Shown: positions 1 through 64,000 of the stretch, in pieces | How the letters are laid out: every line of letters begins with the position of its first letter | How positions within the stretch are numbered: the first letter of the stretch is position 1 | Assembly: GCA_947568835.1 (NCBI GenBank) | Contig: OX387610.1 | Location: forward strand, 3,155,001-3,219,000 | From: Protonemura montana | Lineage: Eukaryota; Arthropoda; Insecta; Plecoptera; Nemouridae | DNA length: 64,000 bases | Direction: 5' to 3' | The notes under the pieces: model-generated | Database searches by the model: none | What the model saw: the letters and a program-made list of their open reading frames with translations, nothing else | Told to the model about the DNA's origin: nothing | Program-made: the position numbers and the translations under genes

Positions 1-272
1 TTACTATTACATTGTGATGAACTGCCCAATGCCGGGCACGGGTTACTTGTTTTAGATTGCCGTGACAACCCTTGTTTCACCCACCCATTATTATTACATT
101 GTGATGAACTGCCCGATGCCGGGCACGGGTTACTTGTTTTAGATTGCCATGACAACCCTTGTTTCACCCACCCATTACTATTACATTGTGATGAACTGCC
201 CGATGCCGGGCACGGGTTACTTGTTTTAGATTGCCATGACAACCCTTGTTTCACCCACCCATTACTATTACT
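1..272. repeat. 87-bp tandem repeat, 3 copies plus a partial
   Basis: Three near-identical units start at 1, 88 and 175, and a fourth begins at 262 and stops after about 11 bases. Each unit carries the short palindrome GATGCCGGGCA and an ATTGCCATGACAAC-like motif (ATTGCCGTGACAAC in the first unit). The array runs off the left edge of the window, so its true length is unknown. Confidence 0.95.
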
Positions 273-559
273 ATCATCGACGTCGTCAATGATGCACAGA
301 TACTTCCCGTTCCTGGTTCGACTTGGGTAAGACTTGAGGCGGGTACAGCCATTAAAAGGTCGGTCGAATAATAATGACCAAACCTCGAATCAGAGATAGC
401 TAATGATTATAAAACCTTGAATTAGAAAGCTATTTAGCTACTGAAACAAACGCAGTCCAGCTCAGTGACTTTACATTCTGTAATGGCTTACATATGAGCG
501 AGATAAACAAACCATTGCGTATTGTTCCCACCGAGACCGCTAAGCCCAGCGGTCTCGGG
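273..559. other. no gene seen
   Basis: Unique AT-leaning sequence between the 87-bp array and a CpG-rich block. I see no repeat, RNA gene or coding region. Confidence 0.5.
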
Positions 560-1033
560 TTCTAACCCCAAACAGCCTCGCCAGACATCGGCTCCGCTCG
601 GCTCCGCTCGGCGTCGCGTTCTGAACGTCGCCGGTCTTCAGTCGCCGCGAAGGCAGTTCCCGTGCGCCTCCTGACGTCGTAGCACGCGTCCCGCTCGCAC
701 GTCGACGGCGTCCCTATCCCAGCCACGCGACCTGCCAAGTGTGCCGCGTTGTGCCCGAAATACCGCAGACCGAGTTCCCTTTGCGCCGTTTGGCACGGCG
801 AACCTAGCGAATGTTTGCCGCACGAAACTTTGGGCTCGGTTTTGCGTGTCCGGCGAGGTGGTCGTCGGTCTTTCAGTTCGCGAGACATGTGAACGAGGTC
901 TTCTGCTAAAATTAGAGTCGAGTGTGCAGTGAGGAATTCAAGTCAGCGAGTGATTTTGTTCCGATTTATCGATAGGTTTTGTTTTGTTCGTTGTATCTGG
1001 CTGCTGGTGGGCTCTTCGTGGCCGTGTGTTGTG
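560..1033 (+). promoter_or_regulatory. CpG-rich block, possible promoter and 5' leader exon
   Basis: From about 560 to 900 the sequence is rich in C+G and CpG, unlike the AT-rich surroundings. It is followed by a non-repetitive leader-like stretch ending at 1033 in a good splice-donor match (GTG followed by GTAAGTTAGG). A TCAGTT initiator-like hexamer lies near 868. This arrangement would fit a promoter and an untranslated first exon of a plus-strand gene whose first coding exon could be 1533-1572. Open frames on both strands exist here but match no family I recognise. Transcription is inferred, not shown. Confidence 0.3.
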
Positions 1034-1532
1034 GTAAGTTAGGTTAGGTTCGCTAAGCGAGTTCTTGTTTAGAAAATAAAAAATGTGTTTCATAATCTTT
1101 TTGCGGCTTATTTTCTTGTGTGTTGAATCATGGCAGTGTTAATTAAACTCTCAGAAGAGTGTGAAATGTGGGGTACTTTATTCTAAGCTTGAGTTCTTGG
1201 CAGAAGAGTTTTAAAAACCGATTTTCAAAGAAAGTTATTGCTAACTTCAACGTGGATAGCGTCGAAATGATCAACATACTTCTCGAGTACAGTTTATCAC
1301 GTAGTACAAATCTTAACTAAATGACGTGCGCCGCTTACAAGTGAACATTGTTTATATTATCTAGCTAACCAGTCGTTAAATTCGCTCGTTAAGTGCATAA
1401 CGCGTAGTGCCACGTGTGCGGCGCGTGTGAATGGCGACGTGATTGTGCGTGTGAGAGTGCGTGTGGAATGTGTCAGTGTCCACATGACTTCGGCTAGCAT
1501 CTCGATGGGCGGCAAGCTTTGAGCCACGCAAG

Positions 1533-1572
1533 ATGGTTACCGGACAATTGCGGGCGATGGCGAGAAACTTAG
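1533..1572 (+). CDS. candidate first coding exon, 13 codons (hypothetical)
   Basis: An ATG at 1533 in a favourable context (CGCAAG before it) opens a frame reading MVTGQLRAMARNL and runs into TTAG|GTGAGTAA, a near-consensus splice donor with the intron starting at 1573 (phase 1). An in-frame TGA lies about 16 codons upstream (just after 1480), so this ATG would be the true start if the region is transcribed. The preceding 150 bases are GC-rich and free of repeats. A minus-strand 5S-type SINE begins about 20 bases into the putative intron, which is compatible with intronic insertion. No downstream exon could be matched to it in this window, and the peptide is too short to name. It could be chance: a start plus a donor within 40 bases is not rare. 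Confidence 0.3.
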
Positions 1573-1593
1573 GTGAGTAAAAAATCCTGTGAT

Positions 1594-1915
1594 GGGCCAT
1601 GTGGCACTGGTCTGATGGCGTCGGTGAATGAGAATACTCACGAATGTAATCTTATATAGATTAGAAGTGAGGAGAGGAAACCCGGTGCCGGGACGTAGCC
1701 TACTCCTGTCGAAGACCAAGGGGACCATCGGCTTAACGTCCCTTCCGAAGGACGGTACAACGCGAACAACAGGATTCCTCTACAAATCCATGCTGTCGAG
1801 AGGTTTATAAGCAAGGCGAATGAAGTTCCCTCCAACCTCTCTCCCGAACAGAACTGGTCATGTGTATGATGGTCACCCATAAAATACCTGGCCCAGTCTA
1901 GGACATGTGTTTCAA
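1594..1915 (-). mobile_element. 5S-head SINE, degraded single-unit copy
   Basis: In reverse complement this copy has a decayed 5S box C (GGTGACCATCATACACATGA), then the conserved body with CTTCGGAAGGGACGTTAAGC and ACAGGAGTAGGCTACGT, and the tail ending near the ACCAGTGCCACATGGCC motif. The 5' 5S head is diverged and only one 91-bp unit is present. Compared with full copies (for example 14684-15462) the microsatellite-like TCATCATCATC tract is replaced. Confidence 0.85.
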
Positions 1916-2420
1916 ACACGCCTGTCTGTTTTGTAAAAAAGCACTAACTTTGAAATCAGTGAGCTTAAAGTTAGCCACAGAAGGGTTTGTTCCAGGATAC
2001 AATAGTCGAGCTAGTCTAGACACTAACCTTGATTTCGATGGCAAAGATTCCAACCTTGACGACCGCAAACTGGTTCTACCATCGCGCTCAGTGACGACTT
2101 TAGAGAGAGGTCAACTGATTGGATCGGTTACCGTTGAAATGAGAGCGACGTCTTCTGAGTTAAAACATTGCAATGGGGTTGAAGCTTGGTGCCGAGGTCG
2201 TGCTAGTTACTGGCAAGCTGTTGACAAGCGCTAATATTGAGGCTGTGATATTGAATACCACCAAATATTGACCCAGACCTAGAGTTATAATTGCTGTTGT
2301 TCAAATGGCATCGGTTATGTTTCAATTTCTCTCACTGTACTTTGATAACGATTGATAATAATCAAGTGCTGAAAACGAGAAGGCAAGAAGATTGTATTGT
2401 TTATTTCTTAATTTTTCTGG
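1916..2420. other. no gene seen
   Basis: Contains a 109-codon open frame (1905-2234, plus) that overlaps the SINE end and shows no recognisable domain. I treat it as chance. Confidence 0.45.
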
Positions 2421-3133
2421 TTACAAAGACTACCGCAGATAAAGTTTGCACATATATTCCATCCTTATGAGGCAAAGACTTCCACAGATAAAGCTTGCAC
2501 AGATGTTACATCCTTATGAGGCAAAGACTACCATAGATAAAGCTTGCACAGATGTTACATCCTTATGAGGCAAAGACTACCACAGATAAAGCTTGCACAG
2601 ATATGCCATGCTTATGAGGCAAAGACTACCACAGATAAAGCCAGCACAGATATTCTATCCTTATGAGGCAAATACTGCCAATGAACCTTGCACAGATATT
2701 ACATCCTTATGGGGCAAAGACTACCACAGATAAAGCTTGCACAGATGTTACATCCTTATGGGGCAAAGACTACCACAGATAAAGCTTGCACAGATGTTAC
2801 ATCCTTATGGGGCAAAGACTACCACAGATAAAGCTTGCACAGATGTTACATCCTTATGGGGCAAAGACTACCACAGATAAAGCTTGCACAGATATTCTAT
2901 CCTTATGGGGCAAAGACTGCCACAGATAAAGCTTTCACAGATATTCTATCCTAATGAGGCAAAGACTACCAATAAAGCTTGCACAGATATTCCATCCTTA
3001 TGAGACAAAGACTACAATGGATAAAGCTTGCACAGATAATCCATCCTTATGAGGCAAAGAATACCAAAGATAAAGCTTGCACAGTTATTACATCCTAATT
3101 AGACAAAGACTTCTACAGATAAAGCTTGCACCG
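2421..3133. repeat. 49-bp tandem repeat, about 14 copies
   Basis: Units built on GGCAAAGACTACCACAGAT, then AAAGCTTGCACAGAT and ATCCTTAT, recur every 49 bases (for example starts at 2471 and 2520). Central units are nearly identical. Edge units are more diverged and some are shortened, the pattern expected from unequal exchange. Confidence 0.95.
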
Positions 3134-4271
3134 GATTGAACCAAACTGCTACCAGCTGTAAGCTTCGTTGAAAAGTGCCACTTTGGAGGTTATGTAACGC
3201 CACCGGTCGCTCTAGGAATGCATTTTTGAAGCAGTCTGGTTGGCATGCCTGCCCGTCTGGCCGTCGACACCAGCTCGGTGCAGCACTAGCAGGCACGTCA
3301 TCGGTGAGATTGTTCGAGTCACGTGCCTGAAATTCATTGAGTGAAACATACATGGGCCACAGTTTGAGTTGCAAGCCAAGATCAGTCGGTCATGTCCGTC
3401 CCTCCATTTAAGAAACATGTTTTACCATATCGTAGTTTATGATTTATTTGTAATACGATTCGAGTCCTTCTTAACTAGTTAATACATATTGAAAAATTTA
3501 AGTGCGTTTATGAAAATGAGCCCAAAATGTGTGTTAAATTCGTGCGCGTTTGGGGCTCAGTCTAGCTTAGATAGCCTAAAAGAGAGACTAGCTTATTCCG
3601 GAGCCAGAACATAGTCTTCTCCTGTTAAACGCTACCAGAGATTAGCTCGCTTTGCCCAATTATCGACAAACATTGTACACCTGTCTATGTTTTTGAGCGA
3701 ATTATAATTGAAAAACTAAGCGAACGCAGCTCGAGTCCAGCTCCGACCAGTCTCGACTTAGCTGGCAATTTTCTCCTTGTTATTTCCTCGAAATAGCTCA
3801 GTGTTTGACGAAGCATCGTCCATTAACCCAGTGCTGGCACGTGTCCTAGTGCTGTCAGTCGTACCAGACTAATTCGGTGCCGTGAATGTGGGCCACAGTC
3901 GGGTCCAAGAAGCGCCGCGACGTCGACGTCGGCTGGGCGTCGCGGCGCTAAGAATGGACGACGACGCCGACGACGACGCGGAATCTTGCCCCTTTATTCT
4001 CGTCCGACGTGCTTCTTGGCACGCGGCCAAAGTACGTGAACGCAATAAAATACACGCACGTGGGGTCGGTGTGCTTGGGGTCGTCGGTTCGAGGACAAGG
4101 GGGGTTTGCTTTTGAATCATTGTCTGCTCGTTATTTTGCGTCGCAAAGCCTCGAGTTTCGGCTCGTGGCTTTAGAGATTGCTTCAAACGTAACGGTTTTC
4201 GGCGGCCATATTGGCACTTTGAAGGCTATCCTACATGGTTTGACGTATGACTGGTAGGTAAAGTATGGCCG
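3134..4271. other. unique sequence with a GC-rich segment, no gene supported
   Basis: The 3880-4110 part is GC- and CpG-rich and holds open frames on both strands (plus 3882-4115, minus 3869-4186). The predicted peptides are Arg/Asp- or Ser-rich, with no domain I recognise. It could be another promoter or leader region, since TGTCAGTCG resembles an initiator near 3855. The evidence does not support a gene call. Confidence 0.4.
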
Positions 4272-5393
4272 TTCTCCATCTAGGCTAGCCCAATGTCAGT
4301 CCATCCAGGCTAGCCCGTATCTGTCCATCCAGGCTAGCCCAATGTCAGTCCATCCAGACTAGCCCAATGTCAGTCCATCCAGACTAGCCCAATGTCAGTC
4401 CATCCAGGCTAGCCCGTATCTGTCCATCCAGGCTAGCCCAATGTCAGTCCATCCAGACTAGCCCAATGTCAGTCCATCCAGACTAGCCCATATCTGTCCA
4501 TCCAGACTAGCCCAATGTCAGTCCATCCAGGCTAGCCCAATGTCAGTCCATCCAGACTAGCCCAATGTCAGTACATCCAGGCTAGCCCGTATCTGTCCAT
4601 CCAGGCTAGCCCAATGTCAGTCCATCCAGACTAGCCCATATCTGTCCATCCAGACTAGCCCAATGTCAGTCCATCCAGGCTAGCCCAATGTCAGTCCATC
4701 CAGACTAGCCCAATGTCAGTCCATCCAGACTAGCCCAATGTCAGTCCATCCAGGCTAGCCCAATGTCAGTCCATTCAGACTAGCCCAATGTCAGTCCATC
4801 CAGGCTAGCCCAATGTCAGTCCATCCAGACTAGCCCAATGTCAGTCCATCCAGGCTAGCCCGTATCTGTCCATCCAGGCTAGCCCAATGTCAGTCCATCC
4901 AGACTAGCCCAATGTCAGTCCATCCAGACTAGCCCATATCTGTCCATCCAGACTAGCCCAATGTCAGTCCATCCAGGCTAGCCCAATGTCAGTCCATCCA
5001 GACTAGCCCAATGTCAGTACATCCAGGCTAGCCCGTATCTGTCCATCCAGGCTAGCCCAATGTCAGTCCATCCAGACTAGCCCATATCTGTCCATCCAGA
5101 CTAGCCCAATGTCAGTCCATCCAGGCTAGCCCAATGTCAGTCCATCCAGACTAGCCCAATGTCAGTCCATCCAGACTAGCCCAATGTCAGTCCATCCAGG
5201 CTAGCCCAATGTCAGTCCATTCAGACTAGCCCAATGTCAGTCCATCCAGGCTAGCCCAATGTCAGTCCATCCAGACTAGCCCAATGTCAGTCCATCCAGG
5301 CTAGCCCAATGTCAGTCCATCCAGACTAGCCCATATCTGTCCATCCGGACTAGCCCAATATCAGTCGTTCTCCATCCAGACTAGCCCATAGTA
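4272..5393. repeat. 25-bp minisatellite with 446-bp higher-order period
   Basis: About 45 copies of GTCCATCCAGRCTAGCCC plus either AATGTCA (25 bp) or GTATCT/ATATCT (24 bp). Rare variants recur at a fixed distance: GTACATCC at 4571 and 5017, and GTCCATTC at 4769 and 5215, both 446 bases apart. A block of about 18 units has therefore been duplicated as a whole. The array begins and ends next to CGTTCTCCATC. Confidence 0.95.
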
Positions 5394-7282
5394 TCTGTCG
5401 TTATGTCAGAAGTCCAAGAAAGTATTTACAAAAAGATGTGTCGGTAGCATAGCTTTGAATTATAAAACACCCTACTGCTCAAGGTTACAGCTTCGAGGGA
5501 GACAACAGTTAGTTTAAATGGCCGACCGGTAGCTCATTCCAGTCTTTAAGCTTTTGGGAAGCCATTTTAAAGGTGATTAAGTTGAAGATATTGTTTTTGG
5601 ATGTTCAAGACTTGGTGAATTTTGCGTTTATTCTTTCTTTTCTTACAAACACATAATGCATAGAACTCGAAGATAATTAATTTCTTAATTAAAAAGTGTA
5701 GATGAGTAATGTTGGCCTACCTGTCATGTCTAAAGATGAATGACAGATGGGACAGAAGTTGACATTTAAACTAACTTTTCTTGAGCTTCGAATGCAGTTA
5801 TAATTACTTGAAATTTTGGCTTTCTGTTCCTTTGAGACTGAACTGTCCTTGGGAAGATGTATTCAGTGAAAGGAGAAGCCTTCACGGCAATGGTCAGACG
5901 CTAATTAAGAGCAAGTACTCAGCTTTAATTTCTATTCATTACCTGTTCTGAGCTGCTATTCCGATTTGTTTTATGTTTTTAAGATGTGTCCTTATGTCCT
6001 TTAGTTGTTGGAAAATCATGAAACTCGCTGGAAAATCGTATGTTTTACATTTGTGTGGGCGGGAAATTCAAGGTCAACACGCTTTGCGGTTGTGCGACAA
6101 TTCTCTTACGATAATCACATCTGGTGATTCGACCAAAATCGAGTCGGTTATAAAACAAGAAAAGTTATGCTACTTTTTTGGTGAGCGTAGCGAGCGAAGC
6201 AACCTCCCCAAATCATTTGTGTGCGTTTTTGTTTGTATTTTCGCATTTTTCTAAGCACTCTAGCGACCGAACGCCTGCTTCGATTTAAACCAAATTTTCA
6301 TAGCACATTGAAGTGTTTTTAGCTTGGACCCACTGCGTTTTTCAGCAAAATCGAACGAATAGTTCTGAAACTAATTAAAATGTATACAATTTTTCAGATT
6401 GTGTATAAACGTTTTCGAGTTTTCCGCCAAAAGTGTTTGATTTTTTTTCACCAAACTTTGCAAAGATGTGAAATACCTCAAAATTAAGAAGTTGTCAAGT
6501 TTTTGAGCCCGCGTGGGTTTTCTTTCTCTTTTTATTGACACATTTCCGACATAATTTCATGAATTTTTTCTGTTTTGCTTTCAACTAAACAATGAACCGG
6601 CTTCACATTTTATCATCCCACAATATCGCTATGCTGAGATTGCGTTCGTGAGTCCCTAGTATTTTAAATTTGCAGATTTTTTGCTAAAATTTGACTGGAA
6701 ATGATCTTTCATCTCAGGTCAGATGGGAACATCCTGGTTCAATGTTCTATGCAGAAAAGTCGACAGGTATTTCAGATATTGTTGACAGTATTGTAGAGTA
6801 GGCCGTGCTTTTGACGACAACACAAAAACAAAACTGAAAAGTTGAACAGATCGGTGAACTTGATTGCAATCGCTCGCTGCGCTCATTCCACCGTCTTACA
6901 AGATTGCAACAGTTTGGAAATAAATGGTCCATCGTTACCGCAATCTGTGGCCCCTCTACCCCAACCCCTTCCATCGACGGGCATCACCTTCCATTCAGAC
7001 CGGAACTAGACGCTGATTGGTCGAGCACGCACAGTCAGAAACACATTTCCGGGCACGCCGGAAGTAGCGAGGCTCTCTTCGACTTGTTCTTGAGCGCCGC
7101 GGGTAAGCTTCGCTTCCGGCGCTTGGTGGGTTGCGTGAGGGATCTGATCCTATACTGGCCCGATCTTAGTCCCGTCCTATACTGGTCCAGTCCTATACTG
7201 GGGCTGAAATTCTGTGCTCTTACTTATGACATGAAGATACGTTTAAAATCTACGCCAATTTGTACAGCACTGGTTTTTTGGA
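5394..7282. other. AT-rich unique sequence, no gene supported
   Basis: Open frames of 75-190 codons (for example 5973-6254 and 6904-7476 plus) have no recognisable domains; the longest runs into a SINE. GTTAGTTTAAAT near 5510 and ATTTAAACTAAC near 5765 form an inverted pair with similar flanks (AGCTTCGA), possibly the ends of an old inverted-repeat element of about 300 bp. Confidence 0.4.
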
Positions 7283-7574
7283 CCACCAAAGTTAAGCAGC
7301 ATTGGGCTGATGTTAGGTTTAGGATGGGTGACCATCATAAACATGACCAGTTGTATTCTGGAGAAGCGTTTAATATTCAACAACTTCATTCGCCTTGCTT
7401 ATCAACCTCTCGACAGCATGGATTTGTGGAGGAATCCTGTTGTTCGCGTTGTACCGTTCTTTGGAAGGGACGTTAAGCCTTGGTGCTATTCGACAGGAGT
7501 AGGCTACGTGCTGGCACCGGGTTTCCCCTCCTCCCTTCTAGGCTAGGTTAGGTTCATCATCATGCTATCATTAC
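7283..7574 (+). mobile_element. 5S-head SINE, single-unit copy
   Basis: It starts in the 5S-like box A (AAAGTTAAGCAGCATTGGG), followed by box C (GGATGGGTGACCATCATAAA), then the body (CTCGACAGCATGGATTTGTG, GGACGTTAAGCC, GACAGGAGTAGGCTACGTG). The end is truncated after AGGTTCATCATCAT, where the adjacent 86-bp array begins. A 66-base stretch between box C and the body is diverged from other copies. The extreme 5S head is missing. Confidence 0.9.
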
Positions 7575-8037
7575 GGGTTACGAATCACCGCTCTAGGTCA
7601 GGTTTACTGCTTGGTGCTATGGTGGTGCTAGTTAGCACGGTGCTACTGACAGTAATATCAGGGCTACGAATCACCGCTCTAGTTCGGGGTAACTGCTTGC
7701 TGCTATGGTGGTGCTAGTTAGCACGGTGCTACTGACAGTAATACCAGGGTAACGAATCACCGCTCTAGGTCGGGGTTACTGCTTGGTGCTATGGTGGTGC
7801 TAGTTAGCACGGTGCTACTGACAGTAATACCAGGGTCACTGCTTGGTGCTATGGTGGTGCTAGTTAGCACGGTGCTACTGACAGTAATACCAGGGTTACG
7901 AATCACCGCTCTAGGTCGGGGTTACTGCTTGGTGCTATGGTGGTGCTAGTTAGCACGATGCTACTGACAGTAATACCAGGGTTACGAATGACCGCTCTAG
8001 GTCGGGGTTACTGTTTGGTGCTACGGTGGAGAAACTG
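7575..8037. repeat. 86-bp tandem repeat, about 5.5 copies
   Basis: Units carry GGGTTACGAATCACCGCTCT, GGTGCTATGGTGGTGCTAG and GTGCTACTGACAGTAATACC. One unit (7830-7850) lacks the ACGAATCACCGC segment. GTGCTAGTTAGCAC inside each unit is a near-perfect palindrome, giving a regular series of hairpin-capable sites. Confidence 0.93.
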
Positions 8038-8511
8038 GATGCTGGTACCGAATCTAGCTTCGCTACCATCTCGCGAAAAGCGTTCGCCTTCCGGACGTAA
8101 TTTCCTCTTTGTTAGCTGCGAGGGTGCCGTTTCCGGGGCGTGGATTGGGGGTTTGGGGTTCGGGGCGTTCGACCACCCCCTGAGCGTCGCGGTCCCGGGC
8201 ACAATCAGATTGCCTCGCTGCTCGGGATCGGCCCGTAGTGATGGGCGCAATTAATATCGGCGGTGGTGGGGGCGGCAAACTAGCGAACAACACCGCTACA
8301 ACTCGGTGGTTGTGGTTGGAAAACAATGTGTGTGTGTTTGGGCGCCCAAGCGATCGCCACGCTTGATTAAACTTGCGTCGGTTGTTGCCGACTTGCGTTG
8401 ACTATCGGATTTTCCTCGCTAACTTTTTTCTGTAATTGAAAAAAATTCCCGAAACGCGGTATTTAAAAAGTGTCGTAAAAATACATATATATTACGGCGA
8501 GGCTGAAGGAG
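8038..8511. other. GC-rich unique stretch, no gene supported
   Basis: 8040-8400 is GC- and CpG-rich with overlapping open frames on both strands (105 codons plus; 80 and 87 codons minus) and no recognisable domain. It could be regulatory. Confidence 0.4.
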
Positions 8512-8820
8512 TGACAAAAACTATTTCAACTTGGTTTTCAATGCTAAGTGAAGAACAACTCAATTTCCCAACGTTTCGTAACTTGTACCTGTTACTTTAT
8601 CAAGGGTTAAAGCAGTCCTGACAATTTTCCGATAACAAAAGAACCACACAAAATTATAACAATTACCAAGTTCAAGCTTCCTAAATGCATCTAAATAAAA
8701 TAATCAGGGTCAATAACTTAAAAACTAACGTATTTTGTATTTTCTGAAATAAAATCCCGAACAAATTGGCGTTTTTTTACTAACTAACCAATTATGTGTA
8801 TGGAAAAAACGCCAAATTAC
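8512..8820 (+). repeat. dispersed repeat R (about 330 bp), copy 1
   Basis: Shares ordered blocks with six other places in the window: AAAAACTATTTCAAC, GTGAAGAACAACT, TTTCCCAACGTTTCGTAAC, TTGTACCTGTTACTTTATCA, AGCAGTCCTGACAATTTTCC, AAGCTTCCTAAATGCATC, AATAATCAGGGTCAATAACT and a GGCGTTTTTT / AAAAAACGCC inverted end. It has no coding capacity and no A or B box. It is probably a non-autonomous element of unknown class. This copy lacks the TTTTAGACTCATGTCTAC end. Confidence 0.85.
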
Positions 8821-9049
8821 TTACAATTTACAATTAAACTTGTCTTGATATCTTGGTTCGGGACCATGATTTGTAAGACGCTGCCGCGGCGGTCACTGGG
8901 ACAACAAATCCGAACCAATCCGAAATAGCGGGCGTCCCATGAGACGGAAATAATCACACAAGTAGACTCGACCGACGTCGGCGTCGGCGTCGCGGGCAAC
9001 GAGATGATTCTCTGGTCCATGCTTGTAGGAAGCATAGATGGTGGTCTGA

Positions 9050-9390
9050 TTTTTAGACTCATGTCTACTTTATCTAAACTTAGCACTAGTTTTGACAAAA
9101 ACTATTTGAAATGGGTTTTGAATGCTAAGTGAAGAACAACTGAATTTCCCAACGTTTCGTAACTTGTACCTGTTACTTTATCAAGGGTTAAAGTTGTCCT
9201 GGCAATTTTATCTGATAGCAAAAGTTCCACAGAAATATAAACCTTGCATGGGATTCCGAATGCTTTTAAAAAATAAGGGCAAAATAAAATAATAATATTT
9301 TAAGCATTTTTAATTCCAATGAAATGTTTTTAAATATTGGAAATATTTAGCAAAAAATCCCGAAATATTGGCGGGTTTACCAATTAAACA
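9050..9390 (+). repeat. dispersed repeat R, copy 2
   Basis: Begins with TTTTAGACTCATGTCTAC and contains the GAAGAACAACTGAATTTCCC and ACGTTTCGTAAC blocks. Its right half is diverged from copy 1. It lies only 230 bases from copy 1 in the same orientation. Confidence 0.85.
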
Positions 9391-9542
9391 AATGATTGTG
9401 CAAAGTACATGGGCTTAAGAAGTCCTTGCAGGAGACCAGCTTCATGTCGTCTCGAATTTGCGGTGTGATTTAAAAAACGGATAAAAGTGATTGTGATTTG
9501 AAAATCCAGTTTTATTTCGGAAAAAAGATGACATTTTCAAGA

Positions 9543-9692
9543 TGAAATCTTATTTCAATTGCAAACGCTTGCAATGCGCGGGGTATTTTATTGTTAAGAA
9601 CATTATAACCGTCTCAAAAATTGATGCCTAAACGGGGACGTTTTTGATCAATTTTTGAAACGGTTATAGTGTTGTCAATAATGACGTTTTCA
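9543..9692. repeat. inverted end sequences of the tRNA-head SINE without the tRNA part
   Basis: The left side (CAAACGCTTGCAATGCGCGG, CATTATAACCGTCTC) and the right side (GAAACGGTTATAGTGTTGTC) are the inverted ends seen around the tRNA-like SINE copies. Here only about 30 bases separate them, so the tRNA-like module is missing and a foldback remains. Confidence 0.75.
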
Positions 9693-11025
9693 AGTCACTT
9701 TGCATTCAATTCACTGTTAACAGTAAATTTTAAAATTTTTTTATAAATTCTGTCAGACTTTTCTGTCCAATAGTAATTTAAAGCGTAGTACCATCGAGTC
9801 TATAGTGCAAGTCGAAGAGCTTTCATCGCATCTGCGCCATCAGAAATCCAAGCGGCAAGCGATAAAACCATTGAAAAATATTCCAAAATAAAAAAAAGTG
9901 TACAAAGTTAACCTGTACCTGTGGTTGCAACTAATGCACATTGCGGTATATAAAAAAAAACGTATAAGAGATTTATTTTTTGAAAAATGTTCCAAAAACA
10001 CAATTTTGAATCGGCGTTCTCGTTCAAAATGATCCCTAAATTAAAGCATTATAATAACTGGGAACTCGTGGCTTAATCTACAGCAAGTAGAAAGCGATTT
10101 ATATTTTTAGCTTGCGACGGTTGACTTATTCAGGCTTATTATGTGGCTTATTTTGTGGCTTATTATTGAGTTATTATTGACACTCAACAATTCAGAAATC
10201 ATCAATGCACGACAGCCTCAGTATTTCAGTAAAGTTTCATCCGCTTGACATCAGATCTCGGTCCGTTGCCCGTTATTATCTCAACCACTAACGCAGAACT
10301 CTTCCACAAACACCAATTAATATTCTTCTCATTATCCAAGAACCTCTTTTCTGAAGTGCTGGTCCCTCGGAGGCTGGTTAGATGAGGGGGGTGTGGGGTA
10401 CAAACCCATACAAGATCAAAAAGAGTTCTTCCAATATCACCTTTATTCACAAAGAGACGAGCTAAACATATTTCTCGGAAGTTGGAAGTTCATTATTTTT
10501 CCCTTCGGTGTGCTTTGCCGGTTTGAAAGTTAAGATCCGCTGCTGGAGGTAATTAAGAGGGAATGGCGGGAGGGTGGGGGTGACATGAAGTGTGCCTCTA
10601 ATGGCTCCGCGTTGTTCTCCTAGTAAATAAAGCATATTGTTAATGAGCCTCCAGGCAACGTCTTCAAGATGATGGGAGGGGACCAGTTATTGGCCCCCTC
10701 GGGTGTAGAAATTAACAATCCTTCTCTGATTACTTGATAAGGTTATTGGAGCTCACAAGTAAGACAATGTGACCTTGGCGTAGGTATATTCTCTCTCAAA
10801 GAACTGCTTTGTCTTGAGCAGTAAAGAGACTTTACTGAAAATTTAATTTCGTATTTTCATTAAATACGAAATTCTATTCTTTTCTCAAAAAATTCATTTC
10901 TTTTTTTTTAGTATTTCAGTTGGTAGGAGTTTTGTTTTAATATTTTTTCATATCTAATCAAGAGATGCTTTGACGGCAAGTGCAGTCATTAATCTTCGAT
11001 TACAGCTAAGAATACTTGCATGTCG
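9693..11025. other. AT-rich unique sequence, nothing recognised
   Basis: No domain-bearing open frame, RNA gene or tandem array. A purine-rich patch near 10380-10400 and homopolymer A/T runs are the only notable features. Confidence 0.5.
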
Positions 11026-11406
11026 TGAAATCTGATTTCAATTGCAAACGCTTGAAATGCGCGGGGTATTTTATTATTATCAACACCATAACCGTCTCAA
11101 TATTTGATGTCCGAAAGGGGACTCGAACCCCGATCTCCACCTGTCGCGGGTGTTGCTCTAACCTATTGAGCTACTTGGACCCCGATCTCCACCTGTCGCG
11201 GGTGTTGCTCTAACTTATTGAGCTACTTGGACCCCGATCTCCACCTGTCGTGGGTGTTGCTCTAACCAATTGAGCTACTTGAACCCCGATCTTCATCTGT
11301 CGCGGGTGTTGCTCTAACCAATTGAGCTACTTGAACCCCGATCTCCACCTGTGGAGGGTGTTGCTCTAACCAATTGAGCAACTTGCGCTAACCAACTGCG
11401 CCCAAG
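11026..11406 (-). mobile_element. tRNA-head SINE with 5 tandem tRNA-like units
   Basis: On the minus strand, 52-bp units with a polymerase-III A box (TAGCTCAATTGGTTAGAGC) are followed by one intact T-arm and B box (GGGGTTCGAGTCCCC). The 3' part follows, with GAGACGGTTATGGTG and AATACCCCGCGCATTTCAAG, ending AAATCAGATTTC. The 5' flank ends at GCGCCCAAG-type sequence rather than the usual leader. Only the last unit keeps a complete T-arm. Confidence 0.9.
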
Positions 11407-13198
11407 AAAAAAAACTTACTTAATAAGAATTTATCGGATGAAAAAGTAAATTTAAAATATTACAAAGAAGACCGCAACCTGAAATTGGTAAGACTTCTGG
11501 GATGACATCTTCTAAAAACAAGCCCAACTTAAAGGAAAGTTGTTGCGATGGTTGAAATTAATTTACCTGGAGACCCAGAGGGCCGGGCTTCGAAGCCCGC
11601 ATGAAACATGTGAAATAATTTGCATGCTATTCGAGCCCCGGTGCAGTATATTTCACTTTTAACTGCAAATTAAAGCCTAGAACTGCGACGTTTTAATCAT
11701 GTTTATATGTTTTTCCGAGGGGCGGTTGCGGGGGGGGGGGGGGGGGGGGGGCACTTTACTCGCGCGTCCCGTTGCCCTGTAATGTAATGCAAGTCTGTCT
11801 AATAATATTAAAAATAATGCATAATATTATTATGATAGGGTTTAATATATCTACTTGATAATTTATTACTCGATCGTAATTCAATTTTGAACACGACCAA
11901 TCCGATGGCTCCCTTCCCCCCCCCCCCCGGCCCCCCTTTGCCACCCACGGAAAACTCGCCTGGAAAAACATAAATATGTGTAAAGGAAAGCGTTTGCTCA
12001 TGCGCGTAGTCGTCGTGCCCCGGGGTTTTAATAATAAATGACATGATTTGTTGATTTGTTGATTCAATTGAATGAGTTGTCAACATTTTCACAAAATATA
12101 TTCGCTACCCGGACGACTATTTGCTGACATTTTAAGCGATGCTGGAAGTTTTTAAACATTTCTAAACGACTGCTTAAAATGAAAGGGAAAACAAGAAAAA
12201 AAAAATTGGGATCCAAGCGATGTAATTGGTGGTTTACGGGTTGGAGTTTAATTACACTGCATGTATAAACTCAGTGCTGGTTTAGTTTTAACCAAGGAGT
12301 TAATGAACAGTTTAGAAAGAGTTACCAGAAGTTCTGATATAAATGTTGATTATCCTGCGTTATGGGCTATCGCATAAAATCAAATAACGGCTAATACGAT
12401 GACCGGGCAAGAAATCCACGGGGGCAGAAAGTTTGGGAATCTTTGCTCTAGAGGTTCACAAAGGCACAAAAAATCGGGAGAGAGGGAAAAAAAGTTAGAA
12501 TTTTTCGATTAAAAAAGTAGAAAATGTAGGAACACAGTTTCTAGGTCGGAGATAAAACTGGAATCTGCACGCGTAAGAAATGTGGAAGCTAAGGGTTTTT
12601 AAAAAACATCTAAAAAACCTTAAAATTAAAATCAAAATGAATGACAAAAAGATCTTGCAAATGGCTTTGCTTGTAGAACAATGTATTCTTGCGATCTAGC
12701 TTTGTAAACTCTGCTTAAAATGTCTGTCTTTTACCGTAAAGTCAATCTTCGATGAAAAGGTGACAACAAACTTTGTCAGCCATTTTTAAATGTGTCATAA
12801 TAATACTGAATCCAGTTTCCTATATGTGCACAAGCCAACAAGTTCTGAAACCAGTGCAACGGTCAAATGCGCCTGCGTGCGCTGCATTATAACTAACCCT
12901 CGTTACCCTGTTTATTCATCTGGCAACAAGCAATTACATGCCCTGATTTTTAACGGATTGTTTATATTTTCTTAACGGACCACTGCAAACTGGCACGGAC
13001 TTAACCGTGACGAACAACAATCTATTACGTCCGCCCAGGTCCACGTCATCAGGCGGAATAACATGTAACGTTTTGCGCGGGAAGAATTCCTAGATTCAAA
13101 ATATAAACACTACTAGCGCTCGAGTGGAGAAAACCAATACTTAACACTCGAATAAATAACCTTCGCTCTCCTGCCAAACAGCTTGACGTTTAGGAGAC
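11407..13198. other. unique sequence with long G and C runs, no gene supported
   Basis: A run of about 20 G lies at 11731-11750 and a C-rich run at 11918-11936, in complementary orientation about 170 bases apart. Open frames of 94-103 codons on the minus strand simply span the C run. Nothing else is recognised. Confidence 0.5.
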
Positions 13199-14006
13199 AC
13201 CGAAATTCAGCAACACTGCGCTGGGTCAGATATTGGATGGGTGACCATCATACACATGACCAGTTCTGTTCGGGAGAGAGGTTGGAGGTATGAAAGTTAA
13301 GCAACACTGCGCTGAGTCAGGTATTGGATGGGTGACCATCATACACATGACCAGTTCTGTTCGGGAGAGAGGTTGGAGGGATGAAAGTTAAGCAACACTG
13401 CGCTGAGTCAGGTATTGGATGGGTGACCATCATACACATGACCAGTTCTGTTCGGGAGAGAGGTTGGAGGTATGAAAGTTAAGCAACACTGCGCTGAGTC
13501 AGGTATTGGATGGGTGACCATCATAAACATGACCAGTTCTGTTCGGGAGAGAGGTTGGAGGTATGAAAGTTAAGCAACACTGCGCTGGGTCAGGTATTGG
13601 ATGGGTGACCATCATACACATGACCAGTTCTGTTCGGGAGAGAGGTTGGAGGTATGAAAGTTAAGCAACACTGCGCTGGGTTAGGTATTGGATGGGTGAC
13701 CATCATACACATGACCAATTCTGTTTGGGAGAGAGGTTGGAGAGATGAAAGTTAAGCAACACTGCGCTGGGTTCGAGTTCTGATGTTCGCGTTGTACCGT
13801 ACCGTCGGAAGGAACGTGAAACCGGTGGTCCCCTTGGTTTTCGACAGGAGTAGGCTAAGTGCCGGCATCGGGTTTCCCTTCCTCCCTTCTAGGCTATGTA
13901 AGGGTTATCATTATCCTCATCCTCATCATCATTCACTCATTCACCGACGCCATTACACCAGGGCCACGTGGCCAGTTGTCAAAACAGTGCGACGCTTAAC
14001 ACAAAA
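13199..14006 (+). mobile_element. 5S-head SINE with about 6 tandem 91-bp promoter units
   Basis: Starts ACCGAAATTCAGCAACACTG, a worn 5S box A. It then repeats box A (GAAAGTTAAGCAACACTGCG), the intermediate element (GTCAGGTATT) and box C (GGATGGGTGACC) every 91 bases (unit starts 13291 and 13382, for example). The last unit is fused by a deletion straight into the body at GTTCGCGTTGTACCGT, losing the CTTGCTTATCAACCTC segment. The tail with CATCCTCATCATC and GCCACGTGGCCAGTTGTC ends near 14006. Confidence 0.93.
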
Positions 14007-14353
14007 ATCGACTCAGCTCGTGACTCGCTGATTCGTCTCTCTGCTGACAGAAAGGAGGGGGTGGGGGGAGGGGTGTCGGCACTCCACAGGTGAACCCCCC
14101 TTTCCTTCCCCTCCCCCTGACCACCTGAACAAACAACCCCTCGCCCGTCGGCTGAATCTAATCCTCCTACGTCATGAAAGGAAAGCACCGAACTGCTTTA
14201 AAAGTTTATTTATATCATACCCAGTGTTTTCTTTACACTGATTCGCTATTATTCTTCATTTTCTTTTCAAGAATACTTTCTTCTCTCTTCACTGCTCCGT
14301 GAAATTGTTTACTCTTCGAGTACAAAGCGAAAAAGATCAGTTTTGCGGGATAA

Positions 14354-14540
14354 TCAATTGGGTTTATAGTCGATCAGAGTCACAGCGCTAATTTTGAAAT
14401 GCCTTCGCACAAAATGGCCGTCAAATGACTGCTTTACAAAAATGTAGGATGCCGCCAGGTGGAGCCACCGTCGTTTCGATTGTTAAGAAATTTTATTTCG
14501 TTATTTCTTGCAGATTACTCGCATTTAAACCACAATAATC
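14354..14540 (+). repeat. composite inverted-end element, partial copy (one 53-bp unit plus core)
   Basis: One degraded 53-bp unit (AATTGGGTTTATAG, GTCACAGCGCTAAT) is followed by the core found at 45.6 kb (CTTCGCACAAAATGGCC, GTAGGATGCCGCCAG, GTCGTTTCGATTGTTAAG, AGATTACTCGCATTTAAA). The copy stops before the 60-bp repeats. It may be an ancestral-like form with only one unit. Confidence 0.8.
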
Positions 14541-14683
14541 AATCAATCAATCGACAGCCAATAGACATCACTGGTAACGGGCAAGACTAACAGGTACCTG
14601 GCCTGGCCCTTGCTTCGCTCTAAAGAACCGGTGACTGACTACTTTAGAGCCGTAGGGACATTTACTATATAACCATAGAGACA

Positions 14684-15462
14684 ACCGAACGGTTTGGTGT
14701 GTTGGAAACACGGTTCACGTGAGATCACCGAAGTTAAACAACACTGCGCTGAGTCAGGTATTGGATGGGTGACCGTCATACAAATGACCAGTTCTGTTCG
14801 GGAGAGAGGTTGGTGGGATGAAAGTTAAGCAACACTACGCTGAGTCAGGTATTGGATGGGTGACCGTCATACAAATGACCAGTTCTGTTCGGGAGAGAGG
14901 TTGGTGGGATGAAAGTTAAGCAACACTACGCTGAGTCAGGTATTGGATGGGTGACCGTCATACACATGACCAGTTCTGTTCGGGAGAGAGGTTGGTGGGA
15001 TGAAAGTTAAGCAACACTACGCTGAGTCAGGTATTGGATGGGTGACCGTCATACACATGACCAGTTCTGTTCGGGAGAGAGGTTGGTGGGATGAAAGTTA
15101 AGCAACACTGCACTGAGTCGGGTATTGGATGGGTGACCGTCATACACATGACCAGTTCTGTTCGGGAGAGAGGTTGGAGGGATGAAAGTTAGTACAGCAA
15201 CTTCTCTCGCCTTGCTTATCAACCTCTCGACAGCATGGATTTGTGAAGGAATTCTGTTAATCACGTTGTACCGTCCTTCGGAAGGGACGTTAAGCCGGTG
15301 GTCACCTTGGTCTTCGACAGGAGTAGGCTACGTGCCGGCACCGGGTTTCCCCTCCTCCATTCTAGACTAGGTTAGGTTCATCATCATCCACTCATTCACC
15401 GACGCCATTAGACCAGTGCCGCATGGCCAGTTGTCAAAACAGTGCGTCGTTAAACACCACAA
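14684..15462 (+). mobile_element. 5S-head SINE, complete copy with 5 tandem promoter units
   Basis: The most complete copy. The head reads ACCGAACGGTTTGGTGTG, TTGGAAACACGG and GTGAGATCACCGAAGTTAAA, clearly related to 5S rRNA (TTGAAAACACCGG.., GATCACCGAAGTTAAGCAAC, TTGGATGGGTGACC). The 91-bp unit is repeated about five times. The body has ACCGTCCTTCGGAAGGGACG, resembling the deeply conserved central domains of animal SINEs. The tail ends GTGCGTCGTTAAACACCAC, which resembles the 3' end of a partner LINE. Such elements are transcribed by RNA polymerase III from the internal 5S-type promoter (family knowledge). Confidence 0.95.
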
Positions 15463-16008
15463 ATCAAACAATACCATATGATACAAGTATTTACATACAA
15501 ATCAAATCATATGGAACATTGGCTATGTCCCATAGTGCCAATTACAACAACCCACACCGTTGAGTTTCTTGCCAAAATGTCTCTCAGTGAAATAAGGGTT
15601 GGTAATTGTCTTGAAGATGACGTCAAGGTGACGTCATGGTCTACCTCTTTAATGACGTGTTGATTGCCGGGCGACCACGCAATTTGGTTCGCTGATAGAG
15701 CTGGCTAATTGCATGTAAGTGATAATGAGGGCGTTGAGAGAGCTTGACCACGTGGTCAGATTCAGATTGCTTCCTTGATGAGCTACTCGTGATGGTCAGA
15801 AGTCTAGGAGATGGAAAATTAGGAGATCACCGGCTTTTCAGGGTATTTCAGTGAAGTTAAAGGGGACTTGAGGGCTATGTTGTGGATGTTGAAATCTCAT
15901 TTGTCGAAGACTACTTACTCTGTGTAGTAGCTTCGCGTTGAAGGATGAGAGTGTCGAGGAAATTATTTCATGTCACTTTTTTAGTATGTGGTAAATATGT
16001 ATTGAGAT
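15463..16008. other. unique sequence, nothing recognised
   Basis: Contains ACGTCAAGGTGACGTCA near 15620 (two CRE-like TGACGTCA/ACGTCA sites) but no gene, repeat or RNA. Confidence 0.45.
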
Positions 16009-16288
16009 GAAATCTGATTTAAATTGCAAACGCTTGCAATGCGCGGGGTATTTTATTATTAACAACACTATAACCGTCTCAAAAATTGATGCCCAAACGC
16101 GAACTCGAACCCCGATTTCCACCTACCGCGAGTGTTGCTCTAACCCATTGAGCTATTTGGACACTGGATTTTTGAGACGATTTTAGTGTGTTTGATGAGA
16201 TTTGGACATCCATTTTTGAGATGGTTGTAGTGTTGGTAATAGTAAAATACCCTACGCATTGCAGGCGTTTGAAATTTAAATCAGATTT
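16009..16288 (-). mobile_element. tRNA-head SINE copy with inverted ends
   Basis: Left end (AAATCTGATTTAAATTGC, CTTGCAATGCGCGGGGTATT, AACACTATAACCGTCTC) and right end (TTTGAGATGGTTGTAGTG, GCAGGCGTTTGAAATTTAAA, TCAGATTT) are inverted copies of about 75 bases. They enclose one minus-strand tRNA-like unit with B box (GGGGTTCGAGTTCGCG) and A box. Confidence 0.88.
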
Positions 16289-16309
16289 AATCTAAATACA
16301 TCAACGAAT

Positions 16310-16575
16310 CCATCGTCAAATTGGAGTTATTCGAGTTTGACAGGTTGTGACGTGATATAGCGTCACTAGAATCAGAGTGACTGTGAGTATTCACAGCCTC
16401 TTGGTTCTACTACTTGGAGATCCGTCATTCTCACCAAATACACTAAAATCGTCTCAAAACAGTGACCAAGTAGCTCAATGGTTCAGAGCAACACCCGCGA
16501 CAGGTGGAGATCGGGGTTCGAGCCCGCGTTTGGGCATCAATTTTTGAGACGGTTATAGTGTTGTTAATAATAAAA
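16310..16575 (+). mobile_element. tRNA-head SINE copy with 5' leader
   Basis: A leader of about 165 bases (GAGTTTGACAGGTTGTGACG, TGATATAGCGTCACTAGAAT, GTGAGTATTCACAGCCTC) shared with copies at 25.3 and 54.6 kb precedes one tRNA-like unit. The unit is followed by GGGGTTCGAGCCCGCG and TTTTTGAGACGGTTATAGTG. This copy directly abuts the preceding minus-strand copy, giving a head-to-head arrangement. Confidence 0.88.
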
Positions 16576-16636
16576 AATAAAAAAGTGGTAAAGATGTGTT
16601 AGGCCCGGTAATACACTTAACTCGGAGTTAAGATCT

Positions 16637-16702
16637 TAACTCACAGAAACATATGATTTTTACAGCCTGTGATTGTTTGTTGCCATGGCAATTGATTGAA
16701 CC
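16637..16702 (-). repeat. single dispersed monomer related to the 92-bp array
   Basis: CTCACAGAAACATATGA, CTGTGATTG and GTTGCCATGGCAATTGA align with the reverse complement of the 92-bp unit (CTCACAGAAACATCTGA, CATGTGATTGG, GTCATGGCAACAG). It is a lone relative of the array at 22.3 kb. Confidence 0.65.
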
Positions 16703-16914
16703 CATACTTTATCTAGAAGTAAAGAAAAATTTAATACTGGACGTAAGAGATGTCGGTCTGTCTCACATTAAATCCAATGTTAAATTACTCAAAAATAGCC
16801 AAAAAAACGTTGAAAAGCAAATTTTTCATGTACATTTGGATTGTAAACAACTCGTATTCTAAATTGTTTTCATTTTTCAGGTATTGTTCATTGACCGGTT
16901 GACACCACTGGAAT

Positions 16915-19318
16915 ATCGGGTGGAGAGATGGAAGTTAAACAACACTGCGCTGGGTCAGGTATTGGATGGGTTACCATCATACACATGACCAGTTCTGTTC
17001 GGGAGAGAGGTTGGAGGGATGCAAGTTAAGCAACACTGCGCTGAGTCAGGTATTGAATGGGTGATCATCATACACATGACCAGTTCTGTTCGGGAGAGAG
17101 GTTGGAGAGATGAAAGTTAAACAACACTGCACTGGGTCAGGTATTGGATGGGTTACCATCATACACATGACCAGTTCTGTTTGGGAGAGAGGTTGGAGGG
17201 ATGAAAGTTAAGCAACACTGCGCTGGGTCAGGTATTGAATGGGTGACCATCATACACATGACCAGTTCTGTTCGGGAGAGGGGTTGGAGGGATGAAAGTT
17301 AAGCAACACTGCGCTGAGTCAGGTATTGAATGGGTGATCATCATACACATGACCAGTTCTGTTCGGGAGAGAGGTTGGAGAGATGAAAGTTAAGCAACAC
17401 TGCGCTAGGTCAGGTATTGGATGGGTGACCATCATACACATGACCAGTTCTGTTCGGGAGAGAGGTTGGAGGGATGCAAGTTAAGCAACACTGCGCTAGG
17501 TCAGGTATTGAATGGGTGATCATCATACACATGACCAGTTCTGTTCGGGAGAGGGGTTGGAGGGATGAAAGTTAAGCAACACTGCGCTGAGTCAGGTATT
17601 GAATGGGTGATCATCATACACATGACCAGTTCTGTTCGGGAGAGAGGTTGGAGAGATGAAAGTTAAGCAACACTGCGCTAGGTCAGGTATTGGATGGGTG
17701 ACCATCATACACATGACCAGTTCTGTTCGGGAGAGAGGTTGGAGGGATGCAAGTTAAGCAACACTGCGCTGGGTCAGGTATTGGATGGGTGACCATCATA
17801 CACATGACCAGTTCTGTTCGGGAGAGAGGATGGAGGGATGAAAGTTAAGTAACACTGCGCTGAGTCAGGTATTGGATGGGTGACCATCATACACATGACC
17901 AGTTCTGTTTGGGAGAGAGGTTGGAGGGATGAATGTTAAGCAACACTGCGCTGGGTCAGGTATTGGATGGGTGACCATCATACACATGACCAGTTCTGTT
18001 CGGGAGAGAGGTTGGAGGGATGCAAGTTAAGCAACACTGCGCTGGGTCAGGTATTGGATGGGTGACCATCATACACATGACCAGTTCTGTTCGGGAGAGA
18101 GGATGGAGGGATGAAAGTTAAGTAACACTGCGCTGAGTCAGGTATTGGATGGGTGACCATCATACACATGACCAGTTCTGTTTGGGAGAGAGGTTGGAGG
18201 GATGAATGTTAAGCAACACTGCGCTGGGTCAGGTATTGAATGGGTGACCATTATACACATGACCAGTTCTGTTTGGGAGAGAGGTTGAAGGGATGAAAGT
18301 TAAGCAGCACTGCGCTGGGTCAGGTATTGGATGGGTGACTATCATACACATGACCAGTTCTGTTTGGGAGAGAGATTGGAAGGATGAAAGTTAAGTAACA
18401 CTGCGTTGGGTCAGGTATTGCATGGGTGACCATCATACACATGACCAGTTCTGTTCGGGAGAGAGGTTGGAGGGATGCAAGTTAAGCAACACTGCGCTGG
18501 GTCAGGTATTGGATGGGTGACCATCATACACATGACCAGTTCTGTTCGGGAGAGAGGTTGGAGGGATGCAAGTTAAGCAACACTGCGCTGGGTCAGGTAT
18601 TGGATGGGTGACCATCATACACATGACCAGTTCTGTTCGGGAGAGAGGATGGAGGGATGAAAGTTAAGTAACACTGCGCTGAGTCAGGTATTGGATGGGT
18701 GACCATCATACACATGACCAGTTCTGTTTGGGAGAGAGGTTGGAGGGATGAATGTTAAGCAACACTGCGCTGGGTCAGGTATTGGATGGGTGACCATCAT
18801 ACACATGACCAGTTCTGTTCGGGAGAGAGGTTGGAGGGATGCAAGTTAAGCAACACTGCGCTGGGTCAGGTATTGGATGGGTGACCATCATACACATGAC
18901 CAGTTCCGTTCGGGAGAGAGGATGGAGGGATGAAAGTTAAGTAACACTGCGCTGAGTCAGGTATTGGATGGGTGACCATCATACACATGACCAGTTCTGT
19001 TTGGGAGAGAGGTTGGAGGGATGAATGTTAAGCAACACTGCGCTGGGTCAGGTATTGAATGGGTGACCATTATACACATGACCAGTTCTGTTTGGGAGAG
19101 AGGTTGAAGGGATGAAAGTTAAGCAGCACTGCGCTGGGTCAGGTATTGGATGGGTGACTATCATACACATGACCAGTTCTGTTTGGGAGAGAGATTGGAA
19201 GGATGAAAGTTAAGTAACACTGCGTTGGGTCAGGTATTGCATGGGTGACCATCATACACATGACCAGTTCTGTTTGGGAGAGAGGTTGAAGGGATGAAAG
19301 TTAAGCAACATTACCCAT
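16915..19318 (+). mobile_element. 5S-head SINE promoter satellite, about 26 tandem 91-bp units
   Basis: From 16929 to 19318 the 91-bp unit with box A, intermediate element and box C is repeated about 26 times, and there is no SINE body or tail after it. Marker variants GAGGATGGAGGG occur at 17826, 18099, 18645 and 18918. The spacings of 273 (3 units) and 819 (9 units) show block duplications. Flanks are worn: TTGACACCACTGGAATATCG on the left and ACATTACCCATTC on the right. The element has in effect become a satellite. Confidence 0.95.
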
Positions 19319-19747
19319 TCTACGATCAGACACCATGAGAGCAAACAGTTTTATTTCAAAAAAGCTATTAATGAACCAGCGCTTCTAGCAGAGCTGAAAT
19401 GGTGACAGAGAAGAGATGAGACAGAGTAAATAGTTGACCAGTTGAAAAGAGCTGCGAGGAATTGTGCTGTCATTACCGCTGTGAACTTACGGAGCGTATG
19501 CCGTGGCAGTCGGAGTTAATTTAAATATTCTCTTTCATTACTGCCTTTGATGGTAAATAGTTTGCAGAATTGAGTAACGCTGGAGTGGCAAGGGTAGCGA
19601 TACACTTGACTTTTGCTACAACTAATTTACTACAAACACGTCAAAATTTACTGCCTCTTGGCCTTTATTTGGCCAAAGTGAACCTAACCTAACTTATCTG
19701 AACATAGCCTAGAATCATTACCATACTAAACAAGATATTTTTAGAAA
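19319..19747. other. unique sequence, nothing recognised
   Basis: AT-rich spacer between two SINE-derived arrays. Contains GTGAACCTAACCTAAC near 19678. Confidence 0.45.
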
Positions 19748-20617
19748 TTGGTTAGAGCAACACCCGCGATAGGGGGAGATCGGGGTCCAAGTAGCTCAAC
19801 TGGTAAGAGCAACACCCACGACAGGAGGAGATTGGGGTTCAAGTAACTCAATTGGGTAGAGCAACACACGCGACAGGTGGAGATCGGGGTTTAAGTAGCT
19901 TAATTGGTTAGAGCAACACCCGCGACAGGTGGAGATCGGGGTCCAAGTAGCTTAATTGGTTAGAGCAACACCCGCGACAGGTGGAGATCGGGGTCCAAGT
20001 AGCTCAATTGGTTAGAGCAACACCCGTGACAGGTGGAGATCGGGGTCCAAGTAGCTCAATAGGTTAGAGCAACACCCGCGACAGGTGGAGATCGGGGTCC
20101 AAGTAGCTCAATTAGTTAGAGCAACACCCGCGGCAGGTGGAGATAGGGGTTCAAGTAGCTCAATTGCTTAGAGCAACACCCGCGACAGGTGGAGATCGGG
20201 GTCCAAGTAGCTCAATTAGTTAGAGCAACACCCGCGGCAGGTGGAGATAGGGGTCCAAGTAGCTCAATTGGTTAGAGCAACACCCGCGACAGGTGGAGAT
20301 CGGGGTCCAAGTAGCTCAATTAGTTAGAGCAACACCCGCGGCAGGTGGAGATAGGGGTCCAAGTAGCTCAATTGGTTAGAGCAACACCCGCGACAGGTGG
20401 AGATCGGGGTCCAAGTAGCTCAATTAGTTAGAGCAACACCCGCGGCAGGTGGAGATAGGGGTTCAAGTAGCTCAATTGGTTAGAGCAACACCCGCGACAG
20501 GTGGAGATCGGGGTTCGAGACCCCGTTATGACACCAACTTTTTTAGAGGTTATTAGTGATCCTAATAATAAAAAACCCCGCGCATTGCAAGCGTTTGCAA
20601 TTTAAATTAGATTTTAC
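19748..20617 (+). mobile_element. tRNA-head SINE with about 15 tandem 52-bp tRNA-like units
   Basis: Fourteen A-box sites of the form TAGCTCAATTGGTTAGAGC recur at 52-base spacing, with one partial unit before them. Each internal unit runs from acceptor 5' strand to the 5' half of the T-arm and then restarts. Only the last unit (about 20467 onward) has the full T-arm GGGGTTCGAGACCCCG. Two subtypes (GACAGGTGGAGATCGG and GGCAGGTGGAGATAGG) alternate from about 20100, giving a 104-bp dimer pattern. The 3' part ends TTTAAATTAGATTTTAC. Confidence 0.93.
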
Positions 20618-21334
20618 AAGTTGCTAGCAAGTAGCAACACAATATTTTCACACAATGTACTAGTTTTTGGTCCTCTTTTACATCTAGATTACCAATTCCG
20701 ACAAAGAGTATACCAGTTGCAGTTTTAATATGATTGGTCGTCATCCTGTCTACATACGAACAAAGCCGTGCAACTCCCGTCCAACTGCGCTGGCCGTGTT
20801 CGATTTGTGTTCGATTTGTGTTCGATTTGTGTTCTATTTGTGTTCTATTTGTGTCTGATTTGTGGCGTTGATTTGCACCGAGCCTCGTTACTGAGTAATT
20901 AGCATAATTCACCGTGTGAATCAGATGTTTTGCATGAATATTGGATGTTGTCGACCGAGAGTTCGACTGTGGAGTCGTCATTTGGAACCAACAGTCGCTC
21001 ATGTAGTTCTTTGAACTTTAGCAATGTGGAGCGACGTCAGATGTCTGGAGTTTTAAAAGACGATCCTGGTTGGAGCCAGTTAGTAAACGTCAAGTTAAAA
21101 GTCAAGATAACGATCGGTTAAGATGGAAATGTACGTATTTGATTGGCTGTCAACAATAAAAGTGCTTTTTTTAGTCGTGAATTTAGCTCTCAAACGATTT
21201 CCGACAAAACAGAAGAGACCAAAAAATCTTACAAATAATAAATCGATTTGCTGACGTTTAACCGTTTCCGGTTACAAGGGAACCTAATATTTTACAATAT
21301 AAAGTAGAAATGTAATTTATTTTCGAAATATGTC
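20618..21334. other. unique sequence with a short TTCGATTTGTG repeat
   Basis: Five tandem copies of an 11-base motif (TTCGATTTGTG / TTCTATTTGTG) lie at about 20798-20862. A 131-codon minus frame spans them and has no recognisable domain. Confidence 0.5.
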
Positions 21335-21867
21335 ACCGAACGGTTTGGCGTGTTGGAAACACCGGTTTCCAACACGCGAACAGCAGGATTTCTCCACAAA
21401 TCCATGCTGTCGAGAGGTTGATAAGCAAGGCGAGTGAAGTTGTTGTACTAACTTTCATCCCTTCAACCTCTCTCCCGAACAGAACTGGTCATGTGCATGA
21501 TGGTCACCCATCCAATACCTGACTCAGCGCAGTGTTGCTTAACTTTCATCCCTCCAGCCTCTCTCCCGAACAGAACTGGTCATGTGCATGATGGTCACCC
21601 ATCCAATACCTGACCCAGCGCAGTGTTGCTTAACTTTCATCCCTCCAACCTCTCTCCCGAACAGAACTGGTCATGTGTATGATGGTCACCCATCCAATAC
21701 CTGACCCAGCGCAGTGTTGCTTAACTTTCATCCCTCCAACCTCTCTCCCGAACAGAACTGGTCATGTGTATGATGGTCACCCATCCAATACCTGACCCAG
21801 CGCACGTGTTGCTTAACTTCGGTGATCTCACGTGAACCTGTGTTTCTAACACGCCAAACCGTTCGGT
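21335..21867 (-). mobile_element. 5S-head SINE copy with an extra inverted 5S head
   Basis: In the minus direction the head at the right (ACCGAACGGTTTGGCGTG) leads into about four 91-bp units. The body is truncated at GAAATCCTGCTGTTCGCG, and the usual tail is replaced by a second head in plus orientation (ACCGAACGGTTTGGCGTG at 21335). Both ends of the block are therefore inverted 5S heads of at least 28 bases. Confidence 0.9.
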
Positions 21868-22307
21868 CTGGACAGAAACAGGAAGATAGGGTTGTTACTT
21901 CGTGGCAGCGGTCAGGAATTGTGCGCGGGAATATCGAATGGTATTGAATGCGATGGATTGAATTAAATACCCGAGTCTGAAGGAGTGCGGAAGTCCCAAA
22001 GCAAGTCAAAAGATCCCAACCGGATTAAGGATGACGGCAAATCCTGACAAATCCTGACGCATGACGCGGCGCTCTCTACCTCGACACGAAGGAAACACTT
22101 TCTCGGGGTGAAAGCATTTCTAAATTAGATTTATGTTAGAAAAAATGCAGGCCACACTCTTTTTTTATTCATCAGGGACAGCTTTGCAGAATAAGACACG
22201 TGACCTAAGATAGAACGACTTATCCAATTAAGTGCAATACAATTTTATAAAAACACGGTATTTAAAACAACTGCGTTCCGGTTTTACCAGAAACTCGCCT
22301 CAAAGTT
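21868..22307. other. unique sequence, nothing recognised
   Basis: Spacer with two copies of AATCCTGACAAATCCTGACG near 22043. No gene or RNA. Confidence 0.45.
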
Positions 22308-23337
22308 CAACATTTTGTTGAAACTGTTTCCATGACGACTTCCAATCACATGCAGTGAAATTCAGATGTTTCTGTGAGCTAGAGATCCAACTTATAGTTG
22401 AACAATTTGATGAAACTGTTGCCATGACGACTTCCAATCACATGCATTGAAATTCAGATGTTTCTGTGAGCTAGAGATCCAACTTATAGTTGAACATTTT
22501 GTTGAAACTGTTGCCATGACGACTTCCAATCACATGCAGTGAAATTCAGATGTTTCTGTGAGCTAGAGATCCAACTTATAGTTGAACATTTTGTTGAAAC
22601 TGTTGCCATGACGACTTCCAATCACATGCAGTGAAATTCAGATGTTTCTGTGAGCTAGAGATCCAACTTATAGTTGAACATTTTGTTGAAACTGTTGCCA
22701 TGACGACTTCCAATCACATGCAGTGAAATTCAGATGTTTCTGTGAGCTAGAGATCCAACTTATAGTTGAACATTTTGTTGAAACTGTTGCCATGACGACT
22801 TCCAATCACATGCAGTGAAGTTCAGATGTTTCTGTGAGCTAGAGATCCAACTTATAGTTGAACATTTTGTTGAAACTGTTGCCATGACGACTTCCAATCA
22901 CATGCAGTGAAATTCAGATGTTTCTGTGAGCTAGAGATCCGACTTATAGTTGAACATTTTGTTGAAACTGTTGCCATGACGACTTCCAATCACATGCAGT
23001 GAAGTTCAGATGTTTCTGTGAGCTAGAGATCCAACTTATAGTTGAACATTTTGTTGAAACTGTTGCCATGACGACTTCCAATCACATGCAGTGAAATTCA
23101 GATGTTTCTGTGAGCTAGAGATCCAACTTATAGTTGAACATTTTGTTGAAACTGTTGTCATGACGACTTCCAATCACATGCAGTGAAATTCATATGTTTC
23201 TGTGAGCTAGAAGATCCAACTTATAGTTCAACATTTTGATAAAACTGTTGCCATGACGACTTCCAATCACATGCAGTGAAATTCAGATGTTTCTGTGAGC
23301 TAGAGATCCAACTTATAGTTCAACATTTTGATAAAAC
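22308..23337. repeat. 92-bp tandem repeat, about 11 copies
   Basis: Units (GTTGAAACTGTTGCCATGAC, GACTTCCAATCACATGCAGT, TTCAGATGTTTCTGTGAGCT, AGAGATCCAACTTATAG) recur every 92 bases, for example 22409 and 22501. Most differ by one or two bases; edge units are more diverged. Confidence 0.95.
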
Positions 23338-23394
23338 CCGACCTAAAAAGCTGCGCTTAGAACCGATTTTACAATATTTTTCAACTCAAAGTCA

Positions 23395-23462
23395 AGCTAA
23401 GTCACAGAAACAGCTGACTTTCACTGCATGTGATCAGTTGTTGCCATGACAATTAATTTAAC
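23395..23462 (-). repeat. inverted monomer of the 92-bp repeat
   Basis: AGTCACAGAAACAGCTGA, TTTCACTGCATGTGATC and GTTGCCATGACAATTAA match the reverse complement of the 92-bp unit. It lies about 60 bases beyond the array's right end, so the array is part of a foldback-like structure. Confidence 0.7.
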
Positions 23463-23902
23463 TCCCATTTTAACTAGGAGTTAGGACATTTGTTATGCAG
23501 GGCATTGAAAAATACCTTAAACATTTGCTAAAACTTGCCAATTCGAATTGGCAAAAAAAAATTAGAATTGTACTTGTGTTGGAACCCTTGGACATCTCGG
23601 CCCAGGTCTCCTCATCACCCACCTTCAAAGACATCAGGAAAAATTGCTGCATCGTCGACGGCAGTAATTAACGACTCCCTCCCACCCAACCCCTCCCACC
23701 CCGCCCAACCCCTCCCCGCCCAACCCTTTCCCCGCCCATTGGAAGGACGTCATGACTTTTTCATACTAATTTGACGTGAAAGCAATTTCCTCGGCGCAAG
23801 TTTTCCCGTCGCGCCCGACGAGACACTGATGAGTCACAGGCCGATAATTAGATTCATCGCTTAACCGATTGCCAGCATATTTCTTGGAGGTAACTGACAG
23901 CA
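23463..23902. other. unique sequence with a pyrimidine-rich tract
   Basis: 23680-23740 is a C-rich tract of CCCTCCCACCCCGCCC type. The rest is unremarkable and no gene is supported. Confidence 0.45.
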
Positions 23903-24779
23903 CGAGACCAAGTAGGCAAGACCGAGACCAAGTAGGCAAGACCGAGACCAAGTAGGCAAGACAGAGACCAAGTAGGCAAGACCGAGACCAAGAAGCAAGA
24001 CAGAGACCAAGTAGGCAAGACAGAGACCAAGTAGGCAAGACAGAGACCAAGTAGGCAAGACCAAGACCAAGTAGGCAAGACATAGACCAAGTAGGCAAGA
24101 CCGAGACCAAGTAGGCAAGACAGAGACCAAGTAGGCAAGACCAAGACCAAGTAGGCAAGACAGAGACCAAGTAGGCAAGACCGAGACCAAGTAGGCAAGA
24201 CAGAGACCAAGTAGGCAAGACAGAGACCAAGCAGGTAAGACCGAGACCAAGTAGGGAAGACCGAGACCAAGTTGGCAAGACCGAGACCAAGTAGGCAAGA
24301 CAGAGACCAAGTAGGCAAGACCGAGACCAAGTAGGCAAGACCGAGACCAAGTAGGCAAGACCGAGACCAAGTAGGCAAGACCGAGACCAAGTAGGCAAGA
24401 CAGAGACCAAGTAGGCAAGACCGAGACCAAGAAGCAAGACAGAGACCAAGTAGGCAAGACAGAGACCAAGTAGGCAAGACCGAGACCAAGTAGGCAAGAC
24501 CGAGACCAAGTAGGCAAGACCAAGACCAAGTAGGCAAGACCGAGACCAAGTAGGCAAGACCGAGACCAAGTAGGCAAGACCGAGACCAAGTAGGCAGGAC
24601 CAAGACCAAGTAGGCAAGACAGAGACCAAGTAGGCAAGACAGAGACCAAGTAGGCAAGACAGAGACCAAGTAGGCAAGACAGAGACCAAGTAGGCAAGAC
24701 CGAGACCAAGTAGGCAAGACAGAGACCAAGTAGGCAAGACAGAGACCAAGTAGGCAAGACCGAGACCAAGTAGGCAAGA
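23903..24779. repeat. 20-bp minisatellite, about 44 copies
   Basis: GAGACCAAGTAGGCAAGACC/A repeats with few variants. Two 18-bp deletion variants (ACCAAGAAGCAAGAC) at 23990 and 24430 sit about 440 bases apart, suggesting block duplication. All three minus-strand frames stay open for over 300 codons, giving Leu/Trp-rich pseudo-proteins with a 20-residue period. That is a property of the repeat, not evidence of coding. Confidence 0.95.
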
Positions 24780-24820
24780 AGGCATGTTATCGACATTCGA
24801 GCAAATCGTGTCGACATCAG

Positions 24821-24934
24821 ATTTCCCCTCCTTCCTTCTAGGCTAGGTTAAGTTCATCATCGTCCTCATCATCATCCATTGATTCGCCGACGCCATTAGA
24901 CCAGTGCCGCACGACCTATTGTCAAAACAAATCG
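24821..24934 (+). mobile_element. 5S-head SINE, tail fragment
   Basis: Only the 3' end is present: TTTCCCCTCCTTCCTTCTAG, GGTTAAGTTCATCATCGTCC, CGACGCCATTAGACCAGTGC. It begins about 40 bases after the 20-bp minisatellite, which may have inserted into or replaced the rest of the element. Confidence 0.85.
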
Positions 24935-25194
24935 ACTGATCTTCAGGGCGGCTGTGCAGGGATACGGAAAGATGGACGATCTCCCGTTTGGCCGGTTTTA
25001 GAAATGAGGCATCACTCCTGTAATTGCCGTTGATTGGGGTCGTTTAATTGGGTCACCCCCTCCCCACTGTTCCCCTCCTGACCTGGTGCCAACAATGTCT
25101 TGGGAACTGTTGCCAAGACAACTTGCCGGTGTCGTGGTGTCTGGTTTGTTAGATTCGCTGGGTCTGTGTATTATTGTTAATAATAAATAAGGAT

Positions 25195-25708
25195 AATAAT
25201 AATAAAATAAAATACCCGGCGCATTGCAAGCGTTTGCAATTTCAACCAGATTTTACAGCATAAAACACATCCTACGTTAAATTGTAGTTATTCGAGTTTG
25301 ACAGGTTGTGACGTGAAATAGCGTCACTAGAATCAGAGTGATTGTGAGTATTCACAGCCTTATGGTTCTACTCCTTGGAGATCCGTCATTCTCATCAAAT
25401 ACACTAAAATCCTCTCATAAAGCCAGTGTCCAAGTAGCTCAATTAGTTAGAGCAACACCCGCGACAGGTGGAGATCGGGGTCCAAGTAGCTCAATTGGTT
25501 AGAGCAACACCCGTGACAGGTGGAGATCGGGGTCCAAGTAGCTCAATTGGTTAGAGCAACACCCGCGACATGTGGAGATCGGGGTCCAAGTAGCTCAATT
25601 GGTTAGAGCAACACCTGCGACAGGTGGAGATCGGGGTTTGGTCATTGATTTTTGAGAGGTTTTATTGCTGCTATTAATGTAATACCCCGCGCAATGCAAG
25701 CGTTGAAA
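25195..25708 (+). mobile_element. tRNA-head SINE with 4 tandem units and full leader
   Basis: A stray 3' end (ACCCGGCGCATTGCAAGCG) at 25215 is followed at once by a leader (GAGTTTGACAGGTTGTGACG, TGAAATAGCGTCACTAGAAT). Four 52-bp tRNA-like units come next, then TTTTTGAGAGGTTTTATTGC and ATACCCCGCGCAATGCAAG. The T-arm of the last unit is damaged (GGGGTTTGGTC), so the B box is lost. Confidence 0.9.
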
Positions 25709-26071
25709 TGTTTGAAATTGTTGGGCGTCTCGGAACACACATCCAACCGGAAGTTCATGGACTTTTCAAACAAACATTACCATACTATTACTTCCGGGCC
25801 GTGGTGGATTCTCTTGCTAGTAAATCAACATAAGATTTGAAATGTCGTGAGAATTTGTCCACATTCTTTCTTGTCTTCGCAGAGGAAGTCTGCGCTTCCA
25901 ACTTGCAATCCGGCGAAATGAAAAATCTCCAAGCATTTTTCAAATATCAACTTTGTACTTGTTTTGTTACTCGTCGTTACACATTTGGATTTCTGGGAAA
26001 GAAGGAAGGAAGAAGACAGATTTAGGAAGACATGCAAAGAGAGAGATAAAGATATAATGAGATCCTGTTCT
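25709..26071. other. unique sequence, nothing recognised
   Basis: Short open frames on both strands without domains. Confidence 0.45.
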
Positions 26072-26404
26072 TCCATACACATAATTAGTTAGGTAAAAAA
26101 CGCCAATGTGTACGTGATTTTATTTCAGAAAATACATAACACATTAGTATTTGAGTTATTGACCCTGATTATTTTATTTAGATGCATTTAGGAAGCTTGA
26201 ACTTGGTAATTGTTATAATTTTATGTGGTTCTTTTGTTATCGGAAAATTGTCAGGACTGCTTTAACCCTTGAAGAAGTAACAGGTACAAGTTACGAAACA
26301 TTGGGAAATTTTAGTTGTCCTTTACTTAGCATTCAAAACCCAGTTGAAATAGTTTTTCTTAAAACTAGTGCTAAGTTTACATCAAGTAGACATGAGTCTA
26401 AAAT
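26072..26404 (-). repeat. dispersed repeat R, copy 3 (near full length)
   Basis: Reads, in reverse, from TTTTAGACTCATGTCTAC to the GGCGTTTTTTAC end with all internal blocks present. It sets the family length at about 330 bp. Confidence 0.88.
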
Positions 26405-26472
26405 CCATCATAAAGATTCTACGAAGTTTAGGCCTGAACTATTTTGTTTGTAAGTTTAGTCAGAGTCCTAGC

Positions 26473-27200
26473 ATTGATGTTTAACGTTCTGCCATTGGAC
26501 TTGTAGGTTATGTCAGAGTTATAGAGCTTAATTTAAGCGTTCTGCTGAGCAAACGAGGCCGGCAACACGTGGTAACGGTATGTGCCACCCGATGACGTTT
26601 GCTGCTGAGCAAACGAGGCCGACAACACGTGGTAACGGTAGGTGCCACCCGATGGCGCTTGCTGCCGTCCTTTTTAACAAACCTCTACAATTAAATAATT
26701 ACGACTGAAAATATCGCGATACATGTTTATCAATCGTTGAGGTTAGCATTAATAAAGATTAATTGAGTGTAAACCAGTCTCAAATGCGAGTAATCTGCGA
26801 GAAATAATTAAATTAAATTTCTTAACACTCGAAACGATGGTGACTCCACCTGGCGGCATCCTATAATTTTGTCGCGGTAAAGCAGTCATTTGGCGGCCAT
26901 TTTGTGCGAAGACAGTTTAACATTAGCGCTGTGACTCTGACTAAACCTGTAAACCCAATGGCAGGACGTTTAGCATTAGCGCTGTGACTCTGACTAAACC
27001 TGTTAACCCAATGACAGGACGTTTAACATTATCGCTGTGACTCTGACTAAACCTGTAAACCCAATGGCAGGACGTTTAACATTAGCGCTGTGACTCTGAC
27101 TAAACCTGTAAACCCAATGGCAGGACGTTTAACATTAGCACTGTGACTCTGACTAAACCTGTAAACCCAATGACAGGACGTTTAACATTAGTTAACATTA
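26473..27200 (-). mobile_element. composite inverted-end element, full copy with short 60-bp array
   Basis: Order from left: one degraded inverted 53-bp unit (GTTTAACGTTCTGCCATTGG), two 60-bp units in reverse (GCTGAGCAAACGAGGCC, ACACGTGGTAACGGTA), a core of about 250 bases, then about five 53-bp units (GTTTAACATTAGCGCTGTGA, CTCTGACTAAACCTG, unit starts 26915 and 26968). The outermost 53-bp units are inverted relative to each other, like terminal inverted repeats. No coding region is present, so it would be non-autonomous. Confidence 0.85.
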
Positions 27201-27518
27201 GGGTTAGTACAACGTTTTAATGTTTATTTATTTAAGATTATTTATCTTTTTTTTCGGGTCTACGTCCCGGTGTTCCAATAGAGTTGGGGCACAAATTGGC
27301 AATTTCTTAGAAAACCTGGCAAATAATTTGGTACTGTGCTACGTGAGCTCGTAGCAGACGAATGTATAAAAGATGGGTAAGCTGGAAAGATATATTAACA
27401 ATATTCCATGCTCTGGCAAACCCAATAGCGAAGACGACGCCGACGCCGATGACGACGGAGGCGGCTAAGGCAATGCAAATGAAAACTGTTCAGTGGCGGG
27501 CGTTCGGTTTATTAAAAT
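27201..27518. other. unique sequence, nothing recognised
   Basis: Contains GACGACGCCGACGCCGATGA near 27431, a motif similar to those at 8975 and 55943. No gene is supported. Confidence 0.45.
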
Positions 27519-28372
27519 TTTAACGACGCACTGTTTGTGACATCTGGCCATGCGGCACTGGTCTAATGGCGTCGGTGAACGAGTGGATGATGATGAACCT
27601 AACCTAGTCTAGAAGGGAGGAGGGGAAACCTGGTGCCGGCACGTAGCCTACTCCAGTCGAAGAGCACCAAGGGGACCACCGGCTTAACGTTCCTTCCGAA
27701 GGACGGTACAACGCGAACACAGGTTTCCTGCACAAATCCATGCTGTAGAGAGGTTGATAAGCAAGGCGAGTGAAGTTGTACTAAATTTTATCCCTCCAAC
27801 CTCTCTCCCGAACAGAACTGGTCATGTGTATGATGGTCACCCATCCAATACCTGACTCAGCGCAGTGTTGCTTAACTTTCATCCCTCCAACCTCTCTCCC
27901 GAACAGAACTGGTCATGTGTATGATGGTCACCCATCCAATACATGACCCAGCGCAGTGTTGCTTAACTTTCATCCCTCCAACCTCTCTCCCGAACAGAAC
28001 TGGTCATGTGTATGATGGTCACCCATCCAATACATGACCCAGCGCAGTGTTGCTTAACTTTCATCCCTCCAACCTCTCTCCCGAACAGAACTGGTCATGT
28101 GTATGATGGTCACCCATCCAATACCTGACTCAGCGCAGTGTTGCTTAACTTTCATCCCTCCAACCTCTCTCCCGAACAGAACTGGTCATGTGTATGATGG
28201 TCACCCATCCAATACATGACCCAGCGCAGTGTTGCTTAACTTTCATCCCTCCAACCTCTCTCCCGAACAGAACTGGTCATGTGTATGATGGTCACCCATC
28301 CAATACATGACCCAGCGCAGTGTTGCTTAACTTTCATCCCTCCAACCTCTCTCAAACCGTCAAACCGTTTTA
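27519..28372 (-). mobile_element. 5S-head SINE with about 6 promoter units, head truncated
   Basis: The tail (GACGCACTGTTTGTGACATC, CACTGGTCTAATGGCGTCGG) and complete body are followed by about six 91-bp units, ending abruptly at CAACCTCTCTCAAACCGT. GACTCAGCG and GACCCAGCG variants are interspersed. The unique 5S head is reduced to CAAACCGTT. Confidence 0.92.
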
Positions 28373-29321
28373 ATGTATTCTTCATCCACACAGAAATTAT
28401 CACGAATTCACTGGTCTTAAGGTCCTTGCTGTAAACTAAAAGCTTGCTTTTGAACTTAACTTATCTCGTATCTAACGTTCAATAAGTTTCAAAATATAGG
28501 TTATGGCTGACTCAGCCCCATTCATACCTAAAGCTGCAGCTCAGCCCTTTGTACCTTGAGGAGACCGAAACATACGCCACTGGTTTACTTCACCGAATCC
28601 TGTGTCATTATTGCTTCAAAAGCCGAGCCTCTCGAAAATGTCGCCGTTGCCAGAAAAATGGGGAAAACTCTTTGGCTAGGAAAAAAAAACCGATCCGTTT
28701 CTTCGTTATGAAATCTCAGATTTCCCCTCCCCTTCTCTCCTCCTCCCCCTCCCTCGCTTGGTGGTGTGCCCGGACCACCACAACAAGTGTATTAGTTTGA
28801 AAGTTACGGGCGGAAGCGGAACCGGAGGAGAGAACGCGCGGAGGTTGATATTCTTGTGTCGCCCGCCGAGCGGAGACTGCATTTATTGTCAACGGTCTCG
28901 TTGTTGTTGGTTTCTCTCTGTGACTAGACGTGAATCGATGGAGGACGCCGTCAAGGAGTCGGGGTGGGGGCAAGATTTGCTAGGGAGCCATAATATTTTG
29001 CTATCTTTTGGGGTGAATTTGTGGTTTTTTGTATTGTTTAGTCCTTTGCATTGTTTTTCATTTTGAGAAAAAATATCTGAAAAGCGAAGTTCTACGTCAC
29101 TGTGACGCTGTTTTCTGGCGAGAAAAGAGGGTTCAGTTGTTTCTCTGTCTTGTCTCTGACAAAGAGTTTTTAAATTTCCACTAAATTTTGACCCAAAATT
29201 GTAGTTGTAATTTCAACACGCGTTTTTTTCAAACAAATTCTGTCGTTACTCCAGTCCCTTGATGCAATGTTGGCTGTTGAGGGGATTCCTCATCCTACCC
29301 CACAAAGTTGGAATATGTGTG
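28373..29321. other. unique sequence with GC-rich part, no gene supported
   Basis: 28740-28980 is GC-richer, and a plus frame of 102 codons (28758-29066) has no recognisable domain. It could be a leader exon or chance. Confidence 0.4.
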
Positions 29322-29472
29322 CCTAGATAGCTCAGTTGGTAGACAGACCGGCAATTGAGAGGTCCCGAGTTTGTATCCCGGTTCGGTTGCACATTTTTCC
29401 AGTGTAGCTTTCCTTTCCATCCATCGCTTGCTGGTAAGAACTTAGCAAGTATACGATTGATGACTGATTGTG
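29322..29472 (+). mobile_element. tRNA-like SINE fragment of a different family
   Basis: GATAGCTCAGTTGGTAGACA is a good A-box region and GAGGTCCCGAGTTTGTATCC a degraded B-box region about 35 bases later, so the sequence resembles a tRNA head. It lacks a normal anticodon arm and is not a working tRNA gene. It is cut off by the tail of the 5S-head SINE that starts at 29473. Confidence 0.6.
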
Positions 29473-30044
29473 GTGTTTAGCGACGCACTGTTTTGACATC
29501 TGGCCATGTGGCACTGGTCTAATGGCGTCGGTGAATGAGTGGATGTTGATGAACCTAACCTAGACTAGAAGGGAGGAGGAGAAACTCGGTGACGGCACGT
29601 AGCCTACTCCTGTCGAAGACCAAGGGGACCACCGGCTTAACGTCCCTTCCGAAGGACGGTACAACGTGAACAACAGGATTCCTCCACAAATCCATGCTGT
29701 CGAGAGGTTGATAAGCAAGGCGAGTGAAGTTGCTGTACTAACTTTAATCTCTTCAACCTCTCTCCCGAACAGAACTGGTCATGTGTATGATGGTCACCCA
29801 TCTAATACCTGACTCAGCGCAGTGTTTCCTAACTTTCATCTCTTCAACCTCTCTCCCGAGCAGAACTGGTCATGTGTATGATGGTCACCCATCTAATACC
29901 TGACTCAGCGCAGTGTTGCTCAACTTTCATCCCTCCAACCTCTCTCCCGAACAGAACTGGACATGTATATGATGGTCACCCATCCAATACCTGACTCAGC
30001 GCAGTGTTGCTTACTTTCATCCCTCCAACCTCTCTCCCGAACAC
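29473..30044 (-). mobile_element. 5S-head SINE with about 3 promoter units
   Basis: Tail GTGTTTAGCGACGCACTG, full body (TAACGTCCCTTCCGAAGGAC), then three units with damage such as GTGTTTCCTAACTTTC. It stops at CTCTCCCGAACACGAG. The 5S head is missing. Confidence 0.92.
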
Positions 30045-31679
30045 GAGATCCTTTAAGAAGAAGACCAACCTGAACTTGGAGAAAATGTTTTCCAAATTAG
30101 CGCGTTAAACTCTGCACTATCCCTGCCTATAGCATGTAGATCCCAGCAAAGTTAGTCCATGGGTTTTGTTCGCTGCGTGCCACCCTCTGGAAATGGGTGC
30201 AATATGTTTACACTTGATTTATACTCGCATTGACCGGGCGTCGAAGTGAATTACTTGTCATTACCCCCTCCCCCTCCCAGTGGACCCGTCATATGTTCTC
30301 ACAGATTTATGTGCTGACAGCTTGCTTTGTTCCGGATTCCGCCACCTAGCGCTGCTGTGCTGTAATATTTTGATGTGCGTCCGGCTTTTCATTTAATCGA
30401 CAATTATGTGCGTTGCTGATTATGAAAATTGTTGGGGAGTTTTGTATCAAACTGTCCCGGATATGTTGGTACCAGACTGAATATCTGGCTCTAAAGGACC
30501 ACGTTTTTTAATAGGAATTTCTCCACAAAGTATGTCAAATTATCCGGATATGTAAAAGCTCTGATTATGTAAAGTCTGGCCACTCAAATTCGTCCTTCAT
30601 GTACTCAAAAGTAAGACCCGATTTCTTATTGGTCACGTATTGGTTAAGTTCAACTCACGGGATAGCCAATGTTGAAAGACTTTCATTTCAGCAAATATGA
30701 AAATCTTCTAAATTGCATCGATAGCTTTGTCATTTATAATGAGTCCAGTGGTTACTTTGAAAAGAAAAAGTTGGGTGCGCTCTCAATTGAATTCAGGTGC
30801 TGTTCTAGATCGTGCGTTTTCTTGGGGGGGGAGGAAGGAAGTTGTGGCAAAAGGCGAAAAACATTCAAACAATATCTATACTCTCGCTATGCTTTGTCGG
30901 CGCTGCCTGACAAAGGGTAGCGTTGTCTGAGCTTAGCTAAGCTTAGCTTTGCTAGCGCTTTGCGTAGTCATAATTATGAGCTAGTTTATTTGGCATTTAT
31001 TTTTCAGAATGATAAGATTCTGTGAAGATACCTACGATCTGCTGAATAAAATTTCCAAATAAAATTTTCACCGTCACGTGAAAATAACGCGTGTGTCTTG
31101 AATTTAAATGTAGAATAGATCAAACTATTCCCGGAATGAGTGATCGACGTACACTTTTGCAAGGAAAAGTGGGTACGCGGCGTGTACGTGAGCATAACCA
31201 TTGCTTACGACACCCTGTTTGTGGTAACTTTATTTTTGACATTTCTTTTCCTTAGGCGTTCTAAGAATTGAAAAGAGAGATGACGAAGATGATGTTAAAC
31301 CTCATATCCTAGTTAGGACGGGACACCACATTCCTGCTTCAACCCATTTGTTAAAGATCTTCTTAATTTCACTCTGAACCAAGATATTTCTAAAGTTACT
31401 CCAAGGATCTCCGAAGTAGACTGGAAAAAGCCGCGGTCTGAACCTCTTATTCCCATTGCCGCACGCTAAGTTATTGGTCCCGGGTTCGCTTCCCGGGTTC
31501 GAAAAGGATTGCCTCGCGCAAATCTGCGGCGGTATTCCCCGGGGACGCCAGGCGGGGCTTCGAGTCCACGTTGAGCCATTATAAGGATCTAATAAGCTGC
31601 GTTTGGGAACAATGCCCGCGGCGCTGACAACGATTACCATTCCGACAGATGTTGCGACGATCGATATCAGCCTTAAGAA
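30045..31679. other. unique sequence, no gene supported
   Basis: Open frames of 65-83 codons only. GTCCCGGGTTCGCTTCCCGG at about 31477-31496 is a stem-loop resembling a T-arm, but no matching A box was found at the right distance. Confidence 0.45.
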
Positions 31680-32112
31680 CAGTTCGGGCACTGTTTGGGC
31701 ACAATTCGGGCACTGTTCGGGCACAGTTTGGCACAGTTTGGCATTGTTTGGGCACAATTCGGGCACTGTTCGGGCACAGTTTGGGCACAGTTTGGGCACA
31801 GTTCGGGCACTGTTCGGGCACAGTTCGGGCACAGTTTGGCATTGTTTGGGCACAGTTCGGGCACAGTTTGGGCACAGTTTGGGCACAGTTCGGGCACAGT
31901 TTGGGCACAGTTTGGGCACAATTCGGGCACAGTTCGGGCACAGTTCAGGCACAGTTCGGGCACAGTTTGGCATTGTTTGGGCACAATTCGGGCACTGTTC
32001 GGGCACAGTTCGGGCACAGTTCGGGCATTCTTCGGGCACATTTCGGGCACAGTTAGGGCATTGTTCGGGCAAAGTTCGGGCACAGTTCGGCACAGTTTGG
32101 CATTGTTCGGGC
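31680..32112. repeat. 11-bp minisatellite, about 39 copies
   Basis: CAGTTCGGGCA / CAGTTTGGGCA / CTGTTCGGGCA repeats with occasional 1-base losses (TTTGGCAC). It stays open in several frames on both strands, giving Cys/Pro-rich or Gly/His-rich pseudo-proteins. Confidence 0.95.
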
Positions 32113-32362
32113 ACGGTTAAGGCTCAGTTAAGGCTACTAGGAATGTCTGAGGTGATATTAATGATTGAATTGAAGTCTACGCAGCAGCGGGTTTTAACCA
32201 GTTTAAAAATTGACTCTCTAGTGTTCGTTGAAACAATTGCCATGGTGACTTTGAAACTCAGTTGTTTCAGTCAGCTCAATGCTGAAATCAGAACCGGATA
32301 TTAAGGTTGTACCGAGCTCAAGAAACTCTTACTTCAAACCAAGTGTTTTTTTTACACATCAT

Positions 32363-32586
32363 TAACATTGGGTACTTTTATTATTAACAACACTATAACC
32401 GTCTCAAAGCCGGTGTCCAAATAGCTCAACGGTTCAGAGCAACACTCGCGACAGGTGGTGATCGGGGTTCGAGTCCGCGTTTGGGCATCGGTTTTTTCGA
32501 CGGTTGTAGTGTTGTTAATAATAAAATACCCCGCGCATTGCAAGCGTTTGCAATTAAAATAAGATTTCATCCTAACATTGGGTACT
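32363..32586 (+). mobile_element. tRNA-head SINE bounded by a 14-bp target-site duplication
   Basis: TAACATTGGGTACT occurs at 32363-32376 and again at 32573-32586, a perfect 14-base direct repeat. Between them lie TTATTATTAACAACACTATA, ACCGTCTCAAAG, one tRNA-like unit (A box AATAGCTCAACGGTTCAGAGC-like, B box GGGGTTCGAGTCC), then ACGGTTGTAGTGTTGTTAAT and the 3' end to AAGATTTCATCC. This is the clearest single insertion in the window. It shows that the unit of mobility includes the inverted flanks. Confidence 0.93.
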
Positions 32587-33887
32587 AGTTATGATTATAA
32601 TAATTACCCTACACCTGTTAATTTATGAGGGTAAGAGACCGTAGTGCAGGCATCAAGTCGAGTTCTCTCCAACAAGATGCACTCTCATGCAGAGGATTAG
32701 TTCCGAGCGCTGCGATAGAGTGCGCGCGCGTCGCTATAATCGTTCACTCTCAAGCCGATTGTTGAACGCGAAGAGAATGGAGTGAGTCGATGTAATTCCT
32801 CGCTACGGTTCGGTGCTTAAGAAAAGCCCATCGAAGTGCGAGCTCGTACCGTTGATTAAGACGATACTCGACGAGAGGTTGGAATCTTTGCAGATTTTAC
32901 TTGACTTGGGGCCGGCAGGAGCGGGAGCGTACAAAAGAACGGCAAGTGTTTTAATTATGTGATGATATTTAGTGTGGGTTTTCTGGAAAATATTTTTTTC
33001 CGGCAAAAGCGTATTTCCACACGGTGAAAACCAATAGCAATGGTCGGCTGAACTTTGAAAGACACGTTTTTAAACAATTTTTTTCCCACAGAAACACATT
33101 GCGCTTTAAGGAATTGTCATTTGACATTTGTATGGGCGATTTAAAACCCGTCAATGGTGTAAAAACAATGTTCAGTGCAATAATTCTTAAACCTTCGTTA
33201 AAAAATTATATCCATTTTCATCTTTTAGTTCTAGTGGTAGTACATTGTAAAATAGGCGGCCTGCATATGATGGTGCTTTCTTGTCATTGAGGTGACTTGG
33301 TTTTTGTAACTTTTATTGATTTTTCTGTCTTACCGTTATTTTTATTGATATTACCGCTAATTTTAACGAAAAGTAAAATAATTAGCGATACGTTACCGTG
33401 ATCACGCCGTTAATGATGTAACCCAAGTCATCGGTCAATACCTAGGACAACACTTAAACTTCTAAATTTGACTGACAACAATGAATTTGCTTTTGCACAT
33501 TGATTCAATTTCAAAAGCTCTGGACAGCGAATGTGCAGAAGAGGACTAGTGGGACTAAAACACATGGCGGTAAGCTAGTATGGCGGTTTGGTGCCAGGAT
33601 TTCGATAAACTGCTCGGAAAGCTTAGAATAATTTGAGAGCCAGGCTATACTTAGTGGTCGTAACTCAATTCCATGGCGACAGGCGAGTGTTTTCTTCCAT
33701 GTTCCTAGTGTTAACATGAGACTGAGAGTTCGGGAAAAAATAGGGGACTGTAACATATCTCTTGGGCTTCATACATCCCGTTTTTAACCGGCTGGATTCT
33801 TGTTTTTATGGCAATGATCATAAAACTCTAGAGAGAAGGTAATTATTTCGGTTTCCCATTCAAATTTTGGTGTAATCCCTTGTGATA
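32587..33887. other. unique sequence, no gene supported
   Basis: Small open frames of 60-88 codons without domains. TGCGCGCGCGTCGC near 32730 is a short CpG-rich patch. Confidence 0.45.
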
Positions 33888-34962
33888 GCTCTCACTACCA
33901 GGATAGCTGGCCACCAGGATCGAACCTGAGACCTCCCAAATGCAAGGCAGACATGACGCTCTCACTACCAGGATAGCCGGCCACCAGGATCGAATCTTGG
34001 GCCACCCGAATGCAAGGCAGACATGAGGCTCTCACTACCAGGATAGCCGGCCATCAGGATCGAACCTGGGACCTCCCGAATGCAAGGCAGACATGGCGCT
34101 CCCACCACCAGGATAGCCGGCCGCCAGGATCGAACCTGGGACCTCCTAAATGCTAGGCAAACATGGCGCTCTCACTACCAGGATTGCCGGCCACCAGGAT
34201 CGAACCAGAGACCTCCTAAATGCAAGGCAGACATGGCGCTCTCACCACAAGGATAGCCGGCCACCAGGATCGAACCTGAGACATCCCAAATGCAAGGCAG
34301 ACATGGCGCTCTCACTACAAGGATAGCTGGCCACCAGGATCGAACCTGGGACCTCCCGATTGCAAGGCAGACATGGCGCTCTCACTACCAGGATATCCGG
34401 CCACCAGGATCGAACCTGCGACATCCCGATTGCAAGGCAGACATGGCGCTCTCACTACCAGGATATCCGGCCACCAGGATCGAACCTGGGACATCCCAAA
34501 TGCAAGGCAGACATGGCGCTCTCACTACAAGGATAGCTGGCCACCAGGATCGAACCTGGGACCTCCCGATTGCAAGGCAGACATGGCGCTCTCACTACCA
34601 GGATATCCGGCCACCAGGATCGAACCTGCGACATCCCGATTGCAAGGCAGACATGGCGCTCTCACTACCAGGATATCCGGCCACCAGGATCGAACCTGGG
34701 ACATCCCGAATGCAAGACAGACATGGCGCTCTCACTACCAGGATAGCCGGCCACCAGGATCGAACCTGCGACATCCCGATTGCAAGGCAGACATGGCGCT
34801 CTCACTACCAGGATAGCCGGCCACCAGGATCGAACCTGGGACCTCCTGAATGCGAGGCAGACATGTCGCTCTCACTACAAGGATAGCTGGCCACCAGGAT
34901 CGAACCTGGGACCTCCCGATTGCAAGGCAGACATGGCGCTCTCACTACCAGGATAGCCGGCA
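33888..34962 (-). repeat. 70-bp tandem array of a tRNA-like sequence, 15 copies
   Basis: On the minus strand each 70-base unit reads like a tRNA: GGCTATCCTGGTAGTGAGAG (A-box region), TGCAATCGGGAGG or TGCATTTGGGAGG (anticodon-arm region) and CCCAGGTTCGATCCTGG (T-arm with B box). GGATCGAA recurs every 70 bases from 33918 to 34898. A full tRNA-sized unit repeated without spacer suggests head-to-tail amplification of a tRNA pseudogene or SINE head. A three-unit (210-bp) sub-block repeats around 34280 and 34490. Long open frames through the array are artefacts. Confidence 0.9.
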
Positions 34963-35460
34963 TATCGAACTTTCAATCTTAGTGGAGTGTATTTTTCTTT
35001 TAAACCAGTTGAATACCTAGCTTGTTCTTTGCAGGATCTGTCACGAGATTTATCCGGCAAATCGCGTCCTCGTTAAGGGGATGTCGCTTTGTATGCGTAT
35101 CGCAAGACGGGACTATTCCCCTCTTTTCCTCTTCAGCCAAGAGACAGACGCTTGAGAATCTGTTCAGAACGCTCCCCAGGGCTCAGCTCTCATCTTGGCA
35201 ATCACAGGAAATAATTAGATTGATTACGTTTCAAGTGTTTTTGTGCTATTCTAGGTAATTGTGATTGCAAATCCTGCGAACTTGCGATCGATTCGTGGTA
35301 CTCACGTCCACTTTGATCAAAATCATCTTTATTTTTAGATATTTTCGTTTTATTTTGGTATAGAACTGTCTCCCTTATCGACACAATCAGTAAACATAAC
35401 AAAAGATAAAAATAAAATCCCATTTGAAGCTACTCTAGGTTAAGTCGGTCGCTATTAGAC
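34963..35460. other. unique sequence, nothing recognised
   Basis: AT-rich spacer. TCGCTATTAGACCAGTGC at its right end resembles the 5S-head SINE tail motif and may be a remnant. Confidence 0.45.
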
Positions 35461-36235
35461 CAGTGCGCCATCGGGTGGCACCTACCGTTACTACGTGTTG
35501 CCGGCCTCGTTAGCTCAGCAGCAATCGCCATCGGGTGGCACCTACCGTTACCACGTGTTGCCGGCCTCGTTTGCTCAGCAGCAAGCGCCATCGGGTGGCA
35601 CCTACCGTTAACACGCGTTGCCGGCCTCGTTTGCTCAGCAGCAAGCGCCATCGGGTGGCACCTACTGTTACCACGTGTTGCCGGCCTCGTTTGGTCAGCA
35701 GCAAGCGCCATCGGGTGGCACCTACCGTTACCACGTGTTGCCGGCCTCGTTTGCTCAGCAGCAAGCGCCATCGGGTGGCACCTACCGTCACCACGTGTTG
35801 CCGGCCTCGTTTGCTCAGCAGCAAGCGCCATCGTGTGGCACCTACCGTTACCACTTGTTGCCGGCTTCGTTTGCTCAGCAGCAAGCGCCATCGGGTGGCA
35901 CCTACCGTTACCACGTGTTGCCGGCCTTGTTTGCTCAGCAGCAAGCGCCATCGGGTGGCAGCTACCGTTACCACGTGTTGCCGGCCTCGTTTGCTCAGCA
36001 GCAAGCGCCATCGCGTGGCACCTACCGTTACCACGTGTTGCCGGCCTCGTTAGCTCAGCAGCAAGCGCCATCGGGTGGCACCTACCGTTACCACGTGTTG
36101 CCGGCCTCGTTTGCTCAGCAGCAGGCGCCATCGGGTGGCACCTACCGTTACCACGCGTTGTCGGCCTCGTTGCTCAGCAAAAAGTTGCTGACACACAAAC
36201 TCCGACTCTCTTCTAAACCTATAAACCCAATTTTG
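35461..36235 (+). mobile_element. composite element part: 60-bp array (12 copies) plus one 53-bp end unit
   Basis: GCCATCGGGTGGCACCTACC, GTTACCACGTGTTGCCGGCC, TCGTTTGCTCAGCAGCAAGC form a 60-base unit repeated 12 times. It is followed by a single degraded 53-bp unit (CTCTTCTAAACCTATAAACC), as in the copies at 26.5 and 45.1 kb. The core and left 53-bp array are missing. Because 60 is a multiple of 3 and the unit lacks stops, several frames on both strands are open with a 20-residue period. No frame is preferred, so coding is not supported. Confidence 0.88.
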
Positions 36236-36835
36236 TTACCTTTTTTATGTGCGCAAGTGTTTCGCAAGTTGGTATTAAAGTTGACAAGTCACATGTTACC
36301 AACTTAACTTCCCTGCAGCCTCGATATGTCAGGGTTGGTACCGCACGGTAGCTGCTACAATCACTCAAGGCTCAAGACGTGCTACGTCACTCTTGTGACG
36401 TGCATGAACCACCTGCCACTCCAGACGCAGCCGCAGACTTTAAATCGCGCAAAGTTATGAGTCTTTCTGTCCATTATGTCAGCTGGAATAATCCAAGAAT
36501 CCTGAAACATCTCAAGGAATCCGGAACCCGTGAGGGGAATGCACTGGATACCTGGCTCAAAGTAGGGATCAGGCCAGACATCCAGGGGACGGGTGTGGGG
36601 GGCGGGGGTGTTGTAAAGGAATGGCATTGAGGCAAGTCAATGGTGTGGAAGCCGTGAACGCTTTCATTGGGAATTCGGAGGCTGCCTGCTACAGTCAGCA
36701 TCTTGCTTTGACGGGCGACGTCTGTGTTCGAAAGCCAATGACAAGGAGGGTTGACTCGGGAGAAACTGGTGAGGCAATAATATGTTGAGCTGGTCTTTGG
36801 GTGGGAGGCGTTGAAAGAATATATCGGAGCAGCCG
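36236..36835. other. unique sequence, no gene supported
   Basis: Overlapping open frames of about 80-127 codons on both strands with no domain. GGTGTGGGGGGCGGGGGTG near 36593 is G-rich. Confidence 0.4.
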
Positions 36836-39800
36836 ACACAGTGTGTGAAAGGGACAAGGCTTAGCGGTGGCCGGTCCTTGGTGCAGTTGGTCAGGTCAGC
36901 CAATACAGTGTGTCAAAGTGACAAGGCTAAGCAGTGGCCGGTTCTTGGTGCTGTTGGTCAGGAGCAGCCAATACAGTGTGTCAAAGGGACAGGGCTAAGC
37001 GGTGGCCAGTCCTTGGTGCTGTTGGACAGGAGCAGCCAACACAGTTTGTCAAAGGGACAAGGCTAAGCAGTGGCCGGTCCTTGGTGCTGTTGGTCAGGAG
37101 CAGCCAATACAGTGTGTCAAAGAGACAGGGCTAAGCGGTGGCCAGTCCTTGGTGCTGTAGGACAGGAGCAACCAACACAGTTTGTCAAAGGGACAAGGCT
37201 AAGCGGTGGCCAGTCCTTGGTGCTGTTGGACAGGAGCAGCCAACACAGTTTGTCAAAGGGACAAGGCTAAGCGGTGGCCGGTCCTTGGTGCTGTTGGACA
37301 GGAGCAGCCAACACAGTGTGTCAAAGGGACAAGGCTAAGCGGTGGCCGGTCCTTGGTGCTGTTGGACAGGAGCAGCCAACACAGTGTGTCAAAGGGACAA
37401 GGCTAAGCGGTGGCCGGTCCTTGGTGCTGTTGGACAGGAGCAGCCAACACAGTGTGTCAAAGAGACAAGGCTAAGCGGTGGCCGGTCCTTGGTGCTGTTG
37501 GACAGGAGCAGCCAACACAGTGTGTCAATGGAGAAGGCTAAGCTGTGGCCGGTCCTTGGTGCTGTTGGACAGGAGCAGCCAACACAGTGTGTCAAAGGGA
37601 CAAGGCTAAGCTGTGACCGGTTCCTGGTGCTGTTGGACAGGAGCAGTCAACACAGTGTGTCAAAGGGACAAGGCTAAGCGGTGGCCGGTCCTTGGTGCTG
37701 TTGGACAGGAGCAGCCAACACAGTGTGTCAAAGGGACAAGGCTAAGCGGTGGCCGGTCCTTGGTGCTGTTGGACAGGAGCAGCCAACACAGTGTGTCAAA
37801 GAGACAAGGCTAAGCGGTGGCCGGTCCTTGGTGCTGTTGGACAGGAGCAGCCAACACAGTGTGTCAATGGAGAAGGCTAAGCTGTGGCCGGTCCTTGGTG
37901 CTGTTGGACAGGAGCAGCCAACACAGTGTGTCAAAGGGACAAGGCTAAGCTGTGACCGGTTCCTGGTGCTGTTGGACAGGAGCAGTCAACACAGTGTGTC
38001 AAAGGGACAAGGCTAAGCGGTGGCTGGTCCTTGGTGCTGTTGGACAGGAGCAGCCAACACAGTGTGTCAAAGGGACAAGGCTAAGCGGTGGCCGGTCCTT
38101 GGTGCTGTTGGACAGGAGCAGCCAACACAGTGTGTCAAAGAGACAAGGCTAAGCGGTGGCCGGTCCTTGGTGCTGTTGGACAGGAGCAGCCAACACAGTG
38201 TGTCAATGGAGAAGGCTAAGCTGTGGCCGGTCCTTGGTGCTGTTGGACAGGAGCAGCCAACACAGTGTGTCAAAGGGACAAGGCTAAGCTGTGACCGGTT
38301 CCTGGTGCTGTTGGACAGGAGCAGTCAACACAGTGTGTCAAAGGGACAAGGCTAAGCGGTGGCCGGTCCTTGGTGCTGTTGGACAGGAGAAGCCAACACA
38401 GTGTGTCAAAGGGACAAGGCTAAGCTGTGGCCGGTTCTTGGTGCTGTTGGACAGGAGCAGTCAACACAGTGTGTCAAAGGGACAAGGCTAAGCGGTGGCC
38501 GGTCCTTGGTGCTGTTGGACAGGAGCAGCCAACACAGTGTGTCAAAGGGACAAGGCTAAGCTGTGGCTGGTTCTTGGTGCTGTTGGATAGGAGCAGCTAA
38601 CACAGTGTGTCAAAGGGACAAGGCTAAGCTGTGGCCGGTTCTTGATGCTGTTGGACAGGAGCAGCCAACACAGTGTGTCAAAGTGACAAGGCTAAGCGGT
38701 GGCCGGTCCTTGGTGCTGTTGGACAGGAGCAGCCAACACAGTGTGTCAAAGGGACAAGGCTAAGCGGTGGCCGGTCCTTGGTGCTGTTGGACAGGAGCAG
38801 CCAACACAGTGTGTCAAAGAGACAAGGCTAAGCGGTGGCCGGTCCTTGGTGCTGTTGGACAGGAGCAGCCAACACAGTGTGTCAATGGAGAAGGCTAAGC
38901 TGTGGCCGGTCCTTGGTGCTGTTGGACAGGAGCAGCCAACACAGTGTGTCAAAGGGACAAGGCTAAGCTGTGACCGGTTCCTGGTGCTGTTGGACAGGAG
39001 CAGTCAACACAGTGTGTCAGAGGGACAAGGCTAAGCGGTGGCCGGTCCTTGGTGCTGTTGGACAGGAGCAGCCAACACAGTGTGTCAAAGGGACAAGGCT
39101 AAGCTATGACCGGTTCCTGGTGCTGTTGGACAGGAGCAGTCAACACAGTGTGTCAAAGTGACAAGGCTAAGCAGTGGCCGGTCCTTGGTGCTGTTGGACA
39201 GGAGCAGCCAACACAGTGTGTCAAAGGGACAAGGCTAAGCGGTGGCCGGTCCTTGGTGCTGTTGGACAGGAGCAGCCAACACAGTGTGTCAAAGGGACAA
39301 GGTTAAGCGGTGGCCGGTCCTTGGTGCTGTTGGATAGGAGCAGCCAACACAGTGTGTCAAAGTGACAAGGCTAAGCGGTGGCCGGTCCTTGGTGCTGTTG
39401 GACAGGAGCAGCCAACACAGTGTGTCAAAGTGACAAGGCTTAGCGTTGGCCGGTCCTTGGTGCTGTTGGACAGGAGCAGCCAACACAGTGTGTCAATGGA
39501 GAAGGCTAAGCTGTGGCCGGTCCTTGGTGCTGTTGGACAGGAGCAGCCAACACAGTGTGTCAAAGGGACAAGGCTAAGCTGTGACCGGTTCCTGGTGCTG
39601 TTGGACAGGAGCAGTCAACACAGTGTGTCAAAGGGACAAGGCTTAGCGGTGGCCGGTCCTTGGTGCTGTTGGACAGGAGCAGCCAACACAGTGTGTCAAA
39701 GGGACAAGGCTAAGCTGTGACCGGTTCCTGGTGCTGTTGGACAGGAGCAGTCAACACAGTGTGTCAAAGTGACAAGGCTAAGCAGTGGCCGGTCCTTGGT

Positions 39801-42800
39801 GCTGTTGGACAGGAGCAGCCAACACAGTGTGTCAAAGGGACAAGGCTAAGCGGTGGCCGGTCCTTGGTGCTGTTGGACAGGAGCAGCCAACACAGTGTGT
39901 CAAAGGGACAAGGTTAAGCGGTGGCCGGTCCTTGGTGCTGTTGGATAGGAGCAGCCAACACAGTGTGTCAAAGTGACAAGGCTAAGCGGTGGCCGGTCCT
40001 TGGTGCTGTTGGACAGGAGCAGCCAACACAGTGTGTCAAAGTGACAAGGCTAAGCGGTGGCCGGTCCTTGGTGCTGTTGGACAGGAGCAGCCAACACAGT
40101 GTGTCACAGGGACAAGGCTAAGCGGTGGCCGGTCCTTGGTGCTGTTGGACAGGAGCAGCCAACACAGTGTGTCAAAGGGACAAGGTTAAGCGGTGGCCGG
40201 TCCTTGGTGCTGTTGGACAGGAGCAGCCAACACAGTGTGTCACAGTGACAAGGCTAAGCGGTGGCCGGTTCCTGGTGCTGTTGGACAGGAGCAGCCAACA
40301 CAGTGTGTCAAAGTGACAAGGCTAATCGGTGGTCGGTCCTTGGTGCTGTTGGACAGGAGCAGCCAACACAGTGTGTCAAAGGGACAAGGTTAAGCGGTGG
40401 CCGGTCCTTGGTGCTGTTGGACAGGAGCAGTCAACACAGTGTGTGAAAGGGACAAGACTAAGCGGTGGCCGGTCCTTGGTGCTGTTGGACAGGAGCAGTC
40501 AACACAGTGTGTGAAAGGGACAAGGCTAAGCGGTGGCCGGTCCTTGGTGCTATTGGACAGAAGCAGCCAACACAGTGTGTCAAAGTGACAAGGCTAAGCG
40601 GTGGCCGGTCCTTGGTGCTGTTGGACAGGAGCAGCCAACACAGTGTGTCAAAGGGACAAGGCTAAGCGGTGGCCGGTCCTTGGTGCTGTTGGACAGGAGC
40701 AGCCAACACAGTGTGTCAAAGGGACAAGGCTAAGCGGTGGCCGGTCCTTGGTGCTGTTGGACAGGAGCAGCCAACACAGTGTGTCAAAGAGACAAGACTA
40801 AGTGGTGGCCGGTCCTTGGTGCTGTTGGACAGGAGCAGCCAACACAGTGTGTCAAAGTGACAAGGCTAAGCGGTGGCCGGTCCTTGGTGCTGTTGGACAG
40901 GAGCAGTCAACACAGTGTGTCAAAGTGACAAGGCTAAGCGGTGGCCGGTCCTTGGTGCTGTTGGACAGGAGCAGCCAACACAGTGTGTCAAAGTGACAAG
41001 GCTAAGCGGTGGCCGGTCCTTGGTGCTGTTGGACAGGAGCAGTCAACACAGTGTGTCAAAGTGACAAGGCTAAGCGGTGGCCAGTCCTTGGTGCTGTTGG
41101 ACAGGAGCAGCCAACACACTGTGTCAAAGTGACAAGGCTAAGCGGTGGCCGGTCCTTGGTGCTGTTGGACAGGAGCAGCCAACACACTGTGTCAAAGTGA
41201 CAAGGCTAAGCGGTGGCCGGTCCTTGGTGCTGTTGGACAGGAGCAGCCAACACAGTGTGTCAAAGGGACAAGGCTAAGCGGTGGCCGGTTCTTGGTGCTG
41301 TTGGACAGAAGCAGCCAACACAGTGTGTCAAAGGGACAAGGCTAAGCGGTGGCCGGTCCTTGGTGCTGTTGGACAGGAGCAGCCAACACACTGTGTCAAA
41401 GTGACAAGGCTAAGCGGTGGCCGGTCCTTGGTGCTGTTGGACAGGAGCAGCCAACACAGTGTGTCAAAGAGACAAGACTAAGTGGTGGCCGGTCCTTGGT
41501 GCTGTTGGACAGGAGCAGTCAACACAGTGTGTCAAAGTGACAAGGCTAAGCGGTGGCCGGTCCTTGGTGCTGTTGGACAGGAGCAGCCAACACAGTGTGT
41601 CAAAGTGACAAGGCTAAGCGGTGGCCGGTCCTTGGTGCTGTTGGACAGGAGCAGTCAACACAGTGTGTCAAAGTGACAAGGCTAAGCGGTGGCCAGTCCT
41701 TGGTGCTGTTGGACAGGAGCAGCCAACACACTGTGTCAAAGTGACAAGGCTAAGCGGTGGCCGGTCCTTGGTGCTGTTGGACAGGAGCAGCCAACACACT
41801 GTGTCAAAGTGACAAGGCTAAGCGGTGGCCGGTCCATGGTGCTGTTGGACAGGAGCAGCCAACACAGTGTGTCAAAGGGACAAGGCTAAGCGGTGGCCGG
41901 TTCTTGGTGCTGTTGGACAGAAGCAGCCAACACAGTGTGTCAAAGGGACAAGGCTAAGCGGTGGCCGGTCCTTGGTGCTGTTGGACAGGAGCAGCCAACA
42001 CACTGTGTCAAAGTGACAAGGCTAAGCGGTGGCCGGTCCTTGGTGCTGTTGGACAGGAGCAGCCAACACACTGTGTCAAAGTGACAAGGCTAAGCGGTGG
42101 CCGGTCCTTGGTGCTGTTGGACAGGAGCAGCCAACACAGTGTGTCAAAGGGACAAGGCTAAGCGGTGGCCGGTTCTTGGTGCTGTTGGACAGAAGCAGCC
42201 AACACAGTGTGTCAAAGGGACAAGGCTTAGCGGTGGCCGGTCCTTGGTGCTGTTGGACAGGAGCAGCCAACACACTGTGTCAAAGTGACAAGGCTAAGCG
42301 GTGGCCGGTCCTTGGTGCTGTTGGACAGGAGCAGCCAACACAGTGTGTCAAAGAGACAAGACTAAGTGGTGGCCGGTCCTTGGTGCTGTTGGACAGGAGC
42401 AGCCAACACAGTGTGTCAAAGGGACAAGGCTAAGCGGTGGCCGGTCCTTGGTGCTGTTGGACAGGAGCAGCCAACACACTGTGTCAAAGTGACAAGGCTA
42501 AGCGGTGGCCGGTCCTTGGTGCTGTTGGACAGGAGCAGCCAACACAGTGTGTCAAAGAGACAAGACTAAGTGGTGGCCGGTCCTTGGTGCTGTTGGACAG
42601 GAGCAGCCAACACAGTGTGTCAAAGTGACAAGGCTAAGCGGTGGCCGGTCCTTGGTGCTGTTGGACAGGAGCAGTCAACACAGTGTGTCAAAGTGACAAG
42701 GCTAAGCGGTGGCCGGTCCTTGGTGCTGTTGGACAGGAGCAGCCAACACAGTGTGTCAAAGTGACAAGGCTAAGCGGTGGCCGGTCCTTGGTGCTGTTGG

Positions 42801-43188
42801 ACAGGAGCAGTCAACACAGTGTGTCAAAGGGACAAGGCTAAGCGGTGGCCGGTTCTTGGTGCTGTTGGACAGAAGCAGCCAACACAGTGTGTCAAAGGGA
42901 CAAGGCTAAGCGGTGGCCGGTCCTTGGTGCTGTTGGACAGGAGCAGCCAACACACTGTGTCAAAGTGACAAGGCTAAGCGGTGGCCGGTCCTTGGTGCTG
43001 TTGGACAGGAGCAGCCAACACACTGTGTCAAAGTGACAAGGCTAAGCGGTGGCCGGTCCTTGGTGCTGTTGGACAGGAGCAGCCAACACACTGTGTCAAA
43101 GGGACAAGGCTAAGCGGTGGCCGGTCCTTGGTGCTGTTGGACAGGAGCAGTCAACACAGTGTGTCAAAGAGACAAGGCTAAGCGGGGA
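36836..43188. repeat. 68-bp satellite array, about 93 copies (6.35 kb)
   Basis: Units (GGACAAGGCTAAGCGGTGGC, CGGTCCTTGGTGCTGTTGGA, CAGGAGCAGCCAACACAGTG, TGTCAAAG) repeat every 68 bases. The marker GTCAATGGAG occurs at 37524, 37863, 38202 and 38881 (339 or twice 339.5 apart, five units with a 1-base loss) and at 39492. A second higher-order block of 9 units (612 bases) repeats around 41077 and 41689. The left edge is the most diverged. Because 68 is not a multiple of 3, each unit restarts a 66-codon frame; these are not genes. Confidence 0.97.
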
Positions 43189-43531
43189 AACATCGCTATG
43201 TGAATGTGATATGCGCGGCAGCTCGAGCAGGGGCAGCGTTGAAAACAACGGCTCGAGATTTCCTCGCGTGGGAAAAACGACAAAGACGCGAGCAACAAGA
43301 AAATAACTCTCAAAGGAAAATTGCTTTCCGTCTGTCGGGAAAATGAAAACGTTTCTCTCGATGGAAGTCTCCGATTTCAAGCTTTTTATTGAATTCTCAG
43401 ATGATTTTCCTGGGAAGATTACGCTGTGATTTTTGCAATCTTTTTTCAATAAGAAAGAATTTTTCCTTCTTGGCTTTAATCTCGCAGGTAATTTTATGAA
43501 ATTCCTGGATTCCTGAATATTTGTCTTATGA
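43189..43531. other. unique sequence, no gene supported
   Basis: A 147-codon minus frame enters the satellite edge and has no recognisable domain. Confidence 0.4.
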
Positions 43532-43572
43532 ATCGCCATCTGATGGCCCTCTGACTCTACCTATAAACTCAA
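43532..43572 (+). repeat. composite element, right-end fragment
   Basis: CGCCATCTGATGGCCC followed by TCTGACTCTACCTATAAACT and CAATG matches the junction of a 60-bp unit with the terminal 53-bp unit. Confidence 0.6.
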
Positions 43573-45123
43573 TGATATAACTACAATATACATTAGATGG
43601 GTTTTAAGTATTTCCGAAACTATTATTTAGTGCCTCTTTATGTTAATCTAGATTGAAAAAATTGATAGAAACTTGTAAACTAACTTTCCTCCTTCTTCTC
43701 GGCCTAGATTGCAATGTTGCAGATGTCGATTATGTCGATTGCCCAATGGAAGAAAAATATTCCACGGATTAAATGAGTCATTGTTGAAACAGTTGACACA
43801 GAATGGGAATTGAACCTCCATGGCAACAATTTAATCACTTTGTTAGTGCTATACTAGCACTTAAACCTGTCCAATTTACCCGTCATCAGGAACCACCACC
43901 CATCTCCATATCCACTACCTAAAACACGGCCGGTCTAATCGCATTTTCCATCACTTTTCCGACACAGTTTTCCGAGCTTTTCCGCCAGCTTTCTGCATTT
44001 TCCTTCGCCATCTCCACGGGAGTGAATCTCATTGTCTGCAGGGGGGTGTTAGGAAGGAGAGGGGGGATAAGTCTGGTAACTCCCACCCTCTACTCTCTAC
44101 CCACGGGTTGAAAACTCGATTACACTTTGTATCGAGTACCTAGGAAGTCTGAAAGCTTTAGCTTTGCCTTCAGAAGGTCCTCGGTTCGATGCTGGTGACC
44201 ATTGCTGTAATGCTTGAAGCCAGGTAACTCAATCTATCCTTGATGGGATTGGGATCAATTCTTGCTGGATAGAAATTAGTCTCTTCTTTTATAAATGGGA
44301 AGAAATTTGATCGAAATCGAACTTACGTTGCATCTAGAGAAGAAAATGCGACTGGAAAATTCGACCGAAAGGAAATGCGAAGATAAATCAATAAAAATAT
44401 ACAGAAATCATTTTCAATACTTAAGCAATATTTTGTAAATTCCAAATTGTAGCCAGAAAATAGTGGCTCTACGTTTGGTTGACTCGCACGTCCACGGAAA
44501 GGTTATCGAGTGAATATGAAACTCGAGATCAACCGTGCGTCCGATTCGCTACCAAATCTAAACTCGATTCAATGTTTTACACATTTTCAAACGCGTTTCG
44601 ACGATAATTTCATCGAATTCCATTTGAATTCTGTCGACAATTTAACTGGCAGAAAACAAAAGCTCGCTTCTAAAAACACACAAACAATTGCACGAACTTC
44701 AAAGCAGGTCGACATTAAAACACTTTCAACTGTCACAGAATAATCGCTGATTGTTGTTGAGTTGTAAACGATTCCGACAGGTATATTAAATTGAAAACAT
44801 ATGAAGACCCATCTAATAAAACAAGCATTAGGACGATATAAACCTTTGTCATCTTTCTTTGTTGACGGCCATTGTTGTGTGGGATGTTTACCTATATTAT
44901 CTTCATCAAAGATCTCCACTGACTGCCAGGATATTCGTTTGATGACGTCATTAATCATAATGACGCAATTAAAAGCAATTGCTAGTGAATTCAAGATGAT
45001 AGGGCGTGGTTTATTGGCTTTATGCTGCGTTATCATTGTTTGTTATGTTTGGTTGACTGCGAGTGGGATTAGCTACATTGCAAATATGCCCTTTTTACTG
45101 ATAAAGCTTAAAAATATACCAAC
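43573..45123. other. unique sequence, no gene supported
   Basis: Holds the longest non-repetitive open frame of the window (minus 44587-45036, 149 codons) and a plus frame of 113 codons (44801-45142) with a hydrophobic stretch. Neither shows a motif I recognise, and they overlap each other. Around 44180, GGTCCTCGGTTCGATGCTGG resembles a B box but lacks a clear A box. Confidence 0.4.
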
Positions 45124-46335
45124 TTTGGGTTTACAGGTTTAGTCAGAGTCACAGCGCTAATGTTAAACGTCCTGTCATTGGGTTTACAGGTTTAGTCAGA
45201 GTCACAGCGCTAATGTTAAACGTCCTGTCATTGGGTTTACAGGTTTAGTCAGAGTCACAGCGCTAATGTTAAACGTCCTGTCATTGGGTTTACAGGTTTA
45301 GTCAGAGTCACAGCGCTAATGCTAAACGTCCTGTCATTGAGTTTACAGGTTGAGTCAGAGTCACAGCGCTAATGTTAAACGTCCTGCCATTGGGTTTACA
45401 GGTTTAGTCAGAGTCACAGCGCTAATGTTAAACGTCCTGCCATTGGGTTTACAGGTTTAGTCAGAGTCACAGCGCTAATGTTAAACGTCCTGCCATTGGG
45501 TTTACAGGTTTAGTCAGAGTCACAGCGCTAATGTTAAACGTCCTGTCATTGGGTTTACAGATTTAGTCAGAGTCACAGCGCTAATGTTTAACTGTCTTCG
45601 CACAAAATGGCCACCAAATGACTGCACTTTACAGCGACAAAAATGTAGGATGCCGCCAGATGGAGTCACCGTCGTTTCGAGTGTTAAGAAATTTAATTTC
45701 GCAGATTACTCGCATTTGAGACTGGTTTACACTCAATTAATCTTTATTGATGCTAACCTCAACGATTGATAAACATGTATCGCGATATTTTGAGTCGTTA
45801 TTATTTAATTGTAGAGGTTTGTTCAAAAGAACATCTGCAAGCGCCATCGGGTGGCACCTACCGTTACCACGTGTTGCCGGCCTCGTTTGCTCAGCAGCAA
45901 GCGCCATCGGGTGGCACCTACCGTTACCACGTGTTGCCGGCCTCGTTTGCTCAGCAGCAAGCGCCATCGGGTGGCAGCTACCGTTACCACGTGTTGCCGG
46001 CCTCGTTTGCGCGGCAGCAAGCGCCATCGGGTGGCACCTACCGTTACCACGTGTTGCCGGCCTCGTTTGCTCAGCAGCAAGCGCCATCGGGTGGCACCTA
46101 CCGTTACCACGTGTTGCCGGCCTCGTTTGCTCAGCAGCAAACGCCATCGGGTGGCACCTACCATTACCACGTGTTGCCGGCCTCATTTGCTCAGCAGCAA
46201 GCGCCATCGGGTGGCACCTACCGTTACCACGTGTTGCCGGCCTCGTTTGCTCAGCAGCAAGCGCCATCGGGTGGCACCTACCGTTACCACGTGTTGCCAG
46301 CCTCGTTAACTCTGACTCAACGTATAATCATAAAA
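45124..46335 (+). mobile_element. composite inverted-end element, longest copy
   Basis: About nine 53-bp units (CATTGGGTTTACAGGTTTAG, TCAGAGTCACAGCGCTAATG, TTAAACGTCCTG) are followed by the core at about 45590-45838 (CTTCGCACAAAATGGCCACC, GTAGGATGCCGCCAGATGG, AACGATTGATAAACATGTAT). Eight 60-bp units (45838-46312) and the start of a forward 53-bp unit (TAACTCTGACTCAACGTATA) complete it. Its order mirrors the minus-strand copy at 26.5 kb exactly. Array lengths differ between copies (9 and 8 here; about 5 and 2 there) while the core is conserved. Confidence 0.9.
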
Positions 46336-46831
46336 GTAGCATTGAAAATACGAAAACAAAAGCTCGCGGTTTTAAAGATAAACCACTTTATATTTACCAA
46401 CGGCCTTTTTTTTGTTATTAATATGGCAGCACTTCTTGAAAATTTAACGAGCAGACACATTTCGCACGCTTGCCAACCTGCGAACACACTTCGAGCTCGA
46501 CGAAGAATTGCCGCAATGCTTCACATTTGTTCCCCTACCAACCCGACCCATCCTACCCCACCCCAACCCACCGCACTCCTTCCACGCCGACCTCACCGCG
46601 GCGATGTCGTAAAACATAGCAAATGCGTCGTCGAACAGCGCGTTTGACGACGCACTTGCGGTCGGTCGTAACCAACGGGAGGTTATATGAGTTCTGGGAT
46701 ATTTTATTATTTGAGTGGTTTTTGAGGGTTTCGCCACATCTGTATGTTTAAATACTGTGAAGCATTAACCAAGACGCTTGTCACGCTGCACGGAAATAGA
46801 CGGCGAAACAGTGAACTTAATTATATTCTGC
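46336..46831. other. unique sequence, no gene supported
   Basis: A C-rich tract CCTACCCCACCCCAACCCAC lies near 46551. Open frames here continue out of the 60-bp repeats or are short. Confidence 0.45.
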
Positions 46832-47642
46832 TGTTTAACGACGCACTGTTTTGACAACGGGCCCAGTGATAATAAGAAATATGATTAAATTCATCTAGCT
46901 TAGAGAGGAAGAGGGGAAATCCAGTGCCGGCACGTAGCCTACTCCTGTCGAATAGCACCAATGGAACCACTGGCTTAGCGGTCCTTCCGAAGGACGGTAC
47001 AACGTGAACAACAGAATTCCTCCACAAATCCATGCTGTCGAGAGGTTGATAAGCAAGGCGAGTGAAGTTGCTGAACTAACTTTCATCCCTCCAACCTTTC
47101 TACCGAACAGAACTGGTCATGTGTATGATGGTCACTCATCCAATACCTGACCCAGCGCAGTGTTGTTTAACTTTCATCCCTCCAACCTCTCTCCCGAACA
47201 GAACGGGGCATGTGTATGATGGTCACCCATTCAATACCTGACTCAGCGCAGTGTTGCTTAACTTTCATCCTTCCAACCTCTCTCCCGAACAGAACTGGGC
47301 ATGTGTATGATGGTCACCCATTCAATACCTGACTCAGCGCAGTGTTGCTTAACTTTCATCCTTCCAACCTCTCTCCCGAACAGAACTGGGCATGTGTATG
47401 ATGGTCACCCATACAATACCTGACCCAGCGCAGTGTTACTTAACTTTCATCCCTCCAACCTCTCTCCCAAACAGAACTGGTCATGTGTATGATGGTCACC
47501 CATCCAATACCTGACTCAGCACAGTGTTGCTTAACTTTCATCCCTCCAGCCTCTCTCCCGAACAGAACTGGTAATGTGTACGATGGTCATCCATCCAATA
47601 CCTGACCCAGCGCAGTGTTGCTTAACCTCGGTGATCTAACGA
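46832..47642 (-). mobile_element. 5S-head SINE with about 6 promoter units
   Basis: The tail is partly deleted (GACGCACTGTTTTGACAACG joined directly to GTGATAATAAG). The body is complete, then come about six 91-bp units and a head remnant CTCGTTAGATCACCGAGG on the minus strand. The TCATCATC tract is lost. Confidence 0.92.
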
Positions 47643-48225
47643 GCTTTTCAAACAAAGTTTTATGAAAATGATCCAGAAGGAATTTTAAGTGTCTTTTCTC
47701 TGAAAGAAAGACTGTTAAGTTGTTTGTGAGAAGCCGGGAAAAGTTGAGTTTCTTCACCAAAGCAACATTCATCGAGGCTCTGAAAAGCTTCCTTTGTTTC
47801 TTCTCTCATATTTCTCCAGAATATAAAATATACGCAGACCAGTTTTTCAAACCTGGACATTGTTTGTTTTCTTCTAAAGTTAAATAACGCTTTTTTTTCT
47901 GGGGTAACAAGAAAAATAGTGGCAAGTATTTTAGCAATTTCTCATCCTATCAAACTATTCTGTAAGTAACACGCAATTGTTAATGCAGCTAAGTACTCGC
48001 TAAGTACACATAGGAAATGTGAAACTTGTCGCTGAAATCTTCGGCCTTCTGTAAGATTTCAAAGCGACGCTTGTCATCGACGCCTTCACGACGAGGTAAT
48101 TAGGCGTCGCGACGTCGTGTGATTGATGTGACGTCACAATGGGGGTCAAAACCTTTGCTCCCATACTTCTCCGGTTTCTTATTTAATATTGTTTCGCCCT
48201 GGCGTGGGGAGTTGGAAGCTTTGAT
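47643..48225. other. unique sequence, nothing recognised
   Basis: AT-rich, with GACGTCGTGTG.. and TGACGTCAC motifs near 48110-48135. No gene. Confidence 0.45.
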
Positions 48226-48464
48226 GAGAAGGTCCTTGGTCCCGTGAGGAGGTCCTTGGTCCCGTGAGGAGGTCCTTGGTCCCGTGAGGAGGTCTTTGGT
48301 CCCGTGAGGAGGTCCTTGGTCCCGTGAGGAGGTCCTTGGTCCCGTGAGGAGGTCCTTGGTCCCGTGAGGAGGTCCTTGGTCCCGTGAGGAGGTCCTTGGT
48401 CCCGTGAGGAGGTCCTTGGTCCCGTGAGGAGGTCTTTGGTCCCGTGAGGAGGTCCTTGGTTCCA
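48226..48464. repeat. 20-bp minisatellite, 12 copies
   Basis: GGTCCTTGGTCCCGTGAGGA repeated 12 times with only single C/T changes. It is open on the minus strand as a Ser/Arg/Asp/Pro-rich artefact. Confidence 0.95.
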
Positions 48465-48477
48465 TCAGGAAGTCCTA

Positions 48478-48922
48478 TACCAATTTCCAAAGACCAATTT
48501 CCATATACCAATTTCCATATACCAATTTCCAAAGACCAATTTCCATATACCAATTTCCATGTACCAATTTCCATATAACAAATTTCCATATACCAATTTC
48601 CATATACCTATTCCCATGTTCCAATTTCCATATACCAATTTCCATACACCAATTTCCAAATACCAATTTCCATGTACCAATTTCCAAATACCAATTTCCA
48701 TACACCAATTCCCATATACCAATTCCCATGTACCAATTTCCATATACCAATTTCCAATTTCCAAATACCAATTTCCAAATACCAATTTCCATGTATCAAT
48801 TTCCAAATACCAATTTCTATATACCAATTCCCATATACCAATTCCCATATACCAATTTCCACATACCAATTTCCAAATACCAATTTCCAAATACCAATTT
48901 CCATAAACCAATTCCCATATTT
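48478..48922. repeat. 14-bp minisatellite, about 32 copies
   Basis: ATACCAATTTCCAT and variants (AAATACCAATTTCC, CCATGTACCAATTTCC) repeat to 48922. The array begins within 15 bases of the end of the 20-bp array, so two unrelated minisatellites are adjacent. Open frames on both strands are artefacts. Confidence 0.93.
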
Positions 48923-49697
48923 ACCGACATAAGGAACCACAGCTTAAAATGGCCGACCACGGCCTCCTAGCTTCACTAACCTACGCTAGATCTCGATTTA
49001 CCATCATGCAAATACCAATTTCTCTATGTGCATTTTTAAAACAAATATATTCATTTCCCAATTCCAATTTAAATTTACTCCAAGCCATCTCGGCCCTCTA
49101 AGAAACTCCCACACAAAGCCCACTGAAATTGCAGATGATCAGAGTCGTTAAACTCGACAAAATTGATTTCAGCCCAAAAAAAAAAAAAACTCTTCTGTTC
49201 GACGACGGTTATTTTTTTTTTTCCTGTGTTCATGAATCTCGGCTGCTGTCAGATTCGATGAGAAATATGAATACCCGATGAGCGAGAGAGAGATGGAGCG
49301 AGGCGGGTGCACGTGGGTGGAAGAGAGATGGAGCGAGGCGGGTGCACGTGGGTGGAAGAGAGATGGAGAGAGAGAGAAGACCAAGTCACGTGATATCGGC
49401 GAGATAATTGCACGTGTCATTGTGCCCTGGGACACGGACGACGAACAAGCTTGTGACTAGACTGCTGGTTGGTACACAAACAAAATGGCTGAATATCATT
49501 TTAAAATGGTTGCTAATAACAATTTACATTGGTTTTTTTCTATTTTTTAAATTGATTGATTATCGTTTGTCAATCACAATAAGAATCTTATCTTGCTGAT
49601 CTTTTGAAATGCTTCTCAGACATTTTCATAACTATCCTCGTAAATAAAGTGATTTTTTTTAAGTACCCGTCGTTTGTAGACCAAACCTACTAAGTTT
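48923..49697. other. unique sequence with a 35-bp direct duplication
   Basis: AGATGGAGCGAGGCGGGTGC, ACGTGGGTGGAAGAG occurs twice (49291 and 49326). A (A)13 run near 49178 and a (T)10 run near 49211 flank a short segment. No gene is supported. Confidence 0.5.
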
Positions 49698-50013
49698 TTA
49701 ATTATTAACAACACTATAACCGTCTCAAAAATTGATGCCCAAACGCGGACTCGAACCCCGATCTCCATCTAACCAATTGAGCTACTTGGACACTGGGTTT
49801 TTGAGACGATTTTAGTGTATTTGATGAGAATGACGTGTGAATGAGAATGAGAATGAGTGGTCCAAGTAGCTCAATTGGCTAGAGTAACATCAGCGACAGG
49901 TGGAGATCGGGATTCGAGTCCCCGTTTGGGCATTCATTATTAAGACGGTTATCGTGTTCATTATAATAAAATATCCAGCGCATTTCAAGCGTTTGCAATT
50001 TGAATAAGATTTC
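49698..50013 (+). mobile_element. tRNA-head SINE, nested or rearranged copy
   Basis: Left: TTATTAACAACACTATAACC and a minus-strand tRNA-like piece (GGACTCGAACCCCGATCTCC). Right: a plus-strand tRNA-like unit (GTAGCTCAATTGGCTAGAG, GGGATTCGAGTCCCCG) and the usual 3' end. The two tRNA-like pieces face each other with a GAATGAGAATGAGAATGAG microsatellite between, so this is a partial inverted dimer. Confidence 0.85.
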
Positions 50014-51525
50014 AACAAAACCTAATAGGTATATCCTGCTTTTTCAAAGTTAATTATTCGTAGCTTAAGTTTCTACACGTGAGATTACGCCATCTTGATT
50101 ACCACGGTTATTTCTTTAACTTGAAAATGGCTGCCGATCAGCACGAACAGTCTAGATTATAAAACAAACGACCGAACCTCGCTGCTAACAATCGATTCGC
50201 GTTTCAACTCCCGCAGCTCGGACGATTCTAGAAGGCAGTGGGATTATCGTACGGAAAAATGACGCGATTTATCAACTTCCCACCGCCGCTTAGAAACTAA
50301 TAAGCACGATCTCTATGGCTGTGACCACGAATCGTAAGGCCAATAAATCCAGAAGGCGGCGGTGGACACGAGATCAGTGAGCGCGATCGGTCGCTCGGCG
50401 CTCGGGAAATGAGTTGTTGATGGAAAAATAAAAGCTTTTCCCGAGATTAGATTTATGTGAAAGTGTTGATAGTGAAGTGGAGGGGTGGGTAGGGTGGGTA
50501 GGGTGGGGGGAGTGATTTTTATTATGTCCTGAGCTTGGTAGTCTCCGTAATAGTCTATTTTCTGTTTCCGGTCGAATAGGCTTTTGCTTTTGCTTTTTAT
50601 TTTGGGGGAGGGGGGGGGGGGGGGGAGGGGGGTTGGACGTGTCGCCGAAAAGTTTCGACGATATCTGAGGCAGGCTGAGAAACTTGACAATAAAGTGGGT
50701 GGTGATCGATTCATGCAAGCTATAGCTCGTTTCAAGAGCGACACGTGGAATATGTATTGACAGATGACCTTGTGTTTGTGGCGAAATTGGGACATTTTAC
50801 GGCGAGAGGAGATGGTTTTGGGGAAAAAAGAAAGCGAATTAATTTCTGAGTTGATCCTCTGAGAAAAAAATTAGTGATTCTGTGAAATATGTTGGTCTAG
50901 CAGATCAAGTCTTGGCCATATCGGTACCGTAACGGGTCATTTGTGCATCACGGCAAGTGAGCCATGCCCTATTGTCCTAACTTTGCCCTGTTGGCCTAAC
51001 TTTTCGCTATTGTCCCAACTTTGCCATTTAGCTCTGACGTTCCCCTGTTGCCATGGAAAGAAATATACTGCAAAATTGAAACTAGATTCGCTTCCACAAT
51101 TCGGGAAGAACCGTGCGAATTGTACCAATATCAGATCGGTCGTTCGGCTGGAAAATTCGTCATAAAACATTCGAGTGAATTTGTCAGGGAATTCAAATGG
51201 CAGACTTCTCACGCTGTCGATTGCTGATATTTCTTAGATATATCTTCTGCACCTTCGCTATAAACCCGATCAACAAGCTTCATCCAAAAAAACATTTCGC
51301 TGGTCCATGCGATGCGGTGGATGAAGAGGGGGGGGGGGGGGGGATTTAAGGGGGATCGGCCTCTGGTTCGCTGATTGCGTATTGATTCATCATCATGGAC
51401 ACCAACACCCTTGTTGACCGCACGCATCATTACGCAATCGTTAACGCGGTATTATGTCGACGTCGACCGCTGCTCGGGACCATTAAAGTAAGTCTGTGAA
51501 TGGCAGGTTGATGACTTTCACCTTG
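50014..51525. other. unique sequence with G-rich runs, no gene supported
   Basis: G runs at about 50605-50635 and 51329-51343, and GGGTGGGTAGGGTGGGTAGG near 50483, could form G-quadruplexes. Open frames of 160 and 114 codons (minus, 50313-50795) are proline-rich readings of these runs. Nothing else is recognised. Confidence 0.45.
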
Positions 51526-52100
51526 TCTTGGACCTAAACCTGTCCAACAGCACCAAGGACCGGCCACCGCTTAGCCTTGTCCCTTTGACACACTGTGTTG
51601 GCTGCTCCTGTCCAACAGCACCAAGGACCGGCCACCGCTTAGCCTTGTCCCTTTGACACACTGTGTTGGCTGCTCCTGTCCAACAGCACCAAGGACCGGC
51701 CACCGCTTACCCTTGTCCCTTTGACACACTGCGTTGGCTGCTTCTGTCCAACAGCACCAAGGACCGGCCATCGCTTAGCCTTGTCACTTTGACACACTGT
51801 GTTGGCTGCTCCTGTCCAACAGCACCAAGGACCGGCCACCGCTTAGCCTTGTCACTTTGACACACTGTGTTGGCTGCTCCTGTCCAACAACACCAAGGAC
51901 CGGCCACCGCTTAGCCTTGTCCCTTTGACACACTGTGTTGGCTGCTCCTGTCCAACAGCACCAAGGACCGGCCACCGCTTAGCCTTGTCACTTTGACACA
52001 TTGTGTTGGCTGCTCCTGTCCAACAGCACCAATGACCGGCCACCGCTTAGCCTTGTCCCTTTGACACACTGTGTTGGCTGCTCCTGACCAACAGCACCTG
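51526..52100. repeat. inverted block of the 68-bp satellite, about 8 copies
   Basis: These are the same units as 36836-43188 but in reverse complement (CTTAGCCTTGTCCCTTTGAC, CAACAGCACCAAGGACCGGC). They lie 8.3 kb beyond the main array and end at ACCAACAGCACCTGTCC. The unit variant with GTCACTTTGACAC is shared with late units of the main array. Confidence 0.95.
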
Positions 52101-53617
52101 TCCAGATAATTATTAATTATTGCTCGAGTCAACACAAACAGCAATAACGCTACAGTCATCTCAATAGACCGACAGCGAAAGTCAGTGGACATCTTAATCT
52201 ACTCGCAATGTGGCAAAATCGATTCGCTCCTCTCGTCCTCTAGTAACAAGAGACAGGGTAAAAAAACCCGACTTGTTCCCGGCAGAAGAGTCTGGTCGGG
52301 GTGTTGTCTTGGTGGGGGATGGGTAAGGGGGTAGGGGGGTGAGGGGGGGGGGGCGAAGACAAGTGTAATGTCGTCTGATATCGGCGCATGATTGCACGAG
52401 CCGTAGCGTCGCGCGGCGTAAATCATAGCGCACCCCTGAAGACGCCGCCTTTGTTGTAGTTGGCCATTCGCTCACCCACGCGTAGTCCCACATATAGGGG
52501 GCTGTGAGAAAATAGAAGATAATAGGGAGCACTGTGTGCTTTGGTCTAGGACGAGGTCAGAAATGGCTATTTTTAAAGTGCAGTATGGTTGAGAGTCAGT
52601 TTATGGGTTTGCAAGGCGTCCGATAGAATGCGTTGGTCTCCGTTCTCTGTTCATTCTCGCCGGGATCTAGTGAATATGCAACCGGTCGTCGGAATTCATT
52701 TTGTTGAGACTTGATTCTATCTCGAGATTTATCTTTTGCGTATACGCAAATAAGTTGCTGAAAAGTTGGGTAACTTACGCTGCAAGGTGTTATGGTGGAT
52801 GGACGTTAGTGTGTTTAGAGAGGGGAACAAAGGGGGAAGGCGATGAATTAATTTTGACATTTCACGGTCCGCAGGGTCATGAAGTGTTGGAGGGGAAATT
52901 CGCGTCCCCTTTTTAAAGCTTGTTTCCGGAAAGTTCCGTGAAAGTGTGGATTTTAAGAAGGCCATGGATGGGTGATCGCGTTCAAAGGCTAAGTGCCCGT
53001 ATTTATGAGGTACTCTGAATCGTTTAGTTTGATAAAAACATGTGTCTACTTTCCTTCCTTTGTTCAAAGATGATTCTCTTTCTCTGGAGAAAGAAAATAA
53101 ACAAAGAAAATTAGGAATCAGCAGTAAAAAAAAAAAAAAATCTGAGGCTGGATACCAAAAGGTGTCACTTTAAAAGCCCATGAAACCCGGAAATGGCGTC
53201 CGGTCCCAGCTGTTCCCCGCCAAACTACAACGTCGTGCCTAGACTTTGTTTCATAACAGCTTGTTTCGTCAAGGAGGCTGGAGCCTCGTTCTTCTGTTTT
53301 GCTGTCTGCTACGGAGAGGACACTCGGTCGAAGTCCCGTGACCACGCGATCGTAGCGCCCAGTGGTGGCGAGAAATTGAAGCTTAAAGTGCAAACTGTGG
53401 CATCCTTGACAACCCCGCCACTGACAGCTGTCAATGTCAGCTGTCAATGTCAGATGATATATAAATGTGATCGGATTTAATATTGCTATGTAAAAAAAGT
53501 AATGAATTTGCAGAGAAAAGTTTAAGCTCTTAATGGCATTTTTACTCCACTCATCAAAAGTACCAAATAACTATGTTTTTTGAACGAAACGAGAATTCAA
53601 ATTTTATTTTCTTTGCC
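52101..53617. other. unique sequence, no gene supported
   Basis: A G-rich stretch at 52310-52354 and open frames up to 112 codons without domains. 53193-53480 (plus, 95 codons) starts in a GC-richer part but contains the repeat monomer at 53270. CAGCTGTCAATGT is duplicated at about 53427. Confidence 0.4.
53270..53313 (-). repeat. inverted lone monomer of the 52-bp array
   Basis: GGCTGGAGCCTCGTTCTTCT followed by GTTTTGCTG matches the reverse complement of the 52-bp unit (GGCTGGGACCTCGTTCTTCT). It sits about 300 bases before the array and in the opposite orientation. Confidence 0.75.
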
Positions 53618-54350
53618 CTCATTTGCTGCCAGCAAAACAGAAGAACGAGGTCCCAGCCACCTTGGTCCCCTCCTTTGCTGCCAGCGAAACAGAAGAACGA
53701 GGTCCCAGCCACCTTGGTCCCCTCATTTGCTGCCAGCAAAACAGAAGAACGAGGTCCCAGCCACCTTGGTCCCCTCCTTTACTGCCAGCAAAACAGAAGA
53801 ACGAGGTCCCAGCCACCTTGGTCCCCTCATTTGCTGCCAGCAAAACAGAAGAACGAGGTCCCAGCCACCTTGGTCCCCTCATTTGCTGCCAGCAAAACAG
53901 AAGAACGAGGTCCCAGCCACCTTGGTCCCCAGCTTTGCTGCCAGCAAAACAGAAGAACGAGGTCCAGCCACCTTGGTCCCCTCCTTTACTGGCAGCAAAA
54001 CAGAAGAACGAGGTCCCAGCCACCTTGGTTTCCTCCTTTGCTGCCAGCAAAACAGAAGAACGAGGTCCCAGCCACCTTGGTCCCCTCCTTTGCTGCCAGC
54101 AAAACAGAAGAACGAGGTCCCAGCCACCTTGGTCCCCTCCTTTGCTGCCAGCAAAACAGAAGAACGAGGTCCCAGCCACCTTGGTTTCCTCCTTTGCTGC
54201 CAGCAAAACAGAAGAACGAGGTCCAGCCACCTTGGTCCCCTCCTTTACTGCCAGCAAAACAGAAGAACGAGGTCCAGCCACCTTGGTCCCCAGCTTTGCT
54301 GCCAGCAAAACAGAAGAACGAGGTCCAGCCACCTTGGTCCTCAGGCTCAA
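53618..54350. repeat. 52-bp minisatellite, 14 copies
   Basis: TTTGCTGCCAGCAAAACAGA, AGAACGAGGTCCCAGCCACC, TTGGTCCCCTCC repeats every 52 bases (ccagc at 53629 and 53681). Four units lack one C (GGTCCAGCC) and are 51 bases. The 1-base losses shift the frame, yet all plus frames and several minus frames stay open because the unit has no stop. Confidence 0.96.
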
Positions 54351-54621
54351 CTACAATTAAGTCTTTTTGCCGGCCGAAGATCGTGCAAAGACTTCCAAAA
54401 AGCGTCACTTTTTCGCTCGGGTAAATGATACTGAAATTCAATAATTTAATTACGTGATGGTCGGCGTTACGCTGGCTGGGTAACAAGTTGTAGCTCGCAG
54501 GGGTCATTCTAGTCTTTGATGACCAAGCAAGGCAGAGACGGGGGAAATATTGTAAAGAATCTTTAGTGGTGCAAAGCTTGTTATCTAGTAGTGTCATCTT
54601 GAGTTGGAAAGCTTTTATTAA

Positions 54622-55320
54622 GATTTCACAGCATAAAACGCATCCAACGTCAAATTGGAGTTACTCGAGATTGACAGGTTGTGACGTGATATAGCGTCAC
54701 TAGAATCAGAGTGACTGTGAGTATTCACAGCCTCTTGGTTCTACTCCTTGGAGATCCGTCATTCTCATCAAATACACTAAAATCCTGTCAACAAATTATG
54801 TGTCCAAGTAGCTCAATTGGTTAGAGCAACACCCGCGACAGGTGGAGATCGGGGTCCAAGTAGCTCAATTGGTTAGAGCAACACCCGCGACAGGTGGAGA
54901 TCGGGGTCCAAGTAGCTCAATTGGTTGGAGCAACACCCGCGACAGGTGGAGATCGGGGTTCAAGTAGCTCAATTGGTTAGAGCAACACCCGCGACAGGTG
55001 GAGATCGGGGTCCAAGTAGCTCAATTGGTTGGAGCAACACCCGCGACAGGTGGCGATCGGGGTCCAAGTAGCTCAATTGGTTAAAGCAACACCCGCGACA
55101 GGTGGAGATCGGGGTCAAAGTAGCTCAATTGGTTAGAGCAACACCCGCGACAGGTGGAGATCGGGGTCCAAGTAGCTCAATGGTTTAGAGCAACACCCGC
55201 GACAGGTGCAGATCGGGGTTCAAGTCTCCGTTTGGACAACAATTTTTGAGCGGTTATTACTGTTCCTAATAATTAAATACCCCGCGCATTGCAAGCGTTT
55301 GCAATTTATAAAAGATTTTA
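54622..55320 (+). mobile_element. tRNA-head SINE with full leader and 8 tandem units
   Basis: The leader (GAGATTGACAGGTTGTGACG, TGATATAGCGTCACTAGAAT, CCTTGGAGATCCGTCATTCT) is followed by A boxes at about 54809, 54861 and so on to 55173 at 52-base spacing. A final T-arm (GGGGTTCAAGTCTCCG), TTTTTGAGCGGTTATTACTG and the 3' end to AAAAGATTTTAC complete it. This is the best full-length representative of the amplified form. Confidence 0.93.
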
Positions 55321-56196
55321 CAAGAAATCTAGTAACGCAATCAATTATACAATAAAAACGACATAAAAGTAGGTCCAAGCACATGTTTTCGTTAGATTTT
55401 TTCTAGTATCCATTCGATTTCCCAATCCGTATTCTCATTGCAAACAAACTTGACCCAGGTTTATCAACAACAACATGAACGTTAGACATTGACACCCAAC
55501 CGCTCTGTTATTCTTCTCATTGCAATGCCCAGCAATCTGATCCGACCAGGATCACATCACATCACTTCTACCTCCAGCAAGATAAACCAGCAGGACAATT
55601 CACACGCTGTGTTAGCCCAATCTTACATCCTTACATCCTTACATCCTTATATTCTTATATAAGGTACTGTGCTAATTTTATTGCCCAGTAATCAGATATC
55701 CAAGCCTTGTGGCGACCACGCCGAGCCACTGAGAGCGTTCATGCAACGGCTGCACCCGATGGTCAACCCTCCCCTCGGGGCAATCCGGTGTGATCTTATC
55801 TTCCAGTATCAACTCCCCTTCAAGACGCTGGACCACAGCATCTCGGAGCTCCCTGGCGGCAGAATCGGCCGGGCCAAGCGCTAAACATGTTTTATAGCCT
55901 CGTGATTTTCACAGCTCGCTTCTCGGCGTCCCTCGGGGCCCGACGGCGTCGGCGTCGGCGTCGGTCGAGAGTGAGCCATCAGTGGCGTCGATGTCGTGGG
56001 ACGTTTTTGATTTGGATGGTGGACAGATTTTTCACAGACTCGTTTCTGTTTTGAGAAACACATTTTCAACAATTCGGGTTTTCCGGTTCCAAAGCTGAGT
56101 TGTCTTGAAGAAATATCATTGCGAAATGCAGCGAGAACATCTGAAAGTTGTGTATTGATGACAGCGTTATCAGTAAGAAACGTTTATTAATTAGTG
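55321..56196. other. unique sequence, no gene supported
   Basis: TTACATCC is repeated about three times at 55623-55645. CGACGGCGTCGGCGTCGGCG at about 55945 is a CpG-rich patch. A 71-codon frame (55669-55884) has no recognisable domain. Confidence 0.4.
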
Positions 56197-56757
56197 GTGT
56201 TTAACGACGCACTGTTTTGACATCTAGCCATGTGGAATTGGCATAATAGTGTGGGAGAACGAGAAGACCCAAAGTCACCTAGAAGGGAGGAGAGGAAACC
56301 CGGTGACGGCACGTAGCCTACTCCTGTCGAATACCAAGGGGACCACCGGCTTCACGTCCCTTCCGAAGGACGGTACAACGCGAACAACAGGATTCCTCCA
56401 CAAATCCATGCTATCGAGAGGTTGATAAACAAGGCGAGTGAAGTTGCTGTACTAACTTTCATCCCTCCAACCTCTCTCCCAACCGAACAGAATTAGTCAT
56501 GTGTAGGATGATCACCCATCCAATACCTGACTCAGTGCAGTGTTGCTCAACTTTCACCCCTGCAACCTCTCTTCCGAAGAGAACTGGTCATGTGTACGAT
56601 GGTCACCCATACAATACCTGACTCAGCACAGTGTTGCTTAACTTTCATCCCTCCAACCTCTCTCCCGAACAGAACTGGTCATGTGTATGATGGTCATCCA
56701 TACAATACCTGACTCAGCACAGTGTTGCTTAACTTCGGTGATCTTACGAGGACCTGT
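56197..56757 (-). mobile_element. 5S-head SINE with about 3 promoter units and head remnant
   Basis: Tail GTGTTTAACGACGCACTG, body, then units with substitutions (GACTCAGTGCAGTG, GACTCAGCACAGTG), and the 5S head junction reading TCGTAAGATCACCGAAGT on the minus strand. It stops before the ACCGAACGG start. Confidence 0.92.
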
Positions 56758-57325
56758 ATATTTTTCCCTGAACACAACAAAATCAATATCAGCTGTACAC
56801 GGTGCTCGTGAACCTGGAAGCAACACCAAGAACGGACCTCACAGTGCGCCACTGGTTGACAAACAGTTTGTTCGGGGGGGAAAACTCCCCCTTCTGGCAC
56901 AGGGTGGGATCGCGAAGCGATTATTCTGCAAGATTTCACCGCTGCCAGACTCCGCGTCCACGGACTCCAGTTCGATGCCCAGTTCATTTTTCTCCCCCTT
57001 TTCTCCCCTCTTGGGCCCATCACGGCCCCGCCAAACCCCACCGGGCAATTAATGGCGGGGATTTTTACAGTCGACATTGACAAACGGCGAGCGGCTCTTG
57101 TTTCCCGGGGACCCAAAGCAGTCGAAATTTTGGCTGATCACGACTTTCCTGGACGCGGTCAAAACTTTCTTGTCACATTCAAGGACGTCGCTTCTCCGAC
57201 AAAATATTAAGGGAACTTAAGACATAATTCAGTTGAGGATCAAGCCTCCTTATTACGGTTAGGTGGAATGTTTCGTGCTTATCTCTTCTAATCTAACACA
57301 ATGAAATCCAGCCCATTATTGTTGA
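56758..57325. other. unique sequence, no gene supported
   Basis: Open frames of 69-140 codons on both strands overlap each other. 56930-57110 is GC-richer. No domain is recognised. Confidence 0.4.
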
Positions 57326-57600
57326 ATTTGCTCTGCGGGTTCCGTTTAGGGGTTGCTACGCATAGGAGCCGGGTTTGATCTGCGGGTTGCGTTTAGGGGT
57401 TGCTACGTGGATGAGCCGGGTTTGCTCTGCGGGTTGCGTCTAGGAGTTGCTACGTGGATGAGCCGGGTTTGCTCTGCGGGTTGCGTCTAGGCGTTGCTTT
57501 GTGGAGGAGCCGGGTTTGATCTGCGGGTTGCGTCTAGGCGTTGCTTTGTGGAGGAGCCGGGTTTGCTGTGCGGGTTGCGTCTAGGGGTTTCTAGACAACC
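57326..57600. repeat. 47-bp tandem repeat, about 5.5 copies
   Basis: TTTGCTCTGCGGGTTGCGTC, TAGGCGTTGCTTTGTGGAGG, AGCCGGG recurs every 47 bases, with paired variants (GCTACGTGGATG versus GCTTTGTGGAGG). Confidence 0.93.
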
Positions 57601-57714
57601 GAAACTGAATGTGTGTATTCCCTGTTGAGATCGTTTGGCTGAAGAACAAGTTTTCTTGTGTTCGGTTGGCAATGTGTTCGCGATATTTGTCGGTTTCATT
57701 TTATATTGAAAATA

Positions 57715-57880
57715 CAAAATATTTCAGTTCATTGAGTTATTGACTTAAATATTTTAGCTTTGGAAGCATTTAGGATAGATGTTGTTATCGGAGAAATGTC
57801 ACAACATCTATCACTCTTGATGAAGTGACAGGCAGAAGTGGTAAAGCGCTGGGAAAATTAGTTGTCTATTTGTTAAAAAA
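57715..57880 (-). repeat. dispersed repeat R, diverged copy
   Basis: GAGTTATTGACTTAAATATT, GGAAGCATTTAGGA, TTATCGGAGAAATGTCA and CTTGATGAAGTGACAGG follow the block order of the family in reverse, with many substitutions. Confidence 0.6.
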
Positions 57881-59570
57881 TAAAATTATATTTTTTACAC
57901 TTTTATTTTGCTAGTAATTTTGAAAATATTCGTGAGAAAAAACAGGTTTTAATTTCCATTTGAAACGTTGCTTGTAGCTCATCGCTGCGCCAAAACTACT
58001 CGCCCTTGTCACAACATTTTCCATTTAAACACAACTCCATTTGCAGTGTTACCAACACAAGGCCCAATGACCTCTAGAAATGGTACGAATTACCGGTCCA
58101 CGGTGCCAAGGGACCGGGACACACCCTGTACACTCTGCAGATTATCTGTAAGACAATCTCTCTGTCAATCTCATTACACGAAGCTTGGGGGAGTGGCATT
58201 CACCGGGGCTTACCTGGATGGAGGTCCAGTTCAGCCCCGGAGGGTTGTAATCGAGGTGATATGAACATCATGCTATGCGGTAACCACGTGGTGGAAACAC
58301 CATGGCATCGCCAGTGGCGTTATGGCGTTACAGTGGCGTTAACCTTTACTTGCCACTGCCTGGTGGATTCTGAAGTCACTAACTATATGTTGGTAACTTT
58401 TGAATGCAAATCAAGCTAGTCTTCACCGGGGAGTTTGAAAATTAACCAGGAAATTATGAAGGAATTATGTAGCGTTTTAATTCTTTGTGAATTGATCAGT
58501 TTATTTGCGTGAAACTAAATCTATTGAAAAATAAGAACTTGAATACAAAACTAAAAGTCCTAATGGCTTCTGCTAAATACCTACCGTACACTAGCGGATT
58601 CTAGCAATGGCTGCCAAAAAGCGGTTTGCAAGCTTGGTTTCCTGCCTAAACCTGATAAAAGTTAAAAGTAATCCAAAATATATTAATTTTAACTTTGGTT
58701 GATGAATATTTATTGTTTTTTATTCAATATTTATTTTTACTGAAATTATTAAATGTTTCAACCAAATCAAATCCAAGCAAGCAGGGTTTTCAAGCGTTTA
58801 AAAGGCACCTTTAAGTGTTTTTTTGGCGAAAAGAGGCGTTTGGAATCGTTTATAAGCGTTAAAAAAGGTGTTCTTCAGCGTTTTTGGCCTTAAAATTGTG
58901 TTTATAGGCGTTTTCAAGCATTTTTTTGGGCACTTTAGTTTTTGTGAAATAACCATCAGATTTAAATATTTCATGAAGTGACTACAGGCATTGCAGTCGT
59001 ACCAGTGTGTCAATTTAGCCGAGTGTCTACTCCAGGCCAGACGAAGGCTTTCTAATTACCTCGAGAGGTTCCACTTTGCAACTCTAGCACATTTGTGACC
59101 GCCTCCAGGCCAGTGGCGTGGGAGGAAACGAGGCCAAAATGTGCGTGTTATTAGGTTGAAACGTGCGTGCATACCACACGCACTGCCATTTTGATGAGTC
59201 CGACATCGCTAATTACCGTTTGCAGCCACCAGGTTTATGGGTGTCATGCGAATGGAAAAAAAAAATTAACTTTTGAATTATTATGAAGTTAATTATTACG
59301 GTAATGTGGCAAGTGGCGATGAACTGAAATGATCCAACGCATAATTAGACTGTATTCGTGGGAAAACACAATTAGAACAATTTTATTGCCCACACATTTC
59401 GGTAAATTCTCGCGTAATCGAGTGAAAAAACAGAACAATACAGATAATAAAAAAAAACTGCAATTTTTGTAAAACAGTCGTTTTACTGGCTAATTTTTTA
59501 GATCTAAAATAACCGCTGAGAGATATATTTTGAGATAAATACATAATCACAATAATCTCATTCTAGATAG
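57881..59570. other. AT-rich unique sequence, no gene supported
   Basis: Open frames of 98 codons (57968-58264, plus) and 71 codons (58798-59013, minus) have no recognisable domain. A TTTTTGGCG / AAGCGTTT-rich stretch at 58790-58930 is a degenerate short repeat. Confidence 0.45.
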
Positions 59571-59913
59571 TTTTTAGACTCATGTCTACTTTATCTAAAC
59601 TTAGCACTAGTTTTAGCAAAAACTATTTCAACTGGGTTTTGAATGCTAAGTGAAGAACAACTGAATTTCCCAACGTTTCGTAACTTGTACCTGTTACTTT
59701 ATCAAGAGTTAAAGCAGTCCTGACAATTTTCCGATAACAAAAGAACCACACGAAATTATAACAATTACCAAGTTCAAGCTTCCTAAATGCATCTAAATAA
59801 AATAATCAGGGTCAATAACTAAAAAACTAATGTATTTTGTATTTTCTGAAATAAAATCCCGAACAAATTGACGGTTTTTTACTAACTAATTATGTGTGTG
59901 GAAAAAACTCCAA
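59571..59913 (+). repeat. dispersed repeat R, full-length copy
   Basis: Runs from TTTTTAGACTCATGTCTAC to GGAAAAAACTCCAA with all blocks conserved. It is the best plus-strand reference copy. The Penelope-like remnant begins about 30 bases further on. Confidence 0.9.
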
Positions 59914-59942
59914 TTTTTCGAGGTTGTCCTAACGTTATGTGA

Positions 59943-60605
59943 TCATTCATTACGTTTAGTTCTTAATCTACTCGTCCAAATATTTTCTTCTGGATCCTTT
60001 GTGCTGACTTCTTCTGTCTCCTCACTGATATTCTCTATTCCAATTTTCTTTTGTAAAATTGTTCTCCAAGCTCTATCTAGTTGAAAACTATCATCTCTAT
60101 CGAAGTTATTGGGCTGTATTTTTAATTCCTTTAGCTTCTCTGACTTTTCTGGTGAATTTCCTATCATCTCGACATAAAATCCTCACCTTGTCTATTTCAA
60201 TGTGGTGTTGAAACTCAATCCCGTGTTCTGCAAAAGCTGCTTTATTTAAGTGTCTTTGTTTTTCCCCAACAATGCAAGATTGTTTTGCTAATCTTATGTG
60301 TCTTTCATGTTCCATGACTCTTGTGCTAATTTTCCTACCTGTTTCTCCTATGTAAACTTTTCCACACTCACAACTTACCTCATAGACGTCTTTGCATTCT
60401 AATGGAACCTGATGCTTCACTGGTCTTACCATTGTACTTATTTTTCTATCTGCCCTAAATTCTGTAAAAATCTGGTTTTTCGACAGTACTTTTTGAATCT
60501 TCTCTCCTATCTTAGGTACATATGATAAAACTGCTATGGGTTTGATTTCATCTAAACTGCTTTCACTAATTCCCTATTCAATTTATTCAGAGTATACTTC
60601 CAACC
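59943..60605 (-). pseudogene. Penelope-like retroelement, 3' remnant with GIY-YIG endonuclease domain
   Basis: A minus-strand frame from 60432 down to 60106 (continuing upstream in frame to about 60570) encodes a GIY-YIG endonuclease. It shows VYEVSCECG (the GIY position with the Cys pair typical of Penelope-like enzymes), VYIGETGRK (the YIG position and following Arg), TRVMEHERHIR, and later AFAEHGIEF. The segment before it (AVLSYVPKIGEKI, VLSKNQIFTEF) matches the linker between reverse transcriptase and endonuclease in this class. The C-terminal part (NNFDRDDSFQLDRAW) lies in a different frame (60167-59943), so there is one frameshift in an A/T run near 60116-60122. An in-frame stop near 60577 and the absence of the reverse transcriptase show 5' truncation. 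It is dead. In the intact family this protein reverse-transcribes and nicks target DNA. The family is assigned from the motifs, with good confidence. Confidence 0.85.
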
Positions 60606-60932
60606 TAAAAAAAAAAAACAGTTAAAAAAAACTCTGGAATAATTGGAAAGGTTAAAAATGTCCAGGATCACTATTTTGGTAACAACTAGCGAAATAAACC
60701 TGCCCAAAGACACTTGCTTTATAAGTAATTGTAAGTAATTACATTTCCAGGAATTTAATGCCGTACTTTTTGTCTGCTATCATCAAGTTAACCTCGTGTC
60801 CGTTTGAACTTTTCCGTGTAGTTCAATTACTCTCTTTACAACTTAGAGATAATTGCTTTCATTTTTTGTTTTACTGCGTCAAGCAAAATTTTCCAGCTAA
60901 AATATCTGAGGTAAAAATAATAATTTCCGTGT
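60606..60932. other. AT-rich spacer, nothing recognised
   Basis: An A-rich run (A13, then A6) at 60608-60630 borders the retroelement remnant. No gene. Confidence 0.5.
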
Positions 60933-61072
60933 ATACACTTAAATCGTCTCTAAAAGCCAGTGTCGAAGTAGCTCAATTAGTTAGAGCAACACCCGCGACA
61001 GGTGGAGATTGGGTTTGAGTCCCCGTTCGGACATGAATTTTTGAGACAGTTGTAGTGTTAATAATAATAAAA
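60933..61072 (+). mobile_element. tRNA-head SINE, single-unit copy
   Basis: AAATCGTCTCTAAAAGCCAG, A box GTAGCTCAATTAGTTAGAGC, B box region GATTGGGTTTGAGTCCCCG, TTTTTGAGACAGTTGTAGTG. It ends in AATAATAATAAAATAATG without the CCCCGCGCATTGCAAGCG segment, so it is 3' truncated. Confidence 0.85.
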
Positions 61073-61374
61073 TAATGATGATATTTGATTTGTTTCAGGT
61101 AAGCGGTGGCTTTGAATCATCGACCTTGGTAAAGCAGAGGATCAGGTAACCCGTGCATGTTTAGCATTAGGCTTATTTATTTTATTAATGTAATGGTAGC
61201 AGTGTTTGGGATAAAAGTTGCCGCCAGGAGCGCTCATTTGGAGTTTCACTTCTAAACCCGAACCAATACTTGAAAGGAAAGATAGAATTGTACGAGTAAT
61301 GAGTAGATATTCCCACCAGGAGCGCTTCGGTCAGCGTATTGTTCTGTTATTGGCGAAGTTAAACATCCGTACCC

Positions 61375-61440
61375 TCGCCGGGAGCCGAACTCACATCCTC
61401 TCAACGCGAGCACCAGCTAGATAAACGCCCCGCGCGGCGA
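61375..61440 (-). repeat. possible tRNA-like SINE head
   Basis: On the minus strand, ATCTAGCTGGTGCTCGCG then GTGAGTTCGGCTCCCGGCG resemble A- and B-box regions of a tRNA-derived head at the right spacing (about 35 bases), but both are imperfect and there is no anticodon arm. A second similar GCCAGGAGCGCT / CACCAGGAGCGCT pair at 61224 and 61315 may belong to the same element. Confidence 0.35.
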
Positions 61441-62062
61441 TATCAATAACAATGAACTGACCATCAAGAAAAAGAGAGGGGGGGCAGGCAAAATATCTCC
61501 CCTCGTGAGTAAATACCAACATCGACGTGCGTCCACTGCAATTAGAGCGGCTCTTAATAGCGCTACCAAGAGGTGAGCGCACCGCTCTGGGCGCTTGTGA
61601 GCGGGAATGTGGGGCGGGCACGGCCCGACAGAAATATTCGCCACGGTTTAATGAGAGATCAGCGCCAATAGAGAGTTATGTACGGGTGCTGGAGTGGCTA
61701 TCTACATATTTGCTGGTGTTGAAGCCAGGGAGATTGTTCGGAATGGTGTATTTGTGAAAGTTAGCTGGTTAAGAAGAAAGGTTATTGAAAATATTTAACA
61801 AAAGGTAGCTAAATTGGACCACGCGGTAAAAGAAAGCGGTTAAAAACGGTACGATTTTCATGATAAATTTTACTTTTAAAATTGCGAAGAAAAATGCGAC
61901 GTCGTTTTATGATTTTATGTTTGGCCAACTTATTTTTTTAGCTGTAAACACCAAACGTTCGGTCAGCTGGATTCACTCAAAGGACAGAATTTCCTTCCAA
62001 AGTTAAAGTGCACTTTTCAAACTTTATTTCTTGTCGTTTGCTAACCTACAGAAGTTGGCCAA
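61441..62062. other. unique sequence, no gene supported
   Basis: Short open frames of about 76 codons on both strands without domains. Confidence 0.45.
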
Positions 62063-62557
62063 AATAACACTAATAACCTCTCAAAAATTGATGCCCAGAT
62101 GGAGACTCGAACCCCGATCTCCACCTGTCACGGGTGTTGCTCTAACTAATTGAGCTACTTGGACCCCGATCTCCACTTGTCGCGGGTGTTGCTCTAGCCA
62201 ATTGAGCTACTTGGACCCCGATCTCCACCTGTCACGGGTGTTGCTCTAACCAATTGAGCTACTTGAACCCCGATCTTCACCTGTCGCGAGTGTTGCTCTA
62301 GCCAATTGAGCTACTTGGACCCCGATCTCCACTTGTCGCGAGTGTTGCTCTAGCCAATTGAGCTACTTGGACCCCGATCTCCACCTGTCGCGGGTGTTGC
62401 TCTAACCAATTGAGCTACTTGGACCCCGATCTCCACCTGTCGCGAGTGTTGCTCTAGCCAATTGAGCTACTTGGACACATCACTTTTGAGAGGATTTTAG
62501 TGCTCCTAACAATAAAGTACACCACGCATTAAACAAGGTTGCTATTTAAATCAGATC
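62063..62557 (-). mobile_element. tRNA-head SINE with 7 tandem units
   Basis: Minus-strand units with GCTCAATTGGCTAGAGC or TTGGTTAGAGC A boxes recur every 52 bases. Only the unit nearest the 3' end (left side, about 62100) keeps the full T-arm (GGGGTTCGAGTCTCC). The two flanks (AACACTAATAACCTCTCAAA and TTTGAGAGGATTTTAGTG) are partly inverted. The outer left 3' end is truncated. Confidence 0.92.
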
Positions 62558-62941
62558 TCAAAAATCTTCCAACAGTTTTTCCATTCCATTGTTTCTTTTC
62601 ATCAATATGGTGTCCACGACATGGCTTCTCCCACCCGAACCATGGCTCTCTTCTGCCGGCCAAACCAAGCTGATCGTTTCACGGCACATTCCATCGGACC
62701 CCTAGTCTCCGATCGGCATTTTGTGTTGCATTCCCGGACATTCCCGGACATTCCCGGACGTACGGTGGAAGAGTCCTGCTCATTATCATATGAAAGGCTA
62801 GCAAGTTAAGGATGGAAACAAAATCGTGACTCTTTTACTTTGCCAGGTTAGGTTGGGTATTTTCACAATAACAATAAATTTTTCATAAATAATTTCATAA
62901 CACCTTGATTTAAAACTAAACTATGAAGCGGATTGTGATAG
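62558..62941. other. unique sequence with a 10-bp triplication
   Basis: ATTCCCGGAC occurs three times in a row at about 62730-62759. Nothing else is recognised. Confidence 0.5.
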
Positions 62942-63099
62942 TTTTTAGACTCATGTCTACTTGATGTAAACTTAGCACTAGTTTAGACAAAAACTATTTC
63001 AACTGGGTCTTGAATGCAAAGTGAAGAACAACTAAATTTCCCAACGTTTCGTTACTTGTACCTGTTACTTTATCAAGGGTCAAAGCAGTCCTGACAAAT
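62942..63099 (+). repeat. dispersed repeat R, left half
   Basis: From TTTTTAGACTCATGTCTAC to AGCAGTCCTGACAA. It is cut at the point where the opposite-strand copy follows 55 bases later. Confidence 0.85.
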
Positions 63100-63154
63100 T
63101 AAATCTCCATAAAATTTTGACCAACATTCACTGGCTTTAGTTCCAAATGAGATG

Positions 63155-63367
63155 TGATTAAGTTATTGACCCTGATTATTTTATTTAGATGCATTTAGGA
63201 AGCTTGAACTTGGTAATTTTTATAATTTTTTGTGGTTCTTTTGTTATTGGAAAATTGTCAGGACTGCTCTTACCCTTGATAAAGTAACGGGTACAAGTTA
63301 CGAAACGTTGGGAAATTTAGTTGTTCTTTACTTAGCATTCAAAACCCAGTTGAAATAGTTTTTGTTC
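63155..63367 (-). repeat. dispersed repeat R, inverted partner
   Basis: GTTATTGACCCTGATTATTT, ATGCATTTAGGAAGCTTGAA, AATTGTCAGGACTGCTC and GTTGAAATAGTTTTTG are the family blocks in reverse. With 62942-63099 it forms an inverted pair sharing about 120 bases. Confidence 0.88.
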
Positions 63368-63516
63368 AAAGCGATTACAAAAACTTAACAGATTACCGAA
63401 ATTTCACCCAAAATCGTCACAGCCTCCGGTACAAAGCGAACAAAATATAAAATTAAATCTTCGCTACGCTCATCCACAGAATTACTTACAGATGTTTCTA
63501 ATTACTACGGTGTTAC

Positions 63517-64000
63517 CGCCGAACGGTTTGTCGTGTTGGAAACACTGGTCCTCGTGAGATCACCGAAGTTAAGCAACACTGCGCTGAGTCAGGTATTGGA
63601 TGGGTAATCATCATACATATGACCAGTTCTGTTCGGGAGAGAGGTTGGAGGGATGAAAGTTAAGCAACACTGCGCTGAGTCAGGTATTGGATGGGTGACC
63701 ATCATACACATGACCAGTTCTGTTCGGGAGAGAGGCTGGAGGGATGAAAGTTAGTACAGCAACTTCTCTCGCCTTGCTTATCAACCTCTCGACAGCATGG
63801 ATTTGTGGAGGAATCCTGTTGTTCGCGTTGTACCGTCCTTCGGAAGGGACGTTAAGCCGGTGGTCCCCTTGGTGCTTTTCGACAGGAGTAGACTACGTGC
63901 CGGTACCTTTTTCCCCTCCTCCCTTCTAGTCTAGGTAAGGTTCATCATCATCCTCATCATCATCATCCACTCATTCACCGACGCCATTAAACCAGTGCCG
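63517..64000 (+). mobile_element. 5S-head SINE, complete to the window edge, 2 promoter units
   Basis: The head GCCGAACGGTTTGTCGTG, TTGGAAACACTGGTCCTCGT, GAGATCACCGAAGTTAAGCA is the closest to 5S rRNA in the window. Two 91-bp units follow, then the intact body junction GATGAAAGTTAGTACAGC and the tail up to ACCAGTGCCG, where the window ends. This copy is the best reference for how the tandem unit arose. Confidence 0.95.

What the first reader, a model, noticed from the sequence alone, without database searches (positions are those of the whole stretch)
63517..63790. 5S-type SINE promoter amplified through a built-in mimic of its own box A
In the SINE body, just after the first 91 bases, the sequence GATGAAAGTTAGTACAGCAAC (split here: GATGAAAGTTAGTA and CAGCAAC) resembles the 5S box A start GATCACCGAAGTTAAGCAAC. 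Every tandem unit junction is a hybrid: its left part (GATGAAAGTTA) comes from the body and its right part (AGCAACACTG) from box A. Unequal exchange or template switching between these two similar sites would produce exactly the 91-bp promoter units seen in 2 to 26 copies at nine loci in the window. Each added unit carries a whole type 1 internal promoter (box A, intermediate element, box C). I do not know of a described SINE family with tandem 5S promoters of this kind.
Basis: partly seen in the sequence, partly recalled or inferred. Interest (0 to 1): 0.88.

Follow-up and report, generated by a model that had tools for sequence, protein, structure and literature searches.

The report
Tandem 5S promoters inside a SINE
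A short mobile element whose promoter comes from 5S ribosomal RNA carries 2 to 26 head-to-tail copies of that promoter at different places, apparently from one old micro-duplication that later grew locally, much as satellite DNA is born from SINEs in reptiles.

Summary
A 5S rRNA-derived SINE at 63517 onward holds two 91-bp units. Nine loci hold about 2, 3, 3, 4, 5, 6, 6, 6 and 26 units; two more copies hold one. By sequence each unit contains box A, IE and box C. The junctions fuse body GATGAAAGTTA with box A AGCAAC; the contiguous shared letters are six, AAGTTA.

The six-base match explains where the first duplication fell, not the later growth. The one-unit model has 11 shared words of six or more letters within range, yet 9 of 9 loci use the same one, and the other half of the proposed mimic was found at no junction. 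This favours one founding duplication, then local growth through 91-bp homology. Units share locus-private variants (0 of 10,000 permutations as strong), and the 26-unit array has a three-unit period.

Nothing shows that amplification serves the promoter. The boxes are no more conserved than the rest of the unit, and a SINE-body segment with no Rfam promoter-RNA match reached about 94 copies. The closest known kind is the SINE-derived satellites of squamates; this looks like a 5S, promoter-complete variant. Species, transcription and polymorphism are unknown.

The parts
63517..63566 (+). 5S-derived head of the SINE (5S positions about 1-49)
   Evidence: Rfam RF00001 match 63518-63638
63567..63657 (+). 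promoter unit 1 (91 bp): box A about 63567-63581, IE 63584-63589, box C 63597-63614, then about 20 bp of body
   Evidence: TRF, Rfam alignment; box limits recalled from Xenopus 5S numbering 50-64, 67-72, 80-97
63658..63748 (+). promoter unit 2 (91 bp)
63743..63763 (+). body site GATGAAAGTTAGTACAGCAAC; shares AAGTTA with box A
63749..64000 (+). SINE body and tail with ATC repeats, cut by the window end
   Evidence: blastn against other copies
13196..14002 (+). 5S SINE, about 6 units; head and body seem to carry internal deletions (read by eye)
14684..15462 (+). 5S SINE, 5 units, head, body and tail present
16921..19310 (+). free 26-unit array without SINE head or body; three-unit higher-order period
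21336..21867 (-). 5S SINE, 4 units; truncated body joined to a 31-nt inverted copy of the head
27519..28353 (-). 5S SINE, 6 units, head mostly deleted
29468..30043 (-). 5S SINE, 3 units; head weakly recognisable at best
46826..47640 (-). 5S SINE, 6 units, head truncated at about 5S position 34
56194..56757 (-). 5S SINE, 3 units
1595..1896 (-). single-unit copy, box A region deleted
7290..7571 (+). single-unit copy; 5S part about 19% diverged; body start lacks the AAGTTA match

Best explanation
A 5S rRNA-derived SINE acquired one 91-bp internal duplication bounded by a six-base direct repeat (AAGTTA, in box A and in the start of the body), probably by replication slippage or microhomology-mediated repair (inferred). 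Copies with two or more units were then dispersed (inferred from a single shared junction). At each site the array grew, shrank and was partly homogenised through the 91-bp homology between units, by unequal exchange, gene conversion or slippage (local growth shown at several loci; the molecular route inferred). One array, 16921-19310, now exists without SINE ends and is in effect a small satellite. The promoter content of the unit is a by-product of where the six-base repeat lay (inferred).
For: The junction lies on an exact 6-bp match; 0.17% of possible junctions have 6 or more. 9 of 9 loci share the junction although 11 shared words of 6 or more letters were available. Differences per unit within versus between loci: 4.29 versus 6.16 (35 units of eight loci, 16921 left out); 0 of 10,000 label permutations reach this gap. 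Unit tree: 21 locus changes against a shuffled mean of 33.2, minimum 29 in 300 shuffles. Locus-private variants sit in neighbouring units, for example at 14731, 27782 and 47077. In array 16921 the lag distances are lowest at lags 9 and 3. In the seven loci with intact first and last units, first-to-last divergence within a locus is 6.75%, the same as first units between loci (6.75%) and close to last units between loci (7.3%), so the two-unit state is about as old as the dispersal. Promoter boxes: 1.21 change events per site against 0.98 elsewhere in the unit; 15,799 of 20,000 shuffles are at least as favourable to box conservation.
Against: Recurrent events at one and the same 6-bp match would leave the same junction, so single origin is argued, not shown. 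First and last units show no position-specific kinship across loci (fractions 0.39 and 0.84 of random draws at or below observed; first-to-last between loci 7.1%). At 29738, 47077 and 56453 within-locus distance equals or exceeds the distance to other loci, so local homogenisation is not general. Column 21 (G/A) is polymorphic inside 5 of 9 loci, but 1,619 of 20,000 simulations reach 5 or more, so it is weak support for inherited mixed arrays. Between loci the units differ less (6.6%) than the bodies (10.0%, 28 pairs): exchange between loci, constraint on the whole unit, or noise in the body alignment are not told apart. No convincing target-site duplications were found in nine copies examined.
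Confidence: 0.7

Rival explanations
1. One reading: recurrent unequal exchange or template switching between box A and its mimic creates units again and again, at each locus.
For: The junction is on the match; the diverged single-unit copy at 7290 lacks the AAGTTA match; a recurrent event at one match leaves the same junction.
Against: Eleven comparable words, one used in 9 of 9 loci; three patterns for an AGCAAC junction gave 0 hits. First-to-last unit divergence is as large as divergence between loci, not younger.
Confidence: 0.15
2. Multi-unit RNA is retrotransposed and the reverse transcriptase changes unit number by slippage or re-initiation during cDNA synthesis, so number varies at the birth of each copy.
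For: Unit types are shared between loci (13202 unit 2 equals 27782 unit 3) and column 21 is mixed within 5 of 9 loci. No TTTT run lies in any array on the element's strand, so Pol III could read through. Secondary initiation of cDNA synthesis is proposed for repeat variants in the cockroach SINE Sbg3 (PMC9191728, passages).
Against: Locus-private variants spread over adjacent units and the three-unit period of 16921 need growth after private mutations arose; slippage at birth would copy old unit types only.
Confidence: 0.3
3. Selection for extra promoters: more type 1 promoters give more Pol III transcript, so multi-unit masters won.
For: Each unit has box A, IE and box C by sequence; nine multi-unit against two one-unit copies in the window. 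Units as a whole differ less between loci than bodies do.
Against: Boxes are not more conserved than the rest of the unit. Other arrays are common: a 68-bp segment resembling the SINE body reaches about 94 copies, and Rfam finds no 5S or tRNA in it. A passage in PMC3272025, citing Kapitonov and Jurka, says type 1 promoters depend much on upstream signals.
Confidence: 0.12
4. Assembly collapse or expansion made the unit numbers.
For: No reads were available here.
Against: Units differ by locus-private substitutions, and the flanks of the nine arrays printed look unrelated to each other outside the element (read by eye). The exact number at 16921 could still be wrong.
Confidence: 0.05

Closest known systems
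SINE-derived satellites (sSats) of squamate reptiles, Vassetzky et al. 2023, PMC10702118 (abstract, section on Squam3-derived satellites and Discussion read)
   Same: Tandem units cut from part of a SINE; the snake unit (67 nt) spans the 3' part of the head with box B plus some body; a longer end unit retains SINE sequence; locus-specific, sometimes alternating subvariants; unit number varies widely by locus.
   Different: The snake unit described includes box B of a tRNA-type head; here the head is 5S-derived and the unit holds all three boxes of a type 1 promoter. Several loci here keep both head and body around the array; the paper reports both termini only in minor variants. There, homogenisation between loci is strong in rich genomes.
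5S rRNA-derived SINEs (insect examples HaSE3 in PMC3272025 and PxSE4/PxSE5 in PMC8010984; passages seen)
   Same: 5S-derived head with box A, IE and box C, then body and tail.
   Different: The word 'tandem' occurs 0 times in the main text of either paper.
MITE arrays grown at microhomologies (Xenopus miDNA4 of Scalvenzi and Pollet, as described in the review PMC12628747; passages seen)
   Same: Short direct repeats of 5 bp or more proposed to drive internal array growth; longer arrays can lose the element ends and become satellites.
   Different: DNA transposon without a 5S-type promoter; a pre-existing tandem repeat is thought to have been captured.
Dimeric and multimeric SINEs (as summarised in the Discussion of PMC10702118 and in passages of PMC9191728)
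   Same: More than one promoter-bearing head in one copy; SINEs with short internal duplications of about 30 nt are also mentioned.
   Different: Whole SINEs joined, or short duplications, rather than a 91-bp promoter segment in up to 26 copies.
5S rDNA-derived satellites (Hoplias, Physalaemus, Plantago; titles seen in the reference list of PMC12692304)
   Same: 5S-derived tandem repeats.
   Different: By their titles derived from 5S rDNA itself, not from a SINE (papers not read).
Cassandra tandem arrays in plants (PMC7215508, search listing only)
   Same: 5S promoter-bearing retroelement in tandem.
   Different: LTR element; not read further.

Membership tests
5S rRNA-derived SINE | 5' region derived from 5S rRNA | tested here: met
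   Rfam RF00001 above gathering at 3 copies, full model length
5S rRNA-derived SINE | box A, IE and box C | tested here: met
   by alignment only; box limits recalled; no activity shown
5S rRNA-derived SINE | many dispersed copies with common body and tail | tested here: met
   11 copies counting the free array, plus a fragment, in 64 kb, both strands
5S rRNA-derived SINE | target-site duplications | tested here: not met
   nine copies, ends set by eye, exact shared words only; longest shared words were 8 letters at 13202 and 1603, judged not convincing by their positions; diverged duplications not excluded, so the name SINE stays provisional
5S rRNA-derived SINE | 3' end shared with a partner LINE | not tested
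   no LINE was searched for; no eukaryotic collection on hand
SINE-derived satellite (sSat) | tandem unit is a sub-segment of a SINE, with SINE sequence beyond at an array end | tested here: met
   8 of 9 arrays; not 16921
SINE-derived satellite (sSat) | variable unit number by locus | tested here: met
   2.1 to 26.3
SINE-derived satellite (sSat) | homogenisation within loci or locus subvariants | tested here: met
   over all loci together, but not at 29738, 47077 and 56453 taken singly
SINE-derived satellite (sSat) | subtelomeric preference (reported trend) | not testable with these tools
   chromosome position unknown

The most novel reading that the evidence does not exclude
Multi-unit copies are live masters: tandem complete type 1 promoters raise Pol III output, multi-unit RNAs retrotranspose, and unit number drifts both in cDNA synthesis and in the genome, so the SINE evolves its promoter dosage as a variable-number repeat.
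Probability: 0.13. Interest if true: 0.75.

Novelty: new variant of a known kind. Interest (0 to 1): 0.45.

Why it matters
It gives a compact case, inside 64 kb, of the steps from dispersed SINE to internal array to free satellite, for a 5S-derived element. If multi-unit copies are transcribed, copies with 1 to 26 complete promoters would be a natural dosage series for testing whether adjacent type 1 promoters add up. It also suggests that a short direct repeat inside a SINE decides which segment becomes a satellite, which can be tested genome-wide.

Tried and rejected
A fixed multimeric master for all copies: rejected, unit number and private variants differ. A cluster of 5' truncations just upstream of box A: suspected from the flanks, dropped, where best head alignments reach upstream of that point at most loci, often in deleted or weak form (29738 and 7290 stay doubtful). 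Column 21 (G/A) as proof of inherited mixed arrays: too weak. Position-specific kinship of first or last units: none. Whole-genome search: no genome is held. Two viral-contig pattern scans: 0 hits. Text search for body letters: 0 papers.

Errors corrected: one search joined the one-unit model with one base too many and gave an 8-bp match; one search repeats it correctly (6 bp). The junction count was wrong by a pattern fault; one search replaces it, and one search shows that two of its 58 matches are first box A sites. First-to-last divergence was recomputed on one common measure. The 52-bp permutation includes three single-unit loci that enter only the between-locus side. 16921 was left out of the main permutation (all loci together: 4.98 within, 6.05 between); 16921 and 13202 were left out of the position tests.

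Full report
What is there. The window (64 kb, eukaryotic to judge by its repeats, species unnamed) holds a SINE-like element whose head is 5S rRNA-derived: RF00001 matches at 14684-14803, 21746-21867 (-) and 63518-63638, all over model positions 1-120. After the 5S part come a body of about 250 bp with ATC repeats and a common tail. In nine places a 91-bp segment, 5S position about 50 to the start of the body, is tandemly repeated 2.1 to 26.3 times. Two further copies have one unit. At 16921-19310 the array stands without SINE head or body.

The unit. By the Rfam alignment and recalled Xenopus numbering, the unit carries box A (AGTTAAGCAACACTG), IE (CTGRGT) and box C (TGGATGGGTGACCATCAT). No TTTT run on the element's strand lies in any of the nine arrays; the ones found are in the body or tail of two copies, 13202 and 63566, so Pol III read-through of arrays is possible. 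Whether any copy is transcribed is unknown.

The junction. Removing one unit from the 63517 copy gives a one-unit model in which box A reads GAAGTTAAGCAAC and the body reads GAAAGTTAGTACAGCAAC. The contiguous match is AAGTTA, six letters; 78 of 47,005 possible junctions with unit 30-200 bp have a match of six or more. So the junction is on a microhomology more than chance predicts. Eleven shared words of six or more letters exist in that range, including AGCAAC at 95 bp, the other half of the mimic. Of 58 matches to the hybrid 21-mer (4 mismatches or fewer), all inside the nine arrays, 56 are hybrid junctions and two are first box A sites; one more junction, at 29738, has a one-base deletion. 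Three patterns for a junction at AGCAAC found nothing at 1 mismatch or fewer. This argues for one founding event, though repeated events at the one match would look alike.

After the founding event. 61 complete units were compared. Leaving 16921 out, units differ by 4.29 within and 6.16 between loci; 0 of 10,000 permutations reach that gap. On a FastTree tree, locus labels change 21 times; 300 shuffles give a mean of 33.2 and a minimum of 29. Private variants run through neighbouring units (14731: all five units share one and four share another; 27782: four of six; 47077: three of six). In 16921 the distance is lowest at lags 9 and 3. These show local growth. It is not general: within-locus distance equals or exceeds the distance to other loci at 29738, 47077 and 56453, and 63566 has two units only. 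In the seven loci with intact end units, first-to-last divergence within a locus is 6.75%, first-to-first between loci 6.75%, last-to-last 7.3%, first-to-last between loci 7.1%. So the two-unit state is old, but no memory of unit position is left. Bodies differ by 10.0% between loci and units by 6.6% (28 pairs); exchange between loci, constraint on the unit, and alignment noise in the body remain open.

Is it about promoters? Change events per site are 1.21 in the boxes and 0.98 outside them in the unit: no sign that the boxes in particular are kept. Tandem growth is common here: 33 longer arrays picked from the TRF table cover 24,473 of 64,000 bases. The 68-bp arrays at 36826-43185 (about 94 copies) and 51539-52098 resemble the central body of this SINE (score 30 against a maximum of 26 in 2,000 mononucleotide shuffles; blastn E 2.5e-5), and Rfam finds no 5S or tRNA in them. 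A tRNA-containing element shows a parallel: 52-bp units in five arrays (4.0 to 14.8 copies) and three single-unit copies. Its junction lies between the element's 5' end and box B. The two sites agree at 8 of 12 letters in two of the three single-unit copies (equalled by 28 of 8,505 and 19 of 7,605 site pairs; in the 16090 copy the best pairing lies a few bases upstream) and at 6 of 12 in the third (283 of 6,705). Its arrays are weakly structured by locus (3.31 within, 4.07 between; 20 of 2,000 permutations as strong), while the 60-, 68- and 53-bp families are not (1434, 1771 and 1302 of 2,000), so the test is not positive by default.

Compared with what is known. SINE-derived satellites in squamates (PMC10702118) share the plan: sub-segments of a SINE in tandem, a promoter box included in the snake unit, variable number, locus subvariants, a longer end unit. 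Microhomology-driven array growth inside an element is proposed for Xenopus miDNA4 (review PMC12628747, passages). 5S-headed SINEs are known in insects (PMC3272025, PMC8010984, passages). I found no report of a 5S SINE with tandem promoters in ten text searches of the open PMC library, of which searches returned no paper; subscription papers and repeat databases were not searched.

Verdict. A real feature, correctly read from the letters; a new variant of SINE-derived tandem arrays. The mimic is a six-base direct repeat that most likely seeded one duplication. A role in promoter dosage is open and unsupported.

Noticed in passing
36826-43185 and 51539-52098: A 68-bp satellite of about 94 and 8 copies resembles the central body of the 5S SINE (GGGACGTTAAGC...GACAGGAGTAG).
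   Followed up: partly
11121-11385, 19746-20514, 25428-25637, 54802-55225, 62111-62476; single units at 16090, 16464, 32415: A tRNA-containing element with inverted flanks in which a 52-bp box A segment is tandemly repeated; its junction sits on the resemblance between box B and the element's 5' end.
   Followed up: partly
26542-27191 and 45125-46307: Apparently one element in two orientations, each with two different internal arrays (60 bp and 53 bp) around a spacer of about 245 bp, with differing unit numbers (read by eye).
   Followed up: no
21336-21459: This 5S SINE copy ends in a 31-nt inverted copy of its own head, giving it terminal inverted repeats.
   Followed up: no
33888-34961: A 70-bp unit with tRNA-like box A and box B sequence (motifs recalled) repeated about 15 times.
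   Followed up: no
62950-63360 and 60106-60573: Sequence resembling a Penelope-like element (recalled resemblance; Pfam gave no match to the ORF at 60106-60573).
   Followed up: no
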